Shown: positions 1-64,000 of the stretch, in pieces
How the letters are laid out: the number at the start of each line of letters is the position of its first letter
Numbering within the stretch: position 1 is the stretch's first letter
Assembly (NCBI RefSeq): GCF_004382795.1
Contig: NZ_SMSG01000003.1
Coordinates: 496,001 to 560,000 of the forward strand
Length of the DNA: 64,000 nt
Origin: Cumulibacter soli
GTDB taxonomy: Bacteria > Actinomycetota > Actinomycetes > Mycobacteriales > Antricoccaceae
Direction of reading: 5' to 3'
Position numbers and translations under genes: made by a program
The notes under the pieces: generated by a model
The model's input: the letters and a program-made list of their open reading frames with translations, nothing else
Databases searched by the model: none
What the model was told of the DNA's origin: nothing

Positions 1-222
1 ATCCAGGACGATCTCGCCCTCGGCGAGCGCAGCGACCTGGGTCGGCACGCCGCAACCTAATGAGCCCGCGACTGCTTCGGGTAGATCGTCCATGCCCTCA
101 TACAGCGACGCACCGAACACGCCAGCACGTTCGAGGTCCTCGACTGAGGGTCCGCAGCAGGACTGCCTTTGGTTGGCGGCTGCGGCATAGCGGCTGCGCA
201 CGGTCTCGCGGATATCGCTCAT
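1..222 (-). CDS. arsM: Arsenite methyltransferase, N-terminal part (cut by window edge)
   Basis: The first 74 residues are present; the rest, including the S-adenosylmethionine site, lies beyond the left edge. ArsM transfers methyl groups from SAM to As(III), giving methylated and partly volatile arsenicals in the cytoplasm. The visible part carries a Cys-Cys-Gly-Pro motif at residues 22-25, the family stretch FGASLYEGMDDLPEAV, and a second cysteine motif (SLGCG) just before the expected SAM motif I. These cysteines correspond to arsenite-binding positions of the family. The ATG overlaps the arsC stop by four bases (ATGA), so it is the last visible gene of the arsR-acr3-arsC-arsM operon. Confidence 0.88.
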   Translation of the reverse strand, partial: MSDIRETVRSRYAAAANQRQSCCGPSVEDLERAGVFGASLYEGMDDLPEAVAGSLGCGVPTQVAALAEGEIVLD

Positions 223-632
223 GGCAGTAACTCCTTCAACAATTGGTGTACTCGCATCTTGATCTCATCGCGGATGGGGCGCACCGCTTCGACGCTCAAC
301 CCTGCAGGGTCGGGCAACGCCCAGTCCAGATACCGCTTTCCAGGAAAGATCGGGCATGCGTCTCCGCAGCCCATCGTGATCACGACGTCCGACGCGCGGA
401 TCGCCCGGTCGCTAAGCAGGGTGGGTGCTTGGTCGGTGATATCGATCCCGACCTCGGCCATTGCTTCACGTGCCGCGGGATTGATCTCGTCCGCCGGGAT
501 GGATCCAGCAGAATAGACGTCGACGCGACCGCTCGCGAAGTGACGCAGCCAGCCCGCGGCCATCTGGGAGCGCCCGGCGTTATGCACGCACACAAACAGC
601 ACAGCGGGATTCTTACGTTGTGTACTCGTCAT
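219..632 (-). CDS. arsC: Arsenate reductase, low-molecular-weight phosphatase fold
   Basis: 137 residues. Reduces arsenate to arsenite for export or methylation. The N-terminal CVHNAGRSQ loop (Cys15-X5-Arg21) is the phosphatase-type anion-binding and nucleophile motif. TMGCGDACP with Cys89 and Cys93 follows at residues 86-94, then FPGKRYLDWALPDP. Related actinobacterial enzymes act as mycothiol-linked arsenate transferases, while thioredoxin-linked ArsC uses a cysteine relay in the second half; the pattern here does not settle which reductant is used. Both ends overlap neighbours by four bases (acr3 upstream, arsM downstream), so translational coupling is likely. Confidence 0.93.
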   Translation of the reverse strand: MTSTQRKNPAVLFVCVHNAGRSQMAAGWLRHFASGRVDVYSAGSIPADEINPAAREAMAEVGIDITDQAPTLLSDRAIRASDVVITMGCGDACPIFPGKRYLDWALPDPAGLSVEAVRPIRDEIKMRVHQLLKELLP

Positions 633-1747
633 GATCGCCTCTTCTCAATCGCCAATTCGCCCGCGGACCTCGCGAGCACGCGCTTGCGTAGCCACAGACT
701 CACGTACACCAGCGCGACGAGCACTGGAACTTCAATCAATGGCCCCACTACCCCGGCGAGAGCTTGACCACTAGCCGCGCCGAAGGTCGCGATCGCTACC
801 GCGATGGCCAGTTCAAAGTTGTTCCCGGCCGCGGTGAAGGCGGTCGTGCTCGCGCGTTCGTACGACAGTCCCAAAGCGCGTGCAGCGGCGTACCCGACGG
901 CCCACATCACCGCGAAGTAGACCAGCAGCGGGATCGCGATTCGCGCGACATCCGCTGGCCGACTGGTGATCTGTCGTCCTTGCAACGCGAACAGGATGAC
1001 GATTGTGAACAGCAGCCCGTATAGCGCCCACGGTGAGACCCGCGGCAAGAACGTGCCCTCGTACCACTCGCGGCCACGTCGACGCTCCAGGATCCGCCTG
1101 GATAGGTATCCCGCTAAAAGCGGGATACCTAAGAACACCAGCACCGACTTGGCGATCTGCCACATCGACACATCCAGCTCACTACCGGATAGACCGAGCC
1201 ACCCCGGCAGAACAGTCAGGTAGAACCACCCCAACACCGCGAACATCAGCACTTGGAAGATCGAGTTCAGCGCGATTAGGAAGGCGGCCGCGTCCCGGTC
1301 GCCGCAGGCCATGTCGTTCCAGATCACCACCATCGCGATACACCGCGCCAGTCCGACGATGATCAGGCCGGTTCGGTACTCCGGTAGATCCGCCAAGAAG
1401 ATCCACGCCAGCGCAAACATCAGCGCTGGGCCGACGATCCAGTTCAGTACGAGGCTTAACCACAGCAGTTTGCCATCGCGCGCCACCGACCCCATTCGGT
1501 CGTACCGCACCTTCGCCAACGGTGGATACATCATTACCAGCAGACCCAGCGCGATCGGTAATGAAATGCCGTCTACCTGCACAGCCGACAACACGTCCGA
1601 CAGCCCGGGGATCCATCGCCCCGCCAACAGACCGATCAGCATCGCCGCGCCGATCCACACCGGCAAGAATCGGTCTATGAACGACAACCGGCGCGTCGGG
1701 TCAGCCCGTACGCCATCAGGGCTCGTCGTCACGTCCGCGGTTGTCAT
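629..1747 (-). CDS. acr3: ACR3-family arsenite efflux permease
   Basis: 372 residues with about ten hydrophobic segments. Exports As(III) produced by ArsC across the cytoplasmic membrane. ACR3 hallmarks visible are MMYPPLAKVRYDRM near residue 72 and GLARCIAMVVIWNDMACGD at 132-150, which contains the conserved transport cysteine (Cys136) and an Asn-Asp pair. The N-terminal 25 residues are hydrophilic and cytoplasmic. The stop and start overlap arsC and arsR by four bases each. No ArsA ATPase is present, so transport is probably driven by the proton gradient. Confidence 0.94.
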   Translation of the reverse strand: MTTADVTTSPDGVRADPTRRLSFIDRFLPVWIGAAMLIGLLAGRWIPGLSDVLSAVQVDGISLPIALGLLVMMYPPLAKVRYDRMGSVARDGKLLWLSLVLNWIVGPALMFALAWIFLADLPEYRTGLIIVGLARCIAMVVIWNDMACGDRDAAAFLIALNSIFQVLMFAVLGWFYLTVLPGWLGLSGSELDVSMWQIAKSVLVFLGIPLLAGYLSRRILERRRGREWYEGTFLPRVSPWALYGLLFTIVILFALQGRQITSRPADVARIAIPLLVYFAVMWAVGYAAARALGLSYERASTTAFTAAGNNFELAIAVAIATFGAASGQALAGVVGPLIEVPVLVALVYVSLWLRKRVLARSAGELAIEKRRS

Positions 1748-2082
1748 ACCAGCGTCTCAGTCGTCAGCAGCCGCGACAGCGGCTCGATCGCCCCCGGAAT
1801 GGCCCAGTAGTACACCCACGTCCCACGGCGTTCGCAGTCCACCAGACCCGCCTCACGCAGCACCTTCAAGTGATGCGAGATCGTCGGCGCCTTCAGCTCG
1901 AACGCGCCGGTCAGGTCACAGACGCACACCTGCGCATCCGCGCTCGCGATCATGCTGAACAGCCGCAATCGGACCGGATCACCCAACGCCTTGAACGCTC
2001 GCGCCACCACTTCGGACTGCTCCGCAGTCAGCGGGCTCGTCGATACCGGCCAGCAACAGGCGTCAAGGCTCTGATTCGTCAT
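1744..2082 (-). CDS. arsR: ArsR-family arsenite-responsive repressor
   Basis: 112 residues; first gene of the arsenic operon. A winged helix-turn-helix spans about 20-100, with the recognition helix around APTISHHLKVLREAGL. Cysteines lie at 9, 10, 53 and 55. The adjacent pair near the N-terminus plus Cys55 resembles the site described for Corynebacterium glutamicum ArsR (Cys15/Cys16/Cys55) rather than the CVC box of E. coli ArsR; the second-helix VCVCDLT also supplies Cys53. Expected to bind its own promoter and release on As(III) or Sb(III). The stop overlaps acr3 by four bases. Confidence 0.93.
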   Translation of the reverse strand: MTNQSLDACCWPVSTSPLTAEQSEVVARAFKALGDPVRLRLFSMIASADAQVCVCDLTGAFELKAPTISHHLKVLREAGLVDCERRGTWVYYWAIPGAIEPLSRLLTTETLV

Positions 2083-2130
2083 ACCTCTAATTAAACAGTT
2101 ATCGAATCAGTCTGCCAAGTGCTCTCGGCA
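2083..2130 (-). promoter_or_regulatory. Probable arsR promoter/operator
   Basis: An AT-rich patch (about 2088-2112) lies directly upstream of the arsR ATG in otherwise GC-rich DNA. It contains an imperfect inverted element, ATTCGATAA facing CTGTTTAAT on the minus strand, of the size expected for an ArsR dimer. Position and base composition are seen; operator function is inferred. Confidence 0.35.
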
Positions 2131-2218
2131 GATTCAGGTCGCGCCTCGCCAGCCGTACGGGTGGACGAACATGCCCACGGCGCCCCGCGCAATCAACGTA
2201 GGCACCCGGATGCGTACG

Positions 2219-3103
2219 TCAGTTGGCGCTGCGTGGTGCGACGTCTTTCGGGCCGGACGGGTAACCATCGGCTGCGCGCACACGTCGCGACCAGTCTCCG
2301 ACGACAGAGACGAAGGTGTCGAGACCGTCACCGAGTCCACTGACAATGCGTTCGCATCCTTGATCCGTGAGGACCTCAACGTTCTCTCGTGCCGCTCGCC
2401 CGTCCGCGGTGAGCGCACCCTCGCGGAGCATTCCCCGAGACTCCAACCGCTCCTGCGCTGCATCCAAGTCCGCATTGGTCCACGCTCTCGTCCGCACATA
2501 ACTCCGCGGCGGAAGGCCCCAGTAGAGCTCGGTGAGAAGCCCGATCTCGGCGGCGTCGAAGCCAGCGATCGTCCAGGCGTTCACGTGCACGTCACCGCGA
2601 AACTCCCGCAACTGATCAGTCAGCCACCATGCTTCGCCCAACGGGTCATTCGGCCGATCTTGTGCTACCAATCCGGCATATAGCGGGTTTCCTGCTACCG
2701 GCAGACCGTCCGTTGCTCGGCGCAGCACGGCCACAATTTCGTCGAGCCCGTCCGGACTCTCGCCGAGAATGCGACGCAATTGGTCCACCGCTCCGGCCGT
2801 GCGAGCCGCGCATATGGTGTCCGCATCGGTGAGCGTCCATCCTTCGCTTACTGCCGGCACAACCGCGGCCGGATTGAACACTCCGAATGCCGCCGCGACC
2901 ACCTCGCCGGACACCTGGCCCATCACCGAGCCGCGACTACAGAAGTACGCCGGTCCGTTCGGCAACTGCACGCCGTTACCATCCCCCGGGCTCGGGCCGA
3001 ACCCAAGTGCCTGGTAGCGCTCATGACATTCCGGCGCGAAATACACCTGCCCCGCAAATGGCTCAAGTGCTCGGGCGACTGCGCGGGCTGGCTGGTTCGT
3101 CAT
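2219..3103 (-). CDS. SCO6745-family protein (winged-helix-like, unknown function)
   Basis: 294 residues from the chosen ATG, which has AGGAG seven bases upstream; an in-frame ATG at 3130 lacks a ribosome site. The sequence fits the actinobacterial SCO6745 family: CHERYQALGFGP near the N-terminus, a central Ala-rich helical part (EVVAAAFGVFNPAAVVPAV), REFRGDVHVNAW, and a C-terminal winged-helix-like segment (WTNADLDAAQERLESRGML then LTADGRAARENVEVLTD). The RGDxHxxA motif is characteristic. Biochemical role is unknown. It lies upstream of arsR in the same direction, but the 136 bp gap and separate promoter suggest an independent unit. Confidence 0.8.
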   Translation of the reverse strand: MTNQPARAVARALEPFAGQVYFAPECHERYQALGFGPSPGDGNGVQLPNGPAYFCSRGSVMGQVSGEVVAAAFGVFNPAAVVPAVSEGWTLTDADTICAARTAGAVDQLRRILGESPDGLDEIVAVLRRATDGLPVAGNPLYAGLVAQDRPNDPLGEAWWLTDQLREFRGDVHVNAWTIAGFDAAEIGLLTELYWGLPPRSYVRTRAWTNADLDAAQERLESRGMLREGALTADGRAARENVEVLTDQGCERIVSGLGDGLDTFVSVVGDWSRRVRAADGYPSGPKDVAPRSAN

Positions 3104-3333
3104 ATGGGATCTCCTCGGCGTTGTGAACATGGCAGCGCGACACGTTCGTCACGTATTTAACGCTCGTTCAGTATCGTAGGGTTACCTGCCGGCTTCGTCT
3201 AGACGAACACCTGAAATGCTGTGGCGCGCTGTCCGGCTGCCCCGCGCGTAATCGCAACAACACACACTGAGCGCTTCTCGTGTCTGCATTGCAACCGCCG
3301 ACCCCCGCAGTACCCAGATGTGCGCGCATGCAA

Positions 3334-3362
3334 GCCGTGCTCCGACCTCGAGGAAGCACGGC
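3334..3362 (-). terminator. Hairpin downstream of the MerR gene
   Basis: Perfect 8-bp arms (GCCGTGCT and AGCACGGC) around a 13-base loop, 19 bases past the MerR stop. There is no U-tract, so it may be an intrinsic-like terminator or an mRNA 3' end structure. The remaining bases between 3104 and 3380 show no gene. Confidence 0.5.
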
Positions 3363-3380
3363 GTGTGCGATGCACCTACC

Positions 3381-4094
3381 CTAACCGTCGCTGCTGACGA
3401 TCCGGTGGACCTCAATCATCACCTTCAACTGAGCGATGTTGTACAAATCCTGCAGAGCTTGCCCAATAGCCTGCATGGACTTGCCGCCGGGATAGGTTGC
3501 GTACTTCTCAAGGTCGGTGGTCCACTCCTGGCCGCGTAACGCCCGCGCCCCGGGCGCCAGCCGCCGAGCTAGATCATTGATGCGATCCTCGGAGGCGTTC
3601 TCGTCGAGAGCCTCGAACTCGGCGTCCGCCTCCGTCCGCGGCAGAAACGACTCGTTCACTGCATCCATGACTTCGCCGTTAAAGACACGCGAGAAGACAG
3701 TGAGCAGGGCGCGGTCGGCCTCGGACAGATCGTGAATCATGGCGGCAAACTGCGCGGGAACATCGATCGGCGCTCGGTGTTGTAACAGGAGCGCAAGCTC
3801 GGCACGGATACGCTCCAGCCGCTCAATGGTGCTGGCCAGTTCACCATCGAGCACCTTAATCGCGACATCGGGATCCTCTGCCGAGGCATCCATCGCCGAC
3901 ACCTGCGCTAACGGCACGCCTAGTTCGCTCAACCGCTTGATCTGCAGAATTCGAAGTAGGTGCTTGGTCTGGTACTGCTTGTACCCGTTCGCCGAGCGTT
4001 CAGGCTCCTCGAGCAGGCCAATCTTGTGGTAGTGACGAACCGTCTTTACCGTCGTACCAGCGAATTCGGCGACCTCCCGCGTACTCCAGGCCAT
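3381..4094 (-). CDS. MerR-family transcriptional regulator with TipA-like C-terminal half
   Basis: 237 residues from the ATG preceded by GAGAGG; upstream in-frame ATG codons would extend into the neighbouring gene's 3' end and have no ribosome site. Residues 1-70 form a MerR winged helix (STREVAEFAGTTVKTVRHYHKIGLL, then YKQYQTKHLLRILQIKRLSELGVPL). A coiled linker follows, then a helical domain (AMIHDLSEADRALLTVFSRVF onward) of the kind that binds small hydrophobic ligands in TipAS-type proteins. Its start is 67 bp beyond the MMPL stop on the same strand, so it may be co-transcribed and control drug or lipid export. The ligand is not evident. Confidence 0.86.
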   Translation of the reverse strand: MAWSTREVAEFAGTTVKTVRHYHKIGLLEEPERSANGYKQYQTKHLLRILQIKRLSELGVPLAQVSAMDASAEDPDVAIKVLDGELASTIERLERIRAELALLLQHRAPIDVPAQFAAMIHDLSEADRALLTVFSRVFNGEVMDAVNESFLPRTEADAEFEALDENASEDRINDLARRLAPGARALRGQEWTTDLEKYATYPGGKSMQAIGQALQDLYNIAQLKVMIEVHRIVSSDG

Positions 4095-4161
4095 CAGCGT
4101 CCTCTCGATCCATCCTCGACGTACTACCTGCGTTGGCGCTGCGGTCGCAGTGACGCCCCGG

Positions 4162-6393
4162 TCACCGCGCCGCTGATACCGCCTCATCGGTCACGGCTAC
4201 CTCGGTCGGCGGCACACTTCTCAAAGTCTCCCCTTCGACATCGATGCTCGGTAGTACCCGGTCGAGCCACCTCGGCATCCACCATGCGCGATCGCCCAGT
4301 AACGCCATCGTTGTCGGCATGATGATCATCCGTACGAGGAATGCGTCAAACACGATCGCTGCCGCCATGGAGAACCCCATCAGCTTCAGGAACGTCTCAC
4401 TGGAGAGTGTGAAGCCCGCGAACACCGAAATCATGATGACCGCTGCCGCCGTGATCACGCGAGCACCCGCTCGGTATCCGATTCGGATCGATTCCTGGGC
4501 TCCCGCGCCGTGATGGAACTCCTCGCGCATCCGGCTCACCAAGAAGACTTGGTAATCCATAGCCAAGCCGAAGACGATTCCGATCAGGAAGATTGGCATG
4601 AACACCAGGATCGGGCCTCGGTCCTCTGGCGATATCCAACCCAGCCAACCATTCTGGAAGAATCCGACGGTCACGCCGAAGGTCGCGGCGATCGACAACA
4701 AGAAGCCAAGCGAAGCGATCAACGGAATGACCACCGAACGAAACACAATCATCAACAGTAGGAAGGCCAACCCGACCACCACGATCAGATACAGCGGCAA
4801 CTTGCCTACCAGAGCGTCCGCGAAGTCGGCCTGGACCGCCGCTACGCCGCCAATCCCGACGTAGACACCGGTCTCGCTATTGACCTGGTCGGCGATCAGG
4901 CGCAGGTCGTCAAGAAGCTCGCTCGACTCTGGCGAGGAAGGTCCGCTGTCGGAGATCACGATGAATTGGGCCGCCGTACCTGCCTCATTTGGTATCGGCC
5001 CGATGAAACCGTCCTCAGCGATATGAGGCAGCGATCCGGCTTCGGCCGCAAATGCCGCGGATGCGGTAGTGAGCGCCTCCGCGCTATCGGCACTCGCCAC
5101 GACAATCATCGGCGCCGATTTTCCTTCGCCGAACGCGTCCCGTTCGATCTGCAATGCGGCCTTATCGGACTGCGTTGCAGTGTCCAGGCCTAATCGAAGG
5201 CCAGTGATTGGAATCGCTGCGAGCACGAGCACCACGGTGGCCGCGATCAGGTACGGAATGGGGCGCGCGGTCAGTTGGTTTCCGACTCGCTGACCGATCG
5301 TCGTACGACCGGCGCGGCGTTCCGGTGTCCACAGCAACGGAACTCGGGGTTTGAATACGAACGATTTGAACAGCCCCAGCAACGCCGGCAGGACAGTCAG
5401 CGACACAAGTACGGCCAGTACAACGGTCACCGCCGCCCCCATGCCCATCTGCGCCAGGAACGACATGCCGGTCAACGACAGCGCCACGAGCGCTATCACG
5501 ACGGTGGCGCCGGCAAACACCACGGCTGAGCCAGCCGTGCCGACCGCGACACCAGCAGCGTGAGATCGATCGTCGGTCTGCGTCGCCTCGTGCCGATATC
5601 GCGATATCACGAAAAGCGAGTAGTCGATTCCGACCGCTAGCCCGATCATCGTCGCCAGACCCGTGGTGGACGTGCCGAGCGTCAAGAACGCAGTGCCGAT
5701 CGAAATGATCGATGTGGACAACGCGATGCCCACGATCGCCGCCCCCAAAGGCATCGCAGCGGCCAACAGCGATGCAAAGGTGATGATCATGACGGCGATG
5801 GCGACCACGATGCCGATCAGTTCAGCGGGCGGTTCGACAATCTTCTCATTGGCGGCGCCAGCGCTCTCAACCAAGAGCCCCGCATCGCGGCCAATTTCCT
5901 TTGCCTCCGCCACGGTCGCAATAGTTTCCTCGGAAACACCGGTCTCGATGCCTTCTGGAACAGCATCAAGCGTCACCTCAATCACTGCTACCGAACCATC
6001 CGGACTGAGTGATTGGCTCGCAGCCGGCCCGACCACCGGATTAACGATCGCTGCACGCTGCGCTTCGGTGAGTTGAGGAATCTCGTGGAGTTTCGCAACG
6101 ACCGCCTCGATCGCCGTGAGGTTATCACCGGCGTCTAGGCGTTCTCCGTCCTGCGACTGAAAGACGATCGTGGCGCCCGGGCTTCCATCCTCCGCCAGTT
6201 GCGGGAACTCCTCCTGAAGCGTCTCCTGGGCTTCGACGGCTTGACTATCAGGCAAGGCGAAGTCGTCCTCGAAGGGCTTCGAGATCGCCGAACTCAATCC
6301 ACTGAGCATCACTGCCCCAACGATCCACAGTGCGATCACCAGCCACCAACGACGGTAAGAGAACCGCCCGAGCCGATACAACAACGAAGCCAT
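4162..6393 (-). CDS. MMPL-family (RND-type) membrane transporter
   Basis: 743 residues from the ATG with GGAG upstream; an earlier ATG at 6477 has no ribosome site. Two repeats, each with one membrane helix, an extracytoplasmic domain and five more helices: helix 1 near residue 15 (WWLVIALWIVGAVMLSG), the cluster from about 175 to 360, then the second half from about 400. GLAVGIDYSLFVISRYRHE and FGLAMDYQVFLVSRMREE are the family's paired Asp-Tyr motifs in helices 4 and 10, used in proton coupling. Exports lipids, siderophores or drugs; the substrate cannot be told. A TetR gene lies upstream and a MerR gene downstream in the same direction. Confidence 0.93.
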   Translation of the reverse strand: MASLLYRLGRFSYRRWWLVIALWIVGAVMLSGLSSAISKPFEDDFALPDSQAVEAQETLQEEFPQLAEDGSPGATIVFQSQDGERLDAGDNLTAIEAVVAKLHEIPQLTEAQRAAIVNPVVGPAASQSLSPDGSVAVIEVTLDAVPEGIETGVSEETIATVAEAKEIGRDAGLLVESAGAANEKIVEPPAELIGIVVAIAVMIITFASLLAAAMPLGAAIVGIALSTSIISIGTAFLTLGTSTTGLATMIGLAVGIDYSLFVISRYRHEATQTDDRSHAAGVAVGTAGSAVVFAGATVVIALVALSLTGMSFLAQMGMGAAVTVVLAVLVSLTVLPALLGLFKSFVFKPRVPLLWTPERRAGRTTIGQRVGNQLTARPIPYLIAATVVLVLAAIPITGLRLGLDTATQSDKAALQIERDAFGEGKSAPMIVVASADSAEALTTASAAFAAEAGSLPHIAEDGFIGPIPNEAGTAAQFIVISDSGPSSPESSELLDDLRLIADQVNSETGVYVGIGGVAAVQADFADALVGKLPLYLIVVVGLAFLLLMIVFRSVVIPLIASLGFLLSIAATFGVTVGFFQNGWLGWISPEDRGPILVFMPIFLIGIVFGLAMDYQVFLVSRMREEFHHGAGAQESIRIGYRAGARVITAAAVIMISVFAGFTLSSETFLKLMGFSMAAAIVFDAFLVRMIIMPTTMALLGDRAWWMPRWLDRVLPSIDVEGETLRSVPPTEVAVTDEAVSAAR

Positions 6394-6678
6394 CTTCAGT
6401 CTCCAGAAGGGTGGTAGGTAGACAATCGCCAGGTCACACCGCGAGCCATCGATCAGACATCCCGGACCTGCTGCCATTCAGTCTCAACCGTGCCCTTAGG
6501 GCAGGGTCAAGGCCAAGCAGAGTTACGCAGGGCACGTTCGGGTCCGAGGACGATCTCGCGAGGGCGCGGGCCGCCGTACGACGTACCCACGTACCTGGTC
6601 GCCACGGCGGGTGCACCGCTTATCCCACGCATGCAAGATCGACCAGGTCAGGATGCAACCATCCGGAGGTCGCGATCG

Positions 6679-7422
6679 CTAGCTCGAGCTGGCGATTTCA
6701 CCGGCAGAATCGCCATCTGTGTCGCGCGCTGCCGAGAGCGTGATGTCCATGAGGCTGGCGATCCCGGCCGGCCGGCACAGGCCGCTGAGTGTGGTGTCGA
6801 TGATGAGATCCGCCATCTCCGTCGGTCGAAACGACTCCGGAGAGACGGTCCACTGCAGCGTCACTCCACGCAAAATTCCTTGAATCAAGACCGACGCGTG
6901 CACCGGATCGATGTGCGGATAGATCGTTCCTTCGTCTTGCGCTTCGATGATCCATCGTCGTAGGCGCCGACGGAACGATTCGTCGTGGCGGGCGATCGTG
7001 TTCTTGATCTCCGGAGTTGCGGTGAGCGCCTCAGTCGACAGAACGGAGAGCACGCGTGCGGCCAGAGGGTGCTCTTCGGAACGCATCATGTAGGAGCGCA
7101 ACTCGAGCACGAGCGCCGTCAGTCCATGAACCTGGTCCCTGCGTACCGGCGCCAGTGCATGCTCCCAACTGCGCGCGACGTGCTCGACCAGTTGCTCGAC
7201 CAGTTCCGTCTTGGATCCGAAGTGGTAGTCGGCAAGCCCGCGGCTGTATCCCGCGTGCTCGCCAATTCGCGCCAACGTGGCGTACGCGAGGCCTCCTTCC
7301 GCGATCAGTTCTATCGCCGAGGTGATCATGCGTTGACGCGCGATCTGGCTGCGCTCGGGACGCGCCGTCGCGCGTCCCGGTGGTGATGGCTCGGCGGAAC
7401 TGGTCTCGCTCATCGCGGTCAT
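6679..7422 (-). CDS. TetR-family regulator, probably of the MMPL transporter
   Basis: 247 residues; an in-frame ATG three codons later (7413) is an equally good start, since GGAGG lies 2 bases from the first and 11 from the second. The N-terminal helix-turn-helix is clear: ARQRMITSAIELIAEGGL then ATLARIGEHAGYSRGLADYHFGSK at about residues 29-70. The C-terminal ligand domain includes EEHPLAARVLSVLSTEAL and ends with Asp/Ser-rich residues. It is transcribed toward the MMPL gene, whose start is 285 bp beyond its stop; that gap shows no gene. Divergent to the acyl-CoA dehydrogenase pair, so either unit could be its target. Confidence 0.88.
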   Translation of the reverse strand: MTAMSETSSAEPSPPGRATARPERSQIARQRMITSAIELIAEGGLAYATLARIGEHAGYSRGLADYHFGSKTELVEQLVEHVARSWEHALAPVRRDQVHGLTALVLELRSYMMRSEEHPLAARVLSVLSTEALTATPEIKNTIARHDESFRRRLRRWIIEAQDEGTIYPHIDPVHASVLIQGILRGVTLQWTVSPESFRPTEMADLIIDTTLSGLCRPAGIASLMDITLSAARDTDGDSAGEIASSS

Positions 7423-7806
7423 ATCCTCCGGTTAGATATCGGCGACTGTCTTGCACGGTGGCTCTCGCGCGGCTTGAGCACTCGCACCACCTGTCCTTGG
7501 TCTTCAACAAGTTTAGGCGCCCGCGTCGCCCCAAGCGCTGACAACCCGCCGATCTGTCGTGCTCGCGGCTTACAGTCTGCGGCGCGACTCGAAGACTCCC
7601 AGATGCGCGGTGTTCAGGCCTTGTAGGTGCTGATCATGCCGCGAACACACAACGTGCGACTGTCCTAAGGCACTGCTCTCGCGCCCATGACGGACGTTGT
7701 GGTTTCCAGCGATCAGGGCTTAGGGTTGCCTTGTTCTTGTTCGATAGCAAGTGCGGATCGAGACGAGCAACGCGCCCGACCGTCTGAACCACAGGAGGGA
7801 ATCTCC
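7423..7806. other. Divergent intergenic region without a gene
   Basis: 384 bp between the divergent TetR and acyl-CoA dehydrogenase genes. It must hold both promoters. Apart from the AGGAGGGA ribosome site at 7793-7800, which fixes the downstream GTG start, I see no convincing operator, RNA or reading frame with protein-like composition. Confidence 0.5.
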
Positions 7807-8943
7807 GTGAAATTCGTACCGACACCGCTCTCCCCTGCAGAACTCGAACTGCAGCGGGATGTGAGGCGGTTCATCGCGGAGGAACTTCCCGCGGACCATC
7901 AGCCGGGCCTGGGCATGGGATCGGGGTTCGACCCCGCGTTTTCCAAGAAACTCGCCGCGCGGGGTTGGGTAGGGATGGCTGTACCGAAGGAGTTTGGTGG
8001 CCATGCGCGCACCGCGGTAGACCGTTTCATCGTCACCGAAGAGCTACTAGCGGTCGGCGCTCCACTCGGCGCGCATTTCGTCGCAGATCGACAGACCGCA
8101 CCGGCGATCGTGAAATTCGGCAGTGACTGGCAGCGGGAGTTCTTCATCCCGAAAATCGTTGCCGGAGAATGCTGGTTTTCGTTGGGGATGAGCGAGCCGG
8201 ACTCGGGCTCGGACCTATCGTCGGTCCGTTCAGCGGCAAGGCAGGTCGAGGGCGGCTGGCTGCTGAACGGCACGAAGATCTGGACAAGTGGCGCGCATCG
8301 GACCCACTATTTCGCGGTGTTATGCCGAACTTCGCCGGCAGAAGACAAGCACCAAGGGCTAAGCCAACTGATCGTGGATCTTCGCAGCGACGGAGTTGAG
8401 ATCCGCCCCATCCCATTCCTCAACGGAGCGCACGGCTTCAACGAGGTGCACATGTCAGACGTGTTCGTTCCCGACGAGATGATGCTTGGCGAGGAAGGTT
8501 CCGGGTGGAGGCAGGTCACCTCTGAACTTGCATACGAACGCTCCGGCCCAGATCGATTCCTGAGCACATTTGGACTGGTCAAATACCTCATCGCCGAGCG
8601 AGCCGCCGACGGACTCACCGTGGAGCAACAGCGAGCAGTCGGACAATTGGCGGCGCGTTATTGGACGATCCGGCAGATGTCGCTGTCGATAGCGCGGGCG
8701 ATCGATGACGGTGGCGCTCCTGCGGTAGAAGCCTCCTTGGTCAAGGACATTGGCACTCGATTCGAGCAACGCGTGATCGACGTCGTCCGTGACGTGGTCG
8801 AGGTCCAACTGCGCGCCGACAGTTCGTCCACATTCGAGCGCCTGTTGGCCGAAGCTGTGTTGACCGGGCCGTCGTTCACCCTCCGTGGCGGCACCACGGA
8901 AGTGCTTCGTTCGATCGTCGCGAAAGGCCTGCGTAATGTCTGA
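7807..8943 (+). CDS. Acyl-CoA dehydrogenase (FadE-like), subunit with GGTTEV motif
   Basis: 378 residues from a GTG with AGGAGGGA six bases upstream; the frame stays open further upstream but that part is not family-like. FAD-linked oxidation of an acyl-CoA to the 2-enoyl-CoA. Visible: N-terminal helical domain (LELQRDVRRFIAEELP), ARGWVGMAVPKEFGG, the middle beta-domain FSLGMSEPDSGSDLSS and LNGTKIWTSGAHRTHY, and the C-terminal LRGGTTEVLRSIVAKGL. The stop overlaps the next acyl-CoA dehydrogenase by eight bases, so the two probably form a heteromeric (alpha2beta2-like) enzyme as known for actinobacterial sterol-degrading FadE pairs. Substrate unknown. Confidence 0.92.
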   Translation: MKFVPTPLSPAELELQRDVRRFIAEELPADHQPGLGMGSGFDPAFSKKLAARGWVGMAVPKEFGGHARTAVDRFIVTEELLAVGAPLGAHFVADRQTAPAIVKFGSDWQREFFIPKIVAGECWFSLGMSEPDSGSDLSSVRSAARQVEGGWLLNGTKIWTSGAHRTHYFAVLCRTSPAEDKHQGLSQLIVDLRSDGVEIRPIPFLNGAHGFNEVHMSDVFVPDEMMLGEEGSGWRQVTSELAYERSGPDRFLSTFGLVKYLIAERAADGLTVEQQRAVGQLAARYWTIRQMSLSIARAIDDGGAPAVEASLVKDIGTRFEQRVIDVVRDVVEVQLRADSSSTFERLLAEAVLTGPSFTLRGGTTEVLRSIVAKGLRNV

Positions 8944-9994
8944 GAACGTCCAGGAGATCCGCTCCGCGCTTCGCCCAATTCTCGCCGATCATTCCAGCCC
9001 GGACGAGGTGGTTGCCGCTGAATCGGCGGGATGGAACTCAACGCTATGGAGTGTGCTCTGTGAAGGTGGTTTCGCCACCATCTCGGTGCCGGAGCAGTAT
9101 GACGGTTCGGGTGGATCGATCGCCGATGCGTGCGCCGTCCTGCACGAGTTGGGCAGATCGGCGAGCTCGGTCCCGTTTGCTGAACATGCGCTGTTGGCCG
9201 GCTGGTTGCTGGCGATCGGGAAGCGCAGTCTCCCGGACGGCGTCCTGACGGTCATCGACGACCCTACCGAGCTACAGGTAGCGCGAACCGGTGACGCTTT
9301 CACTGTCACCGGCACCGCCCGACACGTCCCGTGGGCGAGCGTCAGCGCTGCGATCCTGGCGATCCTCGACATAGACGATCAGTCGACCGCAGTGTTGTTA
9401 CCGACTGAGGAGTTGCAACTCGATGAGCAAGTGAACCTTGCGCAGGAGCAGCGACGAACAGTTGTCTTGCACAATGTCGTCGTACCGGCGAAGAACACCT
9501 GGCCGGTGCCTGCGGACACCGCCGAACAGCTTCGGTTACGCGGCGCCTTGAGTCGAGCGGCTTTGATGGCCGGCGCTTTGGAACGGGCCACGGAACTGAC
9601 GGTGCGCTACACCGCGGAGCGGGAGCAGTTCGGTCGCCCCATCGGCCGTTTTCAGGCGGTAGAACGGCATGTCGTTCGACTGGCCGAAGCGGCGCAGCAG
9701 GCCGTTATGGCGGTCGCCGTGGCCGGGATCAACGCACATGAGGAGATCGACTTCTTCGACGCCGCCTCGGCAAAGATTGTCGTAGGCGAATGTGCGAGCA
9801 CCGGGACCGCGGCTGCTCATCAGGCGCATGGAGCGATCGGCATGACCAAGGAGTACGAACTTGGTCAATTATCGCGGCGACTGTGGTCCTGGCGCGACGA
9901 ATACGGCGATGAGCGCGAATGGGCGCGAAAGCTCGGCGCGCGTGTGAGTGACGCTGGCGCCGAGGCACTCTGGCCGCGAATCGCCACGGGCTGA
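8936..9994 (+). CDS. Acyl-CoA dehydrogenase partner subunit
   Basis: 352 residues from an ATG inside the end of the preceding gene (ATGTCTGA, 8-base overlap). It has the acyl-CoA dehydrogenase fold: GGFATISVPEQYDGSGGS near residue 40, ACAVLHELGRSASSVPFAEH, and the C-terminal helical domain REQFGRPIGRFQAVERHVVRL and HQAHGAIGMTKEYEL. The usual C-terminal GGTxE block is absent and ends instead in a Trp/Arg-rich stretch. Such partner subunits typically lack part of the FAD or catalytic site and depend on the paired subunit, which the overlap supports. Catalytic residue assignment was not attempted. Confidence 0.9.
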   Translation: MSENVQEIRSALRPILADHSSPDEVVAAESAGWNSTLWSVLCEGGFATISVPEQYDGSGGSIADACAVLHELGRSASSVPFAEHALLAGWLLAIGKRSLPDGVLTVIDDPTELQVARTGDAFTVTGTARHVPWASVSAAILAILDIDDQSTAVLLPTEELQLDEQVNLAQEQRRTVVLHNVVVPAKNTWPVPADTAEQLRLRGALSRAALMAGALERATELTVRYTAEREQFGRPIGRFQAVERHVVRLAEAAQQAVMAVAVAGINAHEEIDFFDAASAKIVVGECASTGTAAAHQAHGAIGMTKEYELGQLSRRLWSWRDEYGDEREWARKLGARVSDAGAEALWPRIATG

Positions 9995-10019
9995 GCGCCG
10001 TGCCGTACCGACACCGCGG

Positions 10020-10452
10020 CTACGACGGTAAGGCTGGCGGCTCCGCCGCATCTAGCAGGGCGGTGATCACGCTGGGCGTCGAGATCGCTCGTCCCTTGAG
10101 TCGCTTGAGCAACCAAGAACGACCCCACGATCAGCGCATGTACTGCCCCGGCAAGACGGCGTGGATCGGTCTTACTAATGACATCCCCGGCGCGTTGGCC
10201 GTGCTCAATGGCTCCCTCAAGGACATCGAGGAACTCTCTCAGCGCGTGCTCGATTTGCCCACGTAGCGCCTCAGAGGACGGTGCGAGTTCGCTGCTCACT
10301 TTCGCCGAAAGATCGCTGTACAAGAACGAGGATCCGACGAAGATCTCTTGGAGGTCAGCGTAATAGCCCGCGAGCTGCTCGGGCGCACTCAGGTCTTCGC
10401 GGGCCGTCCAGGACGCCAGGCGATTCCTGTGGAATGCGCCGTATCGATCGGC
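10020..10452 (-). pseudogene. Decayed TetR-family regulator, C-terminal remnant
   Basis: On the minus strand a ligand-domain-like sequence reads from 10452 (YGAFHRNRLASW, then LQEIFVGSSFLYSDLSAKV, LREFLDVLEGAIEHGQRAGD and RRLAGAVHALIVGSFLVAQ). It then needs a frameshift near 10085-10100 to continue as TPSVITALLDAAEPPALPS and stop at 10020-10022. Upstream, an in-frame TGA (10453-10455) interrupts it, and I could not recover a helix-turn-helix in any frame of 10453-10700. The end of a TetR protein is therefore left after loss of the DNA-binding half. It converges with the acyl-CoA dehydrogenase pair and may once have regulated it. Confidence 0.6.
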
Positions 10453-10710
10453 TCAGTAGTCGCTGGACGCCGGCATTGTCCAGTACGCGCTCGGTGTTAC
10501 GCAGCGAACGTATCACCGGGCGCGTACCGAGCTCGGCCGACTTTACGATGGCCTGCCCCTCGTATGCATCGCAACCTCTTTCGAGGCACCGAACCTGGCG
10601 CCCAAGTTCATCGCGCCAACTCCCAACGCCAGCGCGGCACCCAGCGAACAACCGTCGCATTAAACGACTCAGGAGAACCGCGAGATGTCAGTATTGTTGA
10701 GCAACTCGTT

Positions 10711-11256
10711 ATGCTGAGCGATATGAAACGCACTTCGCTGGCCGAGTGGCCGTGCTCCATCGCGCGCACGATGGACCTCATCGGCGACTGGTGGACGCCG
10801 CTTGTGCTCCGCGAAGCTTTTCACGGCGTACGGCGCTTTGACGACTTCCAGTCGTCCCTGAGACTGGCGCGCAACACTCTCAATACGCGGTTGCAGCGGC
10901 TCGTCGAGGACGGCTTGCTCGAACGCGTCCCCTATCAAGCCAAGCCACCACGATTCGATTACCTTCTTACTCCGAAGGGTCGCGATTTCTATCCGGTGTT
11001 GGCCGCCATCGGCGCGTGGGGCGACCGGTGGCTCTCCGACGAAGACGGTCCACCGATTACCGTACGCCACACTGCGTGCGATCACGAAACGCACGCAGTT
11101 GTGGTGTGCGAGCACTGTCGCGAGCCGCTGACGTCGCAGGACGTCGAATGGGAACTCGGTCCGGGGTTCCCGGACCGCCTTGTCGACCGTGACTACGTTC
11201 AGGCCCGTTACGGTCCCGACGCCAGGAAGCCCGGCACACCGTGGAACAACCAGTAA
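10711..11256 (+). CDS. HxlR-family transcriptional regulator with C-terminal zinc-ribbon-like tail
   Basis: 181 residues (ATG at 10723 also possible; neither start has a strong ribosome site). The HxlR winged helix is plain: WPCSIARTMDLIGDWWTPL, RRFDDFQSSLRLARNTLNTR and LVEDGLLERVPYQ, then YLLTPKGRDFYPVL. After about residue 110 comes an extra segment, ACDHETHAVVVCEHCREPL, with a Cys-X-His...Cys-X2-Cys arrangement that could bind zinc. HxlR proteins usually regulate neighbouring oxidoreductases or detoxification genes; no partner is clear here. The 3' end overlaps a convergent hypothetical gene by 49 bp. Confidence 0.86.
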   Translation: MLSDMKRTSLAEWPCSIARTMDLIGDWWTPLVLREAFHGVRRFDDFQSSLRLARNTLNTRLQRLVEDGLLERVPYQAKPPRFDYLLTPKGRDFYPVLAAIGAWGDRWLSDEDGPPITVRHTACDHETHAVVVCEHCREPLTSQDVEWELGPGFPDRLVDRDYVQARYGPDARKPGTPWNNQ

Positions 11257-11723
11257 CGGCCGCGATCAGTTTCGAGCCGCTTCCAATGCAGCGTGACTAC
11301 GTGACTAGCGGCGAGGATGACGTCATCGAGAGCCTTCGGTGGCGCCTTACCGGCGAGCAGATACCGACGAATTGCGCTGGCCGGCAAGTCGAGCATCGCG
11401 AAGGTCGCGGCCCGTCGATACGCGCATTTCGATCCGCCGTACCACCGTTCAGCGAACCCGAGAACCGCTGAATTGAGTTCGCGGTTGAGGTGGTCAAGTT
11501 CGTGTGCGAGGTCGTGTGGGACCTGGCGAATGAGCTGCTCGCGGCCATACGCGGCCAACACCTGCGCCTGCGCCAGGTCCGAGCGCGCCCAACGCGGGTA
11601 GCGCAGGGCCGTTTGCTCGAACGCGACTTGCAGATCCTGCTGCCGCAGCGCGTCTAGCGCACCAACCTGGCCCGCTCGTGCTGCGCGAATCCATAACCGT
11701 CGGCGAGGGCACTTCGCCATCAT
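11208..11723 (-). CDS. Hypothetical protein
   Basis: 171 residues, no family recognised. Arg/Ala/Leu-rich and probably helical, for example DLAQAQVLAAYGREQLIRQ, then HDLAHELDHLNRELNSAVLGF and SAIRRYLLAGKAPPKALDDV. No signal peptide or membrane helix. Start ambiguous (two adjacent ATGs at 11723 and 11720, no good ribosome site). It converges on and overlaps the HxlR gene by 49 bp, unusual but not prohibitive. Balanced composition favours a real gene, but this rests on coding appearance only. Confidence 0.5.
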   Translation of the reverse strand: MMAKCPRRRLWIRAARAGQVGALDALRQQDLQVAFEQTALRYPRWARSDLAQAQVLAAYGREQLIRQVPHDLAHELDHLNRELNSAVLGFAERWYGGSKCAYRRAATFAMLDLPASAIRRYLLAGKAPPKALDDVILAASHVVTLHWKRLETDRGRYWLFHGVPGFLASGP

Positions 11724-11809
11724 GCAGGCAGGGCCGCAGCTACCGGAGTCCTCTGATCAGGTCGGCCTACAGTGCTGTTGCGGCGTCGGCGGGTCGGATG
11801 TGTATCCGC

Positions 11810-12574
11810 TTATAGGCGTCCCAGCCGGGTGATGACCGGCCAGGTAACGCGCACAGCGCGCTCGGGTGGCCATAACCTCGGTGGCCATAACCTCGCAACA
11901 TCGGCTGCGAAGTAATCGAGCACGTCGCGCTGGTCGGCTTCGATCGCCCGCCGGGTGGCAGACCATGTCGATATATAGCCGAGAAGCTCCTCGCACTGCC
12001 AGGTGCGCTCGATCGTGAACTGCCTGTCGGTAGCGATCGGCGCGAACGGGAATTTCAGGTCTGCATACCCGGAGTCGACATGGCGGCGCTCCGGCGGCCA
12101 GTACGGGCCGATCTCGTCCCGATAGAACCGCGCGAAACGGTCGTTGATATCGCGATCGGCAATGCTTAGCACGCCGTAGCTGATCAAGGCCAGTACGGCG
12201 CCCTCGCGAGCGACCCTGCCCACCTCGTCGTAGAACCGATCGAGTTCGAACCAGTGCGCTGCCTGCGCGACCGTGACTAGATCCGTGCTGTCGTTGGCAA
12301 CGGGGAGGTTCTCGGCGGGCGCAGTCAGGTATCGCACGTTCTTACCCACAGTGGCGTGTTCCAGCTGGCTCTCACTGGGATCGACGCCGAGGACGTCGTC
12401 GAAGTAGTCCGCGAGTTGCACGGTCAGTTGTCCGGTCCCGCACCCTACGTCCAATGCCCGCTCGCGACCGACCGGCAGTGTCGCTAGATACGACGCGAGT
12501 TCGATCGGGTACGTCGGACGAAACCTCGTGTAGTCCTGCCCACCGTCGTCGAACCAGTTCTTCCGCCGACCCAT
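11810..12574 (-). CDS. SAM-dependent methyltransferase (class I)
   Basis: 254 residues. Motif I, ALDVGCGTGQLTVQLADYF, lies at about 40-58, the acidic motif II at VLGVDPSESQLEHA, and motif post-II in APAENLPVANDSTDLVTVAQ with AHWFELDRFYDEVGRV. These match the family of small-molecule methyltransferases annotated as trans-aconitate-like or UbiE-like. Substrate not predictable. Near the C-terminus a perfect 15-bp tandem duplication repeats the residues RLWPP. Upstream 12575-12789 is the shared region with the divergent TetR gene. Confidence 0.87.
   Translation of the reverse strand: MGRRKNWFDDGGQDYTRFRPTYPIELASYLATLPVGRERALDVGCGTGQLTVQLADYFDDVLGVDPSESQLEHATVGKNVRYLTAPAENLPVANDSTDLVTVAQAAHWFELDRFYDEVGRVAREGAVLALISYGVLSIADRDINDRFARFYRDEIGPYWPPERRHVDSGYADLKFPFAPIATDRQFTIERTWQCEELLGYISTWSATRRAIEADQRDVLDYFAADVARLWPPRLWPPERAVRVTWPVITRLGRL
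11865..11894. repeat. 15-bp tandem duplication inside the methyltransferase gene
   Basis: GGTGGCCATAACCTC occurs twice back to back (11865-11879 and 11880-11894). It adds five residues in frame (RLWPPRLWPP) and looks like recent replication slippage. Confidence 0.9.
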
Positions 12575-12745
12575 GTGACCCCCTGTCGCCGACCGCTCAC
12601 TCGGGCACCAACCGCCACATACCGACGCTACTCACCCAGCCGCAGTCTCATCGCACAACTGATTCTCCTTCGACATTAGTTCGACGGGACAGCCGGTGCG
12701 GTGTGCGTTCACATTGAGAAGCGGACCGGCACCTCTACCGGTCTC

Positions 12746-12775
12746 AGTACCTATGGTACTCAATACTTGAAGTAT
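12746..12775. promoter_or_regulatory. Two adjacent palindromes upstream of a TetR gene (candidate operators)
   Basis: AGTACC-TAT-GGTACT (12746-12760) and ATACTT-G-AAGTAT (12763-12775) are perfect inverted repeats with centres 16 bp apart, 14 to 44 bases before the TetR GTG. A third inverted repeat, GACCGG...CCGGTC, lies just before at 12723-12742. Spacing and sequence similarity (TACY..RGTA) suggest binding of two TetR dimers and autoregulation; binding is inferred. Confidence 0.55.
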
Positions 12776-12789
12776 GCTAGGTTCGGCTG

Positions 12790-13410
12790 GTGACCGATTC
12801 AGCCCGCCAACCAATCCCACGAACACCGCGTTCAGAGGTGCGCGCGAGACTCATCGCGTCGGCTTCGCGCGCATTCGCTGAAGAAGGCTACGTCGCCGCT
12901 AGGATCGACGAGATTGCTTACGCCGCTGGCTTCACCAAAGGCGCCATCTACTCAAACTTCGGTAGCAAACAGGGGCTATTTGCCGCAGTCCTCCAGGCAC
13001 GGGCAGACGACGAGTTACACCGTCTCCTCGAGGCCACCACCGGCAAACTCGACGTTGCGGAAACCGTCGGCGAAATCATCGCGGAAGAAGTCACCACCGA
13101 TACGGAGCGCGGGCGCTTATCACTCGAATTCGCCGCTCGTGCGGCACATGACGATGACGTGTCTATCGCGTGGACAGCGATGCGACGGCAGCAGCGGGCC
13201 ATCGCTGAACAGGCAATCATTGAGGTGGTAGAGCGCAACGGCCTGACGTTGACCGTCGAACCCGCCGACGCCACGTTGATCCTGCACTGCATTACTAACG
13301 GCCTCTCCATGGAGCACTTAGCCGATCCCGATCGTGTCGATAGCAACGCCATCCGCAAAGCAGTCGCAGCCACCGTCCGGAGCATCACTACTCGTGACAC
13401 CTCACCGTGA
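12790..13410 (+). CDS. TetR-family transcriptional regulator
   Basis: 206 residues from GTG. The helix-turn-helix spans about 15-65: RSEVRARLIASASRAFAEEGYV, then IDEIAYAAGFTKGAIYSNFGSK, a textbook AcrR/TetR signature. The ligand domain includes DTERGRLSLEFAARAAHDDD and VEPADATLILHCITNGLSME. The stop is 16 bp before the start of a lipoprotein gene that has its own ribosome site, so the two form a likely operon controlled by the palindromes just upstream. Confidence 0.92.
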   Translation: MTDSARQPIPRTPRSEVRARLIASASRAFAEEGYVAARIDEIAYAAGFTKGAIYSNFGSKQGLFAAVLQARADDELHRLLEATTGKLDVAETVGEIIAEEVTTDTERGRLSLEFAARAAHDDDVSIAWTAMRRQQRAIAEQAIIEVVERNGLTLTVEPADATLILHCITNGLSMEHLADPDRVDSNAIRKAVAATVRSITTRDTSP

Positions 13411-13426
13411 GTCCAGCGAGGTCCCC

Positions 13427-14167
13427 ATGCACGCAGGAATTCTGATCCCTCGGCCATACCGCCTGACGACGTTCATCGGGGTGATCGCCGTCACCTCCTT
13501 AGTCGGCTGCGGATCAGGTGGTGACGAGAAACGCGAATCCACTACGTTCGAGATTCCGAACGACGAAGTGACTATCTCGAAAGGCAGTGGCGATATCTAC
13601 ATCCGACCCGCCAATGTCGATCAACTCGAGGTCACCCGATGGTTCACGGGCAACAGCGACGATGCGATCTGGAAGATGTCGGCAGGCGAGCTCACTCTCG
13701 ATACCGATTGCGGGCCGTTCAGCGCTTGCGATATTCGCTATGAGGTCCGAGTGCCGGAGACGACCACCGTGACCTTATCCGGGGACAACGGTAACGTCAC
13801 CGCGGCTGGATTCAATACACCGTTCGCGGTGTCGACAGACAACGGTTCCATCCAGGTTTCCGACATGTCGGGCGACCTCACACTTAACAGCGCGAATGGC
13901 GATCAAACCGCCACAGGTGTCACCTCCCAGAACGTCACCGCCAACGCTGAAAGCGGCGCGATCGACCTCACGTTCGCCGAAGCGCCGTCCGACGTAGCAA
14001 TCACGACAGAGAATGGGTCGGTGACCCTGACGGTCCCCGATGTCGCCTACTCGGTTTCAACCATTACCGACAGCGGCGACATCGAGGACTCGCTCGCCAA
14101 CGACCCGAAGAGCGCCAAGACGCTCACGGTCTCCACCGAGAGCGGCAGCATCACTCTTTCGACCTAA
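13427..14167 (+). CDS. Secreted lipoprotein with DUF4097-like beta-repeat domain
   Basis: 246 residues from the ATG preceded by GCGAGG. A lipoprotein signal peptide occupies residues 1-27 with lipobox Leu25-Val-Gly-Cys28. The mature part is a repeated beta pattern, each unit bearing Gly-Asn/Ser-Gly turns: SKGSGDIYI, SGDNGNVTAAGF, STDNGSIQVSDM, NSANGDQTATGV, NAESGAIDLTF, TTENGSVTLTV, TDSGDIEDSL, STESGSITLST. This is typical of DUF4097/DUF4098 beta-helix-like proteins, whose function is unknown. Two cysteines in DCGPFSACDI may form a disulfide. Probably co-transcribed with the upstream TetR gene. Confidence 0.85.
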   Translation: MHAGILIPRPYRLTTFIGVIAVTSLVGCGSGGDEKRESTTFEIPNDEVTISKGSGDIYIRPANVDQLEVTRWFTGNSDDAIWKMSAGELTLDTDCGPFSACDIRYEVRVPETTTVTLSGDNGNVTAAGFNTPFAVSTDNGSIQVSDMSGDLTLNSANGDQTATGVTSQNVTANAESGAIDLTFAEAPSDVAITTENGSVTLTVPDVAYSVSTITDSGDIEDSLANDPKSAKTLTVSTESGSITLST

Positions 14168-14181
14168 CTGACAAACCGTGT

Positions 14182-14541
14182 TTCCAAATCGACGCGATCT
14201 ACGCGGACGGGCTCGACGATATCGAGGGCTTCAGCCATCTGATCCTCGTCTATGTCTTCGACCGCAGCACCGAGGTCACGCTACGGCCTGTTCCGCTGCT
14301 GGACGACGCGCCGCATCTTCGCGACCCGAAACCCGCGCAGACCTAATCGACTCGGTCTGACTGTGGTACGGCTATGCAAGTGAGAAGGAAACCTGCTGCA
14401 GGTAGGCGGTCTCGACCTGCTGGACAGCACGCCGATCGTCGATATCAAGCCTATGTGCCGCGGTTCGACGCCTTCCCCGACGCGTCCGAAGGATGGTTTG
14501 CCGGACGCGCCAACCGCCCGAAGCCGCAAGGCCGGGAATAA
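14182..14541 (+). pseudogene. trmO: Decayed tRNA-methyltransferase TrmO (TsaA-domain) remnant
   Basis: Read across three frames, the DNA gives a recognisable TsaA/TrmO sequence: FQIDAIYADGLDDIEGFSHL and ILVYVFDRSTEVTLRPVPLL, then (shifted) IFATRNPRRPNRLGLTVVRL, an in-frame TGA at 14381-14383, EGNLLQVGGLDLLDSTPIVD, then (shifted back near 14450) YVPRFDAFPDASEGWFAGRA and a stop at 14539-14541. Intact TrmO installs the N6-methyl on t6A in tRNA-Thr using SAM. The first ~50 residues are gone. The first lesion is explained by losing five bases between two CAT triplets, the last by one lost C. Confidence 0.8.
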
Positions 14542-14572
14542 CTCGCCACTACCCCAGGCGGTCGCGGACGGA

Positions 14573-15391
14573 TCAGCGACTATCACTCGCCGCCATCGTC
14601 TTACGTCGCCCGATCGGAATCATCAGCGGTCGTTGCGAGACCGGATCGGCAATGATGTGGCTTTCGAGGGCGAAAACTGCGCGCACCGTGTTCTCGGTCA
14701 GCACCTCGCGCGGGTCCCCGGCGGCGTGCACAGTGCCGTCAGCGATCGCGATGAGGTGATCGCAGTAGCGAGCAGCCATATTCAAGTCGTGCAGCACCAT
14801 CACGATGGTCACACCGCGGTCATGATTGAGATCGGTGAGCAGATCCAGCACCTCGACCTGATGCGCGACGTCCAGGAACGTGGTCGGCTCATCGAGCAGC
14901 AGGACGTCGGTTTGCTGAGCGAGCGCCATCGCGATCCACACCCGTTGCCGTTGGCCGCCGGACAACTCATCGACTGGCCGGTCAGCCAGGTGCACAACGC
15001 CAGTCGCATCCAGCGCGGCGGCAACCGCAAGGTCGTCTTCATGCTTCCAACGTGACAATAAACCCTGATGTGGATGGCGACCTCGGGCTACCAGGTCGGA
15101 GACGGTGATTCCTTCAGGCGCGATCGGCGACTGAGGCAGCAGTCCAAGTTGTCGCGCCAACTGCTTCGCCGGAAGTCGATGCACCGCCTTGCCATCGAGC
15201 AGCACCTGCCCGGACGCCGGCGACAGCAGCCGCGACATGGACCGCAGCAATGTCGACTTCCCGCAGGCGTTCGCACCGACGACTGCGGTGATCTTGCCCG
15301 GCGGGATGTGCAGCGTGAGATCGTCGATGACCGTGCGATCGTCGTACTTCAGCGTGAGATCTTCGGCGTTCAGCGTGTGCTCTGCGGTCAT
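14573..15391 (-). CDS. Ferric-siderophore ABC importer, ATP-binding protein
   Basis: 272 residues. Walker A is GANACGKST (about 38-46) with Ala where this family usually has Gly; signature LSGGQRQRVWIAMALAQ; Walker B VLLLDEPTTFLD; switch His in VLHDLNMAARYC. Closest in pattern to FecE/FepC-type ATPases that power vitamin B12 or ferric-siderophore uptake. The ATG overlaps the upstream permease by four bases. Last gene of the binding protein-permease-permease-ATPase operon. It converges on the trmO remnant, so nothing follows in the operon. Confidence 0.93.
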   Translation of the reverse strand: MTAEHTLNAEDLTLKYDDRTVIDDLTLHIPPGKITAVVGANACGKSTLLRSMSRLLSPASGQVLLDGKAVHRLPAKQLARQLGLLPQSPIAPEGITVSDLVARGRHPHQGLLSRWKHEDDLAVAAALDATGVVHLADRPVDELSGGQRQRVWIAMALAQQTDVLLLDEPTTFLDVAHQVEVLDLLTDLNHDRGVTIVMVLHDLNMAARYCDHLIAIADGTVHAAGDPREVLTENTVRAVFALESHIIADPVSQRPLMIPIGRRKTMAASDSR

Positions 15392-16428
15392 AGAGAACCT
15401 CCCGCGCGATAGGTGCGCACAATTAGGTAGATCAAGAAGGGGGCACCGAGGACGCCGGTCACGACGCCCACGGGATAGCGGACGCTCAGCAGGTTCTGTC
15501 CCACGAGATCAGCCGCCAACACCAGCAACGCACCCACGAGCGCGGCCGGGATCAACAGCGACTTACCCGGTCCCACGAGGCGTCCGGCAATCGGTCCGGA
15601 CAAGAACGCGACGAACGCGATCGGCCCGGATCCCGCTGTGGCGAAGGACAGCAACGTGACCGCCACGACGATCACAACCAGCCGCATTCGGCCCACGCGG
15701 ACCCCGAGCGCCTGCGAGGCATCGTCTCCCAACTGCGAGATGAATAGATCCCGAGACTGCGTACATAGCAGCGGAATGAGAACAACCATCGCGATCGCGA
15801 GCGGAACGATCTGGTCCCAGGACGCCCCGTTCAGTGATCCGGTAAGCCACCGCATCGCCTCTTGCAGGTCCCAGTCAGAGGCCTGCGACAGTATGTAAGA
15901 TATGGCGCTCTCGAGCATTGCCGCGACGCCGATGCCAATCAGGATCAGGCGACTGCCGAGAACGCTTCCCTTATACGCCAGGAAATACACCAGCAGTGCG
16001 ACGACTAGGCCACCGACGATGGCCGCAATTCCTACCTGCGACGGACCCCAAGCAAGGACAACGATCGCGAATGCTGCCGCCGCGCTCGCGCCGGCGCTGA
16101 TCCCGATGACATCGGGACTGGCCAGCGGGTTGCGCAGCATCGTCTGGAAGGCAACGCCAGCCATACCGAAGCAGAACCCAGCGAGCATTCCGAGGACAGC
16201 ACGTGGCAAACGCAGACGTCCTACCGAAAACGTGGCACCCTGCACCTGCTCGCCGAGTAACACACGCAGCACCTCGCCGGGCGGATAGAACGTGCGCCCC
16301 ACCATCAGCGAGAGCGCGAACGCGATGACCACCAGCAGCGCCAAGGACCCCACGACGAGCGCCATGCGCCGATTGCGTCGGCGTCGCTCGTCAGCGACGA
16401 TATCGGCGATCTGAACCAGATCGGTCAT
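15388..16428 (-). CDS. Ferric-siderophore ABC importer, FecCD-type permease 2
   Basis: 346 residues, about ten membrane helices after a basic N-terminus (ERRRRNRRMALVVGSLALLV). FecCD family signs: VGRLRLPRAVLGMLAGFCFGMAG, MLRNPLASPDVIGISAGAS, and the C-terminal GPIAFVAFLSGPIAGRLVGPGKSLL coupling region facing the ATPase. Forms a heterodimeric channel with the next upstream gene. Four-base ATGA overlaps at both ends show tight coupling. Confidence 0.93.
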   Translation of the reverse strand: MTDLVQIADIVADERRRRNRRMALVVGSLALLVVIAFALSLMVGRTFYPPGEVLRVLLGEQVQGATFSVGRLRLPRAVLGMLAGFCFGMAGVAFQTMLRNPLASPDVIGISAGASAAAAFAIVVLAWGPSQVGIAAIVGGLVVALLVYFLAYKGSVLGSRLILIGIGVAAMLESAISYILSQASDWDLQEAMRWLTGSLNGASWDQIVPLAIAMVVLIPLLCTQSRDLFISQLGDDASQALGVRVGRMRLVVIVVAVTLLSFATAGSGPIAFVAFLSGPIAGRLVGPGKSLLIPAALVGALLVLAADLVGQNLLSVRYPVGVVTGVLGAPFLIYLIVRTYRAGGSL

Positions 16429-17483
16429 AGGTCGCGAACCCCTTGCCGACGTACGAGATAGATGAACAACGGAGCACCCAGGAAGGCGGTAATGATGCCG
16501 ACATCGATTTCTGCAGGGCGCGCCACCACGCGACCGACGACGTCAGCGGCGGTCAGCAGAATCGCGCCGACGAGCGCGGCGTATGGGATCAGCCATCGAT
16601 GATCGACGCCGACGATGAGTCGACACGCGTGTGGCACTACGAGCCCCACGAATGCGATAGGACCGCAGACCGCTGTCGCCGCACCGCACAAGATGACAGC
16701 TCCGAGCGCGGCCGCGGCACGTGCGCGCGCCACGCGCTCGCCCAGTCCCGCCGCCAGGTCATCGCCAAGCGCAAGCGTGTTCAGACCGCGAGCGGCGAGA
16801 ATGCAGATCGCAAATCCAACGATGAAGAACGGCAGCACTTGTCCGAGGCTGGCGTAGGTCGCTCCCCCGACGCCGCCGATCTGCCAGGATCGAACCCCGC
16901 CTGCGATGTCATTGCGCGGCAGCATGATCGCGACGACGAATGACGACAAGGCAGCGGCGGTAGCCGCCCCGGCCAGTGCCAGTTTCAGCGGAGTCGCGCC
17001 GCCGCGACCGAGTGATCCCACGGCATAGACGAACAGTGCCGCCACAGCAGCACCCAAGATCCCGACCCAGATGAAGCTCGACGCGCTGACCAGTCCGAAG
17101 TATGCGATGCCCGCGACCACCGCGACCGAGGCGCCCATATTGACACCAAGAATGCCGGGATCGGCGAGCGGATTGCGAGTGACTCCCTGCATCACCGTTC
17201 CCGAAACGGCCAGCGCGAGCCCGGCAAGGACGGCCAGTAGGGTCCGCGGGATGCGTTTCGCGACTGCGGCCTGATCAAACCCATCGGTCGAGCCACCGAC
17301 CGCCGCGAACACGTCCTCGAGCGATACCGAACGCGAACCGATCGTCACGGACAGGAACATCACCACCGCGAGGACGGCGAGAATGACCACTAGCCATGAC
17401 ACGCGAGTGCGCCGCGTGCGCCTAATCGCCGCAACACCCGCACTGGAGGTTTCCAGTGCGGGTGTGTGGTCTGTCTGGGTCAC
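16425..17483 (-). CDS. Ferric-siderophore ABC importer, FecCD-type permease 1
   Basis: 352 residues with about ten membrane helices after a cytoplasmic N-terminus containing an Arg-rich patch. Contains KRIPRTLLAVLAGLALAVSGTV, VTRNPLADPGILGVNMGAS and GPIAFVGLVVPHACRLIVG, the FecCD core and coupling motifs. Pairs with the downstream permease. The stop overlaps that gene by four bases and its start overlaps the binding-protein stop by four bases. Confidence 0.94.
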   Translation of the reverse strand: MTQTDHTPALETSSAGVAAIRRTRRTRVSWLVVILAVLAVVMFLSVTIGSRSVSLEDVFAAVGGSTDGFDQAAVAKRIPRTLLAVLAGLALAVSGTVMQGVTRNPLADPGILGVNMGASVAVVAGIAYFGLVSASSFIWVGILGAAVAALFVYAVGSLGRGGATPLKLALAGAATAAALSSFVVAIMLPRNDIAGGVRSWQIGGVGGATYASLGQVLPFFIVGFAICILAARGLNTLALGDDLAAGLGERVARARAAAALGAVILCGAATAVCGPIAFVGLVVPHACRLIVGVDHRWLIPYAALVGAILLTAADVVGRVVARPAEIDVGIITAFLGAPLFIYLVRRQGVRDL

Positions 17484-18562
17484 TGGGACTTATCTGCCGC
17501 TTCCGCCAGGAGCCCGGCGTAATCGTCAAGCACCCAGGAGATCGCCAATGGCGTGGGGTTCGCGGCCGTACCGAGCGGATCGGCATTGGGCAGGCTTACG
17601 ATCGCGCCATTCTGCACGGCCGGGATCTGCGACAACAACGGATCATCGTTGAGCGCGGAGACGATTTCCTCGCCGCCGTACGTCACGATCACGTCGACGT
17701 CGCTGAAGTTGTCGGCTTGCTCGGCACTGATACTCAGCGAGAACTTGTCAGTCTCCTCGGAGGCTACCTGCACGCTTTCCGGCTGAGTCATACCAAGGTC
17801 ATCGAAGAACAAGGCTCGGGTGTCGTGCGTCGTATAGAACGACACCGTGCTCATGTCGGCGGTGTCGACGTGCGTCAAGAACATCGCACTGGTGCCGCTC
17901 AGCGACGGATACTCCGCCGCGGTGTCACTGATCTCCTGTTCCAGTTCGGCTATGAGAGTTTCGCCTTCGTCGGCCATGCCCATGCCTGCACTGTTGAGCT
18001 CGATCATTTCCTGCCATGGCGTTCCCCACGCGGTCTCCGGGAACGCGACGACGGGCGCGATCTCCGAAAGCAGGTCGTAGTCTTCCTGGGTCAGTCCCGA
18101 GTACGCAGCGAGAATGACGTCAGGCTCGGTCTCGTTCACCGCGTCGAAGTCGATGCCGTCGGTTTCGTCGAACAGCACCGGCGTCTCGCCGCCCAACTCG
18201 TCGAGCTTCTCCTCAACCCACGGCAGGATGCCGTCGCCGTTGTCGTCACCGAAGTTCGCTGCCGCCATTCCGACCGGGACGACCCCCAGCGCCAGCGGCA
18301 CTTCATGGTTTGCCCAGTTGACGGTGGCGATCCGCTCGGGCTTCGCTTCGATCACCGTCGTCCCGTACGCATGCTCGATCTCGACCGGCGTGAACCCGTC
18401 CTGTGCGCCGTCTCCGGACGAAGCATCCGAGTCATCGGAGGCACATGCGGTCAGCCCGACCGCGAGCAGCATGACGCTCAACCCCGAGAGGATGCGTGAC
18501 CGACGACTGCGCCGACGAGGACGCGTCGTGCGCCCAGCCGAACGGGTTGATGAAATCTCCAT
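17480..18562 (-). CDS. Iron-siderophore-binding lipoprotein
   Basis: 360 residues from the ATG with GGAAGGG four bases upstream. An Arg-rich N-region precedes a hydrophobic stretch ending in lipobox Leu-Thr-Ala-Cys40; the cysteine is lipidated and the protein tethered outside the membrane. The mature part has the FecB/FhuD-type fold: PERIATVNWANHEVPLALGV, then the second half VDVIVTYGGEEIVSALNDDP. Captures ferric siderophore for the two FecCD permeases. First gene of the operon, with an iron box 28 bases upstream of the start, so expression should rise when iron is scarce. Confidence 0.93.
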   Translation of the reverse strand: MEISSTRSAGRTTRPRRRSRRSRILSGLSVMLLAVGLTACASDDSDASSGDGAQDGFTPVEIEHAYGTTVIEAKPERIATVNWANHEVPLALGVVPVGMAAANFGDDNGDGILPWVEEKLDELGGETPVLFDETDGIDFDAVNETEPDVILAAYSGLTQEDYDLLSEIAPVVAFPETAWGTPWQEMIELNSAGMGMADEGETLIAELEQEISDTAAEYPSLSGTSAMFLTHVDTADMSTVSFYTTHDTRALFFDDLGMTQPESVQVASEETDKFSLSISAEQADNFSDVDVIVTYGGEEIVSALNDDPLLSQIPAVQNGAIVSLPNADPLGTAANPTPLAISWVLDDYAGLLAEAADKSQ

Positions 18563-18589
18563 GGTGCCCTTCCGAAAATGATTCTGCAC

Positions 18590-18608
18590 TTAGGCGTGCC
18601 TAACCAAA
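18590..18608 (-). promoter_or_regulatory. DtxR/IdeR-type iron box
   Basis: The 19 bases read on the minus strand match the DtxR/IdeR consensus (TTAGGTTAGGCTAACCTAA, from memory) at 15 of 19 positions, including the GGTTAGGC core and the terminal CCTAA. It sits just upstream of the siderophore-binding protein gene, where bound Fe(II)-DtxR would block the promoter. Match and position are seen; binding is inferred. Confidence 0.75.
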
Positions 18609-18781
18609 TTAGGGGACAAACCGGTACTTCGCAATCGCGCCAAACTGACACGTATTGTCGTGATACAGACACCCGCGGATGAACCACGACGTGACCGCTC
18701 GCCGAAGACTCAAGCGCCGTTTCACCGCCGGGCGGCGCCATGTGCTGCGTATCGACACCATGGAAAGTGGGCGCGGCGCCT

Positions 18782-19579
18782 TTACTGGGCGCGGAACTGT
18801 CCAGGACTCATGCCCGTGACCCGGCGAAACGCTGACCCGAACGCGCTTACGGACGCGAACCCGACCCTTTGCGCGATGTCGGCGATCGGCATGCCCTGAT
18901 TGAGCAGTTCGATCGCGCGCTGGGTACGAAACGCCGCGACCCAGCGAGTGAAATCCAGGCCGGTCTCATGTCGAAATAGCCGGGTGAGAGTTCTGCCACT
19001 CACGTTGAGTTGCTGGGCCCATTCTTCGAGCGATCGCACGATCGCGGGATTGGCCTGTAACTCTCGCACAATCGGTGCAGCGGCCGCCGAGACAGGAGTC
19101 TGCAGCAGGAGTTCTCGGTCGGCCGGCCGCAGCACGTCCAGCACCATCTTCTCGGTAAGACCCCGCGAGGATTCGCCCAGACCCGGTTCGTTCAGTCGGT
19201 CCAGCAGCAACCGAAGCAACGGCGTCATCTCCACAGCTACCGGTCGCTCGGCCAACGCAAACACATCGTGGAAACTGAAATGCGCCGTTCGGTACCTCGT
19301 GCCAGCTGGCATCGACCCGTGATGCATGGTTCCGGCGGGGATCCACAGACCGACTGACGGCGTAATTGTCCACGTGCGGTTGCCTACGGTTGCCGTTGAC
19401 GCACCCTTGTCGTTCCACAGCAATTCGTGCGTCGGATGGGAATGCGCCTCCCAATCCGTACGCCAGTGAACCTGCTCGGCCATCCCATCAATCACATACG
19501 GCACTTGGATAGCGCCGGCCGCATATTGGGGTAGTTGGCGCCGATCGACGACCTGCTCTAGGGACTCGGGCATGTCCAT
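18782..19579 (-). CDS. AraC-family regulator with cupin-like sensor domain
   Basis: 265 residues (second ATG at 19573 also possible). The N-terminal half is a beta-rich cupin-like domain with HWRTDWEAHSHPTHELLW. The C-terminal half carries two AraC helix-turn-helices: RSLEEWAQQLNVSGRTLTRLF (about 180-200) and MPIADIAQRVGFASVSAFGS (about 230-250), followed by the family end FRRVTGMSPGQFR. It is transcribed toward the siderophore operon, 220 bp before the binding protein start, so it is a plausible siderophore-responsive activator, as in YbtA-type systems; no direct evidence for the ligand. Confidence 0.88.
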   Translation of the reverse strand: MDMPESLEQVVDRRQLPQYAAGAIQVPYVIDGMAEQVHWRTDWEAHSHPTHELLWNDKGASTATVGNRTWTITPSVGLWIPAGTMHHGSMPAGTRYRTAHFSFHDVFALAERPVAVEMTPLLRLLLDRLNEPGLGESSRGLTEKMVLDVLRPADRELLLQTPVSAAAAPIVRELQANPAIVRSLEEWAQQLNVSGRTLTRLFRHETGLDFTRWVAAFRTQRAIELLNQGMPIADIAQRVGFASVSAFGSAFRRVTGMSPGQFRAQ

Positions 19580-19701
19580 ACGCTACTGAGCCGCGTCATC
19601 GATCCAGCTAATGGGCCTTACCATCGCGACCCGCGCGTGCGTGATCGCGCGGACAAGGCAGTGCCGCGGCCGACACGTGCGGGTTGCGCGATAATTGAAG
19701 G

Positions 19702-20295
19702 ATGCTGAGGCCGAAGGTAATCGCCGTGAGCCGCGATGAGACGCACCGTTTCAGCAAGGTGCCGGTCGATTCAATCTCGCTCATTGCGGGAATCGGCGTC
19801 CTGGGCGACGCACACGCTGGAAGGCTGGTACAGCACCGCTCACGCGTGCGTCGCGACCCAAATCAACCGAATCTTCGGCAGGTCCATCTCCTCCAGGAGG
19901 AACTTTTCAGCGAAGCCAGGAAGGAAGGGTATGAACTATCCCCCGGAGATCTCGGCGAGAACATCCTTACCTCAGGTATCGATCTACTGAACCTTCCGAC
20001 GGGATGCATACTGAATGTCGGGGACGCCCGCATCCGGCTGACCGGTGTGCGTAATCCATGTGTCCAGATCAATCAGTTCCGTGCTGGTCTGCTCAAGGTC
20101 GTGCTCGCACAGGAGGACGGCACGCCCGTCGCTGAACCTGCGCCTTCGACTGGATCTCCTGAGATATCCCGGATCCAATTGATTCGCAAGGCAGGCGTGA
20201 TGGCGGTCGTCGAACGCAGCGGGAACGTCCGCCCTGGCGATCCGGTATCGATTGCGCTCCCACCCGAGCCGCATGCACCGCTTGCCCCTGTGTAG
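19702..20295 (+). CDS. MOSC-domain protein
   Basis: 197 residues. The MOSC (MOCO sulfurase C-terminal) fold is seen in GIGVLGDAHAGRLVQHRSRV, LSPGDLGENILTSGIDLLNLP, LNVGDARIRLTGVRNPCVQI with the conserved cysteine, and the closing VERSGNVRPGDPVSIALP. MOSC proteins bind sulfur or molybdenum-cofactor derivatives; YiiM-like members detoxify N-hydroxylated compounds. Stands alone, divergent from the AraC gene. Confidence 0.9.
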   Translation: MLRPKVIAVSRDETHRFSKVPVDSISLIAGIGVLGDAHAGRLVQHRSRVRRDPNQPNLRQVHLLQEELFSEARKEGYELSPGDLGENILTSGIDLLNLPTGCILNVGDARIRLTGVRNPCVQINQFRAGLLKVVLAQEDGTPVAEPAPSTGSPEISRIQLIRKAGVMAVVERSGNVRPGDPVSIALPPEPHAPLAPV

Positions 20296-20398
20296 GAATC
20301 TGCGTGCGGCACGTGCTCTACGTACACAACGTTGCGTTGACTTGATTGAGGATGAGTTCTAGGTTTGGCCAAAGGTGCCCTTCTACTGGGGAGATCCC

Positions 20399-21928
20399 AT
20401 GTACCTGACCATGGCCTTGCACCGAAACCTCCAACAGCAGCCCGATGTCGTGGCAACGATCTGCGGCGACCGTGTCCGCACCCATCGCGAAAGCATTGAG
20501 CGAGTCTCACGTATCGCTGCTGGGATAAGAGCCGCTGGCTCGCAGCCTGGTGAACGCATCGCGATCCTGGCGCTGAATTCTGATTACTACCACGAAGTGC
20601 TTCTCGCCTGTAGTTGGGCGGATGCCGTCTTTGTTCCGGTGAACGTGCGTTGGAGCGCGTTGGAGATTGTCTATTCGCTCATCGAAGCTGAAGTGTCGCA
20701 ACTCTTTGTCGATGCCACCTTCGCTGGATTGGTCGAGGAGATCCGCACCAAGCACCCGCAGATCTCGTACGTCGTACATCTAGATCCCGGCCCCGCTCCG
20801 GAAGGCACCACCGCGATCGAGGATCTCGTTGCCGCGCACGACCCAATCCCGGACGCGCACCGAAGCGGCGAGAGCCTCGCAGGAATCTTCTATACGGGAG
20901 GAACCACGGGATCGCCCAAGGGCGTCATGCTTAGCCATCGCAATCTGATGACCTCGGCGGTCGGCGCGGCCGCCACGGGATTTGTGCCGATGCACGGGCG
21001 ACTGCTGCACGCCGCACCAATGTTCCATCTCGCGGATCTGGCAGCCTGGAATGCGATCAACGCCGTCGGCGGATCGCACGTCATGATCCCGAGTTTTGAA
21101 CCGGTCGCGACAATGCAGGCGATTGCCGAGCACAAGGTCACAGCGTCGTTGCTGGTGCCGACGATGATTCAGATGCTCGTCGATCACCCCGCAATTCATG
21201 ATCACGACCTCGGCTCGATCACGCACGTGCTGTACGGCGCATCCGCGATCCCAGAGGCGGTCATGAATCGAACACGCGCCGTGTTTCCTGACGCTCAGTT
21301 CAGCCAGGCGTACGGGATGACGGAAGTCTCGCCGGTCGGAACCATCTTGCTGCCCCACGAGCACGACGACGCCACCGCGGCGCGATCGGTGGGACGCGCG
21401 GCGCCGCATTCGCTGATCAAGATCGTGGGCCCGGACGATGAGGAGCTCCCCGTAGGCACACCCGGCCAGATTTGCATTGCCGGCGACCACGTGATGATGG
21501 GCTACCTGAACAAACCGCAGGAAACTGAGGAGGCGCTTCGCGGCGGGTGGATGCACACCGGTGACGGCGGGTACGTCGACGCGAACGGTTATGTATTTCT
21601 CACTGACCGCCTCAAAGACATGATCATTACCGGTGGCGAGAACGTGTACTCAATCGAGGTCGAGAACATTATCGCCACTCACCCGTCGGTTGCCTCGTGT
21701 GCTGTCGTCGGCGTACCCGACGAGAAATGGGGCGAAACCGTTCACGCAGTAGTCGTCCTGGCTGACGGCACCGAATTGACGATCGAAGAACTTCGCAGCC
21801 ATTGCGCCGCCCGGTTGGCCGGATACAAATGTCCGACCGGCCTGTCGGTAGTGGCCGAAATGCCCCTCTCAGGCGCAGGAAAGATTCTGAAACGAACACT
21901 GCGCGATCGACTAGCTAGCAGCGCATGA
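20399..21928 (+). CDS. Long-chain acyl-CoA ligase / AMP-dependent synthetase
   Basis: 509 residues from the ATG that has GGGGAG five bases upstream (a GTG eight codons earlier lacks one). Activates a carboxylic acid with ATP and joins it to CoA. P-loop YTGGTTGSPKGVMLSHRN near residue 165, A5 motif QAYGMTEVSP, A7 HTGDGGYVDANGYVFLTDRLKDMIITGGENVY, and the A10 lysine in PLSGAGKILKRTLR are all present. Length is normal for FadD/acyl-CoA synthetase. No obvious operon partner; the next gene starts 45 bp on with a weak ribosome site. Confidence 0.94.
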   Translation: MYLTMALHRNLQQQPDVVATICGDRVRTHRESIERVSRIAAGIRAAGSQPGERIAILALNSDYYHEVLLACSWADAVFVPVNVRWSALEIVYSLIEAEVSQLFVDATFAGLVEEIRTKHPQISYVVHLDPGPAPEGTTAIEDLVAAHDPIPDAHRSGESLAGIFYTGGTTGSPKGVMLSHRNLMTSAVGAAATGFVPMHGRLLHAAPMFHLADLAAWNAINAVGGSHVMIPSFEPVATMQAIAEHKVTASLLVPTMIQMLVDHPAIHDHDLGSITHVLYGASAIPEAVMNRTRAVFPDAQFSQAYGMTEVSPVGTILLPHEHDDATAARSVGRAAPHSLIKIVGPDDEELPVGTPGQICIAGDHVMMGYLNKPQETEEALRGGWMHTGDGGYVDANGYVFLTDRLKDMIITGGENVYSIEVENIIATHPSVASCAVVGVPDEKWGETVHAVVVLADGTELTIEELRSHCAARLAGYKCPTGLSVVAEMPLSGAGKILKRTLRDRLASSA

Positions 21929-21972
21929 CGGACGTGGGTCGGCGTCGACCTCACTGGGCTTGAGTGTGATTC

Positions 21973-22839
21973 ATGGCGACACCCGATGCCGACGTTCAGA
22001 TTGATAGTGCGCTTGTCTACTCGCTGTTGCGACAGTCACCCGAACACCGGAGCCTGCAGATTCGGCTGGCAGGTCGCGGGTGGGACAACGAGATATGGCG
22101 ACTCGGGTCGGACCTCGCCGTACGGCTGCCGCGCCGCTACGCGGCCGCTCAACTCATCGAACACGAGATCGCGTGGCTTGCGCAGATCGCCACTACGATT
22201 GCGATCGCCGCTCCGGTACCGATCTTTGCTGGCACCTCCACCACGGACTATCCGTACCGCTGGACCATCGTGCCGTGGCTTGCTGGAACCTCCGCGGACC
22301 ACCTTGCCGCCAAAGAAAGAGACCAGTACGCCGGGCAGCTCGCGCAGACCTTGCGACGCCTACACCGGCCCGCGCCGGAGGGATTGCCGACCAATCGCTA
22401 TCGAGGTGTGCCGCTTGCTGACCGCGCGCCTGACGTCACCGCGCGGTTAGACGACGCTGGCCTCCGGCGGCTGCTGCGCGACGCACTGGACGCGCCGAGA
22501 TACTCCGGCCCTGCGCTGACCTTGCACGGCGATCCTCATCCCGCGAATGTAATCGTCGACGCAGAGGGTCGACTATCGGCACTGATCGACTTTGGCGATG
22601 TGTGTCGCGGAGATCCTGCGAGTGATGTGGGCGCCATGTGGCTGCACTTCACTGCCGGCGGGCGCCGCGAGTTCTTCGACGTGTACGGCGCCGACGACGC
22701 ACTCCGGCGTCGATCGCGGGGGTGGGCGATCAGCCTCGCGACGGCAATTCTCGCCACCGATGACACCCATCCCCTGCATACCTGCGCGCTGCACGCGCTG
22801 CACGAGTTGTCGGTTACGGCCGCACGAACACTTTCGTAG
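21973..22839 (+). CDS. Aminoglycoside phosphotransferase-fold kinase
   Basis: 288 residues. APH fold: GRGWDNEIWRLGSDLAVRLPRR with the ATP-site lysine position occupied by Arg, the catalytic loop LHGDPHPANVIVD (184-196) with Asp and Asn, and the Mg-binding LIDFGD (204-209). Such proteins are common in actinobacteria and phosphorylate small molecules; drug resistance should not be assumed. Follows the acyl-CoA ligase by 45 bp. Confidence 0.9.
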   Translation: MATPDADVQIDSALVYSLLRQSPEHRSLQIRLAGRGWDNEIWRLGSDLAVRLPRRYAAAQLIEHEIAWLAQIATTIAIAAPVPIFAGTSTTDYPYRWTIVPWLAGTSADHLAAKERDQYAGQLAQTLRRLHRPAPEGLPTNRYRGVPLADRAPDVTARLDDAGLRRLLRDALDAPRYSGPALTLHGDPHPANVIVDAEGRLSALIDFGDVCRGDPASDVGAMWLHFTAGGRREFFDVYGADDALRRRSRGWAISLATAILATDDTHPLHTCALHALHELSVTAARTLS

Positions 22840-22964
22840 TCCACCCACCCACACCTACGTTTGGCAGCGAAGCGTATTTCAGAAGAACGTGGCGCCACCT
22901 CGCCGGTTAGACGGCCTGATCTCGACGACGCGGTACGTTACGTAGCCAGACGAAGGGACTCAGA

Positions 22965-23801
22965 ATGCACACATTGCAGGTAGGTTCGGTCAACATCACC
23001 GCGCTCCTGGACGCACCATTCCTCCAGTCGCTGGCGTACTTGTCACCCGAGCACGCGGCCGAACTCGAGGACGAGTATCGCGACACCCTCGATGAACGCG
23101 GTCTGTGCACCGGTGCGGTTACCTGCTATCTCGTGCGAACCGCCGATGGTCTTGCCTTGGTGGACACCGGTATCGGTCCGCGCAAACGCAAGGGTTTTCC
23201 GCATGGTCGCCTGGATGCAGCGCTAGCCGAAGCCGGGGTCTCCCCCACAGAGATCGACCTGGTGATTCACACGCATCTACATATAGATCACGTCGGCTGG
23301 AACACCTATGAGACCCCGGACGGCGGCTGTGCGATCTTCTTCCCGAACGCGCGGTTCGTGATCCAGCAAGCCGAGTGGGATTACTGGATGGCACCGGAAC
23401 AATTGGATGCCCCGGACAACGCCGTACTACGCGAATGTGTCGCGCCGCTGCGCGACAGCGGCCGTGTGGACCTTGTCGACGCCAACGCTCGCTACCTGGG
23501 CGCCATCGGATTCATCGCCAATCCGGGCCATACGCCCGGACACGTCGCCGTCGAGATCACTGACGGAGCGGAACGCGCGGTGATCGTCGGCGATTCCTGC
23601 CATCACCCGTTCCAAGTCACCCACTCGAGTTGGCCATCGCCGATGGACGTAGATGCGAACCACGCCATCGAGGCGCGTGGTGCGTTGTACGACCGACTCG
23701 CTGATTCCGGTGCCTATGTGTTGGGCGGGCACTGGAAGCATCCCGGCTGGGGCCAGGTCGTCCGTACTGACGGTGAGCGTAGATTCGTGCCCGGCATCTA
23801 G
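22965..23801 (+). CDS. Metallo-beta-lactamase-fold hydrolase
   Basis: 278 residues, ATG with AAGGGA upstream. Zinc-binding motif HTHLHIDHVGW (102-112), then further ligands in NPGHTPGHVAVEI and IVGDSCHHPF, and GGHWKHPGWG near the end. The lineage looks like quorum-lactonase or glyoxalase-II-like hydrolases, but the substrate cannot be assigned. Cytoplasmic; no signal peptide. Converges on the OPT transporter gene with a small hairpin between. Confidence 0.9.
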   Translation: MHTLQVGSVNITALLDAPFLQSLAYLSPEHAAELEDEYRDTLDERGLCTGAVTCYLVRTADGLALVDTGIGPRKRKGFPHGRLDAALAEAGVSPTEIDLVIHTHLHIDHVGWNTYETPDGGCAIFFPNARFVIQQAEWDYWMAPEQLDAPDNAVLRECVAPLRDSGRVDLVDANARYLGAIGFIANPGHTPGHVAVEITDGAERAVIVGDSCHHPFQVTHSSWPSPMDVDANHAIEARGALYDRLADSGAYVLGGHWKHPGWGQVVRTDGERRFVPGI

Positions 23802-23830
23802 GCACGCGACGCGTTCGCTACCGACGCCGT

Positions 23831-23849
23831 CACCGAATGCGTCTCGGTG
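23831..23849. terminator. Small hairpin between convergent genes
   Basis: CACCGA and TCGGTG form a 6-bp stem around seven bases in the 54-bp gap between the hydrolase and the OPT transporter. A weak bidirectional terminator at best; no U-tract. Confidence 0.35.
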
Positions 23850-23855
23850 CCGAGG

Positions 23856-25835
23856 TTACGGGTTGCCAGTCGATGCAGGCTCCTGAGAAGCGATCTTTCG
23901 AGTGCGCTGGTACAGCCCCAGCGTCAGTACGACGAACAGGGCGATGCCAAGCCCAACGGCCCATCCGGTGAACCCATCGCCCACAATCGCCAGCGGCGAA
24001 TCGTTTCCGGTCGCAGCCACGATGCCGGCGAAAATTACGCCGAACAGACTCTCGCCGACGATGAGGCCCGTCGCGACCAATACGCCCATCCGCTTCTTCC
24101 GCTCAGCGTTCCCACCGGAATTGCTCGCCCACTTGTCGTAGAAGTGCCCGAGGAACGCGCCAATCGGGATGATGAGGGTCAGCGAAATCGGCAAATACAT
24201 GCCCATACCGACCGCAAGCGGTGGCAGCCGGAACTTGGAGGTCTTACCGAGCACCTCGTCGATAATGATCACCACAGCGCCAATAGCCGCACCGAGCCCA
24301 ATCAGTCCCCAGTCAATGGATCCGCCGAACACGCCATTCACGAGCGAGGAGATCAACGCTGCCTGCGGAGCGGCCAACGCATCCGGCCCCGCGCCAGGTG
24401 CCCCCTGGAACCCGAACGCCGTCATCATCAGGTCGAGAATCGGCGGAATGATCAGCGACCCAAACACAACTCCGATGATCAATGCGACTTGCTGCTTCCA
24501 TGGCGTCGCGCCAACTAGCTGACCAGTCTTGAGGTCTTGCAGATTGTCGTTCGAGATGGTGGCGACACCGAACACGACCGCCGACGTGAAGATGGTGAAC
24601 GCCACCAATCCGGTGAGCTCACCGTTCGACATGTCGCCAAACGTAAGTTTCAACAGCAGTGCAGCCAGCAGCGCGACCAGAATTCCCACACCGGAAATGG
24701 GACTGTTCGACGAGCCGATGAGACCGGCCATGTAACCACACACGGACGCCACCAGCAGACCGATGACGAAGATAAAGATCAGCGCGGTGGCGACGATCCC
24801 CCCGCTGTGTCCTTGCAGTGCACTACCGGCCACGAAGTCCCACAGCAAGAATCCGATCGGGATCAGCGAGACCACGATGACGCCGCCGACGATGTTGATC
24901 GGGATGTCCCGCTCGGTGATCTCGACGCTCGATCCGGCGCGCCGTTTACGAGCAGAAGTCGCTGCATCTTTGATTCCGCGGGCAATTGGCGCGAGCATCT
25001 TCACCAGGGTCCAGATCGCTGCGATCGCGATCGCTCCCGCGCCGATGAAGCGAACGTCATTGGCGAAGATCGAATTCACGCCGTCCTCGAGCGGGATCCC
25101 GCCCAGTTCTCCTGAAGTCTGCACCGGCAGCAGGACGCCGTACGCGATCAACAGACCGACGATCATCGCGATGCCGACCGAAATCCCCACGAGGTGACCG
25201 ATCCCAATGAGCGCCATCGACATGCTGGCGCCGATCATCGTCCCGCCTGCGCCGACTTTGAACGCCGTGGTCACCGAACCAGCAACAACCTTCAAACCCG
25301 CCAACAGCGCATATCCGGCCGACGCGAGCCCGCCGAGCACGATCAATCGCAGCCCGCCCCGGTTCTCCTGAGCACCGCGCTCGGTGTCACCGACTTTGAG
25401 CACCTCCGCTGCGGCAACACCCTCGGGATACGGCAGGTCGGATCCGGTCACCAGTGTGCGGCGCAGCGGGATCGAGTACATCACGCCGAGGATTCCGCCG
25501 AGGGCGCAGACGAGAAGCGTTATCCAGTAGGGGAACCCGGTCCACCAGCCGACCATGACCAGGCCCGGTAGGACGAAGATGATGGCTGAGAGCGTGCCGG
25601 CCGAGGAGGCGATGGTCTGCACGATGTTGTTCTCGACAATCGTGTGACCCTTGAAGTAGCGCAAGACTGCCATCGAGATGACCGCTGCCGGGATCGACGT
25701 CGCGAACGTCAACCCCACTTTCAGACCGAGGTACACGTTGGCCGCGGTAAAGATCAAGGTGATGATGCCGCCAAGGATGATGCCGCGAATAGTGATCTCG
25801 CGGATCGGCGACCGCTCGCTGGTTGGTGTACTCAC
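23856..25835 (-). CDS. OPT-family oligopeptide (or metal-chelate) transporter
   Basis: 659 residues from a GTG with GAGAGGA upstream. About fourteen hydrophobic helices. OPT family signs: IRGIILGGIITLIFTAANVY, the NIVQTIASSAGTLSA segment, the PYPEGVAAAEVLKVG motif typical of bacterial OPT, and MGMYLPISLTLIIPIGAFLG near the end. Imports peptides, modified peptides or metal chelates with protons. Single gene, divergent from a methyltransferase. Confidence 0.92.
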   Translation of the reverse strand: MSTPTSERSPIREITIRGIILGGIITLIFTAANVYLGLKVGLTFATSIPAAVISMAVLRYFKGHTIVENNIVQTIASSAGTLSAIIFVLPGLVMVGWWTGFPYWITLLVCALGGILGVMYSIPLRRTLVTGSDLPYPEGVAAAEVLKVGDTERGAQENRGGLRLIVLGGLASAGYALLAGLKVVAGSVTTAFKVGAGGTMIGASMSMALIGIGHLVGISVGIAMIVGLLIAYGVLLPVQTSGELGGIPLEDGVNSIFANDVRFIGAGAIAIAAIWTLVKMLAPIARGIKDAATSARKRRAGSSVEITERDIPINIVGGVIVVSLIPIGFLLWDFVAGSALQGHSGGIVATALIFIFVIGLLVASVCGYMAGLIGSSNSPISGVGILVALLAALLLKLTFGDMSNGELTGLVAFTIFTSAVVFGVATISNDNLQDLKTGQLVGATPWKQQVALIIGVVFGSLIIPPILDLMMTAFGFQGAPGAGPDALAAPQAALISSLVNGVFGGSIDWGLIGLGAAIGAVVIIIDEVLGKTSKFRLPPLAVGMGMYLPISLTLIIPIGAFLGHFYDKWASNSGGNAERKKRMGVLVATGLIVGESLFGVIFAGIVAATGNDSPLAIVGDGFTGWAVGLGIALFVVLTLGLYQRTRKIASQEPASTGNP

Positions 25836-25930
25836 CGCAGTTCCTCTCTCGGATGCGCACGCGCGATCCGCACACAATAGCGGTGGGAGCGTACTCTCGC
25901 GGCGCATTCGCAGTATGCGCGCACCGCCGC

Positions 25931-25980
25931 GTGTCCGCGTACGGCACGCGGGTGTCCGCGTACGGCACGCGGGTGTCCGC
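25931..25980. repeat. 21-bp tandem repeat, 2.4 copies
   Basis: GTGTCCGCGTACGGCACGCGG occurs at 25931-25951 and 25952-25972, followed by eight bases of a third copy. It lies in the promoter gap between the divergent OPT and methyltransferase genes, ending 12 bases before the latter's ATG. Confidence 0.9.
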
Positions 25981-25992
25981 TATCCTCTGGCG

Positions 25993-26595
25993 ATGCCCTT
26001 CAGCCGAGTGCGAGACGCGTATACCGCCCGATCGGCGGAGTACATCAATCTGTTCGGCACGATCGATTCGGCCGCAGCTGCTGATCGCCAGTTCGTTCTC
26101 GACTGGGCCACAGGCCTCGATGGTCCGGTGATCGACGTCGGATGCGGACCAGGTCAGTGGACGAATTTTCTGGCCCAGAACAGTATCGATGTGCGCGGTA
26201 TTGACCCGGTATCCGCATTCGTCGATGCCGCCCGGCAGCGCTATCCGACCTGCACGTTCAGCGTAGGACGAGCAGAACAACTGGAGTTAGCCGATGCGAG
26301 CGTCGGGGGAATTCTCGCGTGGTGCTCCCTCATCCATACCGCGCCGCACGAGATCGCGGCCGCGTTGGATGAGTTCGCGCGGTGCCTGCGGCCTCACGGT
26401 GGGCTGGCACTCGGGTTCTTCGAGGGGCCCGAATTGGTCGCGTTCGAGCACGCCGTGACGACGGCGTACTACTGGCCGATGGACGAACTTGCCTCGCGTG
26501 TGCAGGACGCTGGGTTCGTCGTGACCGACGGCCGCGCACGCACGGATCCAGGGGTACGTCGCCAGGGGATGCTTACTGCCCGGCGCGGTTCTTGA
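25993..26595 (+). CDS. SAM-dependent methyltransferase (class I)
   Basis: 200 residues. Motif I is PVIDVGCGPGQWTNFLA (about 44-60), motif II is VRGIDPVSAFVDAARQRYP, then VGRAEQLELADASVGGILAW and the substrate side region RCLRPHGGLALGFFEG. Fits the small UbiE/methyltransf_11 type. The frame stays open far upstream, but that part lies antisense to the OPT gene and across the tandem repeat, so the ATG here is preferred. Confidence 0.85.
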   Translation: MPFSRVRDAYTARSAEYINLFGTIDSAAAADRQFVLDWATGLDGPVIDVGCGPGQWTNFLAQNSIDVRGIDPVSAFVDAARQRYPTCTFSVGRAEQLELADASVGGILAWCSLIHTAPHEIAAALDEFARCLRPHGGLALGFFEGPELVAFEHAVTTAYYWPMDELASRVQDAGFVVTDGRARTDPGVRRQGMLTARRGS

Positions 26596-26727
26596 CCCTC
26601 GCCCCCCTCGTGATGCGGGCGATCGGTCAGATGTGCGCAGACGACGTCCGCCGGGCCTATCCCGCCGGGTTGTCCGTCTCTAGAACGCGTGGTTCGATGA
26701 GATGTACATCACTCAAGGAGGACGAAC

Positions 26728-27795
26728 ATGCCCGACCTGCCCGGTCGCCTCGGCGATCCCGACCGATCACTCGCCACCGACCCCCGCATTGATCCCCGCA
26801 TGCTTGCCACGCTCGCCTCGTTCGGGCTCGATAGCAACGGTGAACCGCCACCGGTATCGGCTGACGCTCCGATCGAGGAGGTGCTGTCGTTCGTCGATGC
26901 CGCGGAGGAAGGATTCACCGGGCTGTTCGGCGCCATTTTCGCGAACGTGGCGCCCGTCGAAGGCGTTACTCGCGAAACCTTGACCGTCAAGGGCGGCGAC
27001 GACAACGAGATCACCCTCTACATCCACCGACCCACCGATGGCTCCGGGCCGCTGCCCGGCGTCTACCACATCCACGGCGGCGGGATGGTGTTGCTGTCTG
27101 CGGCGGGCGCGGAGTACGTATGGTGGCGCGATCGCATGGCCGCCACCGGGCTGGTGGTGGTCGGCGTCGAATACCGTAACGGCGCCGGAAAGCTCGGTCC
27201 GTATCCCTTCCCCGCCGGCCTTTCCGACTGCGTGGCCGGGCTGAAGTACACCCTGGACAACGCGGCCGACCTGGGCATCGGGAACCTGGTTGTCTCGGGC
27301 GAGTCAGGCGGCGGAAATCTCACCATCGCGAGCACGATCACCGCCAACCGCGAAGGCTGGAGCGACCGAATCAGTGGGGTCTACGCCGAATGTCCGTATG
27401 TGTCCGGCGCGTACGCCCAGCAGCCGGAAGCGCTCACGTCGCTGCATGAGAACAACGGCTACTTCCTGCGCTGCGACATGATGTCGATCCTGGTGCGCGC
27501 CTACGATCCTGACGGCGCGAACCTGAACAATCCACTCGCATGGCCGCTCAACGCGACCAGCGAGGATCTGGTCGGCTTCCCGCCCACGGTCATCTCAGTG
27601 AATGAACTCGACCCGTTGCGCGACGAAGGCCTGCACTTCCTACGCAAGTTATGGGCGGCGAACGTAGCGGCGCGCGGCCGCGTGACGCCCGGTACGACGC
27701 ACGGCGGTGACATCTTGGTTGCGCCAGCTGCCGCGCCCGAGGTCAATGACGCCACGGCTGAAGACATCCGAGCATTCTGCTACTCGTTGCGTTAG
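26728..27795 (+). CDS. Alpha/beta-hydrolase, hormone-sensitive-lipase-like esterase
   Basis: 355 residues, start preceded by AAGGAGGA. Oxyanion-hole motif YHIHGGGM (HGGG at 116-119), nucleophile elbow GESGGG with Ser193, and the probable acid and base in NELDPLRD (Asp295) and TTHGGD (His325). This is the HSL family of esterases acting on short or medium acyl esters or carbamates. No signal peptide. Monocistronic, ending at a strong terminator. Confidence 0.9.
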   Translation: MPDLPGRLGDPDRSLATDPRIDPRMLATLASFGLDSNGEPPPVSADAPIEEVLSFVDAAEEGFTGLFGAIFANVAPVEGVTRETLTVKGGDDNEITLYIHRPTDGSGPLPGVYHIHGGGMVLLSAAGAEYVWWRDRMAATGLVVVGVEYRNGAGKLGPYPFPAGLSDCVAGLKYTLDNAADLGIGNLVVSGESGGGNLTIASTITANREGWSDRISGVYAECPYVSGAYAQQPEALTSLHENNGYFLRCDMMSILVRAYDPDGANLNNPLAWPLNATSEDLVGFPPTVISVNELDPLRDEGLHFLRKLWAANVAARGRVTPGTTHGGDILVAPAAAPEVNDATAEDIRAFCYSLR

Positions 27796-27814
27796 CCGCG
27801 AAAGCATCACGTGG

Positions 27815-27860
27815 ATCGTCGGCACGAGTGAGACTCGTTCTTCCCGCTCGTGCCGACGAT
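27815..27860. terminator. Bidirectional intrinsic-type terminator
   Basis: Perfect 14-bp arms ATCGTCGGCACGAG and CTCGTGCCGACGAT around an 18-base loop, midway between the convergent esterase and lumazine synthase genes. Confidence 0.8.
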
Positions 27861-27876
27861 TGCGCTCGCGGTGCGC

Positions 27877-28560
<684 letters not shown>

Positions 28561-28582
28561 TTAACATTCACCGCAGCGGCGG

Positions 28583-29044
28583 TTACCGCAGGACGATGCA
28601 GGTCGTAGTCGCGTGGGCGATGAGGTTGCCGTGCTCGTCGAGCACTCTGCCTTCGGCGGTCGCCGTACGCCTGCCGACGTGAATGGTGTCTCCCTCGCCA
28701 ATCAGCTTCTGCCCGTCGGTGCGAGCAGCGCGGATGTAATTCACCTTCAGTTCGAGCGTCGTGTAACTCACTCCGGCGTCCATTGTGCTGTGTACAGCAC
28801 ATCCGACAACGGAGTCGAGCAACGTCGCCGCGATTCCCCCATGCACTGTGCCTAGTGGATTGCCAAAATTTGGCTGCGTCGTCAATGACATCACGACGCG
28901 ACCGAACTCAACCTCATCGAACTGCATCCCGATGAGGCGGTTGATCCCCGGACCGTCTTCTGGTCCGCGATCCTTAATCCATCGAAGCGTCTCCAGGCCT
29001 GACATGGTGGAGAAGTCGACTCCGGAGGTCGTGTCTGCGCTCAA
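28583..29044 (-). CDS. PaaI-family hotdog-fold thioesterase
   Basis: 153 residues from a TTG with AGGA upstream (ATG at 29005 is an alternative). Hydrolyses an acyl-CoA. The hotdog signature is GTVHGGIAATLLDSVVGCAV with HGG and the catalytic Asp region, followed by TTLELKVNYIRAARTDGQKL and VGRRTATAEGRVLDEHGNLI. Lies 18 bp after the TetR gene in the same direction, so probably co-transcribed with it. Confidence 0.9.
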   Translation of the reverse strand: MSADTTSGVDFSTMSGLETLRWIKDRGPEDGPGINRLIGMQFDEVEFGRVVMSLTTQPNFGNPLGTVHGGIAATLLDSVVGCAVHSTMDAGVSYTTLELKVNYIRAARTDGQKLIGEGDTIHVGRRTATAEGRVLDEHGNLIAHATTTCIVLR

Positions 29045-29062
29045 GGTTCCTAGCCCCTTCGG

Positions 29063-29683
29063 TCATTCACTCTTGTCGTCCCCGTGGTGTTCCGGGACAT
29101 TTTCAGTCTCGCCCACCGCGTTCGCGAGGAGCTTGCTGATCTCGTCTCGAACGGCGTCCAGTGGCTCAGTGCTTCGCATCGCACGGCTCAGCACCAACGC
29201 GCCTTCTTGAGCGCCAATGATCGTGAACGCCAGGACTCGGCTGCGTTCTACGGATATACCGAAGTTCTGCAGCAACTTCGCCAGCGCGTCACACCACTGA
29301 CCAAATGCAGTACCAGCGGATTCGGCTATCTCGGGCGCATCGTCGTTAGTCTCGACGGCGGCCGCGACGATCGGACAGCCCGAGCGGTAGTCACCCTCCA
29401 CCACCCCGACCCGCCAGCCAGCGAACAATCCCTCCACGGCCTCGACCACGTTGTCGTTCTCCGCGGCGCTCTCGATGGCCGTCACCATTGGCACGGTCGC
29501 CGTTGCGACGGCTTCGCGCACCAGTTGCGATCGGCCACCGGGGAAATGATGGTAGACCGAACCGCGGGGCGCGCCGCTGTCGGCCAGGACCCTGTCGATG
29601 GTCGTCGCGGTAGCGCCACGTTCGCGCAGTAATTCAACGGTGCTGCGCACCATCCGCTGCCGGGTGTCGCTTCTCTGAGGCAT
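29063..29683 (-). CDS. TetR-family regulator (LmrA/YxaF-like)
   Basis: 206 residues. Helix-turn-helix: RQRMVRSTVELLRERGATAT, then IDRVLADSGAPRGSVYHHFPGGRSQL, where the PRGSVYHHFPGG form marks the LmrA/YxaF subgroup. C-terminal ligand region with YRSGCPIVAAAVE and a Cys. Precedes the thioesterase gene by 18 bp; the AT-rich palindrome upstream is a candidate operator. Confidence 0.9.
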   Translation of the reverse strand: MPQRSDTRQRMVRSTVELLRERGATATTIDRVLADSGAPRGSVYHHFPGGRSQLVREAVATATVPMVTAIESAAENDNVVEAVEGLFAGWRVGVVEGDYRSGCPIVAAAVETNDDAPEIAESAGTAFGQWCDALAKLLQNFGISVERSRVLAFTIIGAQEGALVLSRAMRSTEPLDAVRDEISKLLANAVGETENVPEHHGDDKSE

Positions 29684-29710
29684 CGTCTCTCTCCCGGCCC
29701 GTTAGCCCAT

Positions 29711-29733
29711 TATGTTACCTGTCATATTACATA
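29711..29733. promoter_or_regulatory. AT-rich inverted repeat upstream of TetR gene
   Basis: TATGT and ACATA face each other across 13 bases that themselves include TTACC and ATATTA, 28-50 bases upstream of the TetR start. AT-rich DNA here contrasts sharply with its surroundings. Candidate autoregulatory operator and -10 region; inferred only. Confidence 0.4.
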
Positions 29734-29787
29734 TACGAGAGGGCATATAGCGGCCTATCTAATTGATTGCGAAGGAATCTCTAGGAG

Positions 29788-30450
29788 TTAGAAGTCTCGG
29801 AGTTTTGCTGTCAACTGGGCCGAATCACCAGCCACTTCCTCAGCGCCTGCATCGCGCAATCGCGCGGCATGGCCCGGACCGCAGTGCGACGCGCCACTGA
29901 AGCCGATCACCGGCATGCCCGCAGCGCATGCAGCCTGGACACCAGGCACGCTGTCCTCGATCACGATGCACTCGCCGGGCTCGTACCCCATCTCGGCCGC
30001 GGCGTATAAGAACAGATCGGGGGCCGGCTTACCGCGCCCCACCATCGTCGCGGAGTAAACAGGACCATCGAACCGCGAAGCGAGCCCGGTGACTTTCAGT
30101 GCCAGAGCGATGCGGTCAAGCGCCGATCCAGACGCGATACAGCTGGCAATCCCCATACTCTTCACGACGTCGAGCACGTCCGGAATCCCAGGTATAGCCC
30201 GTAACTGAGACACGAATAGGTTCCGCAGACGCGCCGCTGCCCGTTCTTCGTGATCGGCCGGCAATCCACGAGCGAATCGTCGTTCTAGATCGGTCCGCAT
30301 ATCAGCAGAGGAGATTCCTATGTATCGCGCGGCAACATCGTCTGCGCTGAGGTCGAAGCCGCGCTCTCGCAATGAATCACTTTGCGCCTGGCACGCCAGC
30401 ATCTCGCTGTCGACGAGAACACCATCGCAGTCAAAGATTGCCAACGTCAT
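29788..30450 (-). CDS. HAD-superfamily phosphatase / beta-phosphoglucomutase-like
   Basis: 220 residues. HAD motif I FDCDGVLVDSE at 6-16 with the nucleophile Asp8 and acid Asp10, motif II CIASGSALDR, motif III lysine in MVGRGKPAPDLFLYAA, and motif IV VIEDSVPGVQAACAAGM. A cap domain occupies residues 17-85. Substrate is probably a sugar phosphate or phosphoglycolate. No clear operon partner. Confidence 0.9.
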   Translation of the reverse strand: MTLAIFDCDGVLVDSEMLACQAQSDSLRERGFDLSADDVAARYIGISSADMRTDLERRFARGLPADHEERAAARLRNLFVSQLRAIPGIPDVLDVVKSMGIASCIASGSALDRIALALKVTGLASRFDGPVYSATMVGRGKPAPDLFLYAAAEMGYEPGECIVIEDSVPGVQAACAAGMPVIGFSGASHCGPGHAARLRDAGAEEVAGDSAQLTAKLRDF

Positions 30451-30516
30451 CGGTGCTATCCCATTCTGTGTCCCGGTTCGTGATGCTGTGCCACACCTAC
30501 TAACGCCGTCGTGCGA

Positions 30517-31749
30517 TCAGAGCGCCTCTAGGGTCTCAAGCACGCCGCGCGCCCCGTCTTCGCAGGCAAGCAGATCGGACAGTCGTCGCGCAGCAGTGCG
30601 GTACGCAGGGTTCGCCCTCACCTCGCGCAATCCGTCCGACAGCCGGCTCGCACTCAGTCGTCGAAACGGGATCGGTTCGGGCCCTGCCCCGAGGCGATGG
30701 ATCCGCTGTGCCCAGAATGGTTGATCCATCATGTGCGGAACGGCGAGCGTTGGTACCCCGGCTCGCAGGCCGGCAGCGGTCGTACCGGCCCCGGCGTGGT
30801 GCACCACTGCCGCCATCTGCGGAAACAGCCAGTCATGCGGCACATCGGACACGGTCAACACGTTATCGCCGGTCAGTTCGAGCTCGGCCCACCCGGCATG
30901 CACTACAGCACGCACACCGGATTCCTTCACTGCCGCCGCTACCATCTGCGACAAAGCCCGGCCATCGCTGGATGGCATACTGCCGAACCCCACATATATC
31001 GGACGCTCCCCAGCGGAGATAAAGTCCGCCAGTCGAGCATCCGGCGTGTACGCAGAATCAGTGGCGGGCCACCAGTAGCCGACCGGTCGATGCCAGGGTG
31101 GCCAGTCGGCCGGCTGCGGGACTACATGCGGACTAAAACCGTGACAGATCGGCCAACGCTGCCGCTCAAGTTCCGCGAACCAGCGACGGGTCGTGATCGG
31201 TGGTAGTCCCAGGCTCTGGCGCAGCTCTCGGATAAACCCGCGATACGGGCGCTGGCCTAGGCTGCGCAGCATTTCCGCGGACCGGTAGTTAGCCCAACCG
31301 CCGAGGCTCCGGGTGCCTAACGTCGGCGGCGGGAACTCCCGCGTGGGGCTCATCGGCTGCAAGTAGGCGCCAACGCTCGCCACAGATAGCGCTTCTGCAA
31401 TATGGGCGCCGATCCAGGCGCCGGGTGTCAGCATCGCGACATCTGCCGATTTCAGCGCTGTCTGCATTGCCTCCGCGGCCTCGGGAGCGTTCTCAACGAG
31501 CATTCGGTTGAATGCCTGCACGACCTTCACGGGGCTGCTCACGCCGCCGCGGGCGAGACGGGCATTCAATTCCTCATTGGTATCCATCGGCAACGGTGCG
31601 AACTCGCTCCCGCTGCTGGACACCATCTCCTCGAACAGTCGATGGGTCGCGATCACGACCTCGTGGCCTTCATTGCGGAGCCGCTGCGCCAGCCCGGTGA
31701 AAGGCGCGACGTCCCCTCGGCTACCGACGGCCATGATCACTACGCGCAC
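30517..31749 (-). CDS. Glycosyltransferase, GT1 (UDP-glycosyltransferase-like, MGT type)
   Basis: 410 residues, GT-B fold. N-terminal AVGSRGDVAPFTGLAQRLRN (acceptor domain) and the C-terminal donor-binding block: RPIYVGFGSMPSS, VSDVPHDWLFPQMAAVVHHA, GAGTTAAGLRAGVPTLAVPH and DQPFWAQRIHRLGAGPEPIP. Related enzymes glycosylate sterols, macrolides, glycopeptides or glycolipids with nucleotide sugars. The acceptor is not evident; no biosynthetic cluster surrounds it. Confidence 0.91.
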   Translation of the reverse strand: MRVVIMAVGSRGDVAPFTGLAQRLRNEGHEVVIATHRLFEEMVSSSGSEFAPLPMDTNEELNARLARGGVSSPVKVVQAFNRMLVENAPEAAEAMQTALKSADVAMLTPGAWIGAHIAEALSVASVGAYLQPMSPTREFPPPTLGTRSLGGWANYRSAEMLRSLGQRPYRGFIRELRQSLGLPPITTRRWFAELERQRWPICHGFSPHVVPQPADWPPWHRPVGYWWPATDSAYTPDARLADFISAGERPIYVGFGSMPSSDGRALSQMVAAAVKESGVRAVVHAGWAELELTGDNVLTVSDVPHDWLFPQMAAVVHHAGAGTTAAGLRAGVPTLAVPHMMDQPFWAQRIHRLGAGPEPIPFRRLSASRLSDGLREVRANPAYRTAARRLSDLLACEDGARGVLETLEAL

Positions 31750-31771
31750 GGGTCGACCTTACCCGTCTGGG

Positions 31772-32806
31772 TCAGTTAGCAATTTCCAGCAGCGTGCCAA
31801 GGGCGCGCAATTTCTCGTCGGTCGTCTCGCCTACGAGGCTCACCCGCAACAGACCAACTCCGGCGGCTGAGTATGCCGCGAGCTGATCGGCGATCATCTG
31901 CTCGGTGCCCACCAGGTTCGTGCCCAGACCAATCTCGGCCGGCACGGCATCTGCGGCCGCCTGTTTGTCCCCCGATTGCCACAACTGATGCACCTTGTCG
32001 ATCTGTTCGCCGAATCCTTGACGTTCGAACGCAGCGCTGTAGAAGTTTGTCTTTGCACTCCCCATAGCGCCGAACGTAAACGCGTACCCGCCTGCGTGCT
32101 TACGCGCCAAAGCGGGCACCTCCTCCTGCGTTCCGATCTCCAGTGACACAGCCACGGCAATTTCGACGTCATCCGCACTGCGGCCGGCGTTCGCAGCACC
32201 TTCGACGATGGGCGCAACCAACGCCTCACCTGCCGTGCCCGGCATGAATGAGTTCCCGATCCATCCGTCGGCCAATTCTCCCGTGAGTCGGAGATTGGCT
32301 GGCCCAAGTGCGGCGAGCCAGATGGGCACATGCACCGGTGTCGGAGCCATCGACCGAATGCTGCGGCCTTCGCCGCCCGGCAGCGGTAGTTGATAGGTCT
32401 TACCGTCGTACGCCGCCCGATCACCAGCGAGAATCATCCGCACGATCTCGATCGTCTCTCGGGTGCGCTGGATCGGTTTGGCGAACGGAACTCCGTGCCA
32501 GCCTTCCACGACCTGCGGACCGCTGACACCCAGTCCCAGCACGAAGCGGCCCTCGGACATCGCCTGCAGCGACATGGCAGACATCGCCAGCATCGCTGGT
32601 GTTCGAGCGCCGAGTTGCGCGATGCCGCTAATCAGCCGCGCATGTTGGGTGCGGCCGGCAAGCATCGCGAGCGGTGTCAGCGCATCGTATCCCCATGCCT
32701 CGGCTGTCCACAGTGAATCGACCCCCATCGCGTCGGCCTCCAGCGCCAGCCGTACCCCCTCGGGTGTGTGCGGCGCAACGTTGATCCCGATCCGCATCGC
32801 GCTCAT
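31772..32806 (-). CDS. LLM-class F420-dependent oxidoreductase
   Basis: 344 residues; the start ATG overlaps the SRPBCC stop as ATGA, which decides it. Luciferase-like TIM barrel: MRIGINVAPHTPEGVRLALE, WTAEAWGYDALTPLAMLAG, then FVLGLGVSGPQVVEGWHGVP and VPIWLAALGPANLRLTGELADG. Actinobacterial members use coenzyme F420, although flavin use cannot be ruled out by eye. Coupled to an SRPBCC protein, so the pair may act on the same hydrophobic ligand. Confidence 0.88.
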   Translation of the reverse strand: MSAMRIGINVAPHTPEGVRLALEADAMGVDSLWTAEAWGYDALTPLAMLAGRTQHARLISGIAQLGARTPAMLAMSAMSLQAMSEGRFVLGLGVSGPQVVEGWHGVPFAKPIQRTRETIEIVRMILAGDRAAYDGKTYQLPLPGGEGRSIRSMAPTPVHVPIWLAALGPANLRLTGELADGWIGNSFMPGTAGEALVAPIVEGAANAGRSADDVEIAVAVSLEIGTQEEVPALARKHAGGYAFTFGAMGSAKTNFYSAAFERQGFGEQIDKVHQLWQSGDKQAAADAVPAEIGLGTNLVGTEQMIADQLAAYSAAGVGLLRVSLVGETTDEKLRALGTLLEIAN

Positions 32807-33306
32807 ACCCCCTGCTCGGCGAGCAGCTTGATGTGCGCAAGGTTGGCAGAGATGCCCGCATGATGTTCTTTCAGGCGACGAGCCACGATCCGCTCCTCCT
32901 TCTCCGGCATCCTCTCGATAGCCGGAGAGAGCCCGGAGGGACCGGGGCCGATCTGTGCGATCTGGGTGAGTTTGACGCTGTGCGCGCCCGACAGTGGCTC
33001 GATCAGGTAGCGCCACACCGCCCCCGGGTTGTCACGATCGCCAACGACATAGGCGAATTCATGCGGCTTGTCCGCGACGCTCACGACGCAGGTCGTTTCC
33101 CACTCACCGATCGCCTCGTGCGCGTTTCGTCCGACAAACCGTGCGCCGACGGACGGTTCGCTCACCCCGTCCAGCCAGTCGGCGCCCTTGAACTCTGCAC
33201 TAGTGGCCGATGGAATCTGCAGGTCGGTCACGAGTGACCACACTGCCTCTGCCGATGCGTTGATATCGATCTCGGCCCGCGTGGTGGGCGCTTCCGCGTA
33301 CCTCAT
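32803..33306 (-). CDS. SRPBCC (START-like) family protein
   Basis: 167 residues from the ATG with GAGAGG upstream; the longer open frame is not protein-like. The helix-grip fold is indicated by TTRAEIDINASAEAVWSLVTDL, SVGARFVGRNAHEAIGEWET, CVVSVADKPHEFAYVVGD and a long C-terminal helix. Such proteins bind hydrophobic ligands or act as polyketide cyclases or aromatases. Translationally coupled to the downstream LLM oxidoreductase through a four-base overlap. Confidence 0.85.
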   Translation of the reverse strand: MRYAEAPTTRAEIDINASAEAVWSLVTDLQIPSATSAEFKGADWLDGVSEPSVGARFVGRNAHEAIGEWETTCVVSVADKPHEFAYVVGDRDNPGAVWRYLIEPLSGAHSVKLTQIAQIGPGPSGLSPAIERMPEKEERIVARRLKEHHAGISANLAHIKLLAEQGV

Positions 33307-33489
33307 ATGGCTGCCTCTCGCCTTGAATTCCGTCCATTTGCCGTCACACGGACACACCTGGGGCCGATCGACGCAACCAGTGAGTCCTATTGAGCAACTC
33401 AGCACAAGATAACTGGACCTGGTCGCTTCGGGCAACTCGCAGGTAAGCAGCGCCAACCGGGCCAACCAATTCGTCGCCGCTGATGAGCG

Positions 33490-34149
33490 TTACCGGTCTG
33501 AATCGGCACCGAGGCCGGCGTCGTGCCCGACGATCGCTACTTGCACACGGTTCGTCGCACCAAGCTTCGCGATGATTCGCGATACGTGTGCCTTTACCGT
33601 GGCCTCGCTCATGAACAGGATGCCCGCAATATCAGCATTCGAACGACCGGCAGAAACCTCGGCCAGCACCTCCACCTCACGCGCGGTCAGCGCTGCTATA
33701 CGACGCGCTGCCGCCCCGCGCAAGTCACGTCCCGCGGCGAAATGCCGAATCATCGATCTGGTGACCTTGGGCGACAGCATCGCGTCCCCGTCCGCGACCA
33801 CACGTACAGCGTCAATGAGCTCGCGCGGCGGTGTGTCTTTGAGCAAGAATCCACTGGCGCCTGCCGAGAGCGCGCGGAACACGTAATCATCAAGGTCGAA
33901 CGTGGTGAGCACGATGATTTTCGCGGCCGATCCCGACTCGATCAGGGATCTCGTTGCGGACAAGCCGTCGGTGCCTGGCATCCGAATGTCCATCAGGAGG
34001 ACGTCCGGACTGTGCCGTGCGACGAGGTCCTGCACCTGATCACCATCGCTTGCCTCGCCCACGACCTCGATGTCGTCTGCCGCCTGCAAAATCATTCGCA
34101 GGCCCGCGCGAACCAGTAACTCATCATCGACCAACGCCACTCGGATCAT
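33490..34149 (-). CDS. NarL/LuxR-family response regulator
   Basis: 219 residues. Receiver domain 1-120 with the phosphoacceptor Asp54 in LLMDIRMPG, acidic pair VDDE at 8-10, Thr in IIVLTTFD and Lys in LLKDTPP. The LuxR helix-turn-helix at about 150-205: LTAREVEVLAEVSAGRSNAD, IAGILFMSEATVKAHVSRI. The ATG shares a base with the kinase stop (TGATG), so the pair is coupled. Likely controls the divergent ABC-2 exporter. Confidence 0.94.
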   Translation of the reverse strand: MIRVALVDDELLVRAGLRMILQAADDIEVVGEASDGDQVQDLVARHSPDVLLMDIRMPGTDGLSATRSLIESGSAAKIIVLTTFDLDDYVFRALSAGASGFLLKDTPPRELIDAVRVVADGDAMLSPKVTRSMIRHFAAGRDLRGAAARRIAALTAREVEVLAEVSAGRSNADIAGILFMSEATVKAHVSRIIAKLGATNRVQVAIVGHDAGLGADSDR

Positions 34150-35333
34150 CACGTCGCCGCACCCTCGACCGATGCAATCACGCCGCGCCCGGGGATGCGT
34201 GCGCTCACCATCCATCCTCCGACCGCAGTAGGTCCGGACTGAAACACGCCACCCAGCAGTTCCACCCGCTCGCGCAAACCGACCAGACCTGATCCGGACC
34301 CGGGCAACGATGCGCGATCCGCCGACGGCACCCCATTCAACACCTGAACGTCGACCTCGTGTTCGGACGCGGCCTTGATACAGACCGAAGCGCGCGCCCC
34401 CGCCGCATGTTTGTGTACGTTCGTCAAGGCCTCCTGCACGACTCGATAAGCCGTACGCCCTACGACATCCGGAACCGACGTTAGGGCGCACTCGTACGTG
34501 ACCGAAACTCCTGCCGCCCGTGATGCGGACACCAGTCGCTCGATATCTACGAGCCCCGGCTGTGGCGCGAGATCATCACCGCCGGCCGACTGATCGGTGC
34601 GCAGTACGCCCAGGACATCGCGCAGATCCCCTAGGGCCTGGCGCGCCGTGCTGCCGATGAGTGCTGCGGCACGTTCAACCTCGGAGGGCCCAGCGGCGGG
34701 ATTTACTTCCAGGCTTCCGGCATGCAGCGCGATAAGCGATACCTTGTGCGCCAGGATGTCGTGCATCTCGCCGGCGATACGGGTGCGCTCCGAGATCTGT
34801 GCCTGCCGATCTCGTAGATCACGTTCGGCTTGGGCTTGTCTGACCTGTGTTCGCAGTGATTCCAGTAGGTCTCGCCGTACGCCAAGGTAGCCACCGGCCA
34901 ACACCGCGAGTCCGACAATGACCGTAATGCCGGCGATCGCCCCGGCATCTAGTCCGTCGGATCCAGCAGTGCCGATGAGCGCCGCGCCCCAGGCTGCAAC
35001 CGTGAGCATCACGAGCGTGCGGTCTCGTCTTGCCATGGCCAGGGTGAAGAGCGCGACGACCGCGAAACCGTAGAGCCCGGTGACCCCCAAAACCACGACC
35101 GCGAGCATCGTGACTAGCACCGTGCGCGAACGGCGCCACCACAGCGACACCACCGCCGCGGCAGCCAGCGCAATCGACACCGCGGAGTTCGTGACGAGGC
35201 CCGAGGCGTGACCAGTATGAATCTGATCCGCGGCTATCGCGGTGCACGCGACGATGAAGACGACGTCGAGGACGCGGCCGCCGGCGCGTCCCCACCACTG
35301 ACGCATCCCACTCGTCCACCCGTCGATCGCCAC
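34149..35333 (-). CDS. Sensor histidine kinase, NarX/DesK type (HisKA_3)
   Basis: 394 residues from a GTG (ATG at 35306 possible). Four to five membrane helices span about 20-150 without a large extracytoplasmic loop, so it probably senses membrane state or intramembrane drugs. Dimerisation box RTRIAGEMHDILAHKVSLIA has the phosphorylated His191. ATP-binding N-box VQEALTNVHKHA and G-box GSGLVGLRERVELLGG follow. Partner of the response regulator downstream. Arrangement with a divergent ABC exporter is typical of actinobacterial drug- or peptide-responsive systems. Confidence 0.93.
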   Translation of the reverse strand: MAIDGWTSGMRQWWGRAGGRVLDVVFIVACTAIAADQIHTGHASGLVTNSAVSIALAAAAVVSLWWRRSRTVLVTMLAVVVLGVTGLYGFAVVALFTLAMARRDRTLVMLTVAAWGAALIGTAGSDGLDAGAIAGITVIVGLAVLAGGYLGVRRDLLESLRTQVRQAQAERDLRDRQAQISERTRIAGEMHDILAHKVSLIALHAGSLEVNPAAGPSEVERAAALIGSTARQALGDLRDVLGVLRTDQSAGGDDLAPQPGLVDIERLVSASRAAGVSVTYECALTSVPDVVGRTAYRVVQEALTNVHKHAAGARASVCIKAASEHEVDVQVLNGVPSADRASLPGSGSGLVGLRERVELLGGVFQSGPTAVGGWMVSARIPGRGVIASVEGAAT

Positions 35334-35466
35334 TCATTCACCGTACGGCCTGGCCGCTTCGAGTTGCACCCATCGATCGTCTTACCCACACCCCTACTTT
35401 CGTAGGGCCAGTTGTTCACCAAAACGCCGATGTGTCACGGCCCCGCCCGGCGTCAGGCTGGGCGGC

Positions 35467-36378
35467 ATGATTACCGCAGAGCATCTCACGAAACGATACG
35501 GTCACGTCACGGCCGTGGACGACGTCAGTTTTCAGTGCGAGCCCGGCACCATTACCGGATTCCTCGGGCCGAACGGCGCTGGAAAGTCCACCGCGCTACG
35601 CATGCTCACCGGGCTGAGTTCACCCACGTCCGGCCGGGCAACGATTGGCGGATCACAGTACGCCGACCTGCCCAACCCCGGTCGGTTGGTCGGGGTCATG
35701 CTGGACGCCGCTGCTCAGCATCCCGGGCGGACCGGATTGGAAACCCTCAGCCTCGCCGCCCGCGTGATGGGCCTGCCGCGGCGCAGAGCGACAGAAATGC
35801 TCGAGCAGGTCGATATCGCCGACGCTGCACGTCGCCGCGTCGGGACCTATTCGCTCGGGATGCGCCAGCGGCTGGGAATTGCAAGCGCACTACTCGGGTA
35901 CCCACAGATGCTGATCTTGGACGAGCCGGCCAACGGCATGGACCCCGCGGGCATCCGGTGGATGCGCAGCCTGCTGCGAGACTTCGCCGGACGGGGCGGC
36001 ACGGTGTTGCTGTCGAGCCATCTGCTCGGCGAAATCCAGGCAACGGCCGACCACCTCGTCGTCATCGAACACGGTCGGGTCGTCGCCCAAGGTGCGCTGC
36101 AGGAACTGTTACATCACCGCGGGACCGTCGCCCGCGGGACGGATCCCGATGGCCTTAACCGCGCAATGCGCAGCCAGGGCCTATCCATCGAACGCACCGA
36201 CGACGGTGCGTTCTTGATCGACGCGACTCCCGAGCAGGTTGGGCGGGTCGCAGCGTCGGCCGGACAGATCCTCATCGAACTACGAGAAAACGAAGCAGCC
36301 GGGCTCGAAGAAATCTTCTTCGAACTGACCGGCCACGCGACCACCGGTATAGGAGCCAGCAATGACAACCATGTCTGA
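35467..36378 (+). CDS. ABC exporter ATP-binding protein (DrrA/CcmA-like)
   Basis: 303 residues. Walker A GPNGAGKST (34-42), Q-loop near VGVMLDAAAQHPGRTG, signature YSLGMRQRLGIA, Walker B MLILDEPANGMDPAG and the switch His in LLSSHLLGEIQ. C-terminal extension of 80 residues as in drug or lantibiotic exporter ATPases. The 3' end overlaps the permease gene by 17 bp. Divergent from the two-component system. Confidence 0.93.
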   Translation: MITAEHLTKRYGHVTAVDDVSFQCEPGTITGFLGPNGAGKSTALRMLTGLSSPTSGRATIGGSQYADLPNPGRLVGVMLDAAAQHPGRTGLETLSLAARVMGLPRRRATEMLEQVDIADAARRRVGTYSLGMRQRLGIASALLGYPQMLILDEPANGMDPAGIRWMRSLLRDFAGRGGTVLLSSHLLGEIQATADHLVVIEHGRVVAQGALQELLHHRGTVARGTDPDGLNRAMRSQGLSIERTDDGAFLIDATPEQVGRVAASAGQILIELRENEAAGLEEIFFELTGHATTGIGASNDNHV

Positions 36379-37138
36379 ACAATCAATAACTCAATCGACC
36401 CCACCGATCGCACCGCCATCGGGCACGACCCTGCTCAATGTTGAGTTCCGCAAGATGGTGGACACCCGAGCCGGGCGGGCGCTGCTCATTTGCGTGGTCG
36501 GCCTCGCGCTGGCGATCGCGATCGGGCAAGGATTCGTCGAACGCGACGGCGAGCTGGTGATGTCCGACTTCATCCAGGGCCCCATCCAGGCGTCCGGCAT
36601 GATCGCGCCGGTGATCGCGCTGATGGCGATGACCGGCGAATTTACCCAGCGGACCGCCCTCACCACGTTTACGTTGACGCCGCGCCGCGTGCGCGTCATC
36701 GCAGCGAAGTTCATTGCAGCGATGACCCTGACCATGGGTGCGATCGCCGCTGCTCTCGTCGCAGCGATGTCGACCGCCCTCGTGATCGGCGCTGCTTCCG
36801 GGGAGTCGATCAACTCCGACGGTCTCGAACAGACGCTTCGCGGCACCGTCGTCGTGTGTCTGCTGATGGCGGTGATGGGCTCGGCTGTGGGTGCATTGGT
36901 CGCGCAGACTGCGATCGCCGTGGCGGTGCTGCTCGCAGCGCCGGCGATGTTGAGCATTCTCGGTTCAGCGGTGCTGCGGGATGGCGCGGCGTGGTTTGAC
37001 GTGCTGCAGGCGTTCGAAAGGATCTCGAGCTCAGATCCGCTACACGACTGGTATCAGTCGCTGACCGCAATCACCCTGTGGGTCCTGATACCCGCAGGCG
37101 TCGGAATCTTGCGGCTACTGCGACGAGAAATCAAGTAG
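36362..37138 (+). CDS. ABC-2 type permease subunit
   Basis: 258 residues, ATG with AGGAG six bases upstream inside the end of the ATPase gene. Six hydrophobic helices: ALLICVVGLALAIAIGQGF, then the ABC-2 conserved stretch MTGEFTQRTALTTFTLTPRR with the family TxxTFxxTPRR motif, and four further helices. Forms a half-transporter with the ATPase. Probably exports a toxic peptide or lipid; the substrate is unknown. Confidence 0.9.
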   Translation: MTTMSEQSITQSTPPIAPPSGTTLLNVEFRKMVDTRAGRALLICVVGLALAIAIGQGFVERDGELVMSDFIQGPIQASGMIAPVIALMAMTGEFTQRTALTTFTLTPRRVRVIAAKFIAAMTLTMGAIAAALVAAMSTALVIGAASGESINSDGLEQTLRGTVVVCLLMAVMGSAVGALVAQTAIAVAVLLAAPAMLSILGSAVLRDGAAWFDVLQAFERISSSDPLHDWYQSLTAITLWVLIPAGVGILRLLRREIK

Positions 37139-37302
37139 TCAGTCGTGGGAGCCCAGATAGCGGCCGTCGGCGTAATTCGTGGTACTTCGTGCACTGCACC
37201 GGACACCTCGAATCCCCTAATCTGACCGATTCAACTACCTAACGTTGCCCAGCATCCATCGCGGGGCTAACTCTGCGGCACCGAGGGGGCTATTTTGGAT
37301 GT

Positions 37303-38034
37303 ATGCCTAACGATCCGCGCGCCGATGGCTTCGCTCGCCCGATGCAGATCGACAACGATACCGCCGTCACCCGGTACGCCGAGGGGGATTCGAGTCGTGG
37401 GGTCACGGTCGTCATTCCCCCGCCGAGCATCGTCAACGACGGCCCAGGCCGGCGCGTCGCACACACCGAACCTTCACCACCGCGACCGGCGATGTCCGGG
37501 GGCAGCATTCCCCCGATCGTCCCGGAGACTCCTTACACGCGGACGGTGCAGACAGTTCGCGCACTGTGGCTACTCAGCTTTGCGTTCGGCACGGCCGCCG
37601 CGCTGTTCGCCGCGTTCTCGGCGAAGGGACGCCTCACGGCGCTGCGTGAGTACATCCCGACGCTGCGCAGCGGCTACGACGAGGCCACTATCAGCACGGC
37701 CGCGTCGATCCTGTTCTGGTCAGTCACGGCCATGTGCGTGGCGCTCATTGTCGTGCAGGCGCTCGTGCTCGTTCGACTGCTGCGCGGGCGATTCCGGCCA
37801 CGTTGGTGGCTTCTGGTGCTCGTCGCCGCACAGTGCGTACTGGTAGTGCTGGTGCACCGACTAGTGGCGGTCGATCGAGACGGCCTGCTCATCACCTTAT
37901 TGGCACTCGCGCAACTCACGATCGCACTCATCGCAGCCATCGGGGGCGTCTGCCCCGGAACCAAGAGGTGGCTAGTTACCCGACGCGAGACGGAGGACGC
38001 CGCGCGCAGCGGACGGATGCGCCTCGATCAGTAA
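37303..38034 (+). CDS. Hypothetical membrane protein with four helices
   Basis: 243 residues. A Pro-rich cytoplasmic N-terminal 80 residues (VIPPPSIVNDGPGRR, PSPPRPAMSGG) precedes four hydrophobic segments near 86-106, 134-156, 168-188 and 195-215 (ALWLLSFAFGTAAALFAAF; AASILFWSVTAMCVALIVVQ; WLLVLVAAQCVLVVLVHRLV; LITLLALAQLTIALIAAIGG), then an Arg-rich tail. No family recognised. Its last 63 bp overlap the 3' end of the convergent iniC-like gene, so the two transcripts are complementary there. Confidence 0.72.
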   Translation: MPNDPRADGFARPMQIDNDTAVTRYAEGDSSRGVTVVIPPPSIVNDGPGRRVAHTEPSPPRPAMSGGSIPPIVPETPYTRTVQTVRALWLLSFAFGTAAALFAAFSAKGRLTALREYIPTLRSGYDEATISTAASILFWSVTAMCVALIVVQALVLVRLLRGRFRPRWWLLVLVAAQCVLVVLVHRLVAVDRDGLLITLLALAQLTIALIAAIGGVCPGTKRWLVTRRETEDAARSGRMRLDQ

Positions 38035-39486
38035 TTCCTCCGCGCTGCGGCACACGGTCTCGCTGATGTCTTGCTGCAGGCCGCGCTGTATCTCGGCATT
38101 CGCGGACGCACGCCATCGACGCACGCCATTTCGGGCTTTCTCGGCCAACGCCGCTGCGTCCGCGCCGTCGGGCGTCCGCAGCCGCGCGGCTGCGCTCGTG
38201 CCATAGCCACCCAGCAGCCGTTGCGCCTGTCCCACAGTCTCGGAGTCCCAGTCAATGTCGGGGCTAGAGCCGCTCAGTCTCGCCAGTGACGACAACTCTC
38301 GCAATCCGTGCGCGGCAGTTTCGAGCCGATCCACTTCGCCGAGCAATCGAGAACTCGCTAACACCTCGGGCCGCGCGGCCGCGATACCGGTGACCGCTCG
38401 CCACACCGAACGGGCGCGGAGCAGGTCTGCCCGCTCAACGAAGTGCCGACCGATGGCCGTCTGAAGATCACCAAGCCCGCTTTGTGAAGACAACAGCGGC
38501 GCAAGTTCGGCCACTCGCATCGTGTCGTTGCCCCGAATCATTGACGTGGCTACGCGAATGCCATGTACGCCGAACCGCTCCAGTACGCCCGCGCGCGACT
38601 GCGGCGTACTAGTCAACGTTGATGTCGGGCGCACGAACCGATCACCCGAGACCAGCATTCGGTCGCGTTCTGCGCGATCGAGTTCGGCCAATTCACGGAT
38701 AGTTTGTAGGTCCTCCTCGCGCAGTGTGCGGGCCCCCTGTGCGAGCAGGCCGGCCACCGGGAACACCCCTAGAACTGTGCCAAACAGCGCTGGGTCGCTG
38801 CGTACGCGAGTCGCGATCTCTTGCGCGGTCAACATCGCGTCGATGCGACCGGCGCCCGTTTCATCAGCGCGAGACAGAACGGCAATCGTATTGATCGTCG
38901 CCGCGATCGAGTTATCGCTCGGCGCCAGTTGCTGTAGGAATCGAACATCGGTCTCATGTAGCCGCCGGGTCAGGTATACGACGGCATCGGCTTCCGCTGC
39001 GGCGTCGCTCTGCGCGAGCGCGGTACTGGTCCGCATCGACACTTCCCCGGATAGCGACCCGATTCCGGGTGTGTCCACCAGCGTCATCGTCCGCAGGATC
39101 TCAGCCGGCCATCGAACGAGGATCCGACGCGCCTGCGCTGCATCGCCGAGTGAAAGGTCAAGTTGACCGTCGACAGTGCGTACCGGCAGAGTCACCACGT
39201 CGCCGTTGGCGAGTTCTGCGGTTACTCGAGGTTCGTGCCCGAAACGATAGATCGTCAAGGCGCGGGTACATTCGCCGGCTTCGGCGGGCGCAAGCCGCTC
39301 GCCGAGGATCGCATTGAGCAGGGTCGACTTACCAGCCTTCACCATTCCTGCGAACGCGATCCGTACCGGTTCGGTCAGCCGGTTACGTACCCGATGCAGG
39401 TGAGCCACACAACTTGGTTCATCCGAATAGGAGTCCACAGCGAGCTGAAGTAGGCGGTGTGTCTCGGCGACGATCTCAGCAGCCAT
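37972..39486 (-). CDS. iniC: Dynamin-like GTPase, IniC-like
   Basis: 504 residues. A bacterial dynamin-like protein: P-loop GMVKAGKS (47-54), switch Thr in GECTRALT near 74, G3 DTPGIGS (138-144), G4 LSRADE, followed by a largely helical half. No clear membrane paddle, unlike its partner. M. tuberculosis IniC has about 493 residues, so length agrees. Start: the ATG shares a base with the iniA stop (TGATG) and has GGAGGG seven bases upstream; a GTG one codon earlier is possible. Last gene of the ini-like operon. Tandem dynamin-like proteins usually work as a pair on membranes. Confidence 0.86.
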   Translation of the reverse strand: MAAEIVAETHRLLQLAVDSYSDEPSCVAHLHRVRNRLTEPVRIAFAGMVKAGKSTLLNAILGERLAPAEAGECTRALTIYRFGHEPRVTAELANGDVVTLPVRTVDGQLDLSLGDAAQARRILVRWPAEILRTMTLVDTPGIGSLSGEVSMRTSTALAQSDAAAEADAVVYLTRRLHETDVRFLQQLAPSDNSIAATINTIAVLSRADETGAGRIDAMLTAQEIATRVRSDPALFGTVLGVFPVAGLLAQGARTLREEDLQTIRELAELDRAERDRMLVSGDRFVRPTSTLTSTPQSRAGVLERFGVHGIRVATSMIRGNDTMRVAELAPLLSSQSGLGDLQTAIGRHFVERADLLRARSVWRAVTGIAAARPEVLASSRLLGEVDRLETAAHGLRELSSLARLSGSSPDIDWDSETVGQAQRLLGGYGTSAAARLRTPDGADAAALAEKARNGVRRWRASANAEIQRGLQQDISETVCRSAEELLIEAHPSAARGVLRLASGN

Positions 39487-41321
39487 CACAGTCCCTCCAG
39501 GGCAACCGGTACGGGCACATCACCGCTCGGCCGTACGGCGTCCGCCGCGCGCGCGAGCCAGTCGACTTGCGCCAGCTCCCTGTCGATTTGCTTGATCCTG
39601 TCATCGGAAGCTTCCCGGGCGACTTGCGCTGCTCGCCGCGCGGCGGTGGTCGCGTCCTGAAGGGTGCGGTGGTATTCCTCCGCGATCGCGGTGAAATGAT
39701 CGCGCGTCGCGCGCTGCACTAGTCGGATGCGGTCCTTCAACTGCTTACCGACCTGGAACAGGACGTCATCGATCTGCTTGCGGACAAGCATCTTCGCCTC
39801 GATCTGCCGCCGATTCAATCTGCTGCGCCGATCTTCGACGTAGGCCTTGCCGCCGAGCACGACACCCGCCGCCAGCGAAATCGGATTGATCAGAGATAAG
39901 CCCATCAGTCCCGTCACCAGGCCAACCATCAGGATGCCGGTGTACGAACCGCGCATACTGACGAAAACCTTCTGGAACATCGATAGCCTTCCGGGATCAA
40001 TCTCCGCCATATCTCCGATGGCGCCCAGCACGCCGTCCGTCTCCCCCACCCGCATCTGCGGAATCGCCGATGCGTCGTCCTCAAAGTGCCGATTCACTCG
40101 CTCCGCCAGCCAGGCTGAGCGCTCATTGGTCCAGATAAAGGTGTCGGTGATCGCCGCGGCCACTTCGTTCTCTAACCATTCGGCCATGTCGCGCCACACG
40201 GGTCCGGGGTCACCAGCATCGATGGCCTCTTCGGCGTCCGACTGGACCCGCCGCAGTCGATCACGCAGGTCATAGTCGAGGTCAGCGACTATATCGGCGA
40301 TGCCGTCATTCAACGTGACCTGCCACAGCGACGCGTTCTTGCGTAACTCGGCGGTTCGCTCAAGCGCACTGTCCAGCCCAGCGACGATCTCGGGGGTCGA
40401 GTCGGGATCAGTGAGCGCCTCACGTTCGGTGGTCAGACTCAGGCGTAGTTGGCTGGCCACGATCTGCAAGTCCTGAGCTACTCCCCGCCGCAGCAACTTG
40501 ATTGAGTTGGCTTGTACGTCACTCTTTAAGAAATGGACAAGCGCAGGGAAGCCAGACTCTTGTTCGAGCTCGTTATCGCGCACCCGCCACGCCTCGATGC
40601 GAACGTGAGATGACACCGCGATGATCGGGATCGACTGGAGACCGACGCGATCGAGGTGCTGACGGTTGAGATGCTCGATCGTGCGCCATTGCGGCGATAG
40701 ATCGGTTTTGGTCAGCAGTACAGCGATGTTCGGGCACACCCGCATCGTCGTCCGCAAGAACTGTAGTTCCGGTTCGGTGAATTCCTGAGTGGCGTCGGTC
40801 GTGAATAGCAAAGAGTGAGCGGTGGCGAGCACGCTGAGTGTCGCCAAGGTCGCCACGGAGGTAGTGCCACCCGCACCCGGCGCATCTACCAGCTCCAACC
40901 CATCCTTGAGCAGCGCGCTGGGAAGCGACACCTCGACCCCGGTCAGGCCGAGCCGGTTGCCCGGGTTCCCCCGTTCAGATACGGCGTCCGCGACCGCGCC
41001 CAACTCGAGCGGAGTACGCACCGGCGCATCCTCGGCCGATCGGCGCCCTGGAGGGCTGATAGCAACCGCACCCGGTTGCTCGCCGTACCGCACGGTAGTC
41101 GGAACACTCGTCGCTATGTCGTCATCGATGGGGCACACCGGAGCGCCAACCAGAGCGTTGACCAGCTGGCTCTTTCCTTGCTTGAACTCGCCAACAACCA
41201 TCACGCGTACGGCGCTTTCGCTGAGGCGTATACGTGCGTGCGACAGTCGCTCGACGAAATCAGTGCGCTCGTTGCGTTGCGCGGCGTCGATCCCGCGCAC
41301 GAGTATCTCGTCCAGTTCCAT
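39486..41321 (-). CDS. iniA: Dynamin-like GTPase with membrane segment, IniA-like
   Basis: 611 residues. GTPase domain: P-loop GEFKQGKS (44-51), switch region ATSVPTTVRYG (70-80), G3 DAPGAGG (146-152), G4 LLTKTDLS near 200. After helical neck sequences comes a hydrophobic stretch around 450-485 (TGILMVGLVTGLMGLSLINP, then ISLAAGVVLGGKAYVEDRRS) that fits the lipid-contact loop of IniA. Mycobacterial IniA (about 640 residues) is a GTP-driven membrane-remodelling protein linked to tolerance of cell-wall drugs. Ribosome site AAGG precedes the ATG. A hairpin region separates it from iniB. Confidence 0.88.
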   Translation of the reverse strand: MELDEILVRGIDAAQRNERTDFVERLSHARIRLSESAVRVMVVGEFKQGKSQLVNALVGAPVCPIDDDIATSVPTTVRYGEQPGAVAISPPGRRSAEDAPVRTPLELGAVADAVSERGNPGNRLGLTGVEVSLPSALLKDGLELVDAPGAGGTTSVATLATLSVLATAHSLLFTTDATQEFTEPELQFLRTTMRVCPNIAVLLTKTDLSPQWRTIEHLNRQHLDRVGLQSIPIIAVSSHVRIEAWRVRDNELEQESGFPALVHFLKSDVQANSIKLLRRGVAQDLQIVASQLRLSLTTEREALTDPDSTPEIVAGLDSALERTAELRKNASLWQVTLNDGIADIVADLDYDLRDRLRRVQSDAEEAIDAGDPGPVWRDMAEWLENEVAAAITDTFIWTNERSAWLAERVNRHFEDDASAIPQMRVGETDGVLGAIGDMAEIDPGRLSMFQKVFVSMRGSYTGILMVGLVTGLMGLSLINPISLAAGVVLGGKAYVEDRRSRLNRRQIEAKMLVRKQIDDVLFQVGKQLKDRIRLVQRATRDHFTAIAEEYHRTLQDATTAARRAAQVAREASDDRIKQIDRELAQVDWLARAADAVRPSGDVPVPVALEGL

Positions 41322-41347
41322 GTCGCCTACCTTCGATATCCCCGAAC

Positions 41348-41412
41348 GCCCGGAACGGCGCTTAGGCCGTTCCGGGCAGTCGGTGCATGTGCGACGTCGC
41401 CTAAGGGCGACG
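41348..41412 (-). terminator. Two tandem hairpins between iniB and iniA
   Basis: First, 41395-41412: CGTCGCC-TAAG-GGCGACG, eight bases past the iniB stop. Second, 41348-41377: 12-bp perfect arms (GCCCGGAACGGC and its complement) around a six-base loop. Neither has a U-tract. They may cause partial termination, or mark a processing site that protects iniB mRNA, giving more IniB than the two GTPases. Confidence 0.7.
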
Positions 41413-41419
41413 CGCGTCG

Positions 41420-42892
41420 TTACAGAACCCCGAGATCGAGCTCTGCTTCGTTGTCGTTCAGGTTGTTGCTGAGGACGTCGTTCTCGTTGAAGTTGTCCTC
41501 GATGTTGGTGTTGCCCGTGTTGTTGTCACTGAGCACATCGTTGCCGCTGAGGACATCGTTCCCGCTGAAGTTGTCCTCGATGTTGACGTTGTCGGTGAAG
41601 GAGTCCTCGATGTCGATCGACGAGTCGTTCCCGCTGTTGTTACCGGAATCCTCGATGTCGACCTCGATGTCGTTCCCGCTGCCGTTACCAGAATCCGAGA
41701 TGTCGTTCCCGCTGTTGTTGCCGGAGTCCTCGATGTCGACATCGGTGTTACCGATCTCGCTGTCCTCGATCTCGATCTCAGTGGAGTTGTCGTTCCCACT
41801 GCCGTTACCGGAATCAACGATGTTTCCGTTGCCGTTACCGGAATCCTCGATCTCGATATCGGTGTTGCCCGAATCAACGACGTTTCCGTTTCCGCTGCCG
41901 TTGCCGTTACCCGAGTCCTCGATGTCAACATCGACATCCGTGTTGCCCGAATCAACGACGTTTCCGTTTCCGCTGCCGTTGCCGTTACCGGAATCCTCGA
42001 TCTCGATATCGGTGTTGCCCGAATCAACGACGTTTCCGTTCCCGTTACCCGAGTCATCGACATCAACGATGGTGTTTCCGTTGCCGCTGCCGTTACCGTT
42101 ACCCGAGTCATCGATATCCACCGAGTTGTCGGTGTTACCGATCTGGCTGTCCTCGATCTCGATGTCGTCGATCGACACATTCGTCGAGTTGTCGGTGTTG
42201 GTGCTGCCGACGTTATCCAGCGAGACGTCGCCGACCTCGACGTTCGTCGAGTTGTCGTTGCCCGAATCGGAGATCGTGGTCGTGGTCGTGGTCGACGTCG
42301 ATCCGACATTCGACACGTCGCGGCCGGCCGCAATAGCGCCGTCGCCGGAGGCAACAACCGCGTCATTGTCGAAGAACTGGGTGACCGGGCCATCCGCCCA
42401 GATGTTCTGGTTGACGGACTGGTCGGTGATCGTGTCGCGATCGTCTACGTAGGAGTAGTTGTTCACGATCGTGCGGATCTGTTCGATGACCGACACGTCG
42501 CCGCCGTAGCCGCCACCGTCTCCACCATTGCCGCCGTTACCGCCATTGCCACCATTGCCGCCGTCACCACCGTTACCGCCATTGCCACCGTTACCGCCAT
42601 TGCCACCGGGCACGTAGCCGCCGTTGGCGCCACCGGAGATCACATTGACATCGCCGGAGTTGGTGCTGTTGCCGCCGGTGAAGTAGTTGTTGCCTCCCGC
42701 CGACGGTGCGACGCACACCTGCGGGGCGTCGAGTACGACGGGGATCGCCGACTGGACCTGCGCCGCCGATGCATCCGAGAGGCCGGCGTCGGCTAGTGAT
42801 CCTTCGGGATCAGCGGTGAACTGCTGCGCAGCTGCCGGGTCCTTCAACAGGTTCAGCAAGAACTCGATGAGGGCTGAGGTTGAGAATGCCAT
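41420..42892 (-). CDS. iniB: IniB-like protein: IniB N-terminal domain plus long Asn/Gly/Asp repeat region
   Basis: 490 residues from the ATG with AGGAG six bases upstream. Residues 1-60 match the IniB N-terminal domain (LIEFLLNLLKDPAAAQQFTA, DPEGSLADAGLSDASAAQVQ). Residues 96-131 are Gly-Gly-Asn/Asp triplets, 160-195 a conserved linker (QNIWADGPVTQFFDNDAVV, ASGDGAIAAGRDV), and 205-490 an acidic low-complexity tail of DSGNGN, IEIEDS and NDVLS repeats. No signal peptide or membrane helix. The only cysteine is Cys60. M. tuberculosis IniB is similar in size (about 479) and Gly-rich. Function unknown; upstream of both dynamin-like genes. Confidence 0.85.
   Translation of the reverse strand: MAFSTSALIEFLLNLLKDPAAAQQFTADPEGSLADAGLSDASAAQVQSAIPVVLDAPQVCVAPSAGGNNYFTGGNSTNSGDVNVISGGANGGYVPGGNGGNGGNGGNGGDGGNGGNGGNGGNGGDGGGYGGDVSVIEQIRTIVNNYSYVDDRDTITDQSVNQNIWADGPVTQFFDNDAVVASGDGAIAAGRDVSNVGSTSTTTTTTISDSGNDNSTNVEVGDVSLDNVGSTNTDNSTNVSIDDIEIEDSQIGNTDNSVDIDDSGNGNGSGNGNTIVDVDDSGNGNGNVVDSGNTDIEIEDSGNGNGSGNGNVVDSGNTDVDVDIEDSGNGNGSGNGNVVDSGNTDIEIEDSGNGNGNIVDSGNGSGNDNSTEIEIEDSEIGNTDVDIEDSGNNSGNDISDSGNGSGNDIEVDIEDSGNNSGNDSSIDIEDSFTDNVNIEDNFSGNDVLSGNDVLSDNNTGNTNIEDNFNENDVLSNNLNDNEAELDLGVL
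41813..42031. repeat. Near-identical 60-78 bp tandem repeats in iniB
   Basis: Residues 288-360 are three repeats of the unit VVDSGNT-(D/V-rich acid)-EDSGNGNGSGNGN, of 24, 26 and 20 residues. The DNA repeats are nearly identical, so copy number is prone to change by slippage. Confidence 0.8.
42500..42607. repeat. 9-bp (Gly-Gly-Asn/Asp) codon repeat tract in iniB
   Basis: About twelve consecutive triplets coding Gly-Gly-Asn or Gly-Gly-Asp (residues 96-131). The encoded segment resembles PE_PGRS-type Gly repeats in composition only. Confidence 0.85.
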
Positions 42893-43123
42893 GATCGCTC
42901 CTATAGTCATTCGGCCGCGTCGGCCAAACTGCTTCACCGGTTCCATGCAATCTTTCGGGTGCCCTGTCGCACCACAGCCACGGCTCCGGATTCGGATATC
43001 TACATGCAATCGATTCACTCGCGACAGCGCATCGGGTGCGATCCCGAATCCCGTCGCTGGCCACTAGGGGGTTTTCGCCCCTATATTGGGGATTGCGGCA
43101 TAGCACCAGGTCAGCGGACACTT
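42893..43123 (-). promoter_or_regulatory. Probable iniB promoter region
   Basis: 231 bp between the LuxR-ATPase stop and the iniB start without a gene. Three G or C blocks alternate at 43067-43071 (GGGGG), 43078-43081 (CCCC) and 43088-43091 (GGGG), so two mutually exclusive hairpins are possible. CATGCAATC occurs twice (42944-42952 and 43003-43011). GGGGAT at 43088-43093 resembles a MalT-type half site, which would suit the neighbouring regulator; this is weak. Confidence 0.45.
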
Positions 43124-45823
43124 TTACGCACCGCCATTGATGCCGACGCCACTAAGCAGGGACCGAAGTCGCACCAAAAGTTCACTACGACTTGAAACGT
43201 TGAGCCTGCGTCGTATTCGCGCCATGTGGTGTTCAACAGTTCTCGGCGAAATGAACAGAGTGTTACCGATTTCCGCGTACGTACGACCTTCGAGGACGAG
43301 CGCAGCTACTTCGATTTCCCGCGCGCTAAGTACCGAACGCGCATCCTCGCGAGGATGCACCGGTCCCGGACTCTGCCCCTCACGCACGCTCGGAGATCCG
43401 GGGCCGGCAACGCGCACCGTACGTGCGGACTCCGAAACCGGGTCTGCGCGAACGGCGTGCACCTGGCTCATGTCACGCGCGACATGCAGTAATCGCTGGA
43501 TATCGCCGCGACCGATGGCCTGAGTAGCCGCCAACCCGGCGAACCGTGCGGCGTCCCACTCCATTCCCGCAGCACCCAGCGCACGCGCGTGTTGCTCGGC
43601 CGTCGTCATGGTCGCGCTATCGCGGGCGCCCCCAAGGATCGCGACCCACGACCGTCCTACATCCGCCAGCGCACCCGATAGTCGCACCGCGGCGCCGCCG
43701 CGGACCAACGCGGCCGCATGTGGCTCCAACGCAGTCGGTTGGTTCCTGCGGATTGCGACCTTCACGCATCCCCAATGCAGCAGGGTTCCCCACACCGGCG
43801 GATCGCCTAACCGCTGCAATACCGACAATCCGTCGGCGAGTGAACCTGCGACCGCGTCGTCTTCACGCAGACGCTCGGCCGCAATCACCAGTTCGCCGAG
43901 CGCGAGAATGTCGAACAGTCCGATCGACACTCGCATCAGCGCAGCGCGGGCCCGGGGCCAGGTGCGCCGCAGCGCCGGTGCATCGTCAGCTCGATGAGCT
44001 ATCGCTATCGTGAGGGCCGCCGATAGCAATTCGTCGCGTGCTGCCAACTCACCCGCGGATAAGTCGTTCATTTCGACCGCTGTCAGCACGTCGCCGTCGA
44101 GTAACGCCGCCCACCCTCGCAGTAGTCGCAGCCGGGGCAACAGCTCCGCATTCGGGTGGTGTGCTTCGATCGCCCGGTTGAGCACGGCGATCGCGGTCTC
44201 TCGTTGCCCTGTGTGTATGGCGATCAGCGCGGCCAGCGCGGCTGGCGAATCCGGCAGGAGCGCCGTTGACCCAGTGGCACTTAGGGTCTCGGAAGCGCGC
44301 ACGAGCGACGACAATGATCGCGAGATAGCCACCGAGTCATGCTTTAGTGAGTCGACGATCGCGGTACCCATCGCCTCGATTGCAAGTCTCGCGGGACTCT
44401 GCGGGACCTTATCCACCTCCGACGCCATCAACCGTGTGGGCAACTGTCCGGCGGCCGTCACCGCTACCGCACCGATGCCTCCAAGGCGCGCTGCGCCGTC
44501 CGCGCCCAGAGAGTGAACCGCGTCGGCGGCGCGCTCGGGGTAACCGAGACGCAGCCACAGGGCGGCGTTGATTGCCGCAGCGTCTGGCTGACTGACATGA
44601 GGGATATGGCTGCGATCTCGCTCGAGCAGAGACAGAGCCAGGTCAAGCTGGCTGGTCGCAATCAACGCCTCGACCTGCGGCAACAGTGTCTGTTGCGCTG
44701 GCGCGCCGATGTCGCTGGCCAACGCGAACGCAGCGGCCGCACGTCGCGGATCCGCGCCCAACAAGTTATGCCCCGTCCTGAGTAAAGCCGAGACTACTCG
44801 CGGGTCTTGTACGCCCTGGCGCGCCAGTTCCCAGGCGAGGTCAGCGGTATCGCGCCCGTTGTCCATCCGAGAGCCCAACAACTCGATCCGCGATGCCCGG
44901 CGTCGATGTGCGGGGGCTGTATGCAGAACAGCGGTCCGCACTAGTGGAATGAGGCGTTCGTGCACATCGAGCATGCCCCCGCTACGTAGGTCAGCAAGGT
45001 CATCGTCGTACTGCTTGGCGGTGTAGCCGCCGCTGCGCGGTGAACCCAGATCGACTATGCCCGACCCGATGAGGTCGGACGCATCCGCCCCGGATGCCAG
45101 CGCTAGGGCCAATGCGCGCGGCGAGTCAGCCAGCCTGTCCAATTCAAGCGACAGTCGCGTGATCAACCCGGGGAGCACTGCGGTGCCCGCCAGTGCGCGT
45201 TCGATCTCGCTAACCCCACCTTCGCGGCCATCAGCAAGTTCGGTCAGCACCTCGATGACGACCGACAGAACCCATGGCATCGAACCCGAGGCGATAAGGC
45301 ACCGCTCACGCGCCGCGATTGATAACCACGCACATTGGCCTTCTATCCATTCCCGCGCCTCATTGCTCGACAGCGGACCCAGCGCGACCGGCCTGGTGAC
45401 GGACCCCATCACCGTGCGCAATGCGCGAACCGAATCGGATTGCGAACCGCGTAGGTGTGCCACGAGCAGGTTCGGTCCTTCTTGGTCGCGTGCTAGTTCC
45501 GCCAACCGCCAGATCACCTGCTCATCGGCCAGGTGAACGTCATCCACCACCAGCCACGGTCGCAGCGACTCGCGGCGGATGGGCATCACCTCAGCTGCCA
45601 ACGCCGTCACGTCACGCGCAACGGGAAAGCCCATACCCTCGAACGCCTCGATACAGCGATCCAGCGCCGCGGACTTACCTGAGCCTCGTACCCCGTTCAG
45701 CGCGGTGCAATGCCGGCGATATGGGTCCGCGACAATCGTGTTGATGAAACTCGTGATTTCCGAGCGCTCGACACCTACGCCGGTGCGCTGACGCGCGGTT
45801 CTGGAAAGTTCACCTAGCGTCAT
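43124..45823 (-). CDS. Large ATPase-LuxR regulator (LAL/MalT-like; IniR-like)
   Basis: 899 residues. An N-terminal STAND-type ATPase: P-loop GVRGSGKS (44-51), Walker B LVVDDVHL near 92-95, then DRLADSPRALALALASG. The middle (about 330-800) is a helical repeat array of TPR-like type. The C-terminal LuxR helix-turn-helix is LSAREIEVAALVLEGRTYAE and IGNTLFISPRTVEHHMARI. Mycobacterial IniR, a comparable ATPase-LuxR protein of about 830 residues beside iniBAC, is reported to activate that operon. Here the start overlaps the Hsp70-like stop (ATGA), so the two proteins are made together; this protein probably activates iniB. Ligand unknown. Confidence 0.87.
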   Translation of the reverse strand: MTLGELSRTARQRTGVGVERSEITSFINTIVADPYRRHCTALNGVRGSGKSAALDRCIEAFEGMGFPVARDVTALAAEVMPIRRESLRPWLVVDDVHLADEQVIWRLAELARDQEGPNLLVAHLRGSQSDSVRALRTVMGSVTRPVALGPLSSNEAREWIEGQCAWLSIAARERCLIASGSMPWVLSVVIEVLTELADGREGGVSEIERALAGTAVLPGLITRLSLELDRLADSPRALALALASGADASDLIGSGIVDLGSPRSGGYTAKQYDDDLADLRSGGMLDVHERLIPLVRTAVLHTAPAHRRRASRIELLGSRMDNGRDTADLAWELARQGVQDPRVVSALLRTGHNLLGADPRRAAAAFALASDIGAPAQQTLLPQVEALIATSQLDLALSLLERDRSHIPHVSQPDAAAINAALWLRLGYPERAADAVHSLGADGAARLGGIGAVAVTAAGQLPTRLMASEVDKVPQSPARLAIEAMGTAIVDSLKHDSVAISRSLSSLVRASETLSATGSTALLPDSPAALAALIAIHTGQRETAIAVLNRAIEAHHPNAELLPRLRLLRGWAALLDGDVLTAVEMNDLSAGELAARDELLSAALTIAIAHRADDAPALRRTWPRARAALMRVSIGLFDILALGELVIAAERLREDDAVAGSLADGLSVLQRLGDPPVWGTLLHWGCVKVAIRRNQPTALEPHAAALVRGGAAVRLSGALADVGRSWVAILGGARDSATMTTAEQHARALGAAGMEWDAARFAGLAATQAIGRGDIQRLLHVARDMSQVHAVRADPVSESARTVRVAGPGSPSVREGQSPGPVHPREDARSVLSAREIEVAALVLEGRTYAEIGNTLFISPRTVEHHMARIRRRLNVSSRSELLVRLRSLLSGVGINGGA

Positions 45824-46881
45824 AACGATGCCCTCACCGAATGAATCGCCGCCAGTGGTGTGATCGGACGTGGACGCGCGATAAACCGGAGTGGTTCTAC
45901 AGCGCCCCGCACCGGCTCGGTGCCGCGCGCCGACCTCACCCATCGGGGTTCGCGGGACGTCAATTGCAGCAACGCGGTGCTTGGCTGCCCGGTAGTGGCC
46001 GAGGCAGCAGCGCCGATACTCCCAGCATACTGCGGATCGACCTGCATCAACACTGGCGCTGCGCGCAGTTGGGCAAGATAATCGACGATGCTCGGCATCC
46101 GCGACAAGCCCCCGGCAAGAATCACCGCACACTCCCCAGGGCTGGAGATACCGGCAGCGACGAACGCCCGATCAATGAGCCCCTGAAGCTGCGACAGCAT
46201 CTGATCGGAGGGCCCGTCAGTTTCCGCTGGCCACGTGAACGATGTGGCGCCCGGATAAGCGCAGATTTGCGACTGACCCAGCTCAGCAAGTGAGTCGTCC
46301 GCTCGACGTTGCACGAGCGTCACACTCATCGTGTGGCGGCCGAGGTCGCACACCGCAACAGGAATATTCGACGGAAGCGTGCCATCGCCGCCGTAGCTGG
46401 CGGCAACGGCGATGGGTGACGAGATGGCGCGGATTCCGACAAGACCTCGCTCCGCCAAGGCCGCCAGCGTCGCTGTAATTCGCCAAGGCCGCCAGTTGGG
46501 TGGGTGTACGAGGCTAATGCGTTGCGGCTCGGAGCCTCGTTCCGCTCGCGCGTGCACTGTCACGGCCTCAACGACGGCAGCGCACAACTGAGCTGCGGTG
46601 ATCTGGTGATTCCCAAGGATGTATGGGGTGGAGTCCCCGACCCGCGCAATGAAACCGCGTGCACAGTTTTGCGGTTCGCGCCGGGCCAACTCAGTCGCTT
46701 CTGCTCCGACAACGAGCTCGTCCCCTGCGATGCCCGCCACTGCGCGCATCGCAGGGCCAGAGGCCTCGAGGCAAATTGTCGTAGCTCGCACCGCACCGTC
46801 TTCGAGCCGCTCCGCAGAAGCCGCTTTTACCTGCGTGCCGCCAATGTCGACACCCAACGCATACGGTCTACTCAGAGTCAC
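45820..46881 (-). CDS. Hsp70-like actin-fold ATPase without substrate-binding domain
   Basis: 353 residues from a GTG with GGGAGGA seven bases upstream (ATG at 46929 is possible but lacks a ribosome site). The actin/Hsp70 nucleotide site is complete: phosphate-1 GVDIGGTQVKAA near residue 9, phosphate-2 VAVCDLGRHTMSVTLV, and adenosine motif VILAGGLSRMPSIVDYL. QRISLVHPPNWRPWRI and SSPIAVAASYGG are typical of actinobacterial Hsp70-like proteins. It ends shortly after the ATPase domain in an Arg/Pro-rich tail (EPLRFIARPRPITPLAAI), so it lacks the peptide-binding part of DnaK. Overlap with the regulator suggests it controls that protein rather than folding clients. Confidence 0.85.
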   Translation of the reverse strand: MTLSRPYALGVDIGGTQVKAASAERLEDGAVRATTICLEASGPAMRAVAGIAGDELVVGAEATELARREPQNCARGFIARVGDSTPYILGNHQITAAQLCAAVVEAVTVHARAERGSEPQRISLVHPPNWRPWRITATLAALAERGLVGIRAISSPIAVAASYGGDGTLPSNIPVAVCDLGRHTMSVTLVQRRADDSLAELGQSQICAYPGATSFTWPAETDGPSDQMLSQLQGLIDRAFVAAGISSPGECAVILAGGLSRMPSIVDYLAQLRAAPVLMQVDPQYAGSIGAAASATTGQPSTALLQLTSREPRWVRSARGTEPVRGAVEPLRFIARPRPITPLAAIHSVRASL

Positions 46882-46960
46882 TGCGTTGTCCTCCCGTGCT
46901 CCTCGACGTAGGTCCTGCGCCGTCGGCACGTCCAGGTGTCAACGGGGATGCGCGACCTTA

Positions 46961-46974
46961 ATAGGCCGGCCTAT
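46961..46974. promoter_or_regulatory. Perfect 14-bp palindrome upstream of the Hsp70-like gene
   Basis: ATAGGCCGGCCTAT, about 80 bases before the Hsp70-like GTG. Self-complementary over 14 bp. Candidate operator or promoter-overlapping site. Confidence 0.5.
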
Positions 46975-47025
46975 ACATCGCAGATCGATCGTTCTCAATG
47001 CTATTTGGGTACCTAACGAAAGTGG

Positions 47026-47043
47026 ATACGTAGTTTTACGTAT
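47026..47043. promoter_or_regulatory. 7-4-7 inverted repeat upstream of the Hsp70-like operon
   Basis: ATACGTA-GTTT-TACGTAT, perfect arms, in an AT-rich stretch (46975-47105). Its dyad fits a LuxR/NarL-type dimer site. The neighbouring LuxR protein upstream is a candidate binder. Confidence 0.55.
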
Positions 47044-47105
47044 TCCGAGGTTTAACCTTCGAGAACCCCGAATTGTCCTAGAAATCATTCAGAAATCACG
47101 TAATG

Positions 47106-47130
47106 CCCCGATGCGCCTAGCGCTCAGGGG
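47106..47130 (-). terminator. Hairpin after the LuxR gene
   Basis: CCCC and GGGG ends with GAGCGC facing GCGC-TC, one bulge on each side and loop TAG, 24 bases past the LuxR stop. Terminator-like, no U-tract. Confidence 0.45.
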
Positions 47131-47153
47131 TACCGGGGTTCGGGAAGTCTCGC

Positions 47154-48173
47154 CTAGCCCGCGCTGCCTCCACCGGCGAGTTCGGCGCTTAGCGCGTGCC
47201 AGCGCGCAGCCGCGCCCGCTCGATTGGGCACATCCAGCGCCTCGAGGATGTTTTCCAGATGCTTTCGTACCGTTCCTTCAGCGATCCCCAACTCGCGGGC
47301 GATTTCGGCATTGCGTCGACCACCGGCCACCAACTGCAAGACGTCGAGTTGGCGTCCGGTGAGCGCTGCTAGATCAGCGGGAGCGGACGTCGTTCGCCGC
47401 ATTCCGATCAATTCGCCCTGCGATGTCGCCATCACGCTGCGACTGATCCAATCCTCGTCATCGATTCGGCATCGCCGCACCGGCGGCAGACCCACGCTGC
47501 CTTCGGCACGCCGAACACTGCTCGGCAACCGTAGCCCCTCGCGCAGAGTGCCGCTCGGATCTGGCGGCGCGACCTGTATGACGCGGTCCGCGCCATCGAT
47601 GGTCACTGCGAACCAGCCGCCGATCGCCCCCGAACGCATTTCACCCGGCTCGGGGGCGCCGCCGCAGCCGAGCGCAAGGGCGGGTAGCAGCGCATTACAC
47701 ACCGCGACATCGCGTTCGGTGAAATCTTCCCCTGAGCGCATCAGCGAGATCAGATTCAGGAATCGGTCCCCGGACGGGACGGGTACCAGCATCTCCCAGT
47801 CAACGCCCAGCGGGATGAAGTACTCGCGGTACAGTTGACTGGCGTACCACTCATCTGGCCCCACTCGGTCGGAGACCCGCATCACCGATAGTTCACCCGC
47901 ACCGGCATAGAACGCGACCACCGGGTGTTGGTTACGGAGTCGGTCGAGTACCGGTTTTATCGCGCCGACCCGGTCGCTCCAATCAAGCGGATACACGACG
48001 AAATCGCGCTTTCCCGCCGCAATATCCATCCGGTGAAATTGAACCAAATCTGCCCCGACGAGTTCGTGCAACACCTGCAGCGCGTCAATCCTGAAATTCG
48101 GGCCCGGAGGCCAGATTCGAGAAGTGGCGGCAAGAATACGCGTAGCGTCATCGGGCGAAATCGTCGAGATCAC
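47154..48173 (-). CDS. LuxR-family transcriptional regulator
   Basis: 339 residues. The C-terminal helix-turn-helix is clear: LTGRQLDVLQLVAGGRRNAE, IARELGIAEGTVRKHLENIL. The N-terminal 230 residues look like a GAF/PAS-like sensor (DRVGPDEWYASQLYREYFIP, VDWEMLVPVPSGDRFLNLIS and RSGEDFTERDVAVCNALLPA), the arrangement of one-component LuxR regulators. Ligand unknown. It lies 272 bp before the Hsp70-like start in the same direction and may control that operon. Confidence 0.88.
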   Translation of the reverse strand: MISTISPDDATRILAATSRIWPPGPNFRIDALQVLHELVGADLVQFHRMDIAAGKRDFVVYPLDWSDRVGAIKPVLDRLRNQHPVVAFYAGAGELSVMRVSDRVGPDEWYASQLYREYFIPLGVDWEMLVPVPSGDRFLNLISLMRSGEDFTERDVAVCNALLPALALGCGGAPEPGEMRSGAIGGWFAVTIDGADRVIQVAPPDPSGTLREGLRLPSSVRRAEGSVGLPPVRRCRIDDEDWISRSVMATSQGELIGMRRTTSAPADLAALTGRQLDVLQLVAGGRRNAEIARELGIAEGTVRKHLENILEALDVPNRAGAAARWHALSAELAGGGSAG

Positions 48174-48360
48174 ACTGATACCCTTCTGCGCCGGTGTTGA
48201 ATTTCACGTGGGTTAAATAGGTTTCGATTCATCGGCGCGCACCGCTGATGGACACGCGCGACCCACCGATCCCCATACTGGCCCACCAGGGGCACCTACA
48301 GTCACCGCACAATTACGGGTATGGCGCGACCGCTCCGAGTATTCTCGCTAGGTGCGATCC

Positions 48361-48705
48361 CTAGTGGTCTGGGTGTAGCGGCGTATGCGGGGCGTTGATG
48401 TGGTGCAGCACCGCATGCGCCGCATCGTCCGCAAGGCTCCAGCGCCGGTAGCGGCCGTCCTTGCGGTACGCCACCACATCGGCGGCCAGTAACGTCGCCA
48501 GCGCCTGCGTCACGGTATTCGGGGCTATCGCGGTCGCGGTGGCGATCTCGGAAACGGATGCGTCCGGTGCCGCGTGAATAGCCACCAGAATCTTCATCCG
48601 CGTCGGGTCGGCGAAGAGTTCGAATGTCCCTACCCATCCCTCAATCGCCGCACTACTGCTATGCACCGCGTTCGCAGCGACCTCACCGGGCGTCTCGTTA
48701 TCCAC
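48361..48705 (-). CDS. ArsR/SmtB-family regulator with histidine-rich C-terminus
   Basis: 114 residues from a GTG with GAGG six bases upstream. Winged helix-turn-helix: FADPTRMKILVAIHAAPDAS, VSEIATATAIAPNTVTQALA. The tail, DDAAHAVLHHINAPHTPLHPDH, carries Asp and six histidines in the region where SmtB/CzrA/NmtR proteins bind Zn(II), Co(II) or Ni(II) (alpha-5 site). No cysteine is present, which excludes the As/Cd type. Divergent from a peptide/nickel-type ABC importer with an inverted repeat between, so it probably controls that importer in response to a transition metal. Metal identity is inferred. Confidence 0.82.
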   Translation of the reverse strand: MDNETPGEVAANAVHSSSAAIEGWVGTFELFADPTRMKILVAIHAAPDASVSEIATATAIAPNTVTQALATLLAADVVAYRKDGRYRRWSLADDAAHAVLHHINAPHTPLHPDH

Positions 48706-48734
48706 TACCAACCTCGTGATCGGCCGACGTCATA

Positions 48735-48768
48735 ACCGCACATGTGTGTAGCCAAACACACGTGCGGT
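48735..48768. promoter_or_regulatory. 13-8-13 inverted repeat between ArsR and ABC importer (candidate operator)
   Basis: Arms ACCGCACATGTGT and ACACACGTGCGGT pair at 12 of 13 positions around eight bases. The element lies 30 bases from the ArsR start and 43 from the binding-protein start, so one bound repressor could control both directions. It is longer than typical 12-2-12 ArsR sites. Confidence 0.65.
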
Positions 48769-48810
48769 AGGGTCGGAAACCGTCCAATACTCCGCACAGT
48801 AAGGCTACCC

Positions 48811-50433
48811 GTGGTCGACATCAGCAGACGACTGTTCCTGATAGGCACGGCGGGCGCAGTGCTGGCGGCAGCGGCGTGCAATGCGCCCGGAGTGGACGGT
48901 GGATCTGGAGCAAAGGACTCTCTAGCACTACTAACCGCGATGCTGCCGGAGACACTGAACCCGATTGCGGGCGCTGACAGCAATGGCATGGGCAAGATCA
49001 ACGAAGGCCTACTGACGCTCGAGGGCCCAGCAGACGACCTCCCCAATCTCGTCCCGCAACTCGCGGCAAGCGACCCCGAGCCGTCAGCGGACGCGAAGAC
49101 CTGGACGGTCAAGATCCGTCCCGACGTCGTTTTCTCGGATGGGACGCCGTTGACGGCCGAGGATGTCGTCGCCACGTACACCGCGATCATCGATCCCGCT
49201 ACCACCTCGCCGATCGCCGGCGACCTTTCGATGCTCAAGAGCGTCACAGCTCCCGATCCCACGACAGTCGTATTTACCCTCAAGGTGTCGTATGTCGCGT
49301 TTCCGACGAAGTTACTCATCGGAATCGCCCCGGCGGCTGCCATCGTTGCCGGCCAAAAGGTCGAGGAATCCGACCTGAACCAGAACCCGATCGGCACCGG
49401 ACCGTACGTCGTTGAGTCCTTCAGCAGCAGCACGTTGGTATACGTCGCCAACCCGAAGTTCCGTGACGGCGAACCAGCAATCAAGAAGATCACGTACGTC
49501 TCCACACCGGACGACAACACACGCGCACAGCAGATGACCGCCGGTGAGTACGACGGCTCAGTGCTCCCACCGCGGTTGGCGATCACATTCGAGAACTCCG
49601 ACGACGTCGAGGTCATCTCGGCTACGTCGGCAGATTGGCGCGGCATTTCGCTGCCACTAGACAACCCAGTGACCTCCGACCCCGCGGTGCGGATGGCGCT
49701 GAATCTCGGTATCGACCGCCAGGGGATGGTCGACGGCATCCTGATGGGGTACGGGCGGGCAGCTTCGACCTTCATCCCGCCGCAGTACACCGACTATTAC
49801 TCCGAGGACGCCGTATTCGCGTACGACGTCGATCAGGCGACTGCGATGCTGCAGGACGCTGGATGGTCAGTGGGTTCCGACGGCATCCGCACCAAGGATG
49901 GCCAGCGCGCAGAATTCAAGATCTACTACAAACCAGAGGACCGCCTGCGCAAAGACCTATCGGCGGCATTTGCCTCCGAAGCACTCAAGCTCGGCTTCGA
50001 CGTCACTATCGAGGGTGCCGGCTTCGACGTACTCGAGCCACACATCCACCAGGATGCGGTGATGCTCGGTGGCGGTGACACGCCGTACGACATCGATTCG
50101 CAATTGTTCTCAATGCTGCACTCGTCGTACCCGGCCGCGGGCGCGTACTACGACAACCCCAGCCAGTACGCCAACCCAAAGATGGATGCTGCGCTGGAGA
50201 AGGGGCGCACTTCACTCACCCTGAAAGAGCGCGTCGCGGCGTACCAAGAAGTCCAGAACATTTACATGGCAGAGCCATCGATGGTTGTCCTGGTTTTCCT
50301 CGATCACACCTATGTCCAACTACGCGCCATCGCTGACGCGTGGCACGACACATCAACGATTCTCGAGCCGCATGAGCACGGCACGTCGTGGGGGCCTTGG
50401 GTCAACATCGAGCAATGGACGCCGAAGGACTAG
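48811..50433 (+). CDS. ABC importer substrate-binding lipoprotein, peptide/nickel (SBP_bac_5) family
   Basis: 540 residues from GTG with AAGG upstream; an ATG at 48742 lies inside the inverted repeat and is unlikely. Twin-arginine-like signal (ISRRLFLIGTAGAVLAAAAC) with a lipobox cysteine, so it may be exported folded by the Tat system and then lipidated. The mature part is SBP_bac_5: LLTAMLPETLNPIAGADSNG, WTVKIRPDVVFSDGTPLTAE, VRMALNLGIDRQGMVDGILM. Family members bind peptides, opines or nickel chelates. First gene of a complete five-gene importer; the regulator next door points to a metal or metallophore. Confidence 0.88.
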   Translation: MVDISRRLFLIGTAGAVLAAAACNAPGVDGGSGAKDSLALLTAMLPETLNPIAGADSNGMGKINEGLLTLEGPADDLPNLVPQLAASDPEPSADAKTWTVKIRPDVVFSDGTPLTAEDVVATYTAIIDPATTSPIAGDLSMLKSVTAPDPTTVVFTLKVSYVAFPTKLLIGIAPAAAIVAGQKVEESDLNQNPIGTGPYVVESFSSSTLVYVANPKFRDGEPAIKKITYVSTPDDNTRAQQMTAGEYDGSVLPPRLAITFENSDDVEVISATSADWRGISLPLDNPVTSDPAVRMALNLGIDRQGMVDGILMGYGRAASTFIPPQYTDYYSEDAVFAYDVDQATAMLQDAGWSVGSDGIRTKDGQRAEFKIYYKPEDRLRKDLSAAFASEALKLGFDVTIEGAGFDVLEPHIHQDAVMLGGGDTPYDIDSQLFSMLHSSYPAAGAYYDNPSQYANPKMDAALEKGRTSLTLKERVAAYQEVQNIYMAEPSMVVLVFLDHTYVQLRAIADAWHDTSTILEPHEHGTSWGPWVNIEQWTPKD

Positions 50434-50437
50434 GTCC

Positions 50438-51463
50438 ATGCCTCCGCCCCTGACCACCGAACCAGCGCGCACTTCTGGCACCCACGCACGGTGGGGTAAG
50501 GCAGCGCGTTTGGCAGGCTGGCGTGCGCTCATCGCGGTCCCCATCACGGCCGCCGTGTCAATGATCGTGTTCTGGCTGGCCTCGATCGCCCCGTTCAATC
50601 CGCTGGCGGCCTACCTCGGACCGAGGTTCGAACGCGCCAGCCTGGAGGAACGTGCCGCGCTCGCCGAGCAACTCGGCATCGATGATTCCTGGATAACCAT
50701 CTGGGGGCGATGGGCGCGCGATGTGGTCTTACATTGGGACTGGGGATACTCGCGTTCGATGGCCCGGCCCGTCGCCGACGTACTCAGTGAGCGTCTGCCC
50801 TGGACCGTCATGTTGGGTGCTGTAAGCATGACGATCGCGGTGGGATTGTCGCTCGTTCTCGGCGTTGCGGCTGCCCGCCATCCCGGCTCGCTGATCGATC
50901 GATGTGCGACCGCACTGGCGCACATCGTGCAGGGCCTGCCGCCATTCGTGATCGCGCTCGGCGCGATAGTCATCTTCTCCCTCACCCTGCAATGGCTACC
51001 GGTCGCTGGGGTCTCTCGCGGCGGCGCCGATCCGACGTGGGGATCGATCGCAACGCATATCGTCCTACCGGCGGCGGTCTTGGGCTTGTCGCAGGTGCCG
51101 TGGCTGCTATTGAACGTCCGGACCTCGGTACTGACGGCGCTGACCGAAGATCACGTCACTGCCGCCCGCGCCCGCGGTCTCCCGGACAGGACGACTATCT
51201 GGAGGCACGCACTCCCCGGAGCGCTGCTGCCGTTCGTTACCTTGATCGGCGCCCGATTGCCAGAACTGGTCACCGGGGCTGTAGTGGTGGAAACCGTCTT
51301 CGCGTGGCCGGGCCTCGCATCCGCAACTGTTGACGCTGCCGTTGAGGGCGACTTTCCGCTACTCGCTGCGGTCACGGTGCTCACCAGCCTGATGGTGCTG
51401 ATCGGGTCGCTCATCGCCGACGCCGTGTACGTCCTGGTGGATCCAAGGGTTGACGATGCCTAG
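50438..51463 (+). CDS. ABC importer permease (DppB/NikB-like)
   Basis: 341 residues; ATG four bases after the binding protein stop. Hydrophobic first helix near residue 28, a periplasmic loop, then the conserved inner-membrane core with the EAA loop TARARGLPDRTTIWRHALPG that contacts the ATPase. TGAVVVETVFAWPGLASATV is typical of DppB/NikB. Pairs with the next gene, which overlaps its end by eight bases. Confidence 0.92.
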   Translation: MPPPLTTEPARTSGTHARWGKAARLAGWRALIAVPITAAVSMIVFWLASIAPFNPLAAYLGPRFERASLEERAALAEQLGIDDSWITIWGRWARDVVLHWDWGYSRSMARPVADVLSERLPWTVMLGAVSMTIAVGLSLVLGVAAARHPGSLIDRCATALAHIVQGLPPFVIALGAIVIFSLTLQWLPVAGVSRGGADPTWGSIATHIVLPAAVLGLSQVPWLLLNVRTSVLTALTEDHVTAARARGLPDRTTIWRHALPGALLPFVTLIGARLPELVTGAVVVETVFAWPGLASATVDAAVEGDFPLLAAVTVLTSLMVLIGSLIADAVYVLVDPRVDDA

Positions 51464-52397
51464 TCACGCAACCGACGTACTGCACAAGGCCGAGCCGAGT
51501 CTCGCCACGAGCGATCGACGTTGGCGGGACGTTCCTAGCTGGCCGTCGCGCCGACGCGCACGACGGCCGCTGTCGAAACGCGCGAGCATCGTGTGCGTGG
51601 CGATTCTCGTCGTGCTGGCGCTCTACTGCATCATCGTGCCCGCGGTCGCGGACGTCGACCCGCGCGTCGTCGATCTCTCCGCGTACCTGCAACCGCCGTC
51701 GAGCGCTCACCTGATGGGCACCGATCTACTCGGGCGCGATCTATTCGTACGCAGCGCGCAGGCGCTGCGCATTTCCTTGATGTTGGCCGCCACTGCCGCG
51801 GTCGTCTCGACGGTGCTCGGCTCGGTGATCGGTACCCTGGCCGCCCTCGCCGGTGGCTGGGTGGACAAGGTCGTGATGCGCGCGGTCGACGCGCTCAACG
51901 CGCTACCGCATCTGCTGCTCGGCGTCGTGATCGCCTCACTGTGGCGCGGAGCCTGGTGGGCGATCGTGGCGTCGATCGCGCTCACGCACTGGACCCAGAT
52001 CGCACGCATCGTCCGCTCGGAAATTCTGTCGCTGCGCAATCGAGAGCACGTCGACGCAGCGATTGCTTCGGGCGCGTCACGTCGACAGGTGTGGGCGACT
52101 CACCTACTTCCTGCTGTGGTCCCGCAGGCACTCATCGCCGTCGTGCTGACCCTGCCGCACGCAGTCTGGCACGAAAGCACGCTGTCGTTCCTCGGCGTCG
52201 GACTGCCGCCGAACGATCCGTCCCTGGGCACCCTGCTGGAGGACGCGCGCGAAGGAATCCTCGCCGGCGGCTGGTGGATGCTGTTCTTTCCCGCCGTCCT
52301 ACTCACTGCGGCGTGCCTGGCCGTTGCCGGCCTCGGCGGTAGTCTGCGCGATAAGTCCATTCCGAAACGAGCCGTGGAAGCCGAGGTGTCGCGGTGA
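51456..52397 (+). CDS. ABC importer permease (DppC/NikC-like)
   Basis: 313 residues from the ATG with AAGGG upstream (a TTG two codons earlier is possible). After a cytoplasmic N-terminus it has the DppC/NikC order: SAHLMGTDLLGRDLFVRSAQ, then EAA loop AAIASGASRRQVWATHLLPA and WHESTLSFLGVGLPPNDPSL. Heterodimerises with the previous permease. The stop overlaps the ATPase start by four bases. Confidence 0.92.
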   Translation: MPSHATDVLHKAEPSLATSDRRWRDVPSWPSRRRARRPLSKRASIVCVAILVVLALYCIIVPAVADVDPRVVDLSAYLQPPSSAHLMGTDLLGRDLFVRSAQALRISLMLAATAAVVSTVLGSVIGTLAALAGGWVDKVVMRAVDALNALPHLLLGVVIASLWRGAWWAIVASIALTHWTQIARIVRSEILSLRNREHVDAAIASGASRRQVWATHLLPAVVPQALIAVVLTLPHAVWHESTLSFLGVGLPPNDPSLGTLLEDAREGILAGGWWMLFFPAVLLTAACLAVAGLGGSLRDKSIPKRAVEAEVSR

Positions 52398-53317
52398 GGC
52401 CCGGGCTGGAGCTCGTGGAGATGTGCGTACGCATCCCGTTACCGGGCACCCCGACGCGGTGGGTGTATCCCGCGCGGAACCTCAGCGTGACTTTCCCGGC
52501 ATCCAGCATCACCGCGATCGTCGGCGAGTCGGGCTGCGGGAAGTCGGTGCTAGCGCTGGCCGCCACAAGCTTGCTGCCGGGCGGCTCACAAACGAGCGGT
52601 TCACTATTCGCGGACGGACTGGATGTCCTTAATGCCACCGAGCCCGAACTCAGCGCGGCCAGAGGCCGGCGCATCGGGCTCGTACCGCAGTCTGCGGCGA
52701 CGCACCTCACGCCGGTGCGCACGATCGGTTCGGTGATGGCTGAGACGCTCAAACTCCATGGCCTGCCGTCCGCCCGTGATGACATCGCCGCGCTGCTAGC
52801 CCAGGTCGACCTAGCCCCGCAGGTCGCGGGACAGTTCCCGCACGAGGTCTCCGGCGGGATGGCGCAACGGGTGCTCGTCACGCTGGTGTGCGCACTCGAA
52901 CCACCGGTGCTCATTGCCGACGAACCGACGTCGGCGCTCGACGCGCACAGCGCACGATTGGTTCAGCGGAAACTGCGCGATCAAGCTGATCGCGGATCGA
53001 CGGTCCTGCTGATCACCCACGATCTACTGGCGGCTCGTTCGGTTGCCGACCGCGTGGCGGTGATGTACGCCGGACAAATCCTGGAATACGGACCGGCCAA
53101 TGTCGTACTGTCCGAGCCCGCTCACGATTACAGCCGAACCTTGCTCGATGCGCTTCCAGAGAACGGTCTCAAGCCGCCCCCCGGCACGCCCTCGTCACTG
53201 GTCGATCCGGATCCGTTGGTGTGTGCGTGGCATACGCGTATCGGGGTGGAATGCGCGGCGCATCCGCTCGTTGCGAACGATGCTGGGCACTTCGTGGCGT
53301 GTTCGGAGGCTTGGTAA
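52394..53317 (+). CDS. ABC importer ATPase (DppD/NikD-like)
   Basis: 307 residues from GTG (GTGA overlap with the permease). Walker A GESGCGKSV, signature VSGGMAQRVLV, Walker B VLIADEPTSALD, switch His LITHDLLAARSVADRV. The C-terminal Cys-containing end (LVCAWHTRIGVECAAHPLV, then HFVACSEAW) is the oligopeptide/dipeptide ATPase tail. Works with the second ATPase on the permease pair. Confidence 0.93.
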   Translation: MRPGLELVEMCVRIPLPGTPTRWVYPARNLSVTFPASSITAIVGESGCGKSVLALAATSLLPGGSQTSGSLFADGLDVLNATEPELSAARGRRIGLVPQSAATHLTPVRTIGSVMAETLKLHGLPSARDDIAALLAQVDLAPQVAGQFPHEVSGGMAQRVLVTLVCALEPPVLIADEPTSALDAHSARLVQRKLRDQADRGSTVLLITHDLLAARSVADRVAVMYAGQILEYGPANVVLSEPAHDYSRTLLDALPENGLKPPPGTPSSLVDPDPLVCAWHTRIGVECAAHPLVANDAGHFVACSEAW

Positions 53318-53988
53318 TGCTGCGGTTGACGGACTTGAGTGTCACCTATCCCGGTGCATCATCGCCGGTGTTCTGCGGACTCAACCTCGATGTGCCCGCG
53401 GGTACGACGTACGGCGTGCACGCACCGTCAGGCAGCGGGAAGACAACCTTGTTGAAGGCGGCGGCCTTGCTTCTGCCGCTAACAAGCGGCGCAGTGGCAG
53501 TAGACGGCACCACGGTCGACGGAAAGCGGTTCGCCGTACCGCAGGATGTGCGACGCAGGATTGGCGTGGTGTTCCAGTCGCCGCGCGCCTCGACCGATAC
53601 GCGACTGAGTTTGCGCGACATTATCGCCGCACCGCTATCGCACGATCGTGGGTTTTCCCGACCACGCGCGGCACGCTTCACCGACCAGATCGCGGAGTTG
53701 GCCGAACGCGTACAGCTCTCCGACGACCTCCTCGATCGCCTCCCCCATCAAGTCTCCGACGGTCAGCTGCAGCGCGCTTGCCTGGCTAGAGCGCTTGCGC
53801 TCAATCCTCGGGTCCTGATCTGCGACGAGCCGACGGCGATGCTTGACGCACCAACGACGGCGATCATCATGCGGTTACTCACCGAGCAAGCCAGCAGCGG
53901 ATCGGCGGTATTACTGGCATCGCACGATCTCGCCTTGCTCGACGCGACCTGCAGTGTCGTTTCTGACAAGAAGTCGCTGATCTGGTAA
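53317..53988 (+). CDS. ABC importer ATPase (DppF/NikE-like), short
   Basis: 223 residues; start ATG shares one base with the preceding stop (TAATG) and has GGAGG upstream. Walker A APSGSGKTT, signature VSDGQLQRACLARALAL with Asp-Gly in place of Gly-Gly, Walker B VLICDEPTAMLD, switch His LASHDLALLD. Shorter than usual DppF because the C-terminal tail is absent, closer to NikE in size. Completes the five-gene importer. Confidence 0.9.
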   Translation: MLRLTDLSVTYPGASSPVFCGLNLDVPAGTTYGVHAPSGSGKTTLLKAAALLLPLTSGAVAVDGTTVDGKRFAVPQDVRRRIGVVFQSPRASTDTRLSLRDIIAAPLSHDRGFSRPRAARFTDQIAELAERVQLSDDLLDRLPHQVSDGQLQRACLARALALNPRVLICDEPTAMLDAPTTAIIMRLLTEQASSGSAVLLASHDLALLDATCSVVSDKKSLIW

Positions 53989-54062
53989 TCAGACGTGTGG
54001 CGTGGCAGCTTGACTTGAGCCCACCGTGATGGCCCGAATCGAGTCGTCGCCCGGGTCTGTAC

Positions 54063-54557
54063 CTAACCGCCGCGTGGTCCCCATTTGGGTTGATCCCGAC
54101 TGTCGTTGTCCGGGTCCGGGGAGCGCCGCGCCGCGCCATAGCCGAACACTAGCGCGGTCAGCGTGACCACTAGTGCCCAACCACCGACGGCGCCGCGTGC
54201 CTGCGCGCAGTCCGCTTCGACGGCATCGGCGAGCGAGTTGACATTGGTGCGCACATCACCCGTGGGGGCGCCGTCACCATTTCGCCATTCGTCGTCGGCT
54301 TGTTCATATGCCTCACGTCCAGAGACGACGTCAAACGCACCGTCGGGTCCTGGTACGTAAATGCTGGACGGGCTCGGGATCGGCTGATCTTTTGGGGAGG
54401 ACAGCACGGTGGAACACTCGACGACGAACTCACCCTCGGCGTCATCAAACCGCTCGAAGTAACGAAGCGAGGGGTGCCACCACACCAGCAGGACGAGCGC
54501 GAAGACGATTGCAGCGAGCGCCAGCCCGCCGAATATCCGCTGTCGAACCGGTCTCAT
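54063..54557 (-). CDS. Hypothetical protein with two membrane helices
   Basis: 164 residues from the ATG with GGGGAA upstream; the longer frame upstream runs antisense and is not protein-like. An N-terminal helix (GGLALAAIVFALVLLVWW), an extracytoplasmic acidic domain of about 95 residues with two cysteines (VECSTVLSS and EADCAQARG) that may be bridged, then a second helix (WALVVTLTALVFGYGAARR) and a charged tail. No family recognised. Confidence 0.7.
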   Translation of the reverse strand: MRPVRQRIFGGLALAAIVFALVLLVWWHPSLRYFERFDDAEGEFVVECSTVLSSPKDQPIPSPSSIYVPGPDGAFDVVSGREAYEQADDEWRNGDGAPTGDVRTNVNSLADAVEADCAQARGAVGGWALVVTLTALVFGYGAARRSPDPDNDSRDQPKWGPRGG

Positions 54558-54655
54558 AGCTTCCCCGCCTTTGCTCACGACTCCCTGAGGGGGACGGCGC
54601 AGCCTGAGGCACAGTTCCATACCGAGACCCGCGGGGGCCTGACCGCTCGGATCGG

Positions 54656-55009
54656 TCAGCTGACCTTTGGCGTCCGCAATACCTTCTCGATCGCTTTGCC
54701 CTTGGCAAGTTCGTCGACGAGTTTGTCCAGGTAGCGGATCTGGCGCATCAACGGATCCTCGACCTCCTGCACACGAACGCCGCACACCGATCCGGTGATC
54801 AGTGAAACGTTCGGGTTCAGTCGCGCATCGGCAAAGAAGTCGCTGAACGACGTCTCCCGCGCGAGGTGCGACTCCAGTTCCGCATCGTCGAATCCCGTCA
54901 GCCAACGAATGACCTCGTGTAACTCCGCCACGGTGCGTCCCTTTCGCTCGACTTTCGTGACGTAATGCGGATAGACGGAAGCAAAACTCATCTCGAAGAT
55001 GCGACTCAT
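54656..55009 (-). CDS. DUF2200 family protein
   Basis: 117 residues. The sequence is highly typical of DUF2200: [20 protein letters not shown], then [20 protein letters not shown] and the closing [23 protein letters not shown]. Small, cytoplasmic, helical. Function unknown. Start preceded by no strong ribosome site but the family begins exactly here. Confidence 0.9.
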
Positions 55010-55141
55010 GTGCCCAGTATGCCGCCGAGCGAGGACGCACTGCACTCGCACCGATGCCCTCGAGTTCGGATTGCCGCGAAGTACGGCGCGGGTTAAGGAC
55101 GCCTGACGCGAGCGTAAAACCTGTGTGGTTAGATTCGGTCC

Positions 55142-56726
55142 ATGCACCGATTCATCAAACTAGGCGGCCTTGTCGCCGCTGCCGTCCTGGCGCTCAGCGC
55201 CTGCGGCGACGCACCGAGAAAGAAAGCCGAGACGCACGATGAGGCCGTCTCGAAGTACCCGGCGAGTATCGATCTCGACGAGGACTATGACCCGGACGCC
55301 GAACTCGCATTCGCCTGGCCGCTTGAGGCCACGAGTTGGGATCCGCATCAGGGTGTGTCGGACTACGACTTGACCTATCTGTTCCCGGTATACGACCGGT
55401 TGATCGGGGTCAGCCCCGATGACGAGAAGGTCCCCATGCTGGCGACGGATTGGGAGGTGTCGGACACCGCTATCACGCTGACGTTGCGCGACGGGGTTTC
55501 CTTCAACGACGGCACCCCTTCGATGCCGACGCCGTCAAAATCAACCTCGATCGGGCCCGTTCGGACGATGACAGCAAGATCAAGGAGCAACTCTCCACGA
55601 TCACCGACGTCACGGCAGTGGACGAGCACACCGTGAAGATCGCGATCGATGGCAAACCCGGGCTCATCCTCGGAATGCTGACGAGTCGCGCGGGGATGAT
55701 TGCCTCGCCTGCTGCCATCGAAGCCGGCACCCTGCACACCCAGCCAGATGGGATCGGCGCGTATCAGGCCGTCGACATCAAACTCGGCGATGAAGTGCGC
55801 TTCGAACGGACGCCTGACTACTGGGACCCCGACGCTCAGCGGGTGGCCGCGATGACCTACTACTACATGCCGCAGTCGCAGACTGCTGTGAACGCGCTGC
55901 TGTCCGGGCAGGTGCAGATCGCGCACATCGAGCCAGACCAGATCGGCGATGTCGATCCGAACGAGACTCCGGTGATCGCCGGCGGCTTCTCGGCCATGCA
56001 GTTCATCGAGTTCAATACCGCCGAAGAACCGTTTGACGACCCCAACGTACGGCTCGCACTCAATCTCGCGATCGATCGCCAAGGCATCGCCGACGGGCTC
56101 AATGACGGACTGTGCGAAGTCCCGATCCAGCCATGGCCGTCCTCTAGCATCGCCTACGACGAGGAGATCGGCGACGGCGCCGAAGTGTGGCCCTACGACC
56201 CGCAGAAGGCCACGGAGTTGCTCGCCGAAGCCGGTTATCCCGATGGGTTCACCTTCGACGCGATTACCTCGACGGTCTCCTACTACGCCAAACTGTCCGA
56301 AGTCATTCAGTCGATTTCAAAGACATCGGCGTGACCATGGACTTTGAGATCGCTCCCCGCCCGCAGATGGTCGAGGAGTTCTCTATCAAGAAGACCCTGC
56401 CGTCAATGGTGGCCGCTAACCCGGCCCACGTGGATCCCGAATACACGAACCTGTACGTATTCGAGGAGGGTTCGGTCAACAACCCCGGTGACTCCCTCCC
56501 GGACGATCAGCGGGATCTGCTGACGCAGGCGGCGAACGAACCCGATGACGCTGTGCGTCACGACCTGTACTCGGAGTTCATGAACTTGGTCGTGCAGGAA
56601 CCCACTGGATTCATGCCGGTGTGTAATGCCGATCTGATCTATGTTCTCGATCCCGGCGTCAGCGGAATCTCGACGTACAACAACTCGGTGCGCGATCTGC
56701 GTGGTGTCGCGTATACGCCACAGTAG
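55142..56726 (+). pseudogene. Peptide/nickel-type substrate-binding lipoprotein, two frameshifts
   Basis: An SBP_bac_5 gene read in three successive frames. It starts [20 protein letters not shown]-Cys (lipobox LSAC), runs to FNDGTP near 55518, resumes one frame lower as FDADAVKINLDRARSDDD through LALNLAIDRQGIADGLNDGL, breaks again near 56311 (LSEVIQS then DFKDIGVTMDFEIAPRP) and ends VRDLRGVAYTPQ with stop at 56724-56726. Each break is explained by one missing base. Frame 2 would otherwise end at 56334. No permease or ATPase neighbours it. Either a decayed orphan copy or two sequencing errors; two independent lesions favour decay. It is not a copy of the gene at 48811. Confidence 0.8.
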
Positions 56727-56743
56727 GTCCCTGGTAATAGCGA

Positions 56744-56791
56744 GGGGTGTCGCAGCAAGGAGACAATGTTTACTCCTTGACGCGACACCCC
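56744..56791. terminator. Strong two-part hairpin terminator between convergent genes
   Basis: Outer stem GGGGTGTCGC with GCGACACCCC (10 bp), a two-base internal mismatch (AG/AC), inner stem CAAGGAG with CTCCTTG (7 bp), ten-base loop. Sits between the broken binding-protein gene and the acyl-CoA dehydrogenase gene and can serve both directions. Confidence 0.8.
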
Positions 56792-56813
56792 TTCGGGTTG
56801 TTAGGCGTAGCGG

Positions 56814-57929
56814 TTAGATTCCGATGCCCGCCGTGGCTCCGATACGGCGTAGGTGGTAGTCCGAGTCGCCGAACAGTGTTTCGACGGTCAGGATGCGTTT
56901 TAGATAGTGTCCGACGGACAGTTCGTCGGTCGTTCCAATTCCGCCATGTAGCTGCACTGCGGACTCGCCGATCACGCGGCCCAGCCGGCCCACCTGCGCC
57001 TTGAGTACGGCGATATCGCCTGCGCCGGCCCGTCCGGCCTCAGCTAGCGCCGTGGTGTACAGCAGTGTGGATCGGGCGTTCAAGTACGCCATCTTCATGT
57101 CTGCCATGCGATGCGCCAGCACCTGGAACGTTCCGATCGGCACACCAAACTGCTGGCGGGTCGCGCCGTACTCGATGGTGATCCGCAGTAACGCGTTCAT
57201 CGCGCCGACAGCTTCTGCGGCCAACGTGATAATTCCGTCGGCGAACAGCGCATCGATCGCATCCGCTGAGTCAAGCACCAGCGCTTCGGCTTCGGCGTTG
57301 TCCAGGGAAACCGTCGCCGCCGCGCGACCGTCCAGCATCCGGTACTCGCGTACCGTCACACCGTCCGATGCGGTCCGAACCAGTAGCGCGGCGACCCCGT
57401 CCGCATCGCCGGTCGCGCCACTGATCCGCGCGGTGACGATCAAGTGGGAGGCCTGCGCCGCCCCGATCACGACCTCTTTGCGGCCATGTAGCCGATAGCC
57501 GGTCTCGGTCTTGCTCGCTGATGTCGCCACCAACGAGGTCGACGCGGTGCCGCGCCCTTCCTCGTGCGCGAGGGCAACCTGCGCCGAGCCGTCGACGACA
57601 CCTGTGAGCAGTTCTGTCGCTGCCGCACCGCCAGCTTCCAGCACCCGCCCGCACAGTATCGCGCTCACGAACGGCTCGATGCTGAGGTATTCGCCGAGGA
57701 TTTCACCAACCGCGACGACGTCGGCGATCGTACCGCCGATACCACCGACATTTTCGGCGAACGGAAGCGCGGTGAGGCCCATCTGTACGAACTGCTGCCA
57801 GGCTCCGGTCGAGTACGGCGCGCCGGAGCGAAGGAGCTCCTGACGCTGTTCAAAGGCATAACTGCGATCGAGGTACCGTGCGAGCCCGTCGCGGAGAGCT
57901 TGTTGTTCTTCTGAGTATGTGAGGTCCAT
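56814..57929 (-). CDS. Acyl-CoA dehydrogenase partner subunit
   Basis: 371 residues. Family order is kept: MDLTYSEEQQALRDGLARYL, FAENVGGIGGTIADVVAVGE, then C-terminal RQQFGVPIGTFQVLAHRMAD and QLHGGIGTTDELSVGHYLKR. The middle beta-domain is shorter than usual and the terminal GGTxE/GTNE block is missing. The gene lies 10 bp after a second acyl-CoA dehydrogenase, repeating the paired layout at 7.8-10 kb; the two probably make one heteromeric enzyme. Confidence 0.9.
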   Translation of the reverse strand: MDLTYSEEQQALRDGLARYLDRSYAFEQRQELLRSGAPYSTGAWQQFVQMGLTALPFAENVGGIGGTIADVVAVGEILGEYLSIEPFVSAILCGRVLEAGGAAATELLTGVVDGSAQVALAHEEGRGTASTSLVATSASKTETGYRLHGRKEVVIGAAQASHLIVTARISGATGDADGVAALLVRTASDGVTVREYRMLDGRAAATVSLDNAEAEALVLDSADAIDALFADGIITLAAEAVGAMNALLRITIEYGATRQQFGVPIGTFQVLAHRMADMKMAYLNARSTLLYTTALAEAGRAGAGDIAVLKAQVGRLGRVIGESAVQLHGGIGTTDELSVGHYLKRILTVETLFGDSDYHLRRIGATAGIGI

Positions 57930-57939
57930 ATCGCTTCCG

Positions 57940-59145
57940 TTAACGTGCGCCGAGGGTGCGCGAAATGAGGTCGCGCTGGACCTCGTTGGTTCCGGCGTAG
58001 ATGGTGGTTGCTCGGCTATTGAGGTACCACGGCATCGCGGTCAGCTCGAATTCACTGGCCACAGGTTTGATACCCGAGCCGACCTCGATCTCCTCGAGCT
58101 GACGCGGGATCGCCCCCACGCCGGCGATCCGCGTCATCAGGACCGTTAACCGTTGGGTGATCTCGCTGCCAATCACCTTGTTCATCGATGGCGTCGCGAT
58201 ATCGCGTCCCATCGGATGCCCGCTATGGATGAGCCTTTCGACCGCTTCGAAGGAAGTGATGTCGGCGGCGAGTTCACCTATGTCTCGTTGGAATACCGGG
58301 TCCTCGGCCAGAGAACCGCCGTAGGGTGAGGCAGCGGCTTCGGCAGCATCGCGGATGTGCACCAGATGCCGCCGCATCGCGGGCGCAGTGACATTGGCGC
58401 CACGCTCATACGTGAGTAGGTGCTTGGACACGGCCCAGCCGTCGTTCTCCTCACCGATGCGGCCCGAGACCGGAACACGCACGTTCTCGAAGAAGACCTC
58501 GCACTGCTCTTCCTCGCCGGCGAGGTTGACGATCGGGCGGATCTCCATGCCCGGGTAATCAACCCGGTCCAGCAGCAGGAAGGTGATACCGGCCTGTTTG
58601 CGTCCCTCGGTGCTGGTGCGCACGAGCATGAACATCCGGTTGGCGCGGTGCGCCAGGGTGGTCCAGATCTTGCTGCCGTTGATGACGTAATCGTCACCAT
58701 CGCGCACCGCCGCGCAGCGTAACGAGGCCAGGTCGGAACCGGATCCGGGTTCGGAGTAACCCTGCGTCCAATAGTCCTTACCCGCCAAGATCCCAGGCAG
58801 GTAACGCTTCTTCTGCTCTTCGGTCCCCTTGTCGATGATCAGTGGGCCAATCATCTTCAGGCCATTAGGCAGCAGCGGCGGAAGGTCACGCCGCGCGTAC
58901 TCCTCGCTGTAGATGTATCGCTGCTCGACGCTCCAACCGGTGCCGCCGTACTCGGCGGGCCAGCCTGGCGCGGCCCAGCCCTTCTCGTTAAGGATCGCTT
59001 GCCAGGCCATCGTTTGATCGAATGGCGCGAACGCGCTGGTCGTACGGCGACCGGCTTCACGAATCTCATCGGTCGGCGCAGTATCGAGAAACTCAATAAC
59101 TTCGCGGCGGAATGCCTCGAGTTCTGGGTCCTGATCGAGGTTCAT
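57940..59145 (-). CDS. Acyl-CoA dehydrogenase, subunit with GTNEV motif
   Basis: 401 residues. N-terminal helical domain, then GWPAEYGGTGWSVEQRYIYS, FAD/substrate site YWTQGYSEPGSGSDLASLRC, VINGSKIWTTLAHRANRMFM, ending ATTIYAGTNEVQRDLISRTL. Oxidises an acyl-CoA; FadE17/26/28-like in pattern. Starts directly after the enoyl-CoA hydratase stop and 10 bp before its partner, so the three form one beta-oxidation operon. Substrate unknown, possibly sterol- or branched-chain-derived. Confidence 0.92.
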   Translation of the reverse strand: MNLDQDPELEAFRREVIEFLDTAPTDEIREAGRRTTSAFAPFDQTMAWQAILNEKGWAAPGWPAEYGGTGWSVEQRYIYSEEYARRDLPPLLPNGLKMIGPLIIDKGTEEQKKRYLPGILAGKDYWTQGYSEPGSGSDLASLRCAAVRDGDDYVINGSKIWTTLAHRANRMFMLVRTSTEGRKQAGITFLLLDRVDYPGMEIRPIVNLAGEEEQCEVFFENVRVPVSGRIGEENDGWAVSKHLLTYERGANVTAPAMRRHLVHIRDAAEAAASPYGGSLAEDPVFQRDIGELAADITSFEAVERLIHSGHPMGRDIATPSMNKVIGSEITQRLTVLMTRIAGVGAIPRQLEEIEVGSGIKPVASEFELTAMPWYLNSRATTIYAGTNEVQRDLISRTLGAR

Positions 59146-59898
59146 CTACTTCTTTCCCTTGCTGAACGCCGCGATGCGCTCCAAATAGTCCGGACCGCGC
59201 CCGGGGCTCTCCATGATTTCGTACTGCAACCCCGCGTCGAGCTGGCCGCCATCAGTCACATCGATGAGCTGCTTGTTGGCGGCATGAGAGAAGACCGAGT
59301 TCGCCACGATGCGCCCAGCGAGCTCGCTGAGATGCTGCTCGAATTCGGCAGTAGGGACGGCGTACTCCGCGAGCCCGATCCGCACCGCCTCATCGGCACC
59401 GAACATGTCCGCGGTGAACATCAGCCGCTTAGCCGTCGCCGGGCCGACACGGCGCGGCAGCCGCTGGCTCATACCCCACACCGGGGTCAAGGCCCACTTC
59501 GAGTGCGTATCGCCGAAGCGAGCGTCCTCGGATGCGACGATGAAGTCGGCGGCGAGCGCGACCTCCAGTGCGCCGGTGTAGCAATGTCCGTGTACGGCGG
59601 CAATCACCGGCTTGGGCAGTTTCTCGAGCATGCGCAGAGTCTCGCTGTGCCAGCCGCGCGACGGCACTGCCTCTCCGGCAGCGATATCGTCGAGGTCGTG
59701 ACCTGCTGAGAAGCACTTACCTGCCCCGCGGAGTACCACGCAACCGATCGAGTCATCACCACGCAGGTCTTCGATATGCGCACGCAGTTCAGCGAACATC
59801 GCCACGGTGAGCGCGTTGAGTTTGTCCGGACGGTTCAGCGTGAGCATCGTCCAGCCGTCGCGATCCTCGCGAACCACCAGTGTTCCCTCGTCAGCCAC
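59146..59898 (-). CDS. Enoyl-CoA hydratase / crotonase family
   Basis: 250 residues from a GTG with GGGGAG upstream (ATG at 59925 is possible). Adds water to 2-enoyl-CoA. LNRPDKLNALTVAMFAEL, oxyanion hole AGKCFSAGHDLDDIA and VHGHCYTGALEVALAADFIV are present. The second catalytic Glu position of classical hydratases falls in VWGMSQRLPRRVG, where it is not evident, so it may be another crotonase activity. First gene of the operon with the two acyl-CoA dehydrogenases. Confidence 0.88.
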   Translation of the reverse strand: MADEGTLVVREDRDGWTMLTLNRPDKLNALTVAMFAELRAHIEDLRGDDSIGCVVLRGAGKCFSAGHDLDDIAAGEAVPSRGWHSETLRMLEKLPKPVIAAVHGHCYTGALEVALAADFIVASEDARFGDTHSKWALTPVWGMSQRLPRRVGPATAKRLMFTADMFGADEAVRIGLAEYAVPTAEFEQHLSELAGRIVANSVFSHAANKQLIDVTDGGQLDAGLQYEIMESPGRGPDYLERIAAFSKGKK

Positions 59899-60030
59899 CT
59901 GTGTGTCTCCCCTCGTCTCAAGCACGCCGCTGCGCCGAATTCGCCCGACGCAGTCAGCCTGTATGAAGTTGACATGCCAGTCAAGTATGGCTCAACACTC
60001 GCGACCCACGTCGACCGCGCCGTGTCACCA

Positions 60031-60858
60031 TCAGCCTGAGCCAGGTGACCCGAGCTGCTCGCCCCACTGCGCCAGCTCGGCCGCGACCTGCTGGTGACCA
60101 GCGGCCGCCAACCTGAGGCAATACGCGTCTACGAATTCGACGTACAGCGCGACGAGATGCCGCTTGAGCAGCACAATCGCCTCGCTTTCGTCGCGAATGC
60201 CAGCTACCCGCCAGCGCATCGCGGCTGCGACGACCTCACGCCCACGACCGGTGTACCAGGACGCCGCGTCGTCATTACGCCCGATCGCTCCGGTCTCCAA
60301 TGTGTACCCGAAACGCACCGGGAACAGCACTGCTTTGGTCACTGCTCTGACTCCGTCCGCAACCAACTCGGTTGGCGCGCGTAACGCGCGGCGGAAAGCA
60401 GCGTCGAACTTCCTTAGCGCGAACTCGGCGGCCTGCACGATGAGGTCATCATGCACCGGAGGGGTGGCACCGAAGCGAATGTCGTCGCCATGCAGCACTA
60501 CACCGGACTCAAGCAGATCGAGTCGGTCGAGTTCGGGTAACCGTCCTACGTCTCCGATGCCGTTATGCACGCCATCGACGTCAGCCCAGAACACCGACAG
60601 CCGGTCGGCCAATGCAGACGTGGTGCGCGAGGACACGACGGCCTTAACGCGATCGACCCTCGTTGCGATATCGGGATCGACGACAATCAACGCCAGGTCG
60701 ACGTCACTCACCAACGGCGCAAAACCGCCGTGGGCCAGACTGCCGAGCGTGTACGCCGAGCGCAGATTCGGCCCGAGTTCTTCCCGCGCCGCGACCAACG
60801 CTTGACGCACCACCTCATGCGCCTCGCCGCACCGCGACATTGACGAATGCTCAGTCAT
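60031..60858 (-). CDS. Nucleotidyltransferase-fold protein
   Basis: 275 residues. The Pol-beta-type active site is visible at about 38-57: LGSLAHGGFAPLVSDVDLAL, i.e. Gly-Ser then Asp-X-Asp. The C-terminal half is helical (FDAAFRRALRAPTELVADGV; LLKRHLVALYVEFVDAYCLR), somewhat like aminoglycoside adenylyltransferases or HEPN-linked enzymes, but neither can be claimed. Stand-alone gene. Confidence 0.75.
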   Translation of the reverse strand: MTEHSSMSRCGEAHEVVRQALVAAREELGPNLRSAYTLGSLAHGGFAPLVSDVDLALIVVDPDIATRVDRVKAVVSSRTTSALADRLSVFWADVDGVHNGIGDVGRLPELDRLDLLESGVVLHGDDIRFGATPPVHDDLIVQAAEFALRKFDAAFRRALRAPTELVADGVRAVTKAVLFPVRFGYTLETGAIGRNDDAASWYTGRGREVVAAAMRWRVAGIRDESEAIVLLKRHLVALYVEFVDAYCLRLAAAGHQQVAAELAQWGEQLGSPGSG

Positions 60859-60943
60859 CCATGCAGCATAGGTGCCCGCTCATCACGCTGAGTTCAGCGC
60901 TGCGCAGTGATTCCTGTCAGAGACGGTCCGTAGCATCGCGGGT

Positions 60944-61411
60944 ATGACGAATTGGGAACCGATCCTCGCGGCCGTGACCGAAGCACTCAGCGGCGATAAG
61001 GACAGTGGGCGTCAGCAGCTCACCGCCTGTTGGGAGACGACGAGCGATGATGATCAGGCCCAGCGGTGTGTCATCGCGCATTACCTAGCCGACTTGCAGG
61101 ACGACCTTGCCTACGAAGTCGCGTGGGATGAACGTGCGCTCGCCGCGCACCCCTATGTCAGTGACGCGGACCTGACGCCGGTGGGGATCGCTGACGCGGC
61201 CGCACTCGCGCCCAGTCTCCATCTAAATCTCGGCGACGGGTATCTGCGGCAAGAACGGTTCGAGGACGCTGAACGCCAACTGCACCTCGGCCTGGCTCGC
61301 GTGCACACCCTCGCAGACGACGGATACGGGCAACTGATCCGCAGCGGACTCGACCGCCTTGCCGAGCGCTTATCGGCGGGAACGGCGGCGAATCCTGCGC
61401 TCGGTCGCTAG
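60944..61411 (+). CDS. Hypothetical TPR-like protein
   Basis: 155 residues, acidic and helical. DQAQRCVIAHYLADLQDDLA, YEVAWDERALAAHPYVSDAD, LHLNLGDGYLRQERFEDAER and QLHLGLARVHTLADDGYGQL have tetratricopeptide-like spacing (Ala/Gly/Leu pattern). No signal peptide. Likely a protein-interaction module; the function is unknown. Similar short TPR proteins are common in actinobacteria. Confidence 0.8.
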   Translation: MTNWEPILAAVTEALSGDKDSGRQQLTACWETTSDDDQAQRCVIAHYLADLQDDLAYEVAWDERALAAHPYVSDADLTPVGIADAAALAPSLHLNLGDGYLRQERFEDAERQLHLGLARVHTLADDGYGQLIRSGLDRLAERLSAGTAANPALGR

Positions 61412-61440
61412 TGAGGGAGCGCAGTCGCGCGCCGCGAGCG

Positions 61441-62100
61441 TTAGGGCTTCGTCCACGAGATCGTGTGACGGAAGGCGAGTCGGTGACGTATCTGGGCGCC
61501 CGGCATCGCCTTCCTGAGGATCGTCCTGATGTGCGCGAACGGGACGGTGGGGTCTTTAACAGGAAAGCTGTCGGTCTGCGGAACCTGCTGCGCCTTGGGC
61601 GACTTGATCAGTCCGATCACTGGAGTCGTCACCATGGCTGCGACGTCCCAGCAGAGGTCGCGCAGCCCTGCCAATGGCGCCAAACCCACACATAGGAATC
61701 GGCCGCCGGGCGCGAGCCGTTCGGCGACCTCAGACAACGCCTCATCGACGTCCAGGTGGTGCAATACGGCGATCATCGTGATCAGGTCCGCGCCATCTGG
61801 AATTCTGCCGCCGTCTGTCACCGATACGTTCGGGAGTTTCGCGCATCGTTGTGCGGCAGTCGCGCGCATCTGCGGCGAGGTATCCATCGCTATTACCTGG
61901 GTGAACCGCGGCGCCAACGAGGCCGCCAATTTGCCCTGTCCGCAGCCCACGTCGACGGCAAACTCCCGGCGTCCGGGCAAATTGCGCAGAATCCACGGAT
62001 GAAAGAAGTCGTTGTGGCTCCACGGGTGTCGCCGATTGAACTCATCCAGCCCGTTCACGGCACCTTGAACGACGTCGGGGATCCGGGCGCGCGAACTCAC
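61441..62100 (-). CDS. SAM-dependent methyltransferase (class I)
   Basis: 219 residues. Motif I FAVDVGCGQGKLAASLAPRF (about 47-66), motif II VIAMDTSPQMRATAAQRC, then DGADLITMIAVLHHLDVDEA and RLAPGGRFLCVGLAPL. UbiE/methyltransf_11 type; substrate unknown. Converges on the TPR-like gene, gap 29 bp. Confidence 0.88.
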   Translation of the reverse strand: MSSRARIPDVVQGAVNGLDEFNRRHPWSHNDFFHPWILRNLPGRREFAVDVGCGQGKLAASLAPRFTQVIAMDTSPQMRATAAQRCAKLPNVSVTDGGRIPDGADLITMIAVLHHLDVDEALSEVAERLAPGGRFLCVGLAPLAGLRDLCWDVAAMVTTPVIGLIKSPKAQQVPQTDSFPVKDPTVPFAHIRTILRKAMPGAQIRHRLAFRHTISWTKP

Positions 62101-62177
62101 GTCACCAGCCTACGGCGCCACCTCGCCGGCGTCCGTGCCGTTCGCTAGGCGCGTCACCTCACCGCTAGGTTGTGGGT

Positions 62178-62822
62178 ATGCCGAGTTACACCGAGCCGCA
62201 ATGGAGTCGGTCCGCGCTCGTGCTGATCGATGTCCAGAATGACTTCGTCGAGCCGAACGGCGCAATGCCCGTGCCGGGCACGGCCGAGTTGCTACCTCAA
62301 CTCACCGCGCTCGCCGATGCCTTCCGCAGCACGCACCGACCCGTCGCTCACGTCGTGCGGTTGTACGTGCCGCATGGCAGCGACACCGATCTTGCACGAC
62401 GCGCGTCGATCGAGGCAGGTACGCAGATCGTCGCACCGCACACCCCTGGCTCGCAGATTCCGCAACCGCTTCTCCCGCGGCGTACGGCGCTCGATTCCGC
62501 GCTACTGCTTAGCCATGCGCCGCAGATCGTCGGCGCTCGCGAACGCATCTATTACAAGCCGCGGTGGAGCGCGTTCTACCGAACGAGCCTGGATGACTGG
62601 CTGCGCGCGTGCGAGGTCACCACCGTCGTCGTCGCGGGATGTAACCTGCCGAACTGCCCACGGGCGACTCTGTTCGATGCCAGCAACCGGGATTACCGTG
62701 CGGTGCTGGCCGCCGACGCGACCTCGCAGTCCACGCCCGAACGCCTGGCCGATCTTGCCCTTATCGGCACCGAGGTTTGGACGACGGACGCGATCGTAAC
62801 CGCGATCGCTCAGGCGGCCTGA
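62178..62822 (+). CDS. Isochorismatase-family cysteine hydrolase
   Basis: 214 residues from the ATG (GTG two codons earlier also possible). The Asp-Lys-Cys triad is visible: LVLIDVQNDF (Asp near 19), ERIYYKPRWSAFYRT (Lys), and VVAGCNLPNCPRATLFDASN, where the nucleophile should be the second cysteine, with the family Thr-X-hydrophobic pattern behind it. Such enzymes hydrolyse amides, nicotinamide or isochorismate; substrate unknown. The last 13 bp overlap the convergent MFS gene. Confidence 0.9.
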   Translation: MPSYTEPQWSRSALVLIDVQNDFVEPNGAMPVPGTAELLPQLTALADAFRSTHRPVAHVVRLYVPHGSDTDLARRASIEAGTQIVAPHTPGSQIPQPLLPRRTALDSALLLSHAPQIVGARERIYYKPRWSAFYRTSLDDWLRACEVTTVVVAGCNLPNCPRATLFDASNRDYRAVLAADATSQSTPERLADLALIGTEVWTTDAIVTAIAQAA

Positions 62823-64000
62823 CGTTCTCGCGCACGGCGTACGACGGCCCGGCCCGGCACAGCCAAGATGACCGCGAGCACCACCGCCGCTACCCCTAAT
62901 CCAGCCACGGTCTCGGGCTGCTCCATGGTGTTAGGGCCCCAGATCAGAGACAGGATCGTGCCACTGGAGTACCCGACGTACACCGCGATATAAAACATCG
63001 AGATCAGCGCGCCACGGCGATCCGGTGGGGCCAATAGGTCGGACACCATGACTCCGGAGGTCATCGCGAGGCCGGTACCTAGCCCGATTAGCGCCGTAGC
63101 CGGGATCACCCAGAGCCATCCGCCCGGCTGCACGGCCAGCACGCCAAGGGCGCACCCTGCTGCTCCGGTAGCTCCGGCGAGCCATCCACTCACCGACGGC
63201 CCTAGGCGCTTCGCGATGCCCGCGGCCACCACGGCACCAACCTGTACCACTAGCGCGCTAATCCCCAAGATGACGTAGACCTGGTCGAATCCTGCATTCC
63301 CGATCTGAATGGGGAACCCCAGGATCGACAGCATTGCGAATGCGTAGACACACAACCCGCACGGCACCAAATACCAGACGTAACCCGCGCGCGTTCCGGT
63401 CGGCAGGCCAATCTGGATCCGGCCGGAGCGCTGCCGGGTCATGGTCTCCGGCAGCACGCGGGCGACGAGGATCCCAGGAATCAGTAGCGCCAGGATCACC
63501 AGGATGGTCAGCGCATGCTTCCACGGCAGCCACTGCACGAACAGCGCCGACAGGAACGGCCCGATGCCGAATCCCAATGCCTGGAATGCGCTCGCCCGCG
63601 CTGCGGCGCCCGCGGCGTTCTTGGTGCCCACGAGCTCCCGCAACCACACGGTGCCGACGGTGAACACGGCCCCAGAGGCCAAGCCCTGCACAAACCGCGC
63701 GATCAGGATCATCGGTTCGCCGAGCGAAGCGGCGGCCAACAGACCGATCAATGACACGACGATCAGGCACATCGACGGAACTACCACACGCTTGCGGCCG
63801 TACCGGTCCGAAAGCGGACCGCCGAAGACAAACGCGAACATCAGCCCGATCGCGTACACGGTGAAGAACACGGTGAGCATCGTGGTGCTCAATTCGAGTT
63901 CTCGGGTGTACAGCAGCATGATCGGCGAGATGCCCTGCGCGGAGTACCCCACTGCGAACAGTGCGAAGCACATCAGCCACTGTTGACGCCGCGAACCGAC
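62810..64000 (-). CDS. MFS transporter, N-terminus beyond window edge
   Basis: At least 396 residues; the frame runs off the right edge (VGSRRQQWLMCFALFAVGYS), so the true start is outside. Twelve-helix major facilitator pattern: GISPIMLLYTRELELSTTML, the loop 2-3 motif GGPLSDRYGRKRV, helix 4-5 ARFVQGLASGAVFTVG, ending VRRARERQAA. Drug or metabolite exporter by pattern; the substrate is not predictable. Confidence 0.9.
   Translation of the reverse strand, partial: VGSRRQQWLMCFALFAVGYSAQGISPIMLLYTRELELSTTMLTVFFTVYAIGLMFAFVFGGPLSDRYGRKRVVVPSMCLIVVSLIGLLAAASLGEPMILIARFVQGLASGAVFTVGTVWLRELVGTKNAAGAAARASAFQALGFGIGPFLSALFVQWLPWKHALTILVILALLIPGILVARVLPETMTRQRSGRIQIGLPTGTRAGYVWYLVPCGLCVYAFAMLSILGFPIQIGNAGFDQVYVILGISALVVQVGAVVAAGIAKRLGPSVSGWLAGATGAAGCALGVLAVQPGGWLWVIPATALIGLGTGLAMTSGVMVSDLLAPPDRRGALISMFYIAVYVGYSSGTILSLIWGPNTMEQPETVAGLGVAAVVLAVILAVPGRAVVRRARERQAA

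Follow-up and report, generated by a model that had tools for sequence, protein, structure and literature searches.

A conserved Hsp70-like gene coupled to the iniR homologue of an iniBAC-type locus in Cumulibacter soli

The window analysed here, a stretch of 64,000 nucleotides from the genome of Cumulibacter soli, carries a variant of the known IniR-iniBAC system with an overlooked conserved component, a gene encoding an Hsp70-like protein. In mycobacteria, iniBAC is an operon strongly induced by cell-wall drugs and regulated by IniR. The conserved, iniR-coupled and mostly membrane-anchored Hsp70-like protein is a candidate for the sensor through which IniR would perceive damage. A predicted operator and a hairpin between iniB and iniA make the regulation of the system accessible to direct tests.

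Gene content of the locus

The locus extends on the minus strand from 46881 to 37972 and consists of an Hsp70-like gene, an iniR homologue, iniB, iniA and iniC, all in one direction (Table 1). Gene calls and profile matches agree with the preliminary description in the five genes, their strand and coordinates, and the iniBAC identity proposed there is borne out by NF038175 for IniB, the structure 6j72 for IniA, and Dynamin_N for both IniA and IniC. The four-base overlap between the Hsp70-like gene and that of the 899-residue regulator was likewise seen in the sequence, as an ATGA in which the iniR start codon runs over the Hsp70-like stop codon; iniA and iniC also overlap by 4 nt. The Hsp70-like gene has an alternative GTG start at 46929.

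Table 1. Features of the locus in the window.
Feature	Coordinates	Strand	Description
Hsp70-like gene	45820..46881	-	353 aa; GTG start at 46881; PF00012 E 5e-9
iniR homologue (LAL)	43124..45823	-	899 aa; NF038181 E 3.9e-92; GerE
predicted IniR operator GATTCGGGATCGCACCCGATGCGCTG	43025..43050	-	5' of iniB; 17.0 bits
iniB	41420..42892	-	490 aa; NF038175 70.7 bits, cut-off 40; start with ribosome-binding context
iniB-iniA intercistronic hairpin	41347..41378	-	13-bp stem, 6-nt loop
iniA	39486..41321	-	611 aa; Dynamin_N E 3e-17; 6j72 E 1.7e-121
iniC	37972..39489	-	505 aa; Dynamin_N E 2.3e-15; dynamin-like GTPase

The best NCBIfam match of the regulator is the IniR model NF038181, which it covers nearly entirely. 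Its score of 310 bits stays below the equivalog cut-off of 750, and we therefore call it an IniR homologue and not a proven IniR. The protein is composed of a STAND-type ATPase, helical repeats, and a C-terminal LuxR domain (GerE match), and the best PDB match of its predicted structure is a STAND protein with TPR repeats. IniB starts with the IniB N-terminal domain, well above the curated cut-off and present in a single copy in the genome, and continues with Gly/Asn-rich and Asp/Asn/Ser-rich low-complexity repeats. Residues 14-583 of IniA match the solved IniA of M. smegmatis (6j72), and both IniA (63.6 bits) and IniC (57.5 bits) exceed the Dynamin_N cut-off of 27. IniC also reaches 595 bits with an IniC-type profile, the training set of which included the window IniC itself.

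The 98-nt gap between iniB and iniA folds at -55.0 kcal/mol (z -3.7), and many relatives have a strong hairpin in this position as well (88 loci, median z -3.0). The surplus of IniB that was reported from RNA-seq (PMC5760070) may be due to this hairpin.

Conservation of the Hsp70-like gene in ini loci

Loci were sampled with IniA as the bait, which kept the choice independent of the Hsp70-like gene. Among the named genomes scanned, the best 80 IniA loci stemmed mostly from Arthrobacter, Pseudarthrobacter, Agromyces, Microbacterium, Georgenia and their relatives; the exact order Hsp70-iniR-iniB-iniA-iniC was found in 55 of them, and an Hsp70-like gene in 69 of the 69 loci that were informative for a position upstream of iniR. 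From 394 genomes sampled across the class, 48 strong IniA loci were examined; iniR was present in 38 loci and the Hsp70-like gene in all 38 of these, all linkage counts being drawn from loci that are mutually related, though across several families. The gene lies immediately 5' of iniR and on the same strand in 30 of the 38 class-wide loci with IniR and IniA, and within the locus yet apart from iniR in five to eight loci. The pair of an Hsp70-like gene and a LAL gene next to ini genes, for which the preliminary description had suggested a genome search, is thus conserved in both its presence and its order, and not the rare neighbourhood that would have spoken against it. A genome of this order has a few Hsp70-like genes and at most about a dozen; by our own estimate, chance alone would therefore place one within 10 kb in a few per cent of loci.

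Most of the sampled mycobacteria also have the Hsp70-like gene beside iniR, the pair being mostly divergent from iniB*-iniB-iniA-iniC. The tree identified five additional Hsp70-like matches next to mycobacterial iniC (L160, L161, L173, L179, L185) as true DnaK; they were left out of account, and none of the loci with iniR relies on them.

Operator-like site and transcription units

A matrix was trained on the iniR-iniB gaps of 56 non-redundant loci, the window being left out. The motif common to these gaps is GTAGGGGG-(6-7)-CCCGATGCC, and the conserved form of the site before iniB is GGGG-N6-CCC(C)GAT. When both strands of the window were scored, the best site was the one at 43050-43025 within the iniR-iniB gap of 231 bp (17.0 bits, versus 12.5 for the runner-up). 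Sites of at least 17 bits lie 5' of iniB in 82% of the named-genome loci, a figure that is partly circular as the iniB regions are the training set, and none lie upstream of the Hsp70-like gene, iniR, iniA or iniC of these loci, regions that were outside the training set. Among loci outside Micrococcales, mycobacteria included, 73% of the regions upstream of iniB or iniB* score above the 95th percentile of shuffles; the site takes the form GGGG-N6-CCCCG(A/T)T there, with a TAnCGT-like box ~20 nt further on. The core pattern GGG-N6-CCCGATGC also occurs elsewhere in the genome, with 7 sites in total versus 3 for a reversed control. Inspection by eye gave no convincing -10 box for the window iniB promoter, and matches from a consensus promoter/terminator scan were at or below chance. 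In M. tuberculosis, ChIP-seq located IniR directly upstream of iniBAC, and IniR is sufficient for induction (PMC5760070); GGGG-N6-CCC(C)GAT would be the operator bound by IniR.

As the operator-like site sits in the iniR-iniB gap, the five genes probably form two transcription units, and this iniB-specific site speaks against a single five-gene transcript. Of the five-gene system put forward earlier, the gene set is conserved, but two units are likelier than one. The Hsp70-iniR pair looks like the control unit and iniBAC like the controlled unit: the predicted operator precedes iniB only, and in 98 of the 100 pairs in which the two genes are adjacent, the start of iniR falls between -10 and +25 nt from the Hsp70 stop. 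Both observations place the Hsp70-like gene in the control unit.

A reduced Hsp70-like protein

In a typical relative of the Hsp70-like protein, the Hsp70 nucleotide-binding domain (~370 residues) is followed by a single membrane helix and then by a long tail rich in Pro, Ser, Thr and Glu (median 206 residues, 52% P, S, T or E). The helix follows the domain in 121 of 131 proteins, and Lys and Arg are richer on the domain side than beyond the helix in 116 of those 121; the topology predicted for these relatives has the domain inside and the tail outside. None of the Hsp70-like copies examined has a substrate-binding domain.

The window protein stops after a reduced nucleotide-binding domain, without substrate domain, membrane helix, or tail, and the lobe-IIB region (model positions 215-297) is absent as well. 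At the equivalents of DnaK K70, E171 and T199 it has I, S and T. The K, E and T are kept in most non-mycobacterial relatives; mycobacterial copies have replaced K70 (mostly by V) and have mostly D for E171 and G for T199. The linkage to iniR is retained in mycobacteria and in the window, where the catalytic residues are gone. The preliminary description, which had noted an Hsp70-like ATPase lacking the substrate domain, was correct on the domain but incomplete, as lobe IIB and the catalytic Lys and Glu are also missing, and the term ATPase is doubtful for this copy. The window protein is a reduced form and probably non-hydrolysing.

Possible role of the Hsp70-like protein

We lean towards an IniR-controlled iniBAC envelope-stress system in two units, in which the Hsp70-like protein is a dedicated gate or tether of IniR, and give this reading a little less than an even chance. 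The Hsp70-like gene and iniR would form the control unit, and iniB-iniA-iniC the response unit. In the relatives, the Hsp70-like protein, with its actin-fold domain in the cytoplasm, a single helix, and a tail outside, would tether IniR to the membrane and let it go upon envelope damage; IniR would then act at GGGG-N6-CCC(C)GAT 5' of iniB to induce IniB together with the dynamins IniA and IniC, and these two would act on the cytoplasmic membrane. The window lineage, having lost the anchor, the tail, and the catalytic residues, would retain a soluble remnant able to act by binding only. We infer the contact between the Hsp70-like protein and IniR, the direction of control, the membrane topology, and the binding of IniR to the site. 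A parallel for such gating is known from E. coli, where MalT, a STAND/LuxR activator, is held back by the membrane-bound ATPase MalK. Four observations argue against the gating of IniR: the window copy has no membrane helix, five to eight loci have the Hsp70-like gene apart from iniR, Hsp70-like genes also occur beside dynamin pairs without iniR, and IniR works in M. tuberculosis, the locus of which, as described, has no Hsp70-like gene (PMC5760070). In a broader and more tentative version, possible though less likely than not, IniR-iniBAC would ancestrally be a five-component envelope-sensing system of Actinomycetota, with the membrane-anchored, outside-tailed Hsp70-like protein as the missing sensor gating IniR at GGGG-N6-CCCCGAT, and the tuberculosis version as described and the soluble pseudo-Hsp70 of the window would be separate reductions.

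The chief rival, which we consider unlikely, is that the Hsp70-like protein serves the dynamins, assembling or disassembling IniA/IniC at the membrane, and stands beside iniR since the cluster travels together. It draws on a second operon of the genome (contig 1, about 716-724 kb), in which the gene of an Hsp70-like protein with a terminal membrane helix is followed by two dynamin genes with one for a GrpE-like protein between them; it contains neither iniR nor iniB. Comparable Hsp70-dynamin clusters with recurrent GrpE-like genes are found in several families; on the tree, their Hsp70-like proteins group apart in a clade of their own (support 100/100), and 8 of 8 keep the catalytic residues. 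Dynamin pairs are thus more widely accompanied by Hsp70-like proteins, of which the ini type has become attached to iniR. The regulators found near the second operon were distant LAL proteins, in three genomes, and were rejected as IniR-like. Some ini-type loci (L186, L187, L189) also combine the Hsp70-like gene with iniA and iniC in the absence of iniR. Against a dynamin partnership, however, the Hsp70-like gene of ini loci is coupled to iniR, lies outside the operator unit, and is often divergent from iniBAC; the GrpE-like gene was not found in ini loci, where the exceptions were true grpE next to dnaK; and the window copy has neither lobe IIB nor the catalytic residues.

These losses in the window copy, extending to helix and tail, would also fit a decaying relic, kept because it lies 5' of iniR with translation leading into iniR. 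On the tree, the protein has the longest branch (2.54 changes per column) and an unsure placement, and comparable reduced forms occur in L040, L044 and L149, of which L040 lacks a region similar to the lobe IIB missing in the window. The same tree does not give a single clade of ini-type Hsp70. Yet the reading frame is unbroken, the adenosine site has kept its glycine motifs, and the core is predicted with high confidence (until residue 200, pLDDT mostly exceeds 90), with DnaK structures as the best matches of the fold (E 1.5e-18). Moreover, several families have reduced forms that are intact and still coupled to iniR, and we regard a relic as improbable.

Chaperones keep eukaryotic NLR proteins soluble, and the Hsp70-like protein might similarly assist the folding or maturation of IniR, a large STAND protein, and keep it soluble, independently of any envelope signal. 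The Hsp70 fold, the tight coupling of the two genes, and the STAND-like organization of IniR with long helical repeats are consistent with this role, but a substrate-binding domain is lacking in all copies examined, most copies have a membrane helix and an outside tail, and the ATPase residues are gone in mycobacteria and in the window, which makes a folding partner a rather improbable explanation.

Phage defence through membrane remodelling, which had also been suggested for the cluster, is very improbable: Bacillus DynA, a bacterial dynamin, can hinder phage lysis (PMC8844932), but PADLOC gives only weak matches of IniA/IniC to LeoA/LeoBC and one match in the HTH region of IniR, with none for the Hsp70-like protein or IniB, while within a family the genes of the cluster and their order are conserved, and the biology of IniR known so far is a response to drugs and trehalose (PMC5760070).

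Comparison with known systems

The locus shares with the mycobacterial IniR-iniBAC system (Rv0339c, Rv0341-Rv0343; PMC5760070) the IniR homologue, the IniB N-terminal domain, the IniA/IniC dynamins, and a predicted site directly 5' of iniB. It differs in that all genes are co-directional with the Hsp70-like gene before iniR, and in that the small iniB* is missing. The preliminary description did not recognise the sensing half as a described one, which goes too far, as the regulator is an IniR homologue and Boot et al. (2017) mentioned a dnaK-like gene beside iniR, for M. smegmatis only (PMC5760070). Beyond this remark, we found nothing in the open-access literature on an Hsp70-like gene by iniR, nor an IniR operator motif.

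With MalT-MalK, which is taken up in the discussion of PMC5760070, the locus has in common a STAND/LuxR activator and a candidate membrane-associated nucleotide-binding partner, but the partner has an Hsp70/actin fold instead of being an ABC ATPase, a transporter is absent from the locus, and the contact is one that we infer. From DnaK/Hsp70 chaperones, with which the nucleotide-binding-domain fold is shared, most relatives differ by having a membrane helix and tail in place of the substrate domain, and the window copy additionally by its losses in lobe IIB and at the catalytic Lys/Glu.

The DO-GTPase-GAP1-N2 conflict systems similarly combine GTPases, sometimes paired, with Hsp70 and GrpE, and actinobacterial Hsp70 without the peptide-binding domain was described in such GTPase-centric systems (Kaur et al., 2020; PMC7159879). 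Their GTPases, however, belong to another TRAFAC family and are accompanied by GAP1 and FNIII proteins, and dynamins, IniR, and IniB are unmentioned in that paper. Apart from these different systems, the open-access literature on dynamin with GrpE likewise gave nothing on this gene. LeoABC and Bacillus DynA are likewise dynamin-like GTPases, commonly paired, but the similarity is weak, and the sources consulted report no Hsp70-like or IniR partner for them.

Inducing cue and host range

The EmbABC family, in contrast to the mycobacterial hosts of iniBAC, was not found in the genome, and ethambutol is therefore probably not the natural cue here; a response to this drug was discarded as the natural function, and a drug response through EmbABC is unlikely. 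OtsA is present in the genome, and trehalose is a possible cue. The nearest relatives of the window IniA are found in Arthrobacter and Microbacteriaceae, which indicates that the system is not bound to mycolic-acid envelopes.

Related operons and further features of the ini locus

A second operon in the Cumulibacter soli genome, on contig 1 (locus L034), combines genes for an Hsp70-like protein with a C-terminal membrane helix, a GrpE-like protein matching PF01025 (E 6e-9) and two dynamins; a search of the open-access literature found no description of this operon. GrpE-like genes recur in similar clusters at other loci (L035-L037, L046-L049, L051, L052, L201, L202), and in three genomes large ATPase-LuxR-like regulators, very distantly related to IniR, are encoded near such clusters. 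The ini loci of several mycobacteria (L142, L161-L164, L146, L168-L170, L172) hold further Hsp70-like paralogues, either just 3' of iniR or past iniC, which carry a membrane helix and a Thr-rich tail and have lost the catalytic residues.

Positions of the features discussed
Feature	Location	Strand	Remarks
Second operon	L034 (G000:C1:706001-726000), 10303-17813	+	Hsp70-like, dynamin, GrpE-like, dynamin
Large ATPase-LuxR-like regulator	L046, 748-3330	-	
Large ATPase-LuxR-like regulator	L049, 16946-19378	+	
Large ATPase-LuxR-like regulator	L051, 15606-18491	-	
IniB beyond N-terminal domain	window, 41420-42750		Gly/Asn-rich, then Asp/Asn/Ser-rich repeats
iniB-iniA intercistronic hairpin	window, 41347-41378		strong
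LuxR-type regulator, 339 aa	window, 47154-48173	same as Hsp70-like gene	directly upstream of Hsp70-like gene

In the window, the N-terminal domain of IniB is followed first by Gly/Asn-rich repeats and then by Asp/Asn/Ser-rich, DSGNGNGSGNGN-like ones, a region that, judged by its sequence, is unlike a globular protein. The hairpin between iniB and iniA has counterparts of differing sequence in many relatives, including mycobacteria; it may perhaps set the IniB:IniA ratio. The ini cluster is also preceded by a gene for a LuxR-type regulator.

Follow-up and report, generated by a model that had tools for sequence, protein, structure and literature searches.

At positions 48361-53988 of the window, by which the whole 64-kb stretch of analysed DNA is meant, a regulator gene of the ArsR family lies divergent from a complete and tightly packed ABC importer (48811-53988, plus strand) with a binding protein, two permeases and two ATPases, as the preliminary description of this DNA had stated. 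The features are as follows:

48361-48711, minus strand: ArsR-family regulator of 116 aa (ORF list, NCBIfam HTH_metalloreg and alignment of relatives)
48735-48768, no strand: inverted repeat 13-8-13 with one mismatch (arms 48735-48747 and 48756-48768, gap of 8 nt)
48742-48761, no strand: conserved 20-bp operator core ATGTGT-N8-ACACAC, from comparison with relatives
48768-48773, plus strand: possible -10 element TAGGGT, adjoining the operator, read by eye
48811-50433, plus strand: family-5 binding lipoprotein, NikZ/CcNikZ-II/YntA-like, with Tat-like signal and lipobox
50438-51463, plus strand: permease B, start read by eye directly after the stop of the binding protein
51456-52397, plus strand: permease C, start read by eye
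52394-53317, plus strand: ATPase D, closest to NikD among the NCBIfam models (179.7 bits, with a cut-off of 318.7)
53317-53988, plus strand: ATPase E, closest to NikE among the NCBIfam models (131.1 bits, with a cut-off of 332.55)

The likely start of the binding protein is GTG 48811, which gives VVDISRRLFLIGTAGAVLAAAAC with a Tat-like twin arginine and a lipobox. This signal is present in the window and retained in the ortholog of a relative with the same locus (G003), but its earlier use as a hint of a pre-loaded ligand could not be upheld: SRRxFL is absent from the five more distant binding proteins examined, and the signal is therefore unfit as a basis for inferring the ligand. The arginine pair is still found in two distant binding proteins (L177, RRRLVAL; L182, ARRTVGL). 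By sequence, the top four solved structures are all proteins of the NikZ/YntA type, with which the protein is thus classed by nearest structure. In comparisons of its model (pLDDT 89.9) by VIA-align the top six entries (Z 38.0-43.3) were NikZ, CcNikZ-II and YntA, the next protein reaching 36.4; one of the six, 3ry3 from Yersinia pestis, carries the deposited label of putative solute-binding protein and aligns like YntA. No paper on 8EFZ was found in the open-access literature. Although nearest in sequence and fold, these nickel-binding proteins share only 27-30% identity with the window protein, whose C-terminus EPHEHG (H-x-H) differs from the GHHG with adjacent His of the Clostridium and Campylobacter relatives; H-x-H occupies the aligned place in most actinobacterial relatives aligned. 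Proteins of this type are expected to bind Ni by a His prong together with a variable loop.

The regulator is free of cysteine over its 116 residues, as had been noted, begins with MVVDNE and ends in ...DDAAHAVLHHINAPHTPLHPDH. By its winged-helix domain it falls within the ArsR/SmtB family, barely passing the NCBIfam model HTH_metalloreg (NF033788) with 56 bits at a cut-off of 55; all of the 19 members aligned give a match at E <= 1e-3. His46, His99, His103 and His109 are invariant across the 19 aligned relatives, and Asp95 is nearly so. The canonical alpha-5 site of the CzrA/SmtB/NmtR type consists of Asp-x-His ... His-x-x-His/Glu on helix 5. In the window protein the tail is spaced D-x3-H-x3-H-x5-H and the position of NmtR His93 carries no His, so that of the formerly proposed His-rich tail with an alpha-5 metal site pattern the many His stand and the known spacing does not. 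Its single-sequence fold has a mean pLDDT of 63.6, with helix 5 and the tail mostly below 50, and owing to these low values was used solely for the helix at 93-105. A search with the regulator against plasmids gave zero matches.

Between the two genes, the 13-8-13 repeat with one mismatch is present exactly as first described. Arms of 13 with at most one mismatch and a gap of up to 20 occur at ten distinct places in the 64-kb window (22 overlapping rows), and a bare inverted repeat is unremarkable by chance alone; the weight of this one lies in the conservation of its inner 20 bp across relatives. In the relative G003 the gene arrangement is preserved, as is the core sequence ACATGTGT-N8-ACACATGT, its ortholog being preceded by ATGTGT-N8-ACACAT. 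The pattern ATGTGT-N8-ACACAY was found at a single place in the window's genome (G000) and at a single place in G003, both times at the ABC importer, and in none of three relatives without the ArsR. A scan for promoters of the sigma-70 consensus retrieved none.

A search before homologous importers, as proposed in the preliminary description, thus recovered the core at G003, and in relatives within the same order 6-8-6 sites, mostly ATCTGT-N8-ACAGAT, precede the importers. The ArsR homologues there adjoin NiCoT genes, CbiM-type genes or this ABC importer. With an operator score tuned on part of the loci in which sites were then counted, 25 places were found in 50 loci (625,549 bp), compared to a mean of 1.0 hit in five mononucleotide shuffles of the same loci and to none in 16 loci (197,715 bp) of the sister clade f14. 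All but one of these places lie between 200 bp upstream of and 60 bp inside an aligned transporter-gene start (24/25), and the remaining one (L191) stands just before a CbiM gene truncated by the locus edge. A site at threshold is missing in eight of 32 importer loci (L064, L065, L066, L156, L177, L194, L219, L221), before five of which (L194, L219, L221, L177, L065) near-forms are readable. In 18 of the 50 loci, including the three linked to urease, no Ni/Co importer start lies within the stretch; among the f14 loci, two of 16 contain a CbiM-type gene there and lack an operator site.

Searches with exact patterns are freer of such tuning, though the patterns were picked after the loci had been seen. 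ATCTGT-N8-ACAGAT occurred in 15 of 397 genomes, nine of which have it at a Ni/Co importer no more than about 6 kb away from the ArsR; the reversed pattern, run as a control, occurred in six of 397. Within at most 1.5 kb on each side of the site, the other six genomes (G007, G078, G246, G260, G280, G304) gave no match to the NiCoT, CbiM, binding-protein, permease, UreC or CDF references. G304 possesses a urease-linked ArsR of the clade with its operator-pattern site located elsewhere, and G246 belongs to f14. Riboswitch control of the CbiM-type genes was considered and rejected, as no Rfam family reached its gathering score in the 12 CbiM-type loci scanned, a set that leaves out six non-f14 loci of this type (L067, L156, L185, L191, L212, L222). 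In the 80 loci kept from a contig scan with the binding protein, tblastn yielded a single ArsR, a weak match that differs in kind (L078).

An ArsR tree was computed from 103 columns and rooted at midpoint; its 66 rows comprise the 65 ArsR found in this search and L234, an NmtR-like ArsR of Rhodococcus. Support was 99/97 for the separation of f14 together with L192 and 98/99 for the grouping of the window row with family f3. L234 was placed within the uptake clade, at the end of a long branch flagged unreliable. Given the few columns, the many open forks, the midpoint root and the placement of L234, a single origin is left unproven by this tree.

Regulated uptake of nickel or cobalt is well supported by these sequence comparisons; of the three metals originally named, zinc is unsupported, nothing in the gene context pointing to it, while gene context and an operator conserved across relatives speak for the other two. 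Our main reading, to which we assign a probability of roughly 0.74, is that the locus encodes a Ni/Co importer under an ArsR-family repressor from a subfamily dedicated to Ni/Co uptake. An ArsR dimer would bind the 20-bp operator, with its 6-nt arms around an 8-nt gap, inside the importer promoter and block transcription while bound; since the genes are divergent, the operator is also close to the regulator's own start. A site of His46 with His99, His103 and His109, together with Asp95, may sense Ni(II) or Co(II). As the targets are importers, the metal-loaded protein is most likely the form that binds DNA, so that import would stop once metal suffices. The surface lipoprotein would capture the metal, which may arrive in a small complex, for instance Ni(His)2, for entry through the ABC permease. 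What the computation shows is the arrangement of the genes, the operator's conservation and association with Ni/Co importers, the four invariant His, and how near the binding protein stands to nickel-binding proteins. Binding of this ArsR to DNA, repression, the metal site, the identity of the metal and, most of all, the direction in which it acts are inferred.

As to which of the two metals is carried, the relatives and the genome itself point in different directions. Within family f7, urease is present in 37 of 39 ArsR carriers and 13 of 40 non-carriers (Fisher p 3.7e-9), and within genus g9 in 21 of 22 as opposed to 6 of 19 (p 2.6e-5), with kinship below genus level uncorrected. These counts come from hand-compiled lists and cover f7 only, to the exclusion of G000 and the families outside f7; a carrier is a genome with a match at E <= 1e-10, at most 11 candidates being scored per genome, and genomes with a best PF00449 E > 1e-20 (G147, G206, G225, G233, G241, G272, G276, G280) were counted as lacking urease. 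In G000, however, urease, [NiFe] hydrogenase and Ni-SOD were looked for and none was found, nor was a NicO-family permease, and the cobalt users CobN and a CTLCSC-type nitrile hydratase are present; cobalt is therefore at least as likely as nickel in this genome. That importer and regulator serve B12 and the cobalt nitrile hydratase here, and not nickel, is compatible with the other readings and has nearly an even chance of being right. Against it, CobN and nitrile hydratase also occur in G001, G002 and G004, family members without this ArsR, and G003 combines the same locus with urease and Ni-SOD; furthermore, the ArsR tracks urease in relatives, nickel proteins are nearest to the binding protein, and the nickel enzymes absent from G000 are the three that were searched. 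G001 possesses a Ni-SOD and lacks this ArsR.

In the usual ArsR/SmtB response, as far as the sources consulted describe it, metal releases the protein from DNA, the reverse of what is proposed here. Accordingly, apo-ArsR might repress and Ni or Co release it, leaving the importer metal-induced as with canonical ArsR/SmtB proteins and CblA; the Ni/Co sensors reviewed in these sources, NmtR, KmtR and CblA, are all derepressors. Yet in the same accounts they govern efflux or a metalloenzyme and not import, whereas the nickel import regulators NikR and Nur take metal as co-repressor, and the metal site of the window protein is unlike that of NmtR. We regard this opposite sign as unlikely, without discounting it.

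A considerably smaller chance is given to an importer of peptides or other organic solutes whose ArsR answers a non-metal signal. Such ligands are taken by many solved family-5 binding proteins, and the NikA-type equivalog models all stay below cut-off (TIGR02294, 147.1 of 393; NF045468, 134 of 600), but operators of the same class precede NiCoT and CbiM-type genes, and the nickel proteins are nearest in both fold and sequence. Uptake of a metallophore chelate, as formerly suggested, here considered as the opine type with a CntABCDF-like importer, is highly improbable: to a distant CntA similarity (82.9 bits, cut-off 800) stands opposed the absence of the nicotianamine-synthase-like family PF03059, the one metallophore gene family searched for, from all seven genomes with this importer (G000 and six relatives).

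Beyond the locus, we tentatively propose, at somewhat less than even odds, that this ArsR/SmtB subfamily is the general Ni/Co uptake regulator of the order (extended to the mycobacteria by inference), a role filled elsewhere by NikR and Nur, and that its logic is inverted for an ArsR/SmtB protein: metal at a new His46/His99/His103/His109 site would promote binding to the 6-8-6 operator and three unrelated importer types would be governed interchangeably. Such a shared switch for Ni/Co uptake in front of three unrelated importer types would apparently be undescribed so far; no report of the regulon was found in the open-access literature, which is weak evidence of absence with most subscription journals outside its scope. 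If true, a single small regulator, recognisable by its tail and its operator, would act as Ni/Co switch across a large order, and operator and ArsR together would flag unassigned NiCoT, CbiMNQO and ABC operons as nickel or cobalt importers. If the metal is indeed a co-repressor, an ArsR/SmtB protein of opposite allosteric sign would be at hand to test the metal-DNA coupling of the family.

Among known regulators, NmtR of M. tuberculosis shares the ArsR fold and the link to Ni/Co, and the window protein matches the 2lkp profile with E 4e-18. His46, His99 and His103 are conserved, whereas the N-terminal Met-Gly-His (MGH) ligand and a His at His93 are lacking and the target is an importer. NmtR itself, in the descriptions drawn upon, represses an efflux ATPase and has as ligands the N-terminal amine, His3, Asp91, His93, His104 and His107. 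KmtR of M. tuberculosis likewise has fold and metals in common, but by its available description differs in targeting a CDF exporter; L192, the only ArsR hit beside a CDF gene in our search, differs in its tail and groups with f14.

As a candidate CblA we took L234, an ArsR encoded next to nitrile hydratase on a plasmid of Rhodococcus sp. M8-35. Its MGH start and D-x-H tail are those of an NmtR-like protein and unlike those of the window protein, to which it is 31% identical over 68 aa, and its 18.6-kb region, cobalt ECF genes included, contains no operator at threshold (best 9.5), for which reasons regulation of the CblA type, as judged by this candidate, was rejected. As in the window, CblA of Rhodococcus (Co/Ni) is described, in the account available, as controlling a metal-using and not an efflux gene, by derepression of nitrile hydratase. 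In its predicted role, the shut-off of nickel import, the window protein resembles NikR and Nur as these are outlined in the sources used, although they belong to other protein families (NikR and Fur, respectively).

The preliminary description of 48361-53988 had placed a cysteine-free ArsR gene divergent from a complete ABC importer, with an inverted repeat between them, and both the arrangement and the repeat were confirmed:

start of 48361-53988, minus strand: ArsR-family gene, 116 aa, no cysteine, protein ending DDAAHAVLHHINAPHTPLHPDH
within 48361-53988, plus strand: five-gene ABC importer (binding lipoprotein, permeases B and C, ATPases D and E)
48735-48768: inverted repeat
55142-55636, 55450-56334 and probably 56187-56726: pieces of a split second binding protein gene
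28392-28553, minus strand: FMN riboswitch (107 bits)

The entire arrangement was found again in the relative G003, with identities of 78% for ArsR, 79% for the binding protein, 79-81% for the permeases and 70-71% for the ATPases. The second family-5 binding protein gene (55142-56726), seemingly split over overlapping frames, appears to be broken or to contain sequencing errors. The 3.9-Mb genome of C. soli gave at least 24 hits with the binding protein (23 of 62 first-look candidates scored), which indicates that peptide/nickel-type ABC importers are numerous in it.

As a bare repeat the sequence is unexceptional, 10 distinct places in the 64-kb window satisfying the same criteria. Before the homologous importer of G003 its inner core was kept (ACATGTGT-N8-ACACATGT), but the outer five bases were not conserved in that intergenic region. 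The form ATGTGT-N8-ACACAY occurred at one place each in C. soli and G003, both at this locus, and was absent from three relatives without this ArsR.

Searching 397 genomes of the order, very probably Mycobacteriales, for ArsR (E <= 1e-10, at most 11 candidates scored per genome) gave at least 66 matches in 65 genomes, and all 66 loci were fetched. Sixteen belonged to family f14, whose ArsR proteins split from the others in the tree as a sister clade, joined by one CDF-linked gene (support 99/97; root placed at the midpoint); the other 50 were analysed for importers and operator. A NiCoT, CbiM-type or this ABC binding-protein gene lay within the stretch at 32 of these 50, and at three ArsR stood at the end of a urease operon. 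In L155, L167 and L170 such an ArsR adjoins an ndh-like gene, with no operator at threshold. Members of f14 (e.g. L068, L159) have tails like HELIHHVRPHP and, read by eye, HAD-phosphatase and sugar-phosphorylase-like neighbours, likewise with no operator at threshold.

The predicted operator was scored as RTnTGW-N8-WCAnAY (threshold 10.5), and matched 25 places in the 625,549 bp of the 50 loci, a count incompletely independent since the score was derived from part of them. Twenty-four lay from 200 bp upstream to 60 bp inside an aligned transporter gene start, the remaining one (L191) immediately ahead of a CbiM gene that runs off the edge of the stretch. Five mononucleotide shuffles gave a mean of 1.0 matches, and the 16 f14 loci (197,715 bp, two with a CbiM-type gene) gave none. 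At eight of the 32 loci with an importer no site reached the threshold; near-forms were readable in L194, L219 and L221, and one with ATCGGA arms in L177 and L065, upstream of the sequence for a lipoprotein signal and 21-40 bp ahead of the NiCoT frame. In L223 (genome G328) an ArsR/ABC pair is preceded by operator-like sites, two in number and overlapping, at about 5586-5621, and a second ArsR of G328 adjoins a CbiM-type importer (L186).

A fairer test than the score, yet one whose pattern was also picked after the loci had been viewed, was the exact ATCTGT-N8-ACAGAT, present in 15 of 397 genomes (reversed control: six). In nine (G010, G087, G094, G129, G141, G177, G237, G261, G340) the site lay at a Ni/Co importer, no more than about 6 kb from a clade ArsR. 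The other six, about the number expected from the control, had no reference protein within the stretch examined (at most 1.5 kb each side); one of them, G304, carries a urease-linked ArsR elsewhere.

His46, His99, His103 and His109 were invariant, and Asp95 nearly so, in 19 aligned members chosen by us out of the 50. H-x3-H occurred in all 48 readable tails (L192, which is of a different type, and the unread L223 were excluded), with a third His at +10 or +11 in 47 and at +13 in L189; most f14 members also have H-x3-H, within a different tail. The alpha-5 metal site previously suggested was borne out in part: in alignment with NmtR (2lkp), the Asp and last His coincide with NmtR ligands, but His93 and the N-terminal ligands have no counterpart, so the candidate site, which may overlap the known one, differs from it. 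The single-sequence fold was too poor for placing the tail.

By sequence, the four solved structures nearest to the binding protein were CcNikZ-II (8efz), the YntA-like 4ofl and 3ry3 (the entry for the latter names it a putative solute-binding protein) and CjNikZ (4oet). A model built from 21 sequences (pLDDT 89.9) gave Z 43.3 with NikZ, 42.7 with CcNikZ-II and 39.5 with YntA holding Ni(L-His)2, against 36.4 for the first structure of another protein kind. The C-terminal EPHxHG aligns with GHHG of Clostridium and Campylobacter relatives; an 'HH-prong' of CcNikZ-II is named in a cited title. Sequence and model together make Ni or Co the likely ligand. The Tat-like lipoprotein signal noted earlier was kept by the G003 ortholog, but its full SRRxFL form was missing from the other five of six regulated binding proteins, two of which have an Arg pair.

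For 12 CbiM-type loci that were scanned, B12-riboswitch control is disfavoured, none of them carrying an RNA family at gathering score. Urease was present in 37/39 ArsR carriers versus 13/40 others in family f7 (79 genomes; p 3.7e-9), and in 21/22 versus 6/19 in genus g9, very probably Mycobacterium (p 2.6e-5), in statistics that ignore kinship and use lists compiled by hand. G003 has urease and Ni-SOD. A search of the C. soli genome found no urease, [NiFe] hydrogenase or Ni-SOD; its cobalt users, CobN and a cobalt-type nitrile hydratase, also occur in relatives without the importer, one of which (G001) has Ni-SOD. The metal in C. soli could be either Ni or Co.

No account of such a regulon was found in the open-access literature, a scope that excludes most subscription journals, and the word ArsR does not occur in the main text of a comparative survey of nickel and cobalt use (PMC2667541). 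According to passages of three reviews (PMC7055735; PMC7689651; PMC10961391), the Ni/Co ArsR proteins known to date leave their DNA when they bind metal, mostly in the control of efflux. In the same sources, NikR and Nur, which control import, bind DNA in the nickel-bound form. Because the present ArsR sits on importers, a response like that of NikR and Nur would be expected, a metal-induced importer being the main rival reading, and we infer an inverted ArsR, the metal-bound form of which would bind DNA.
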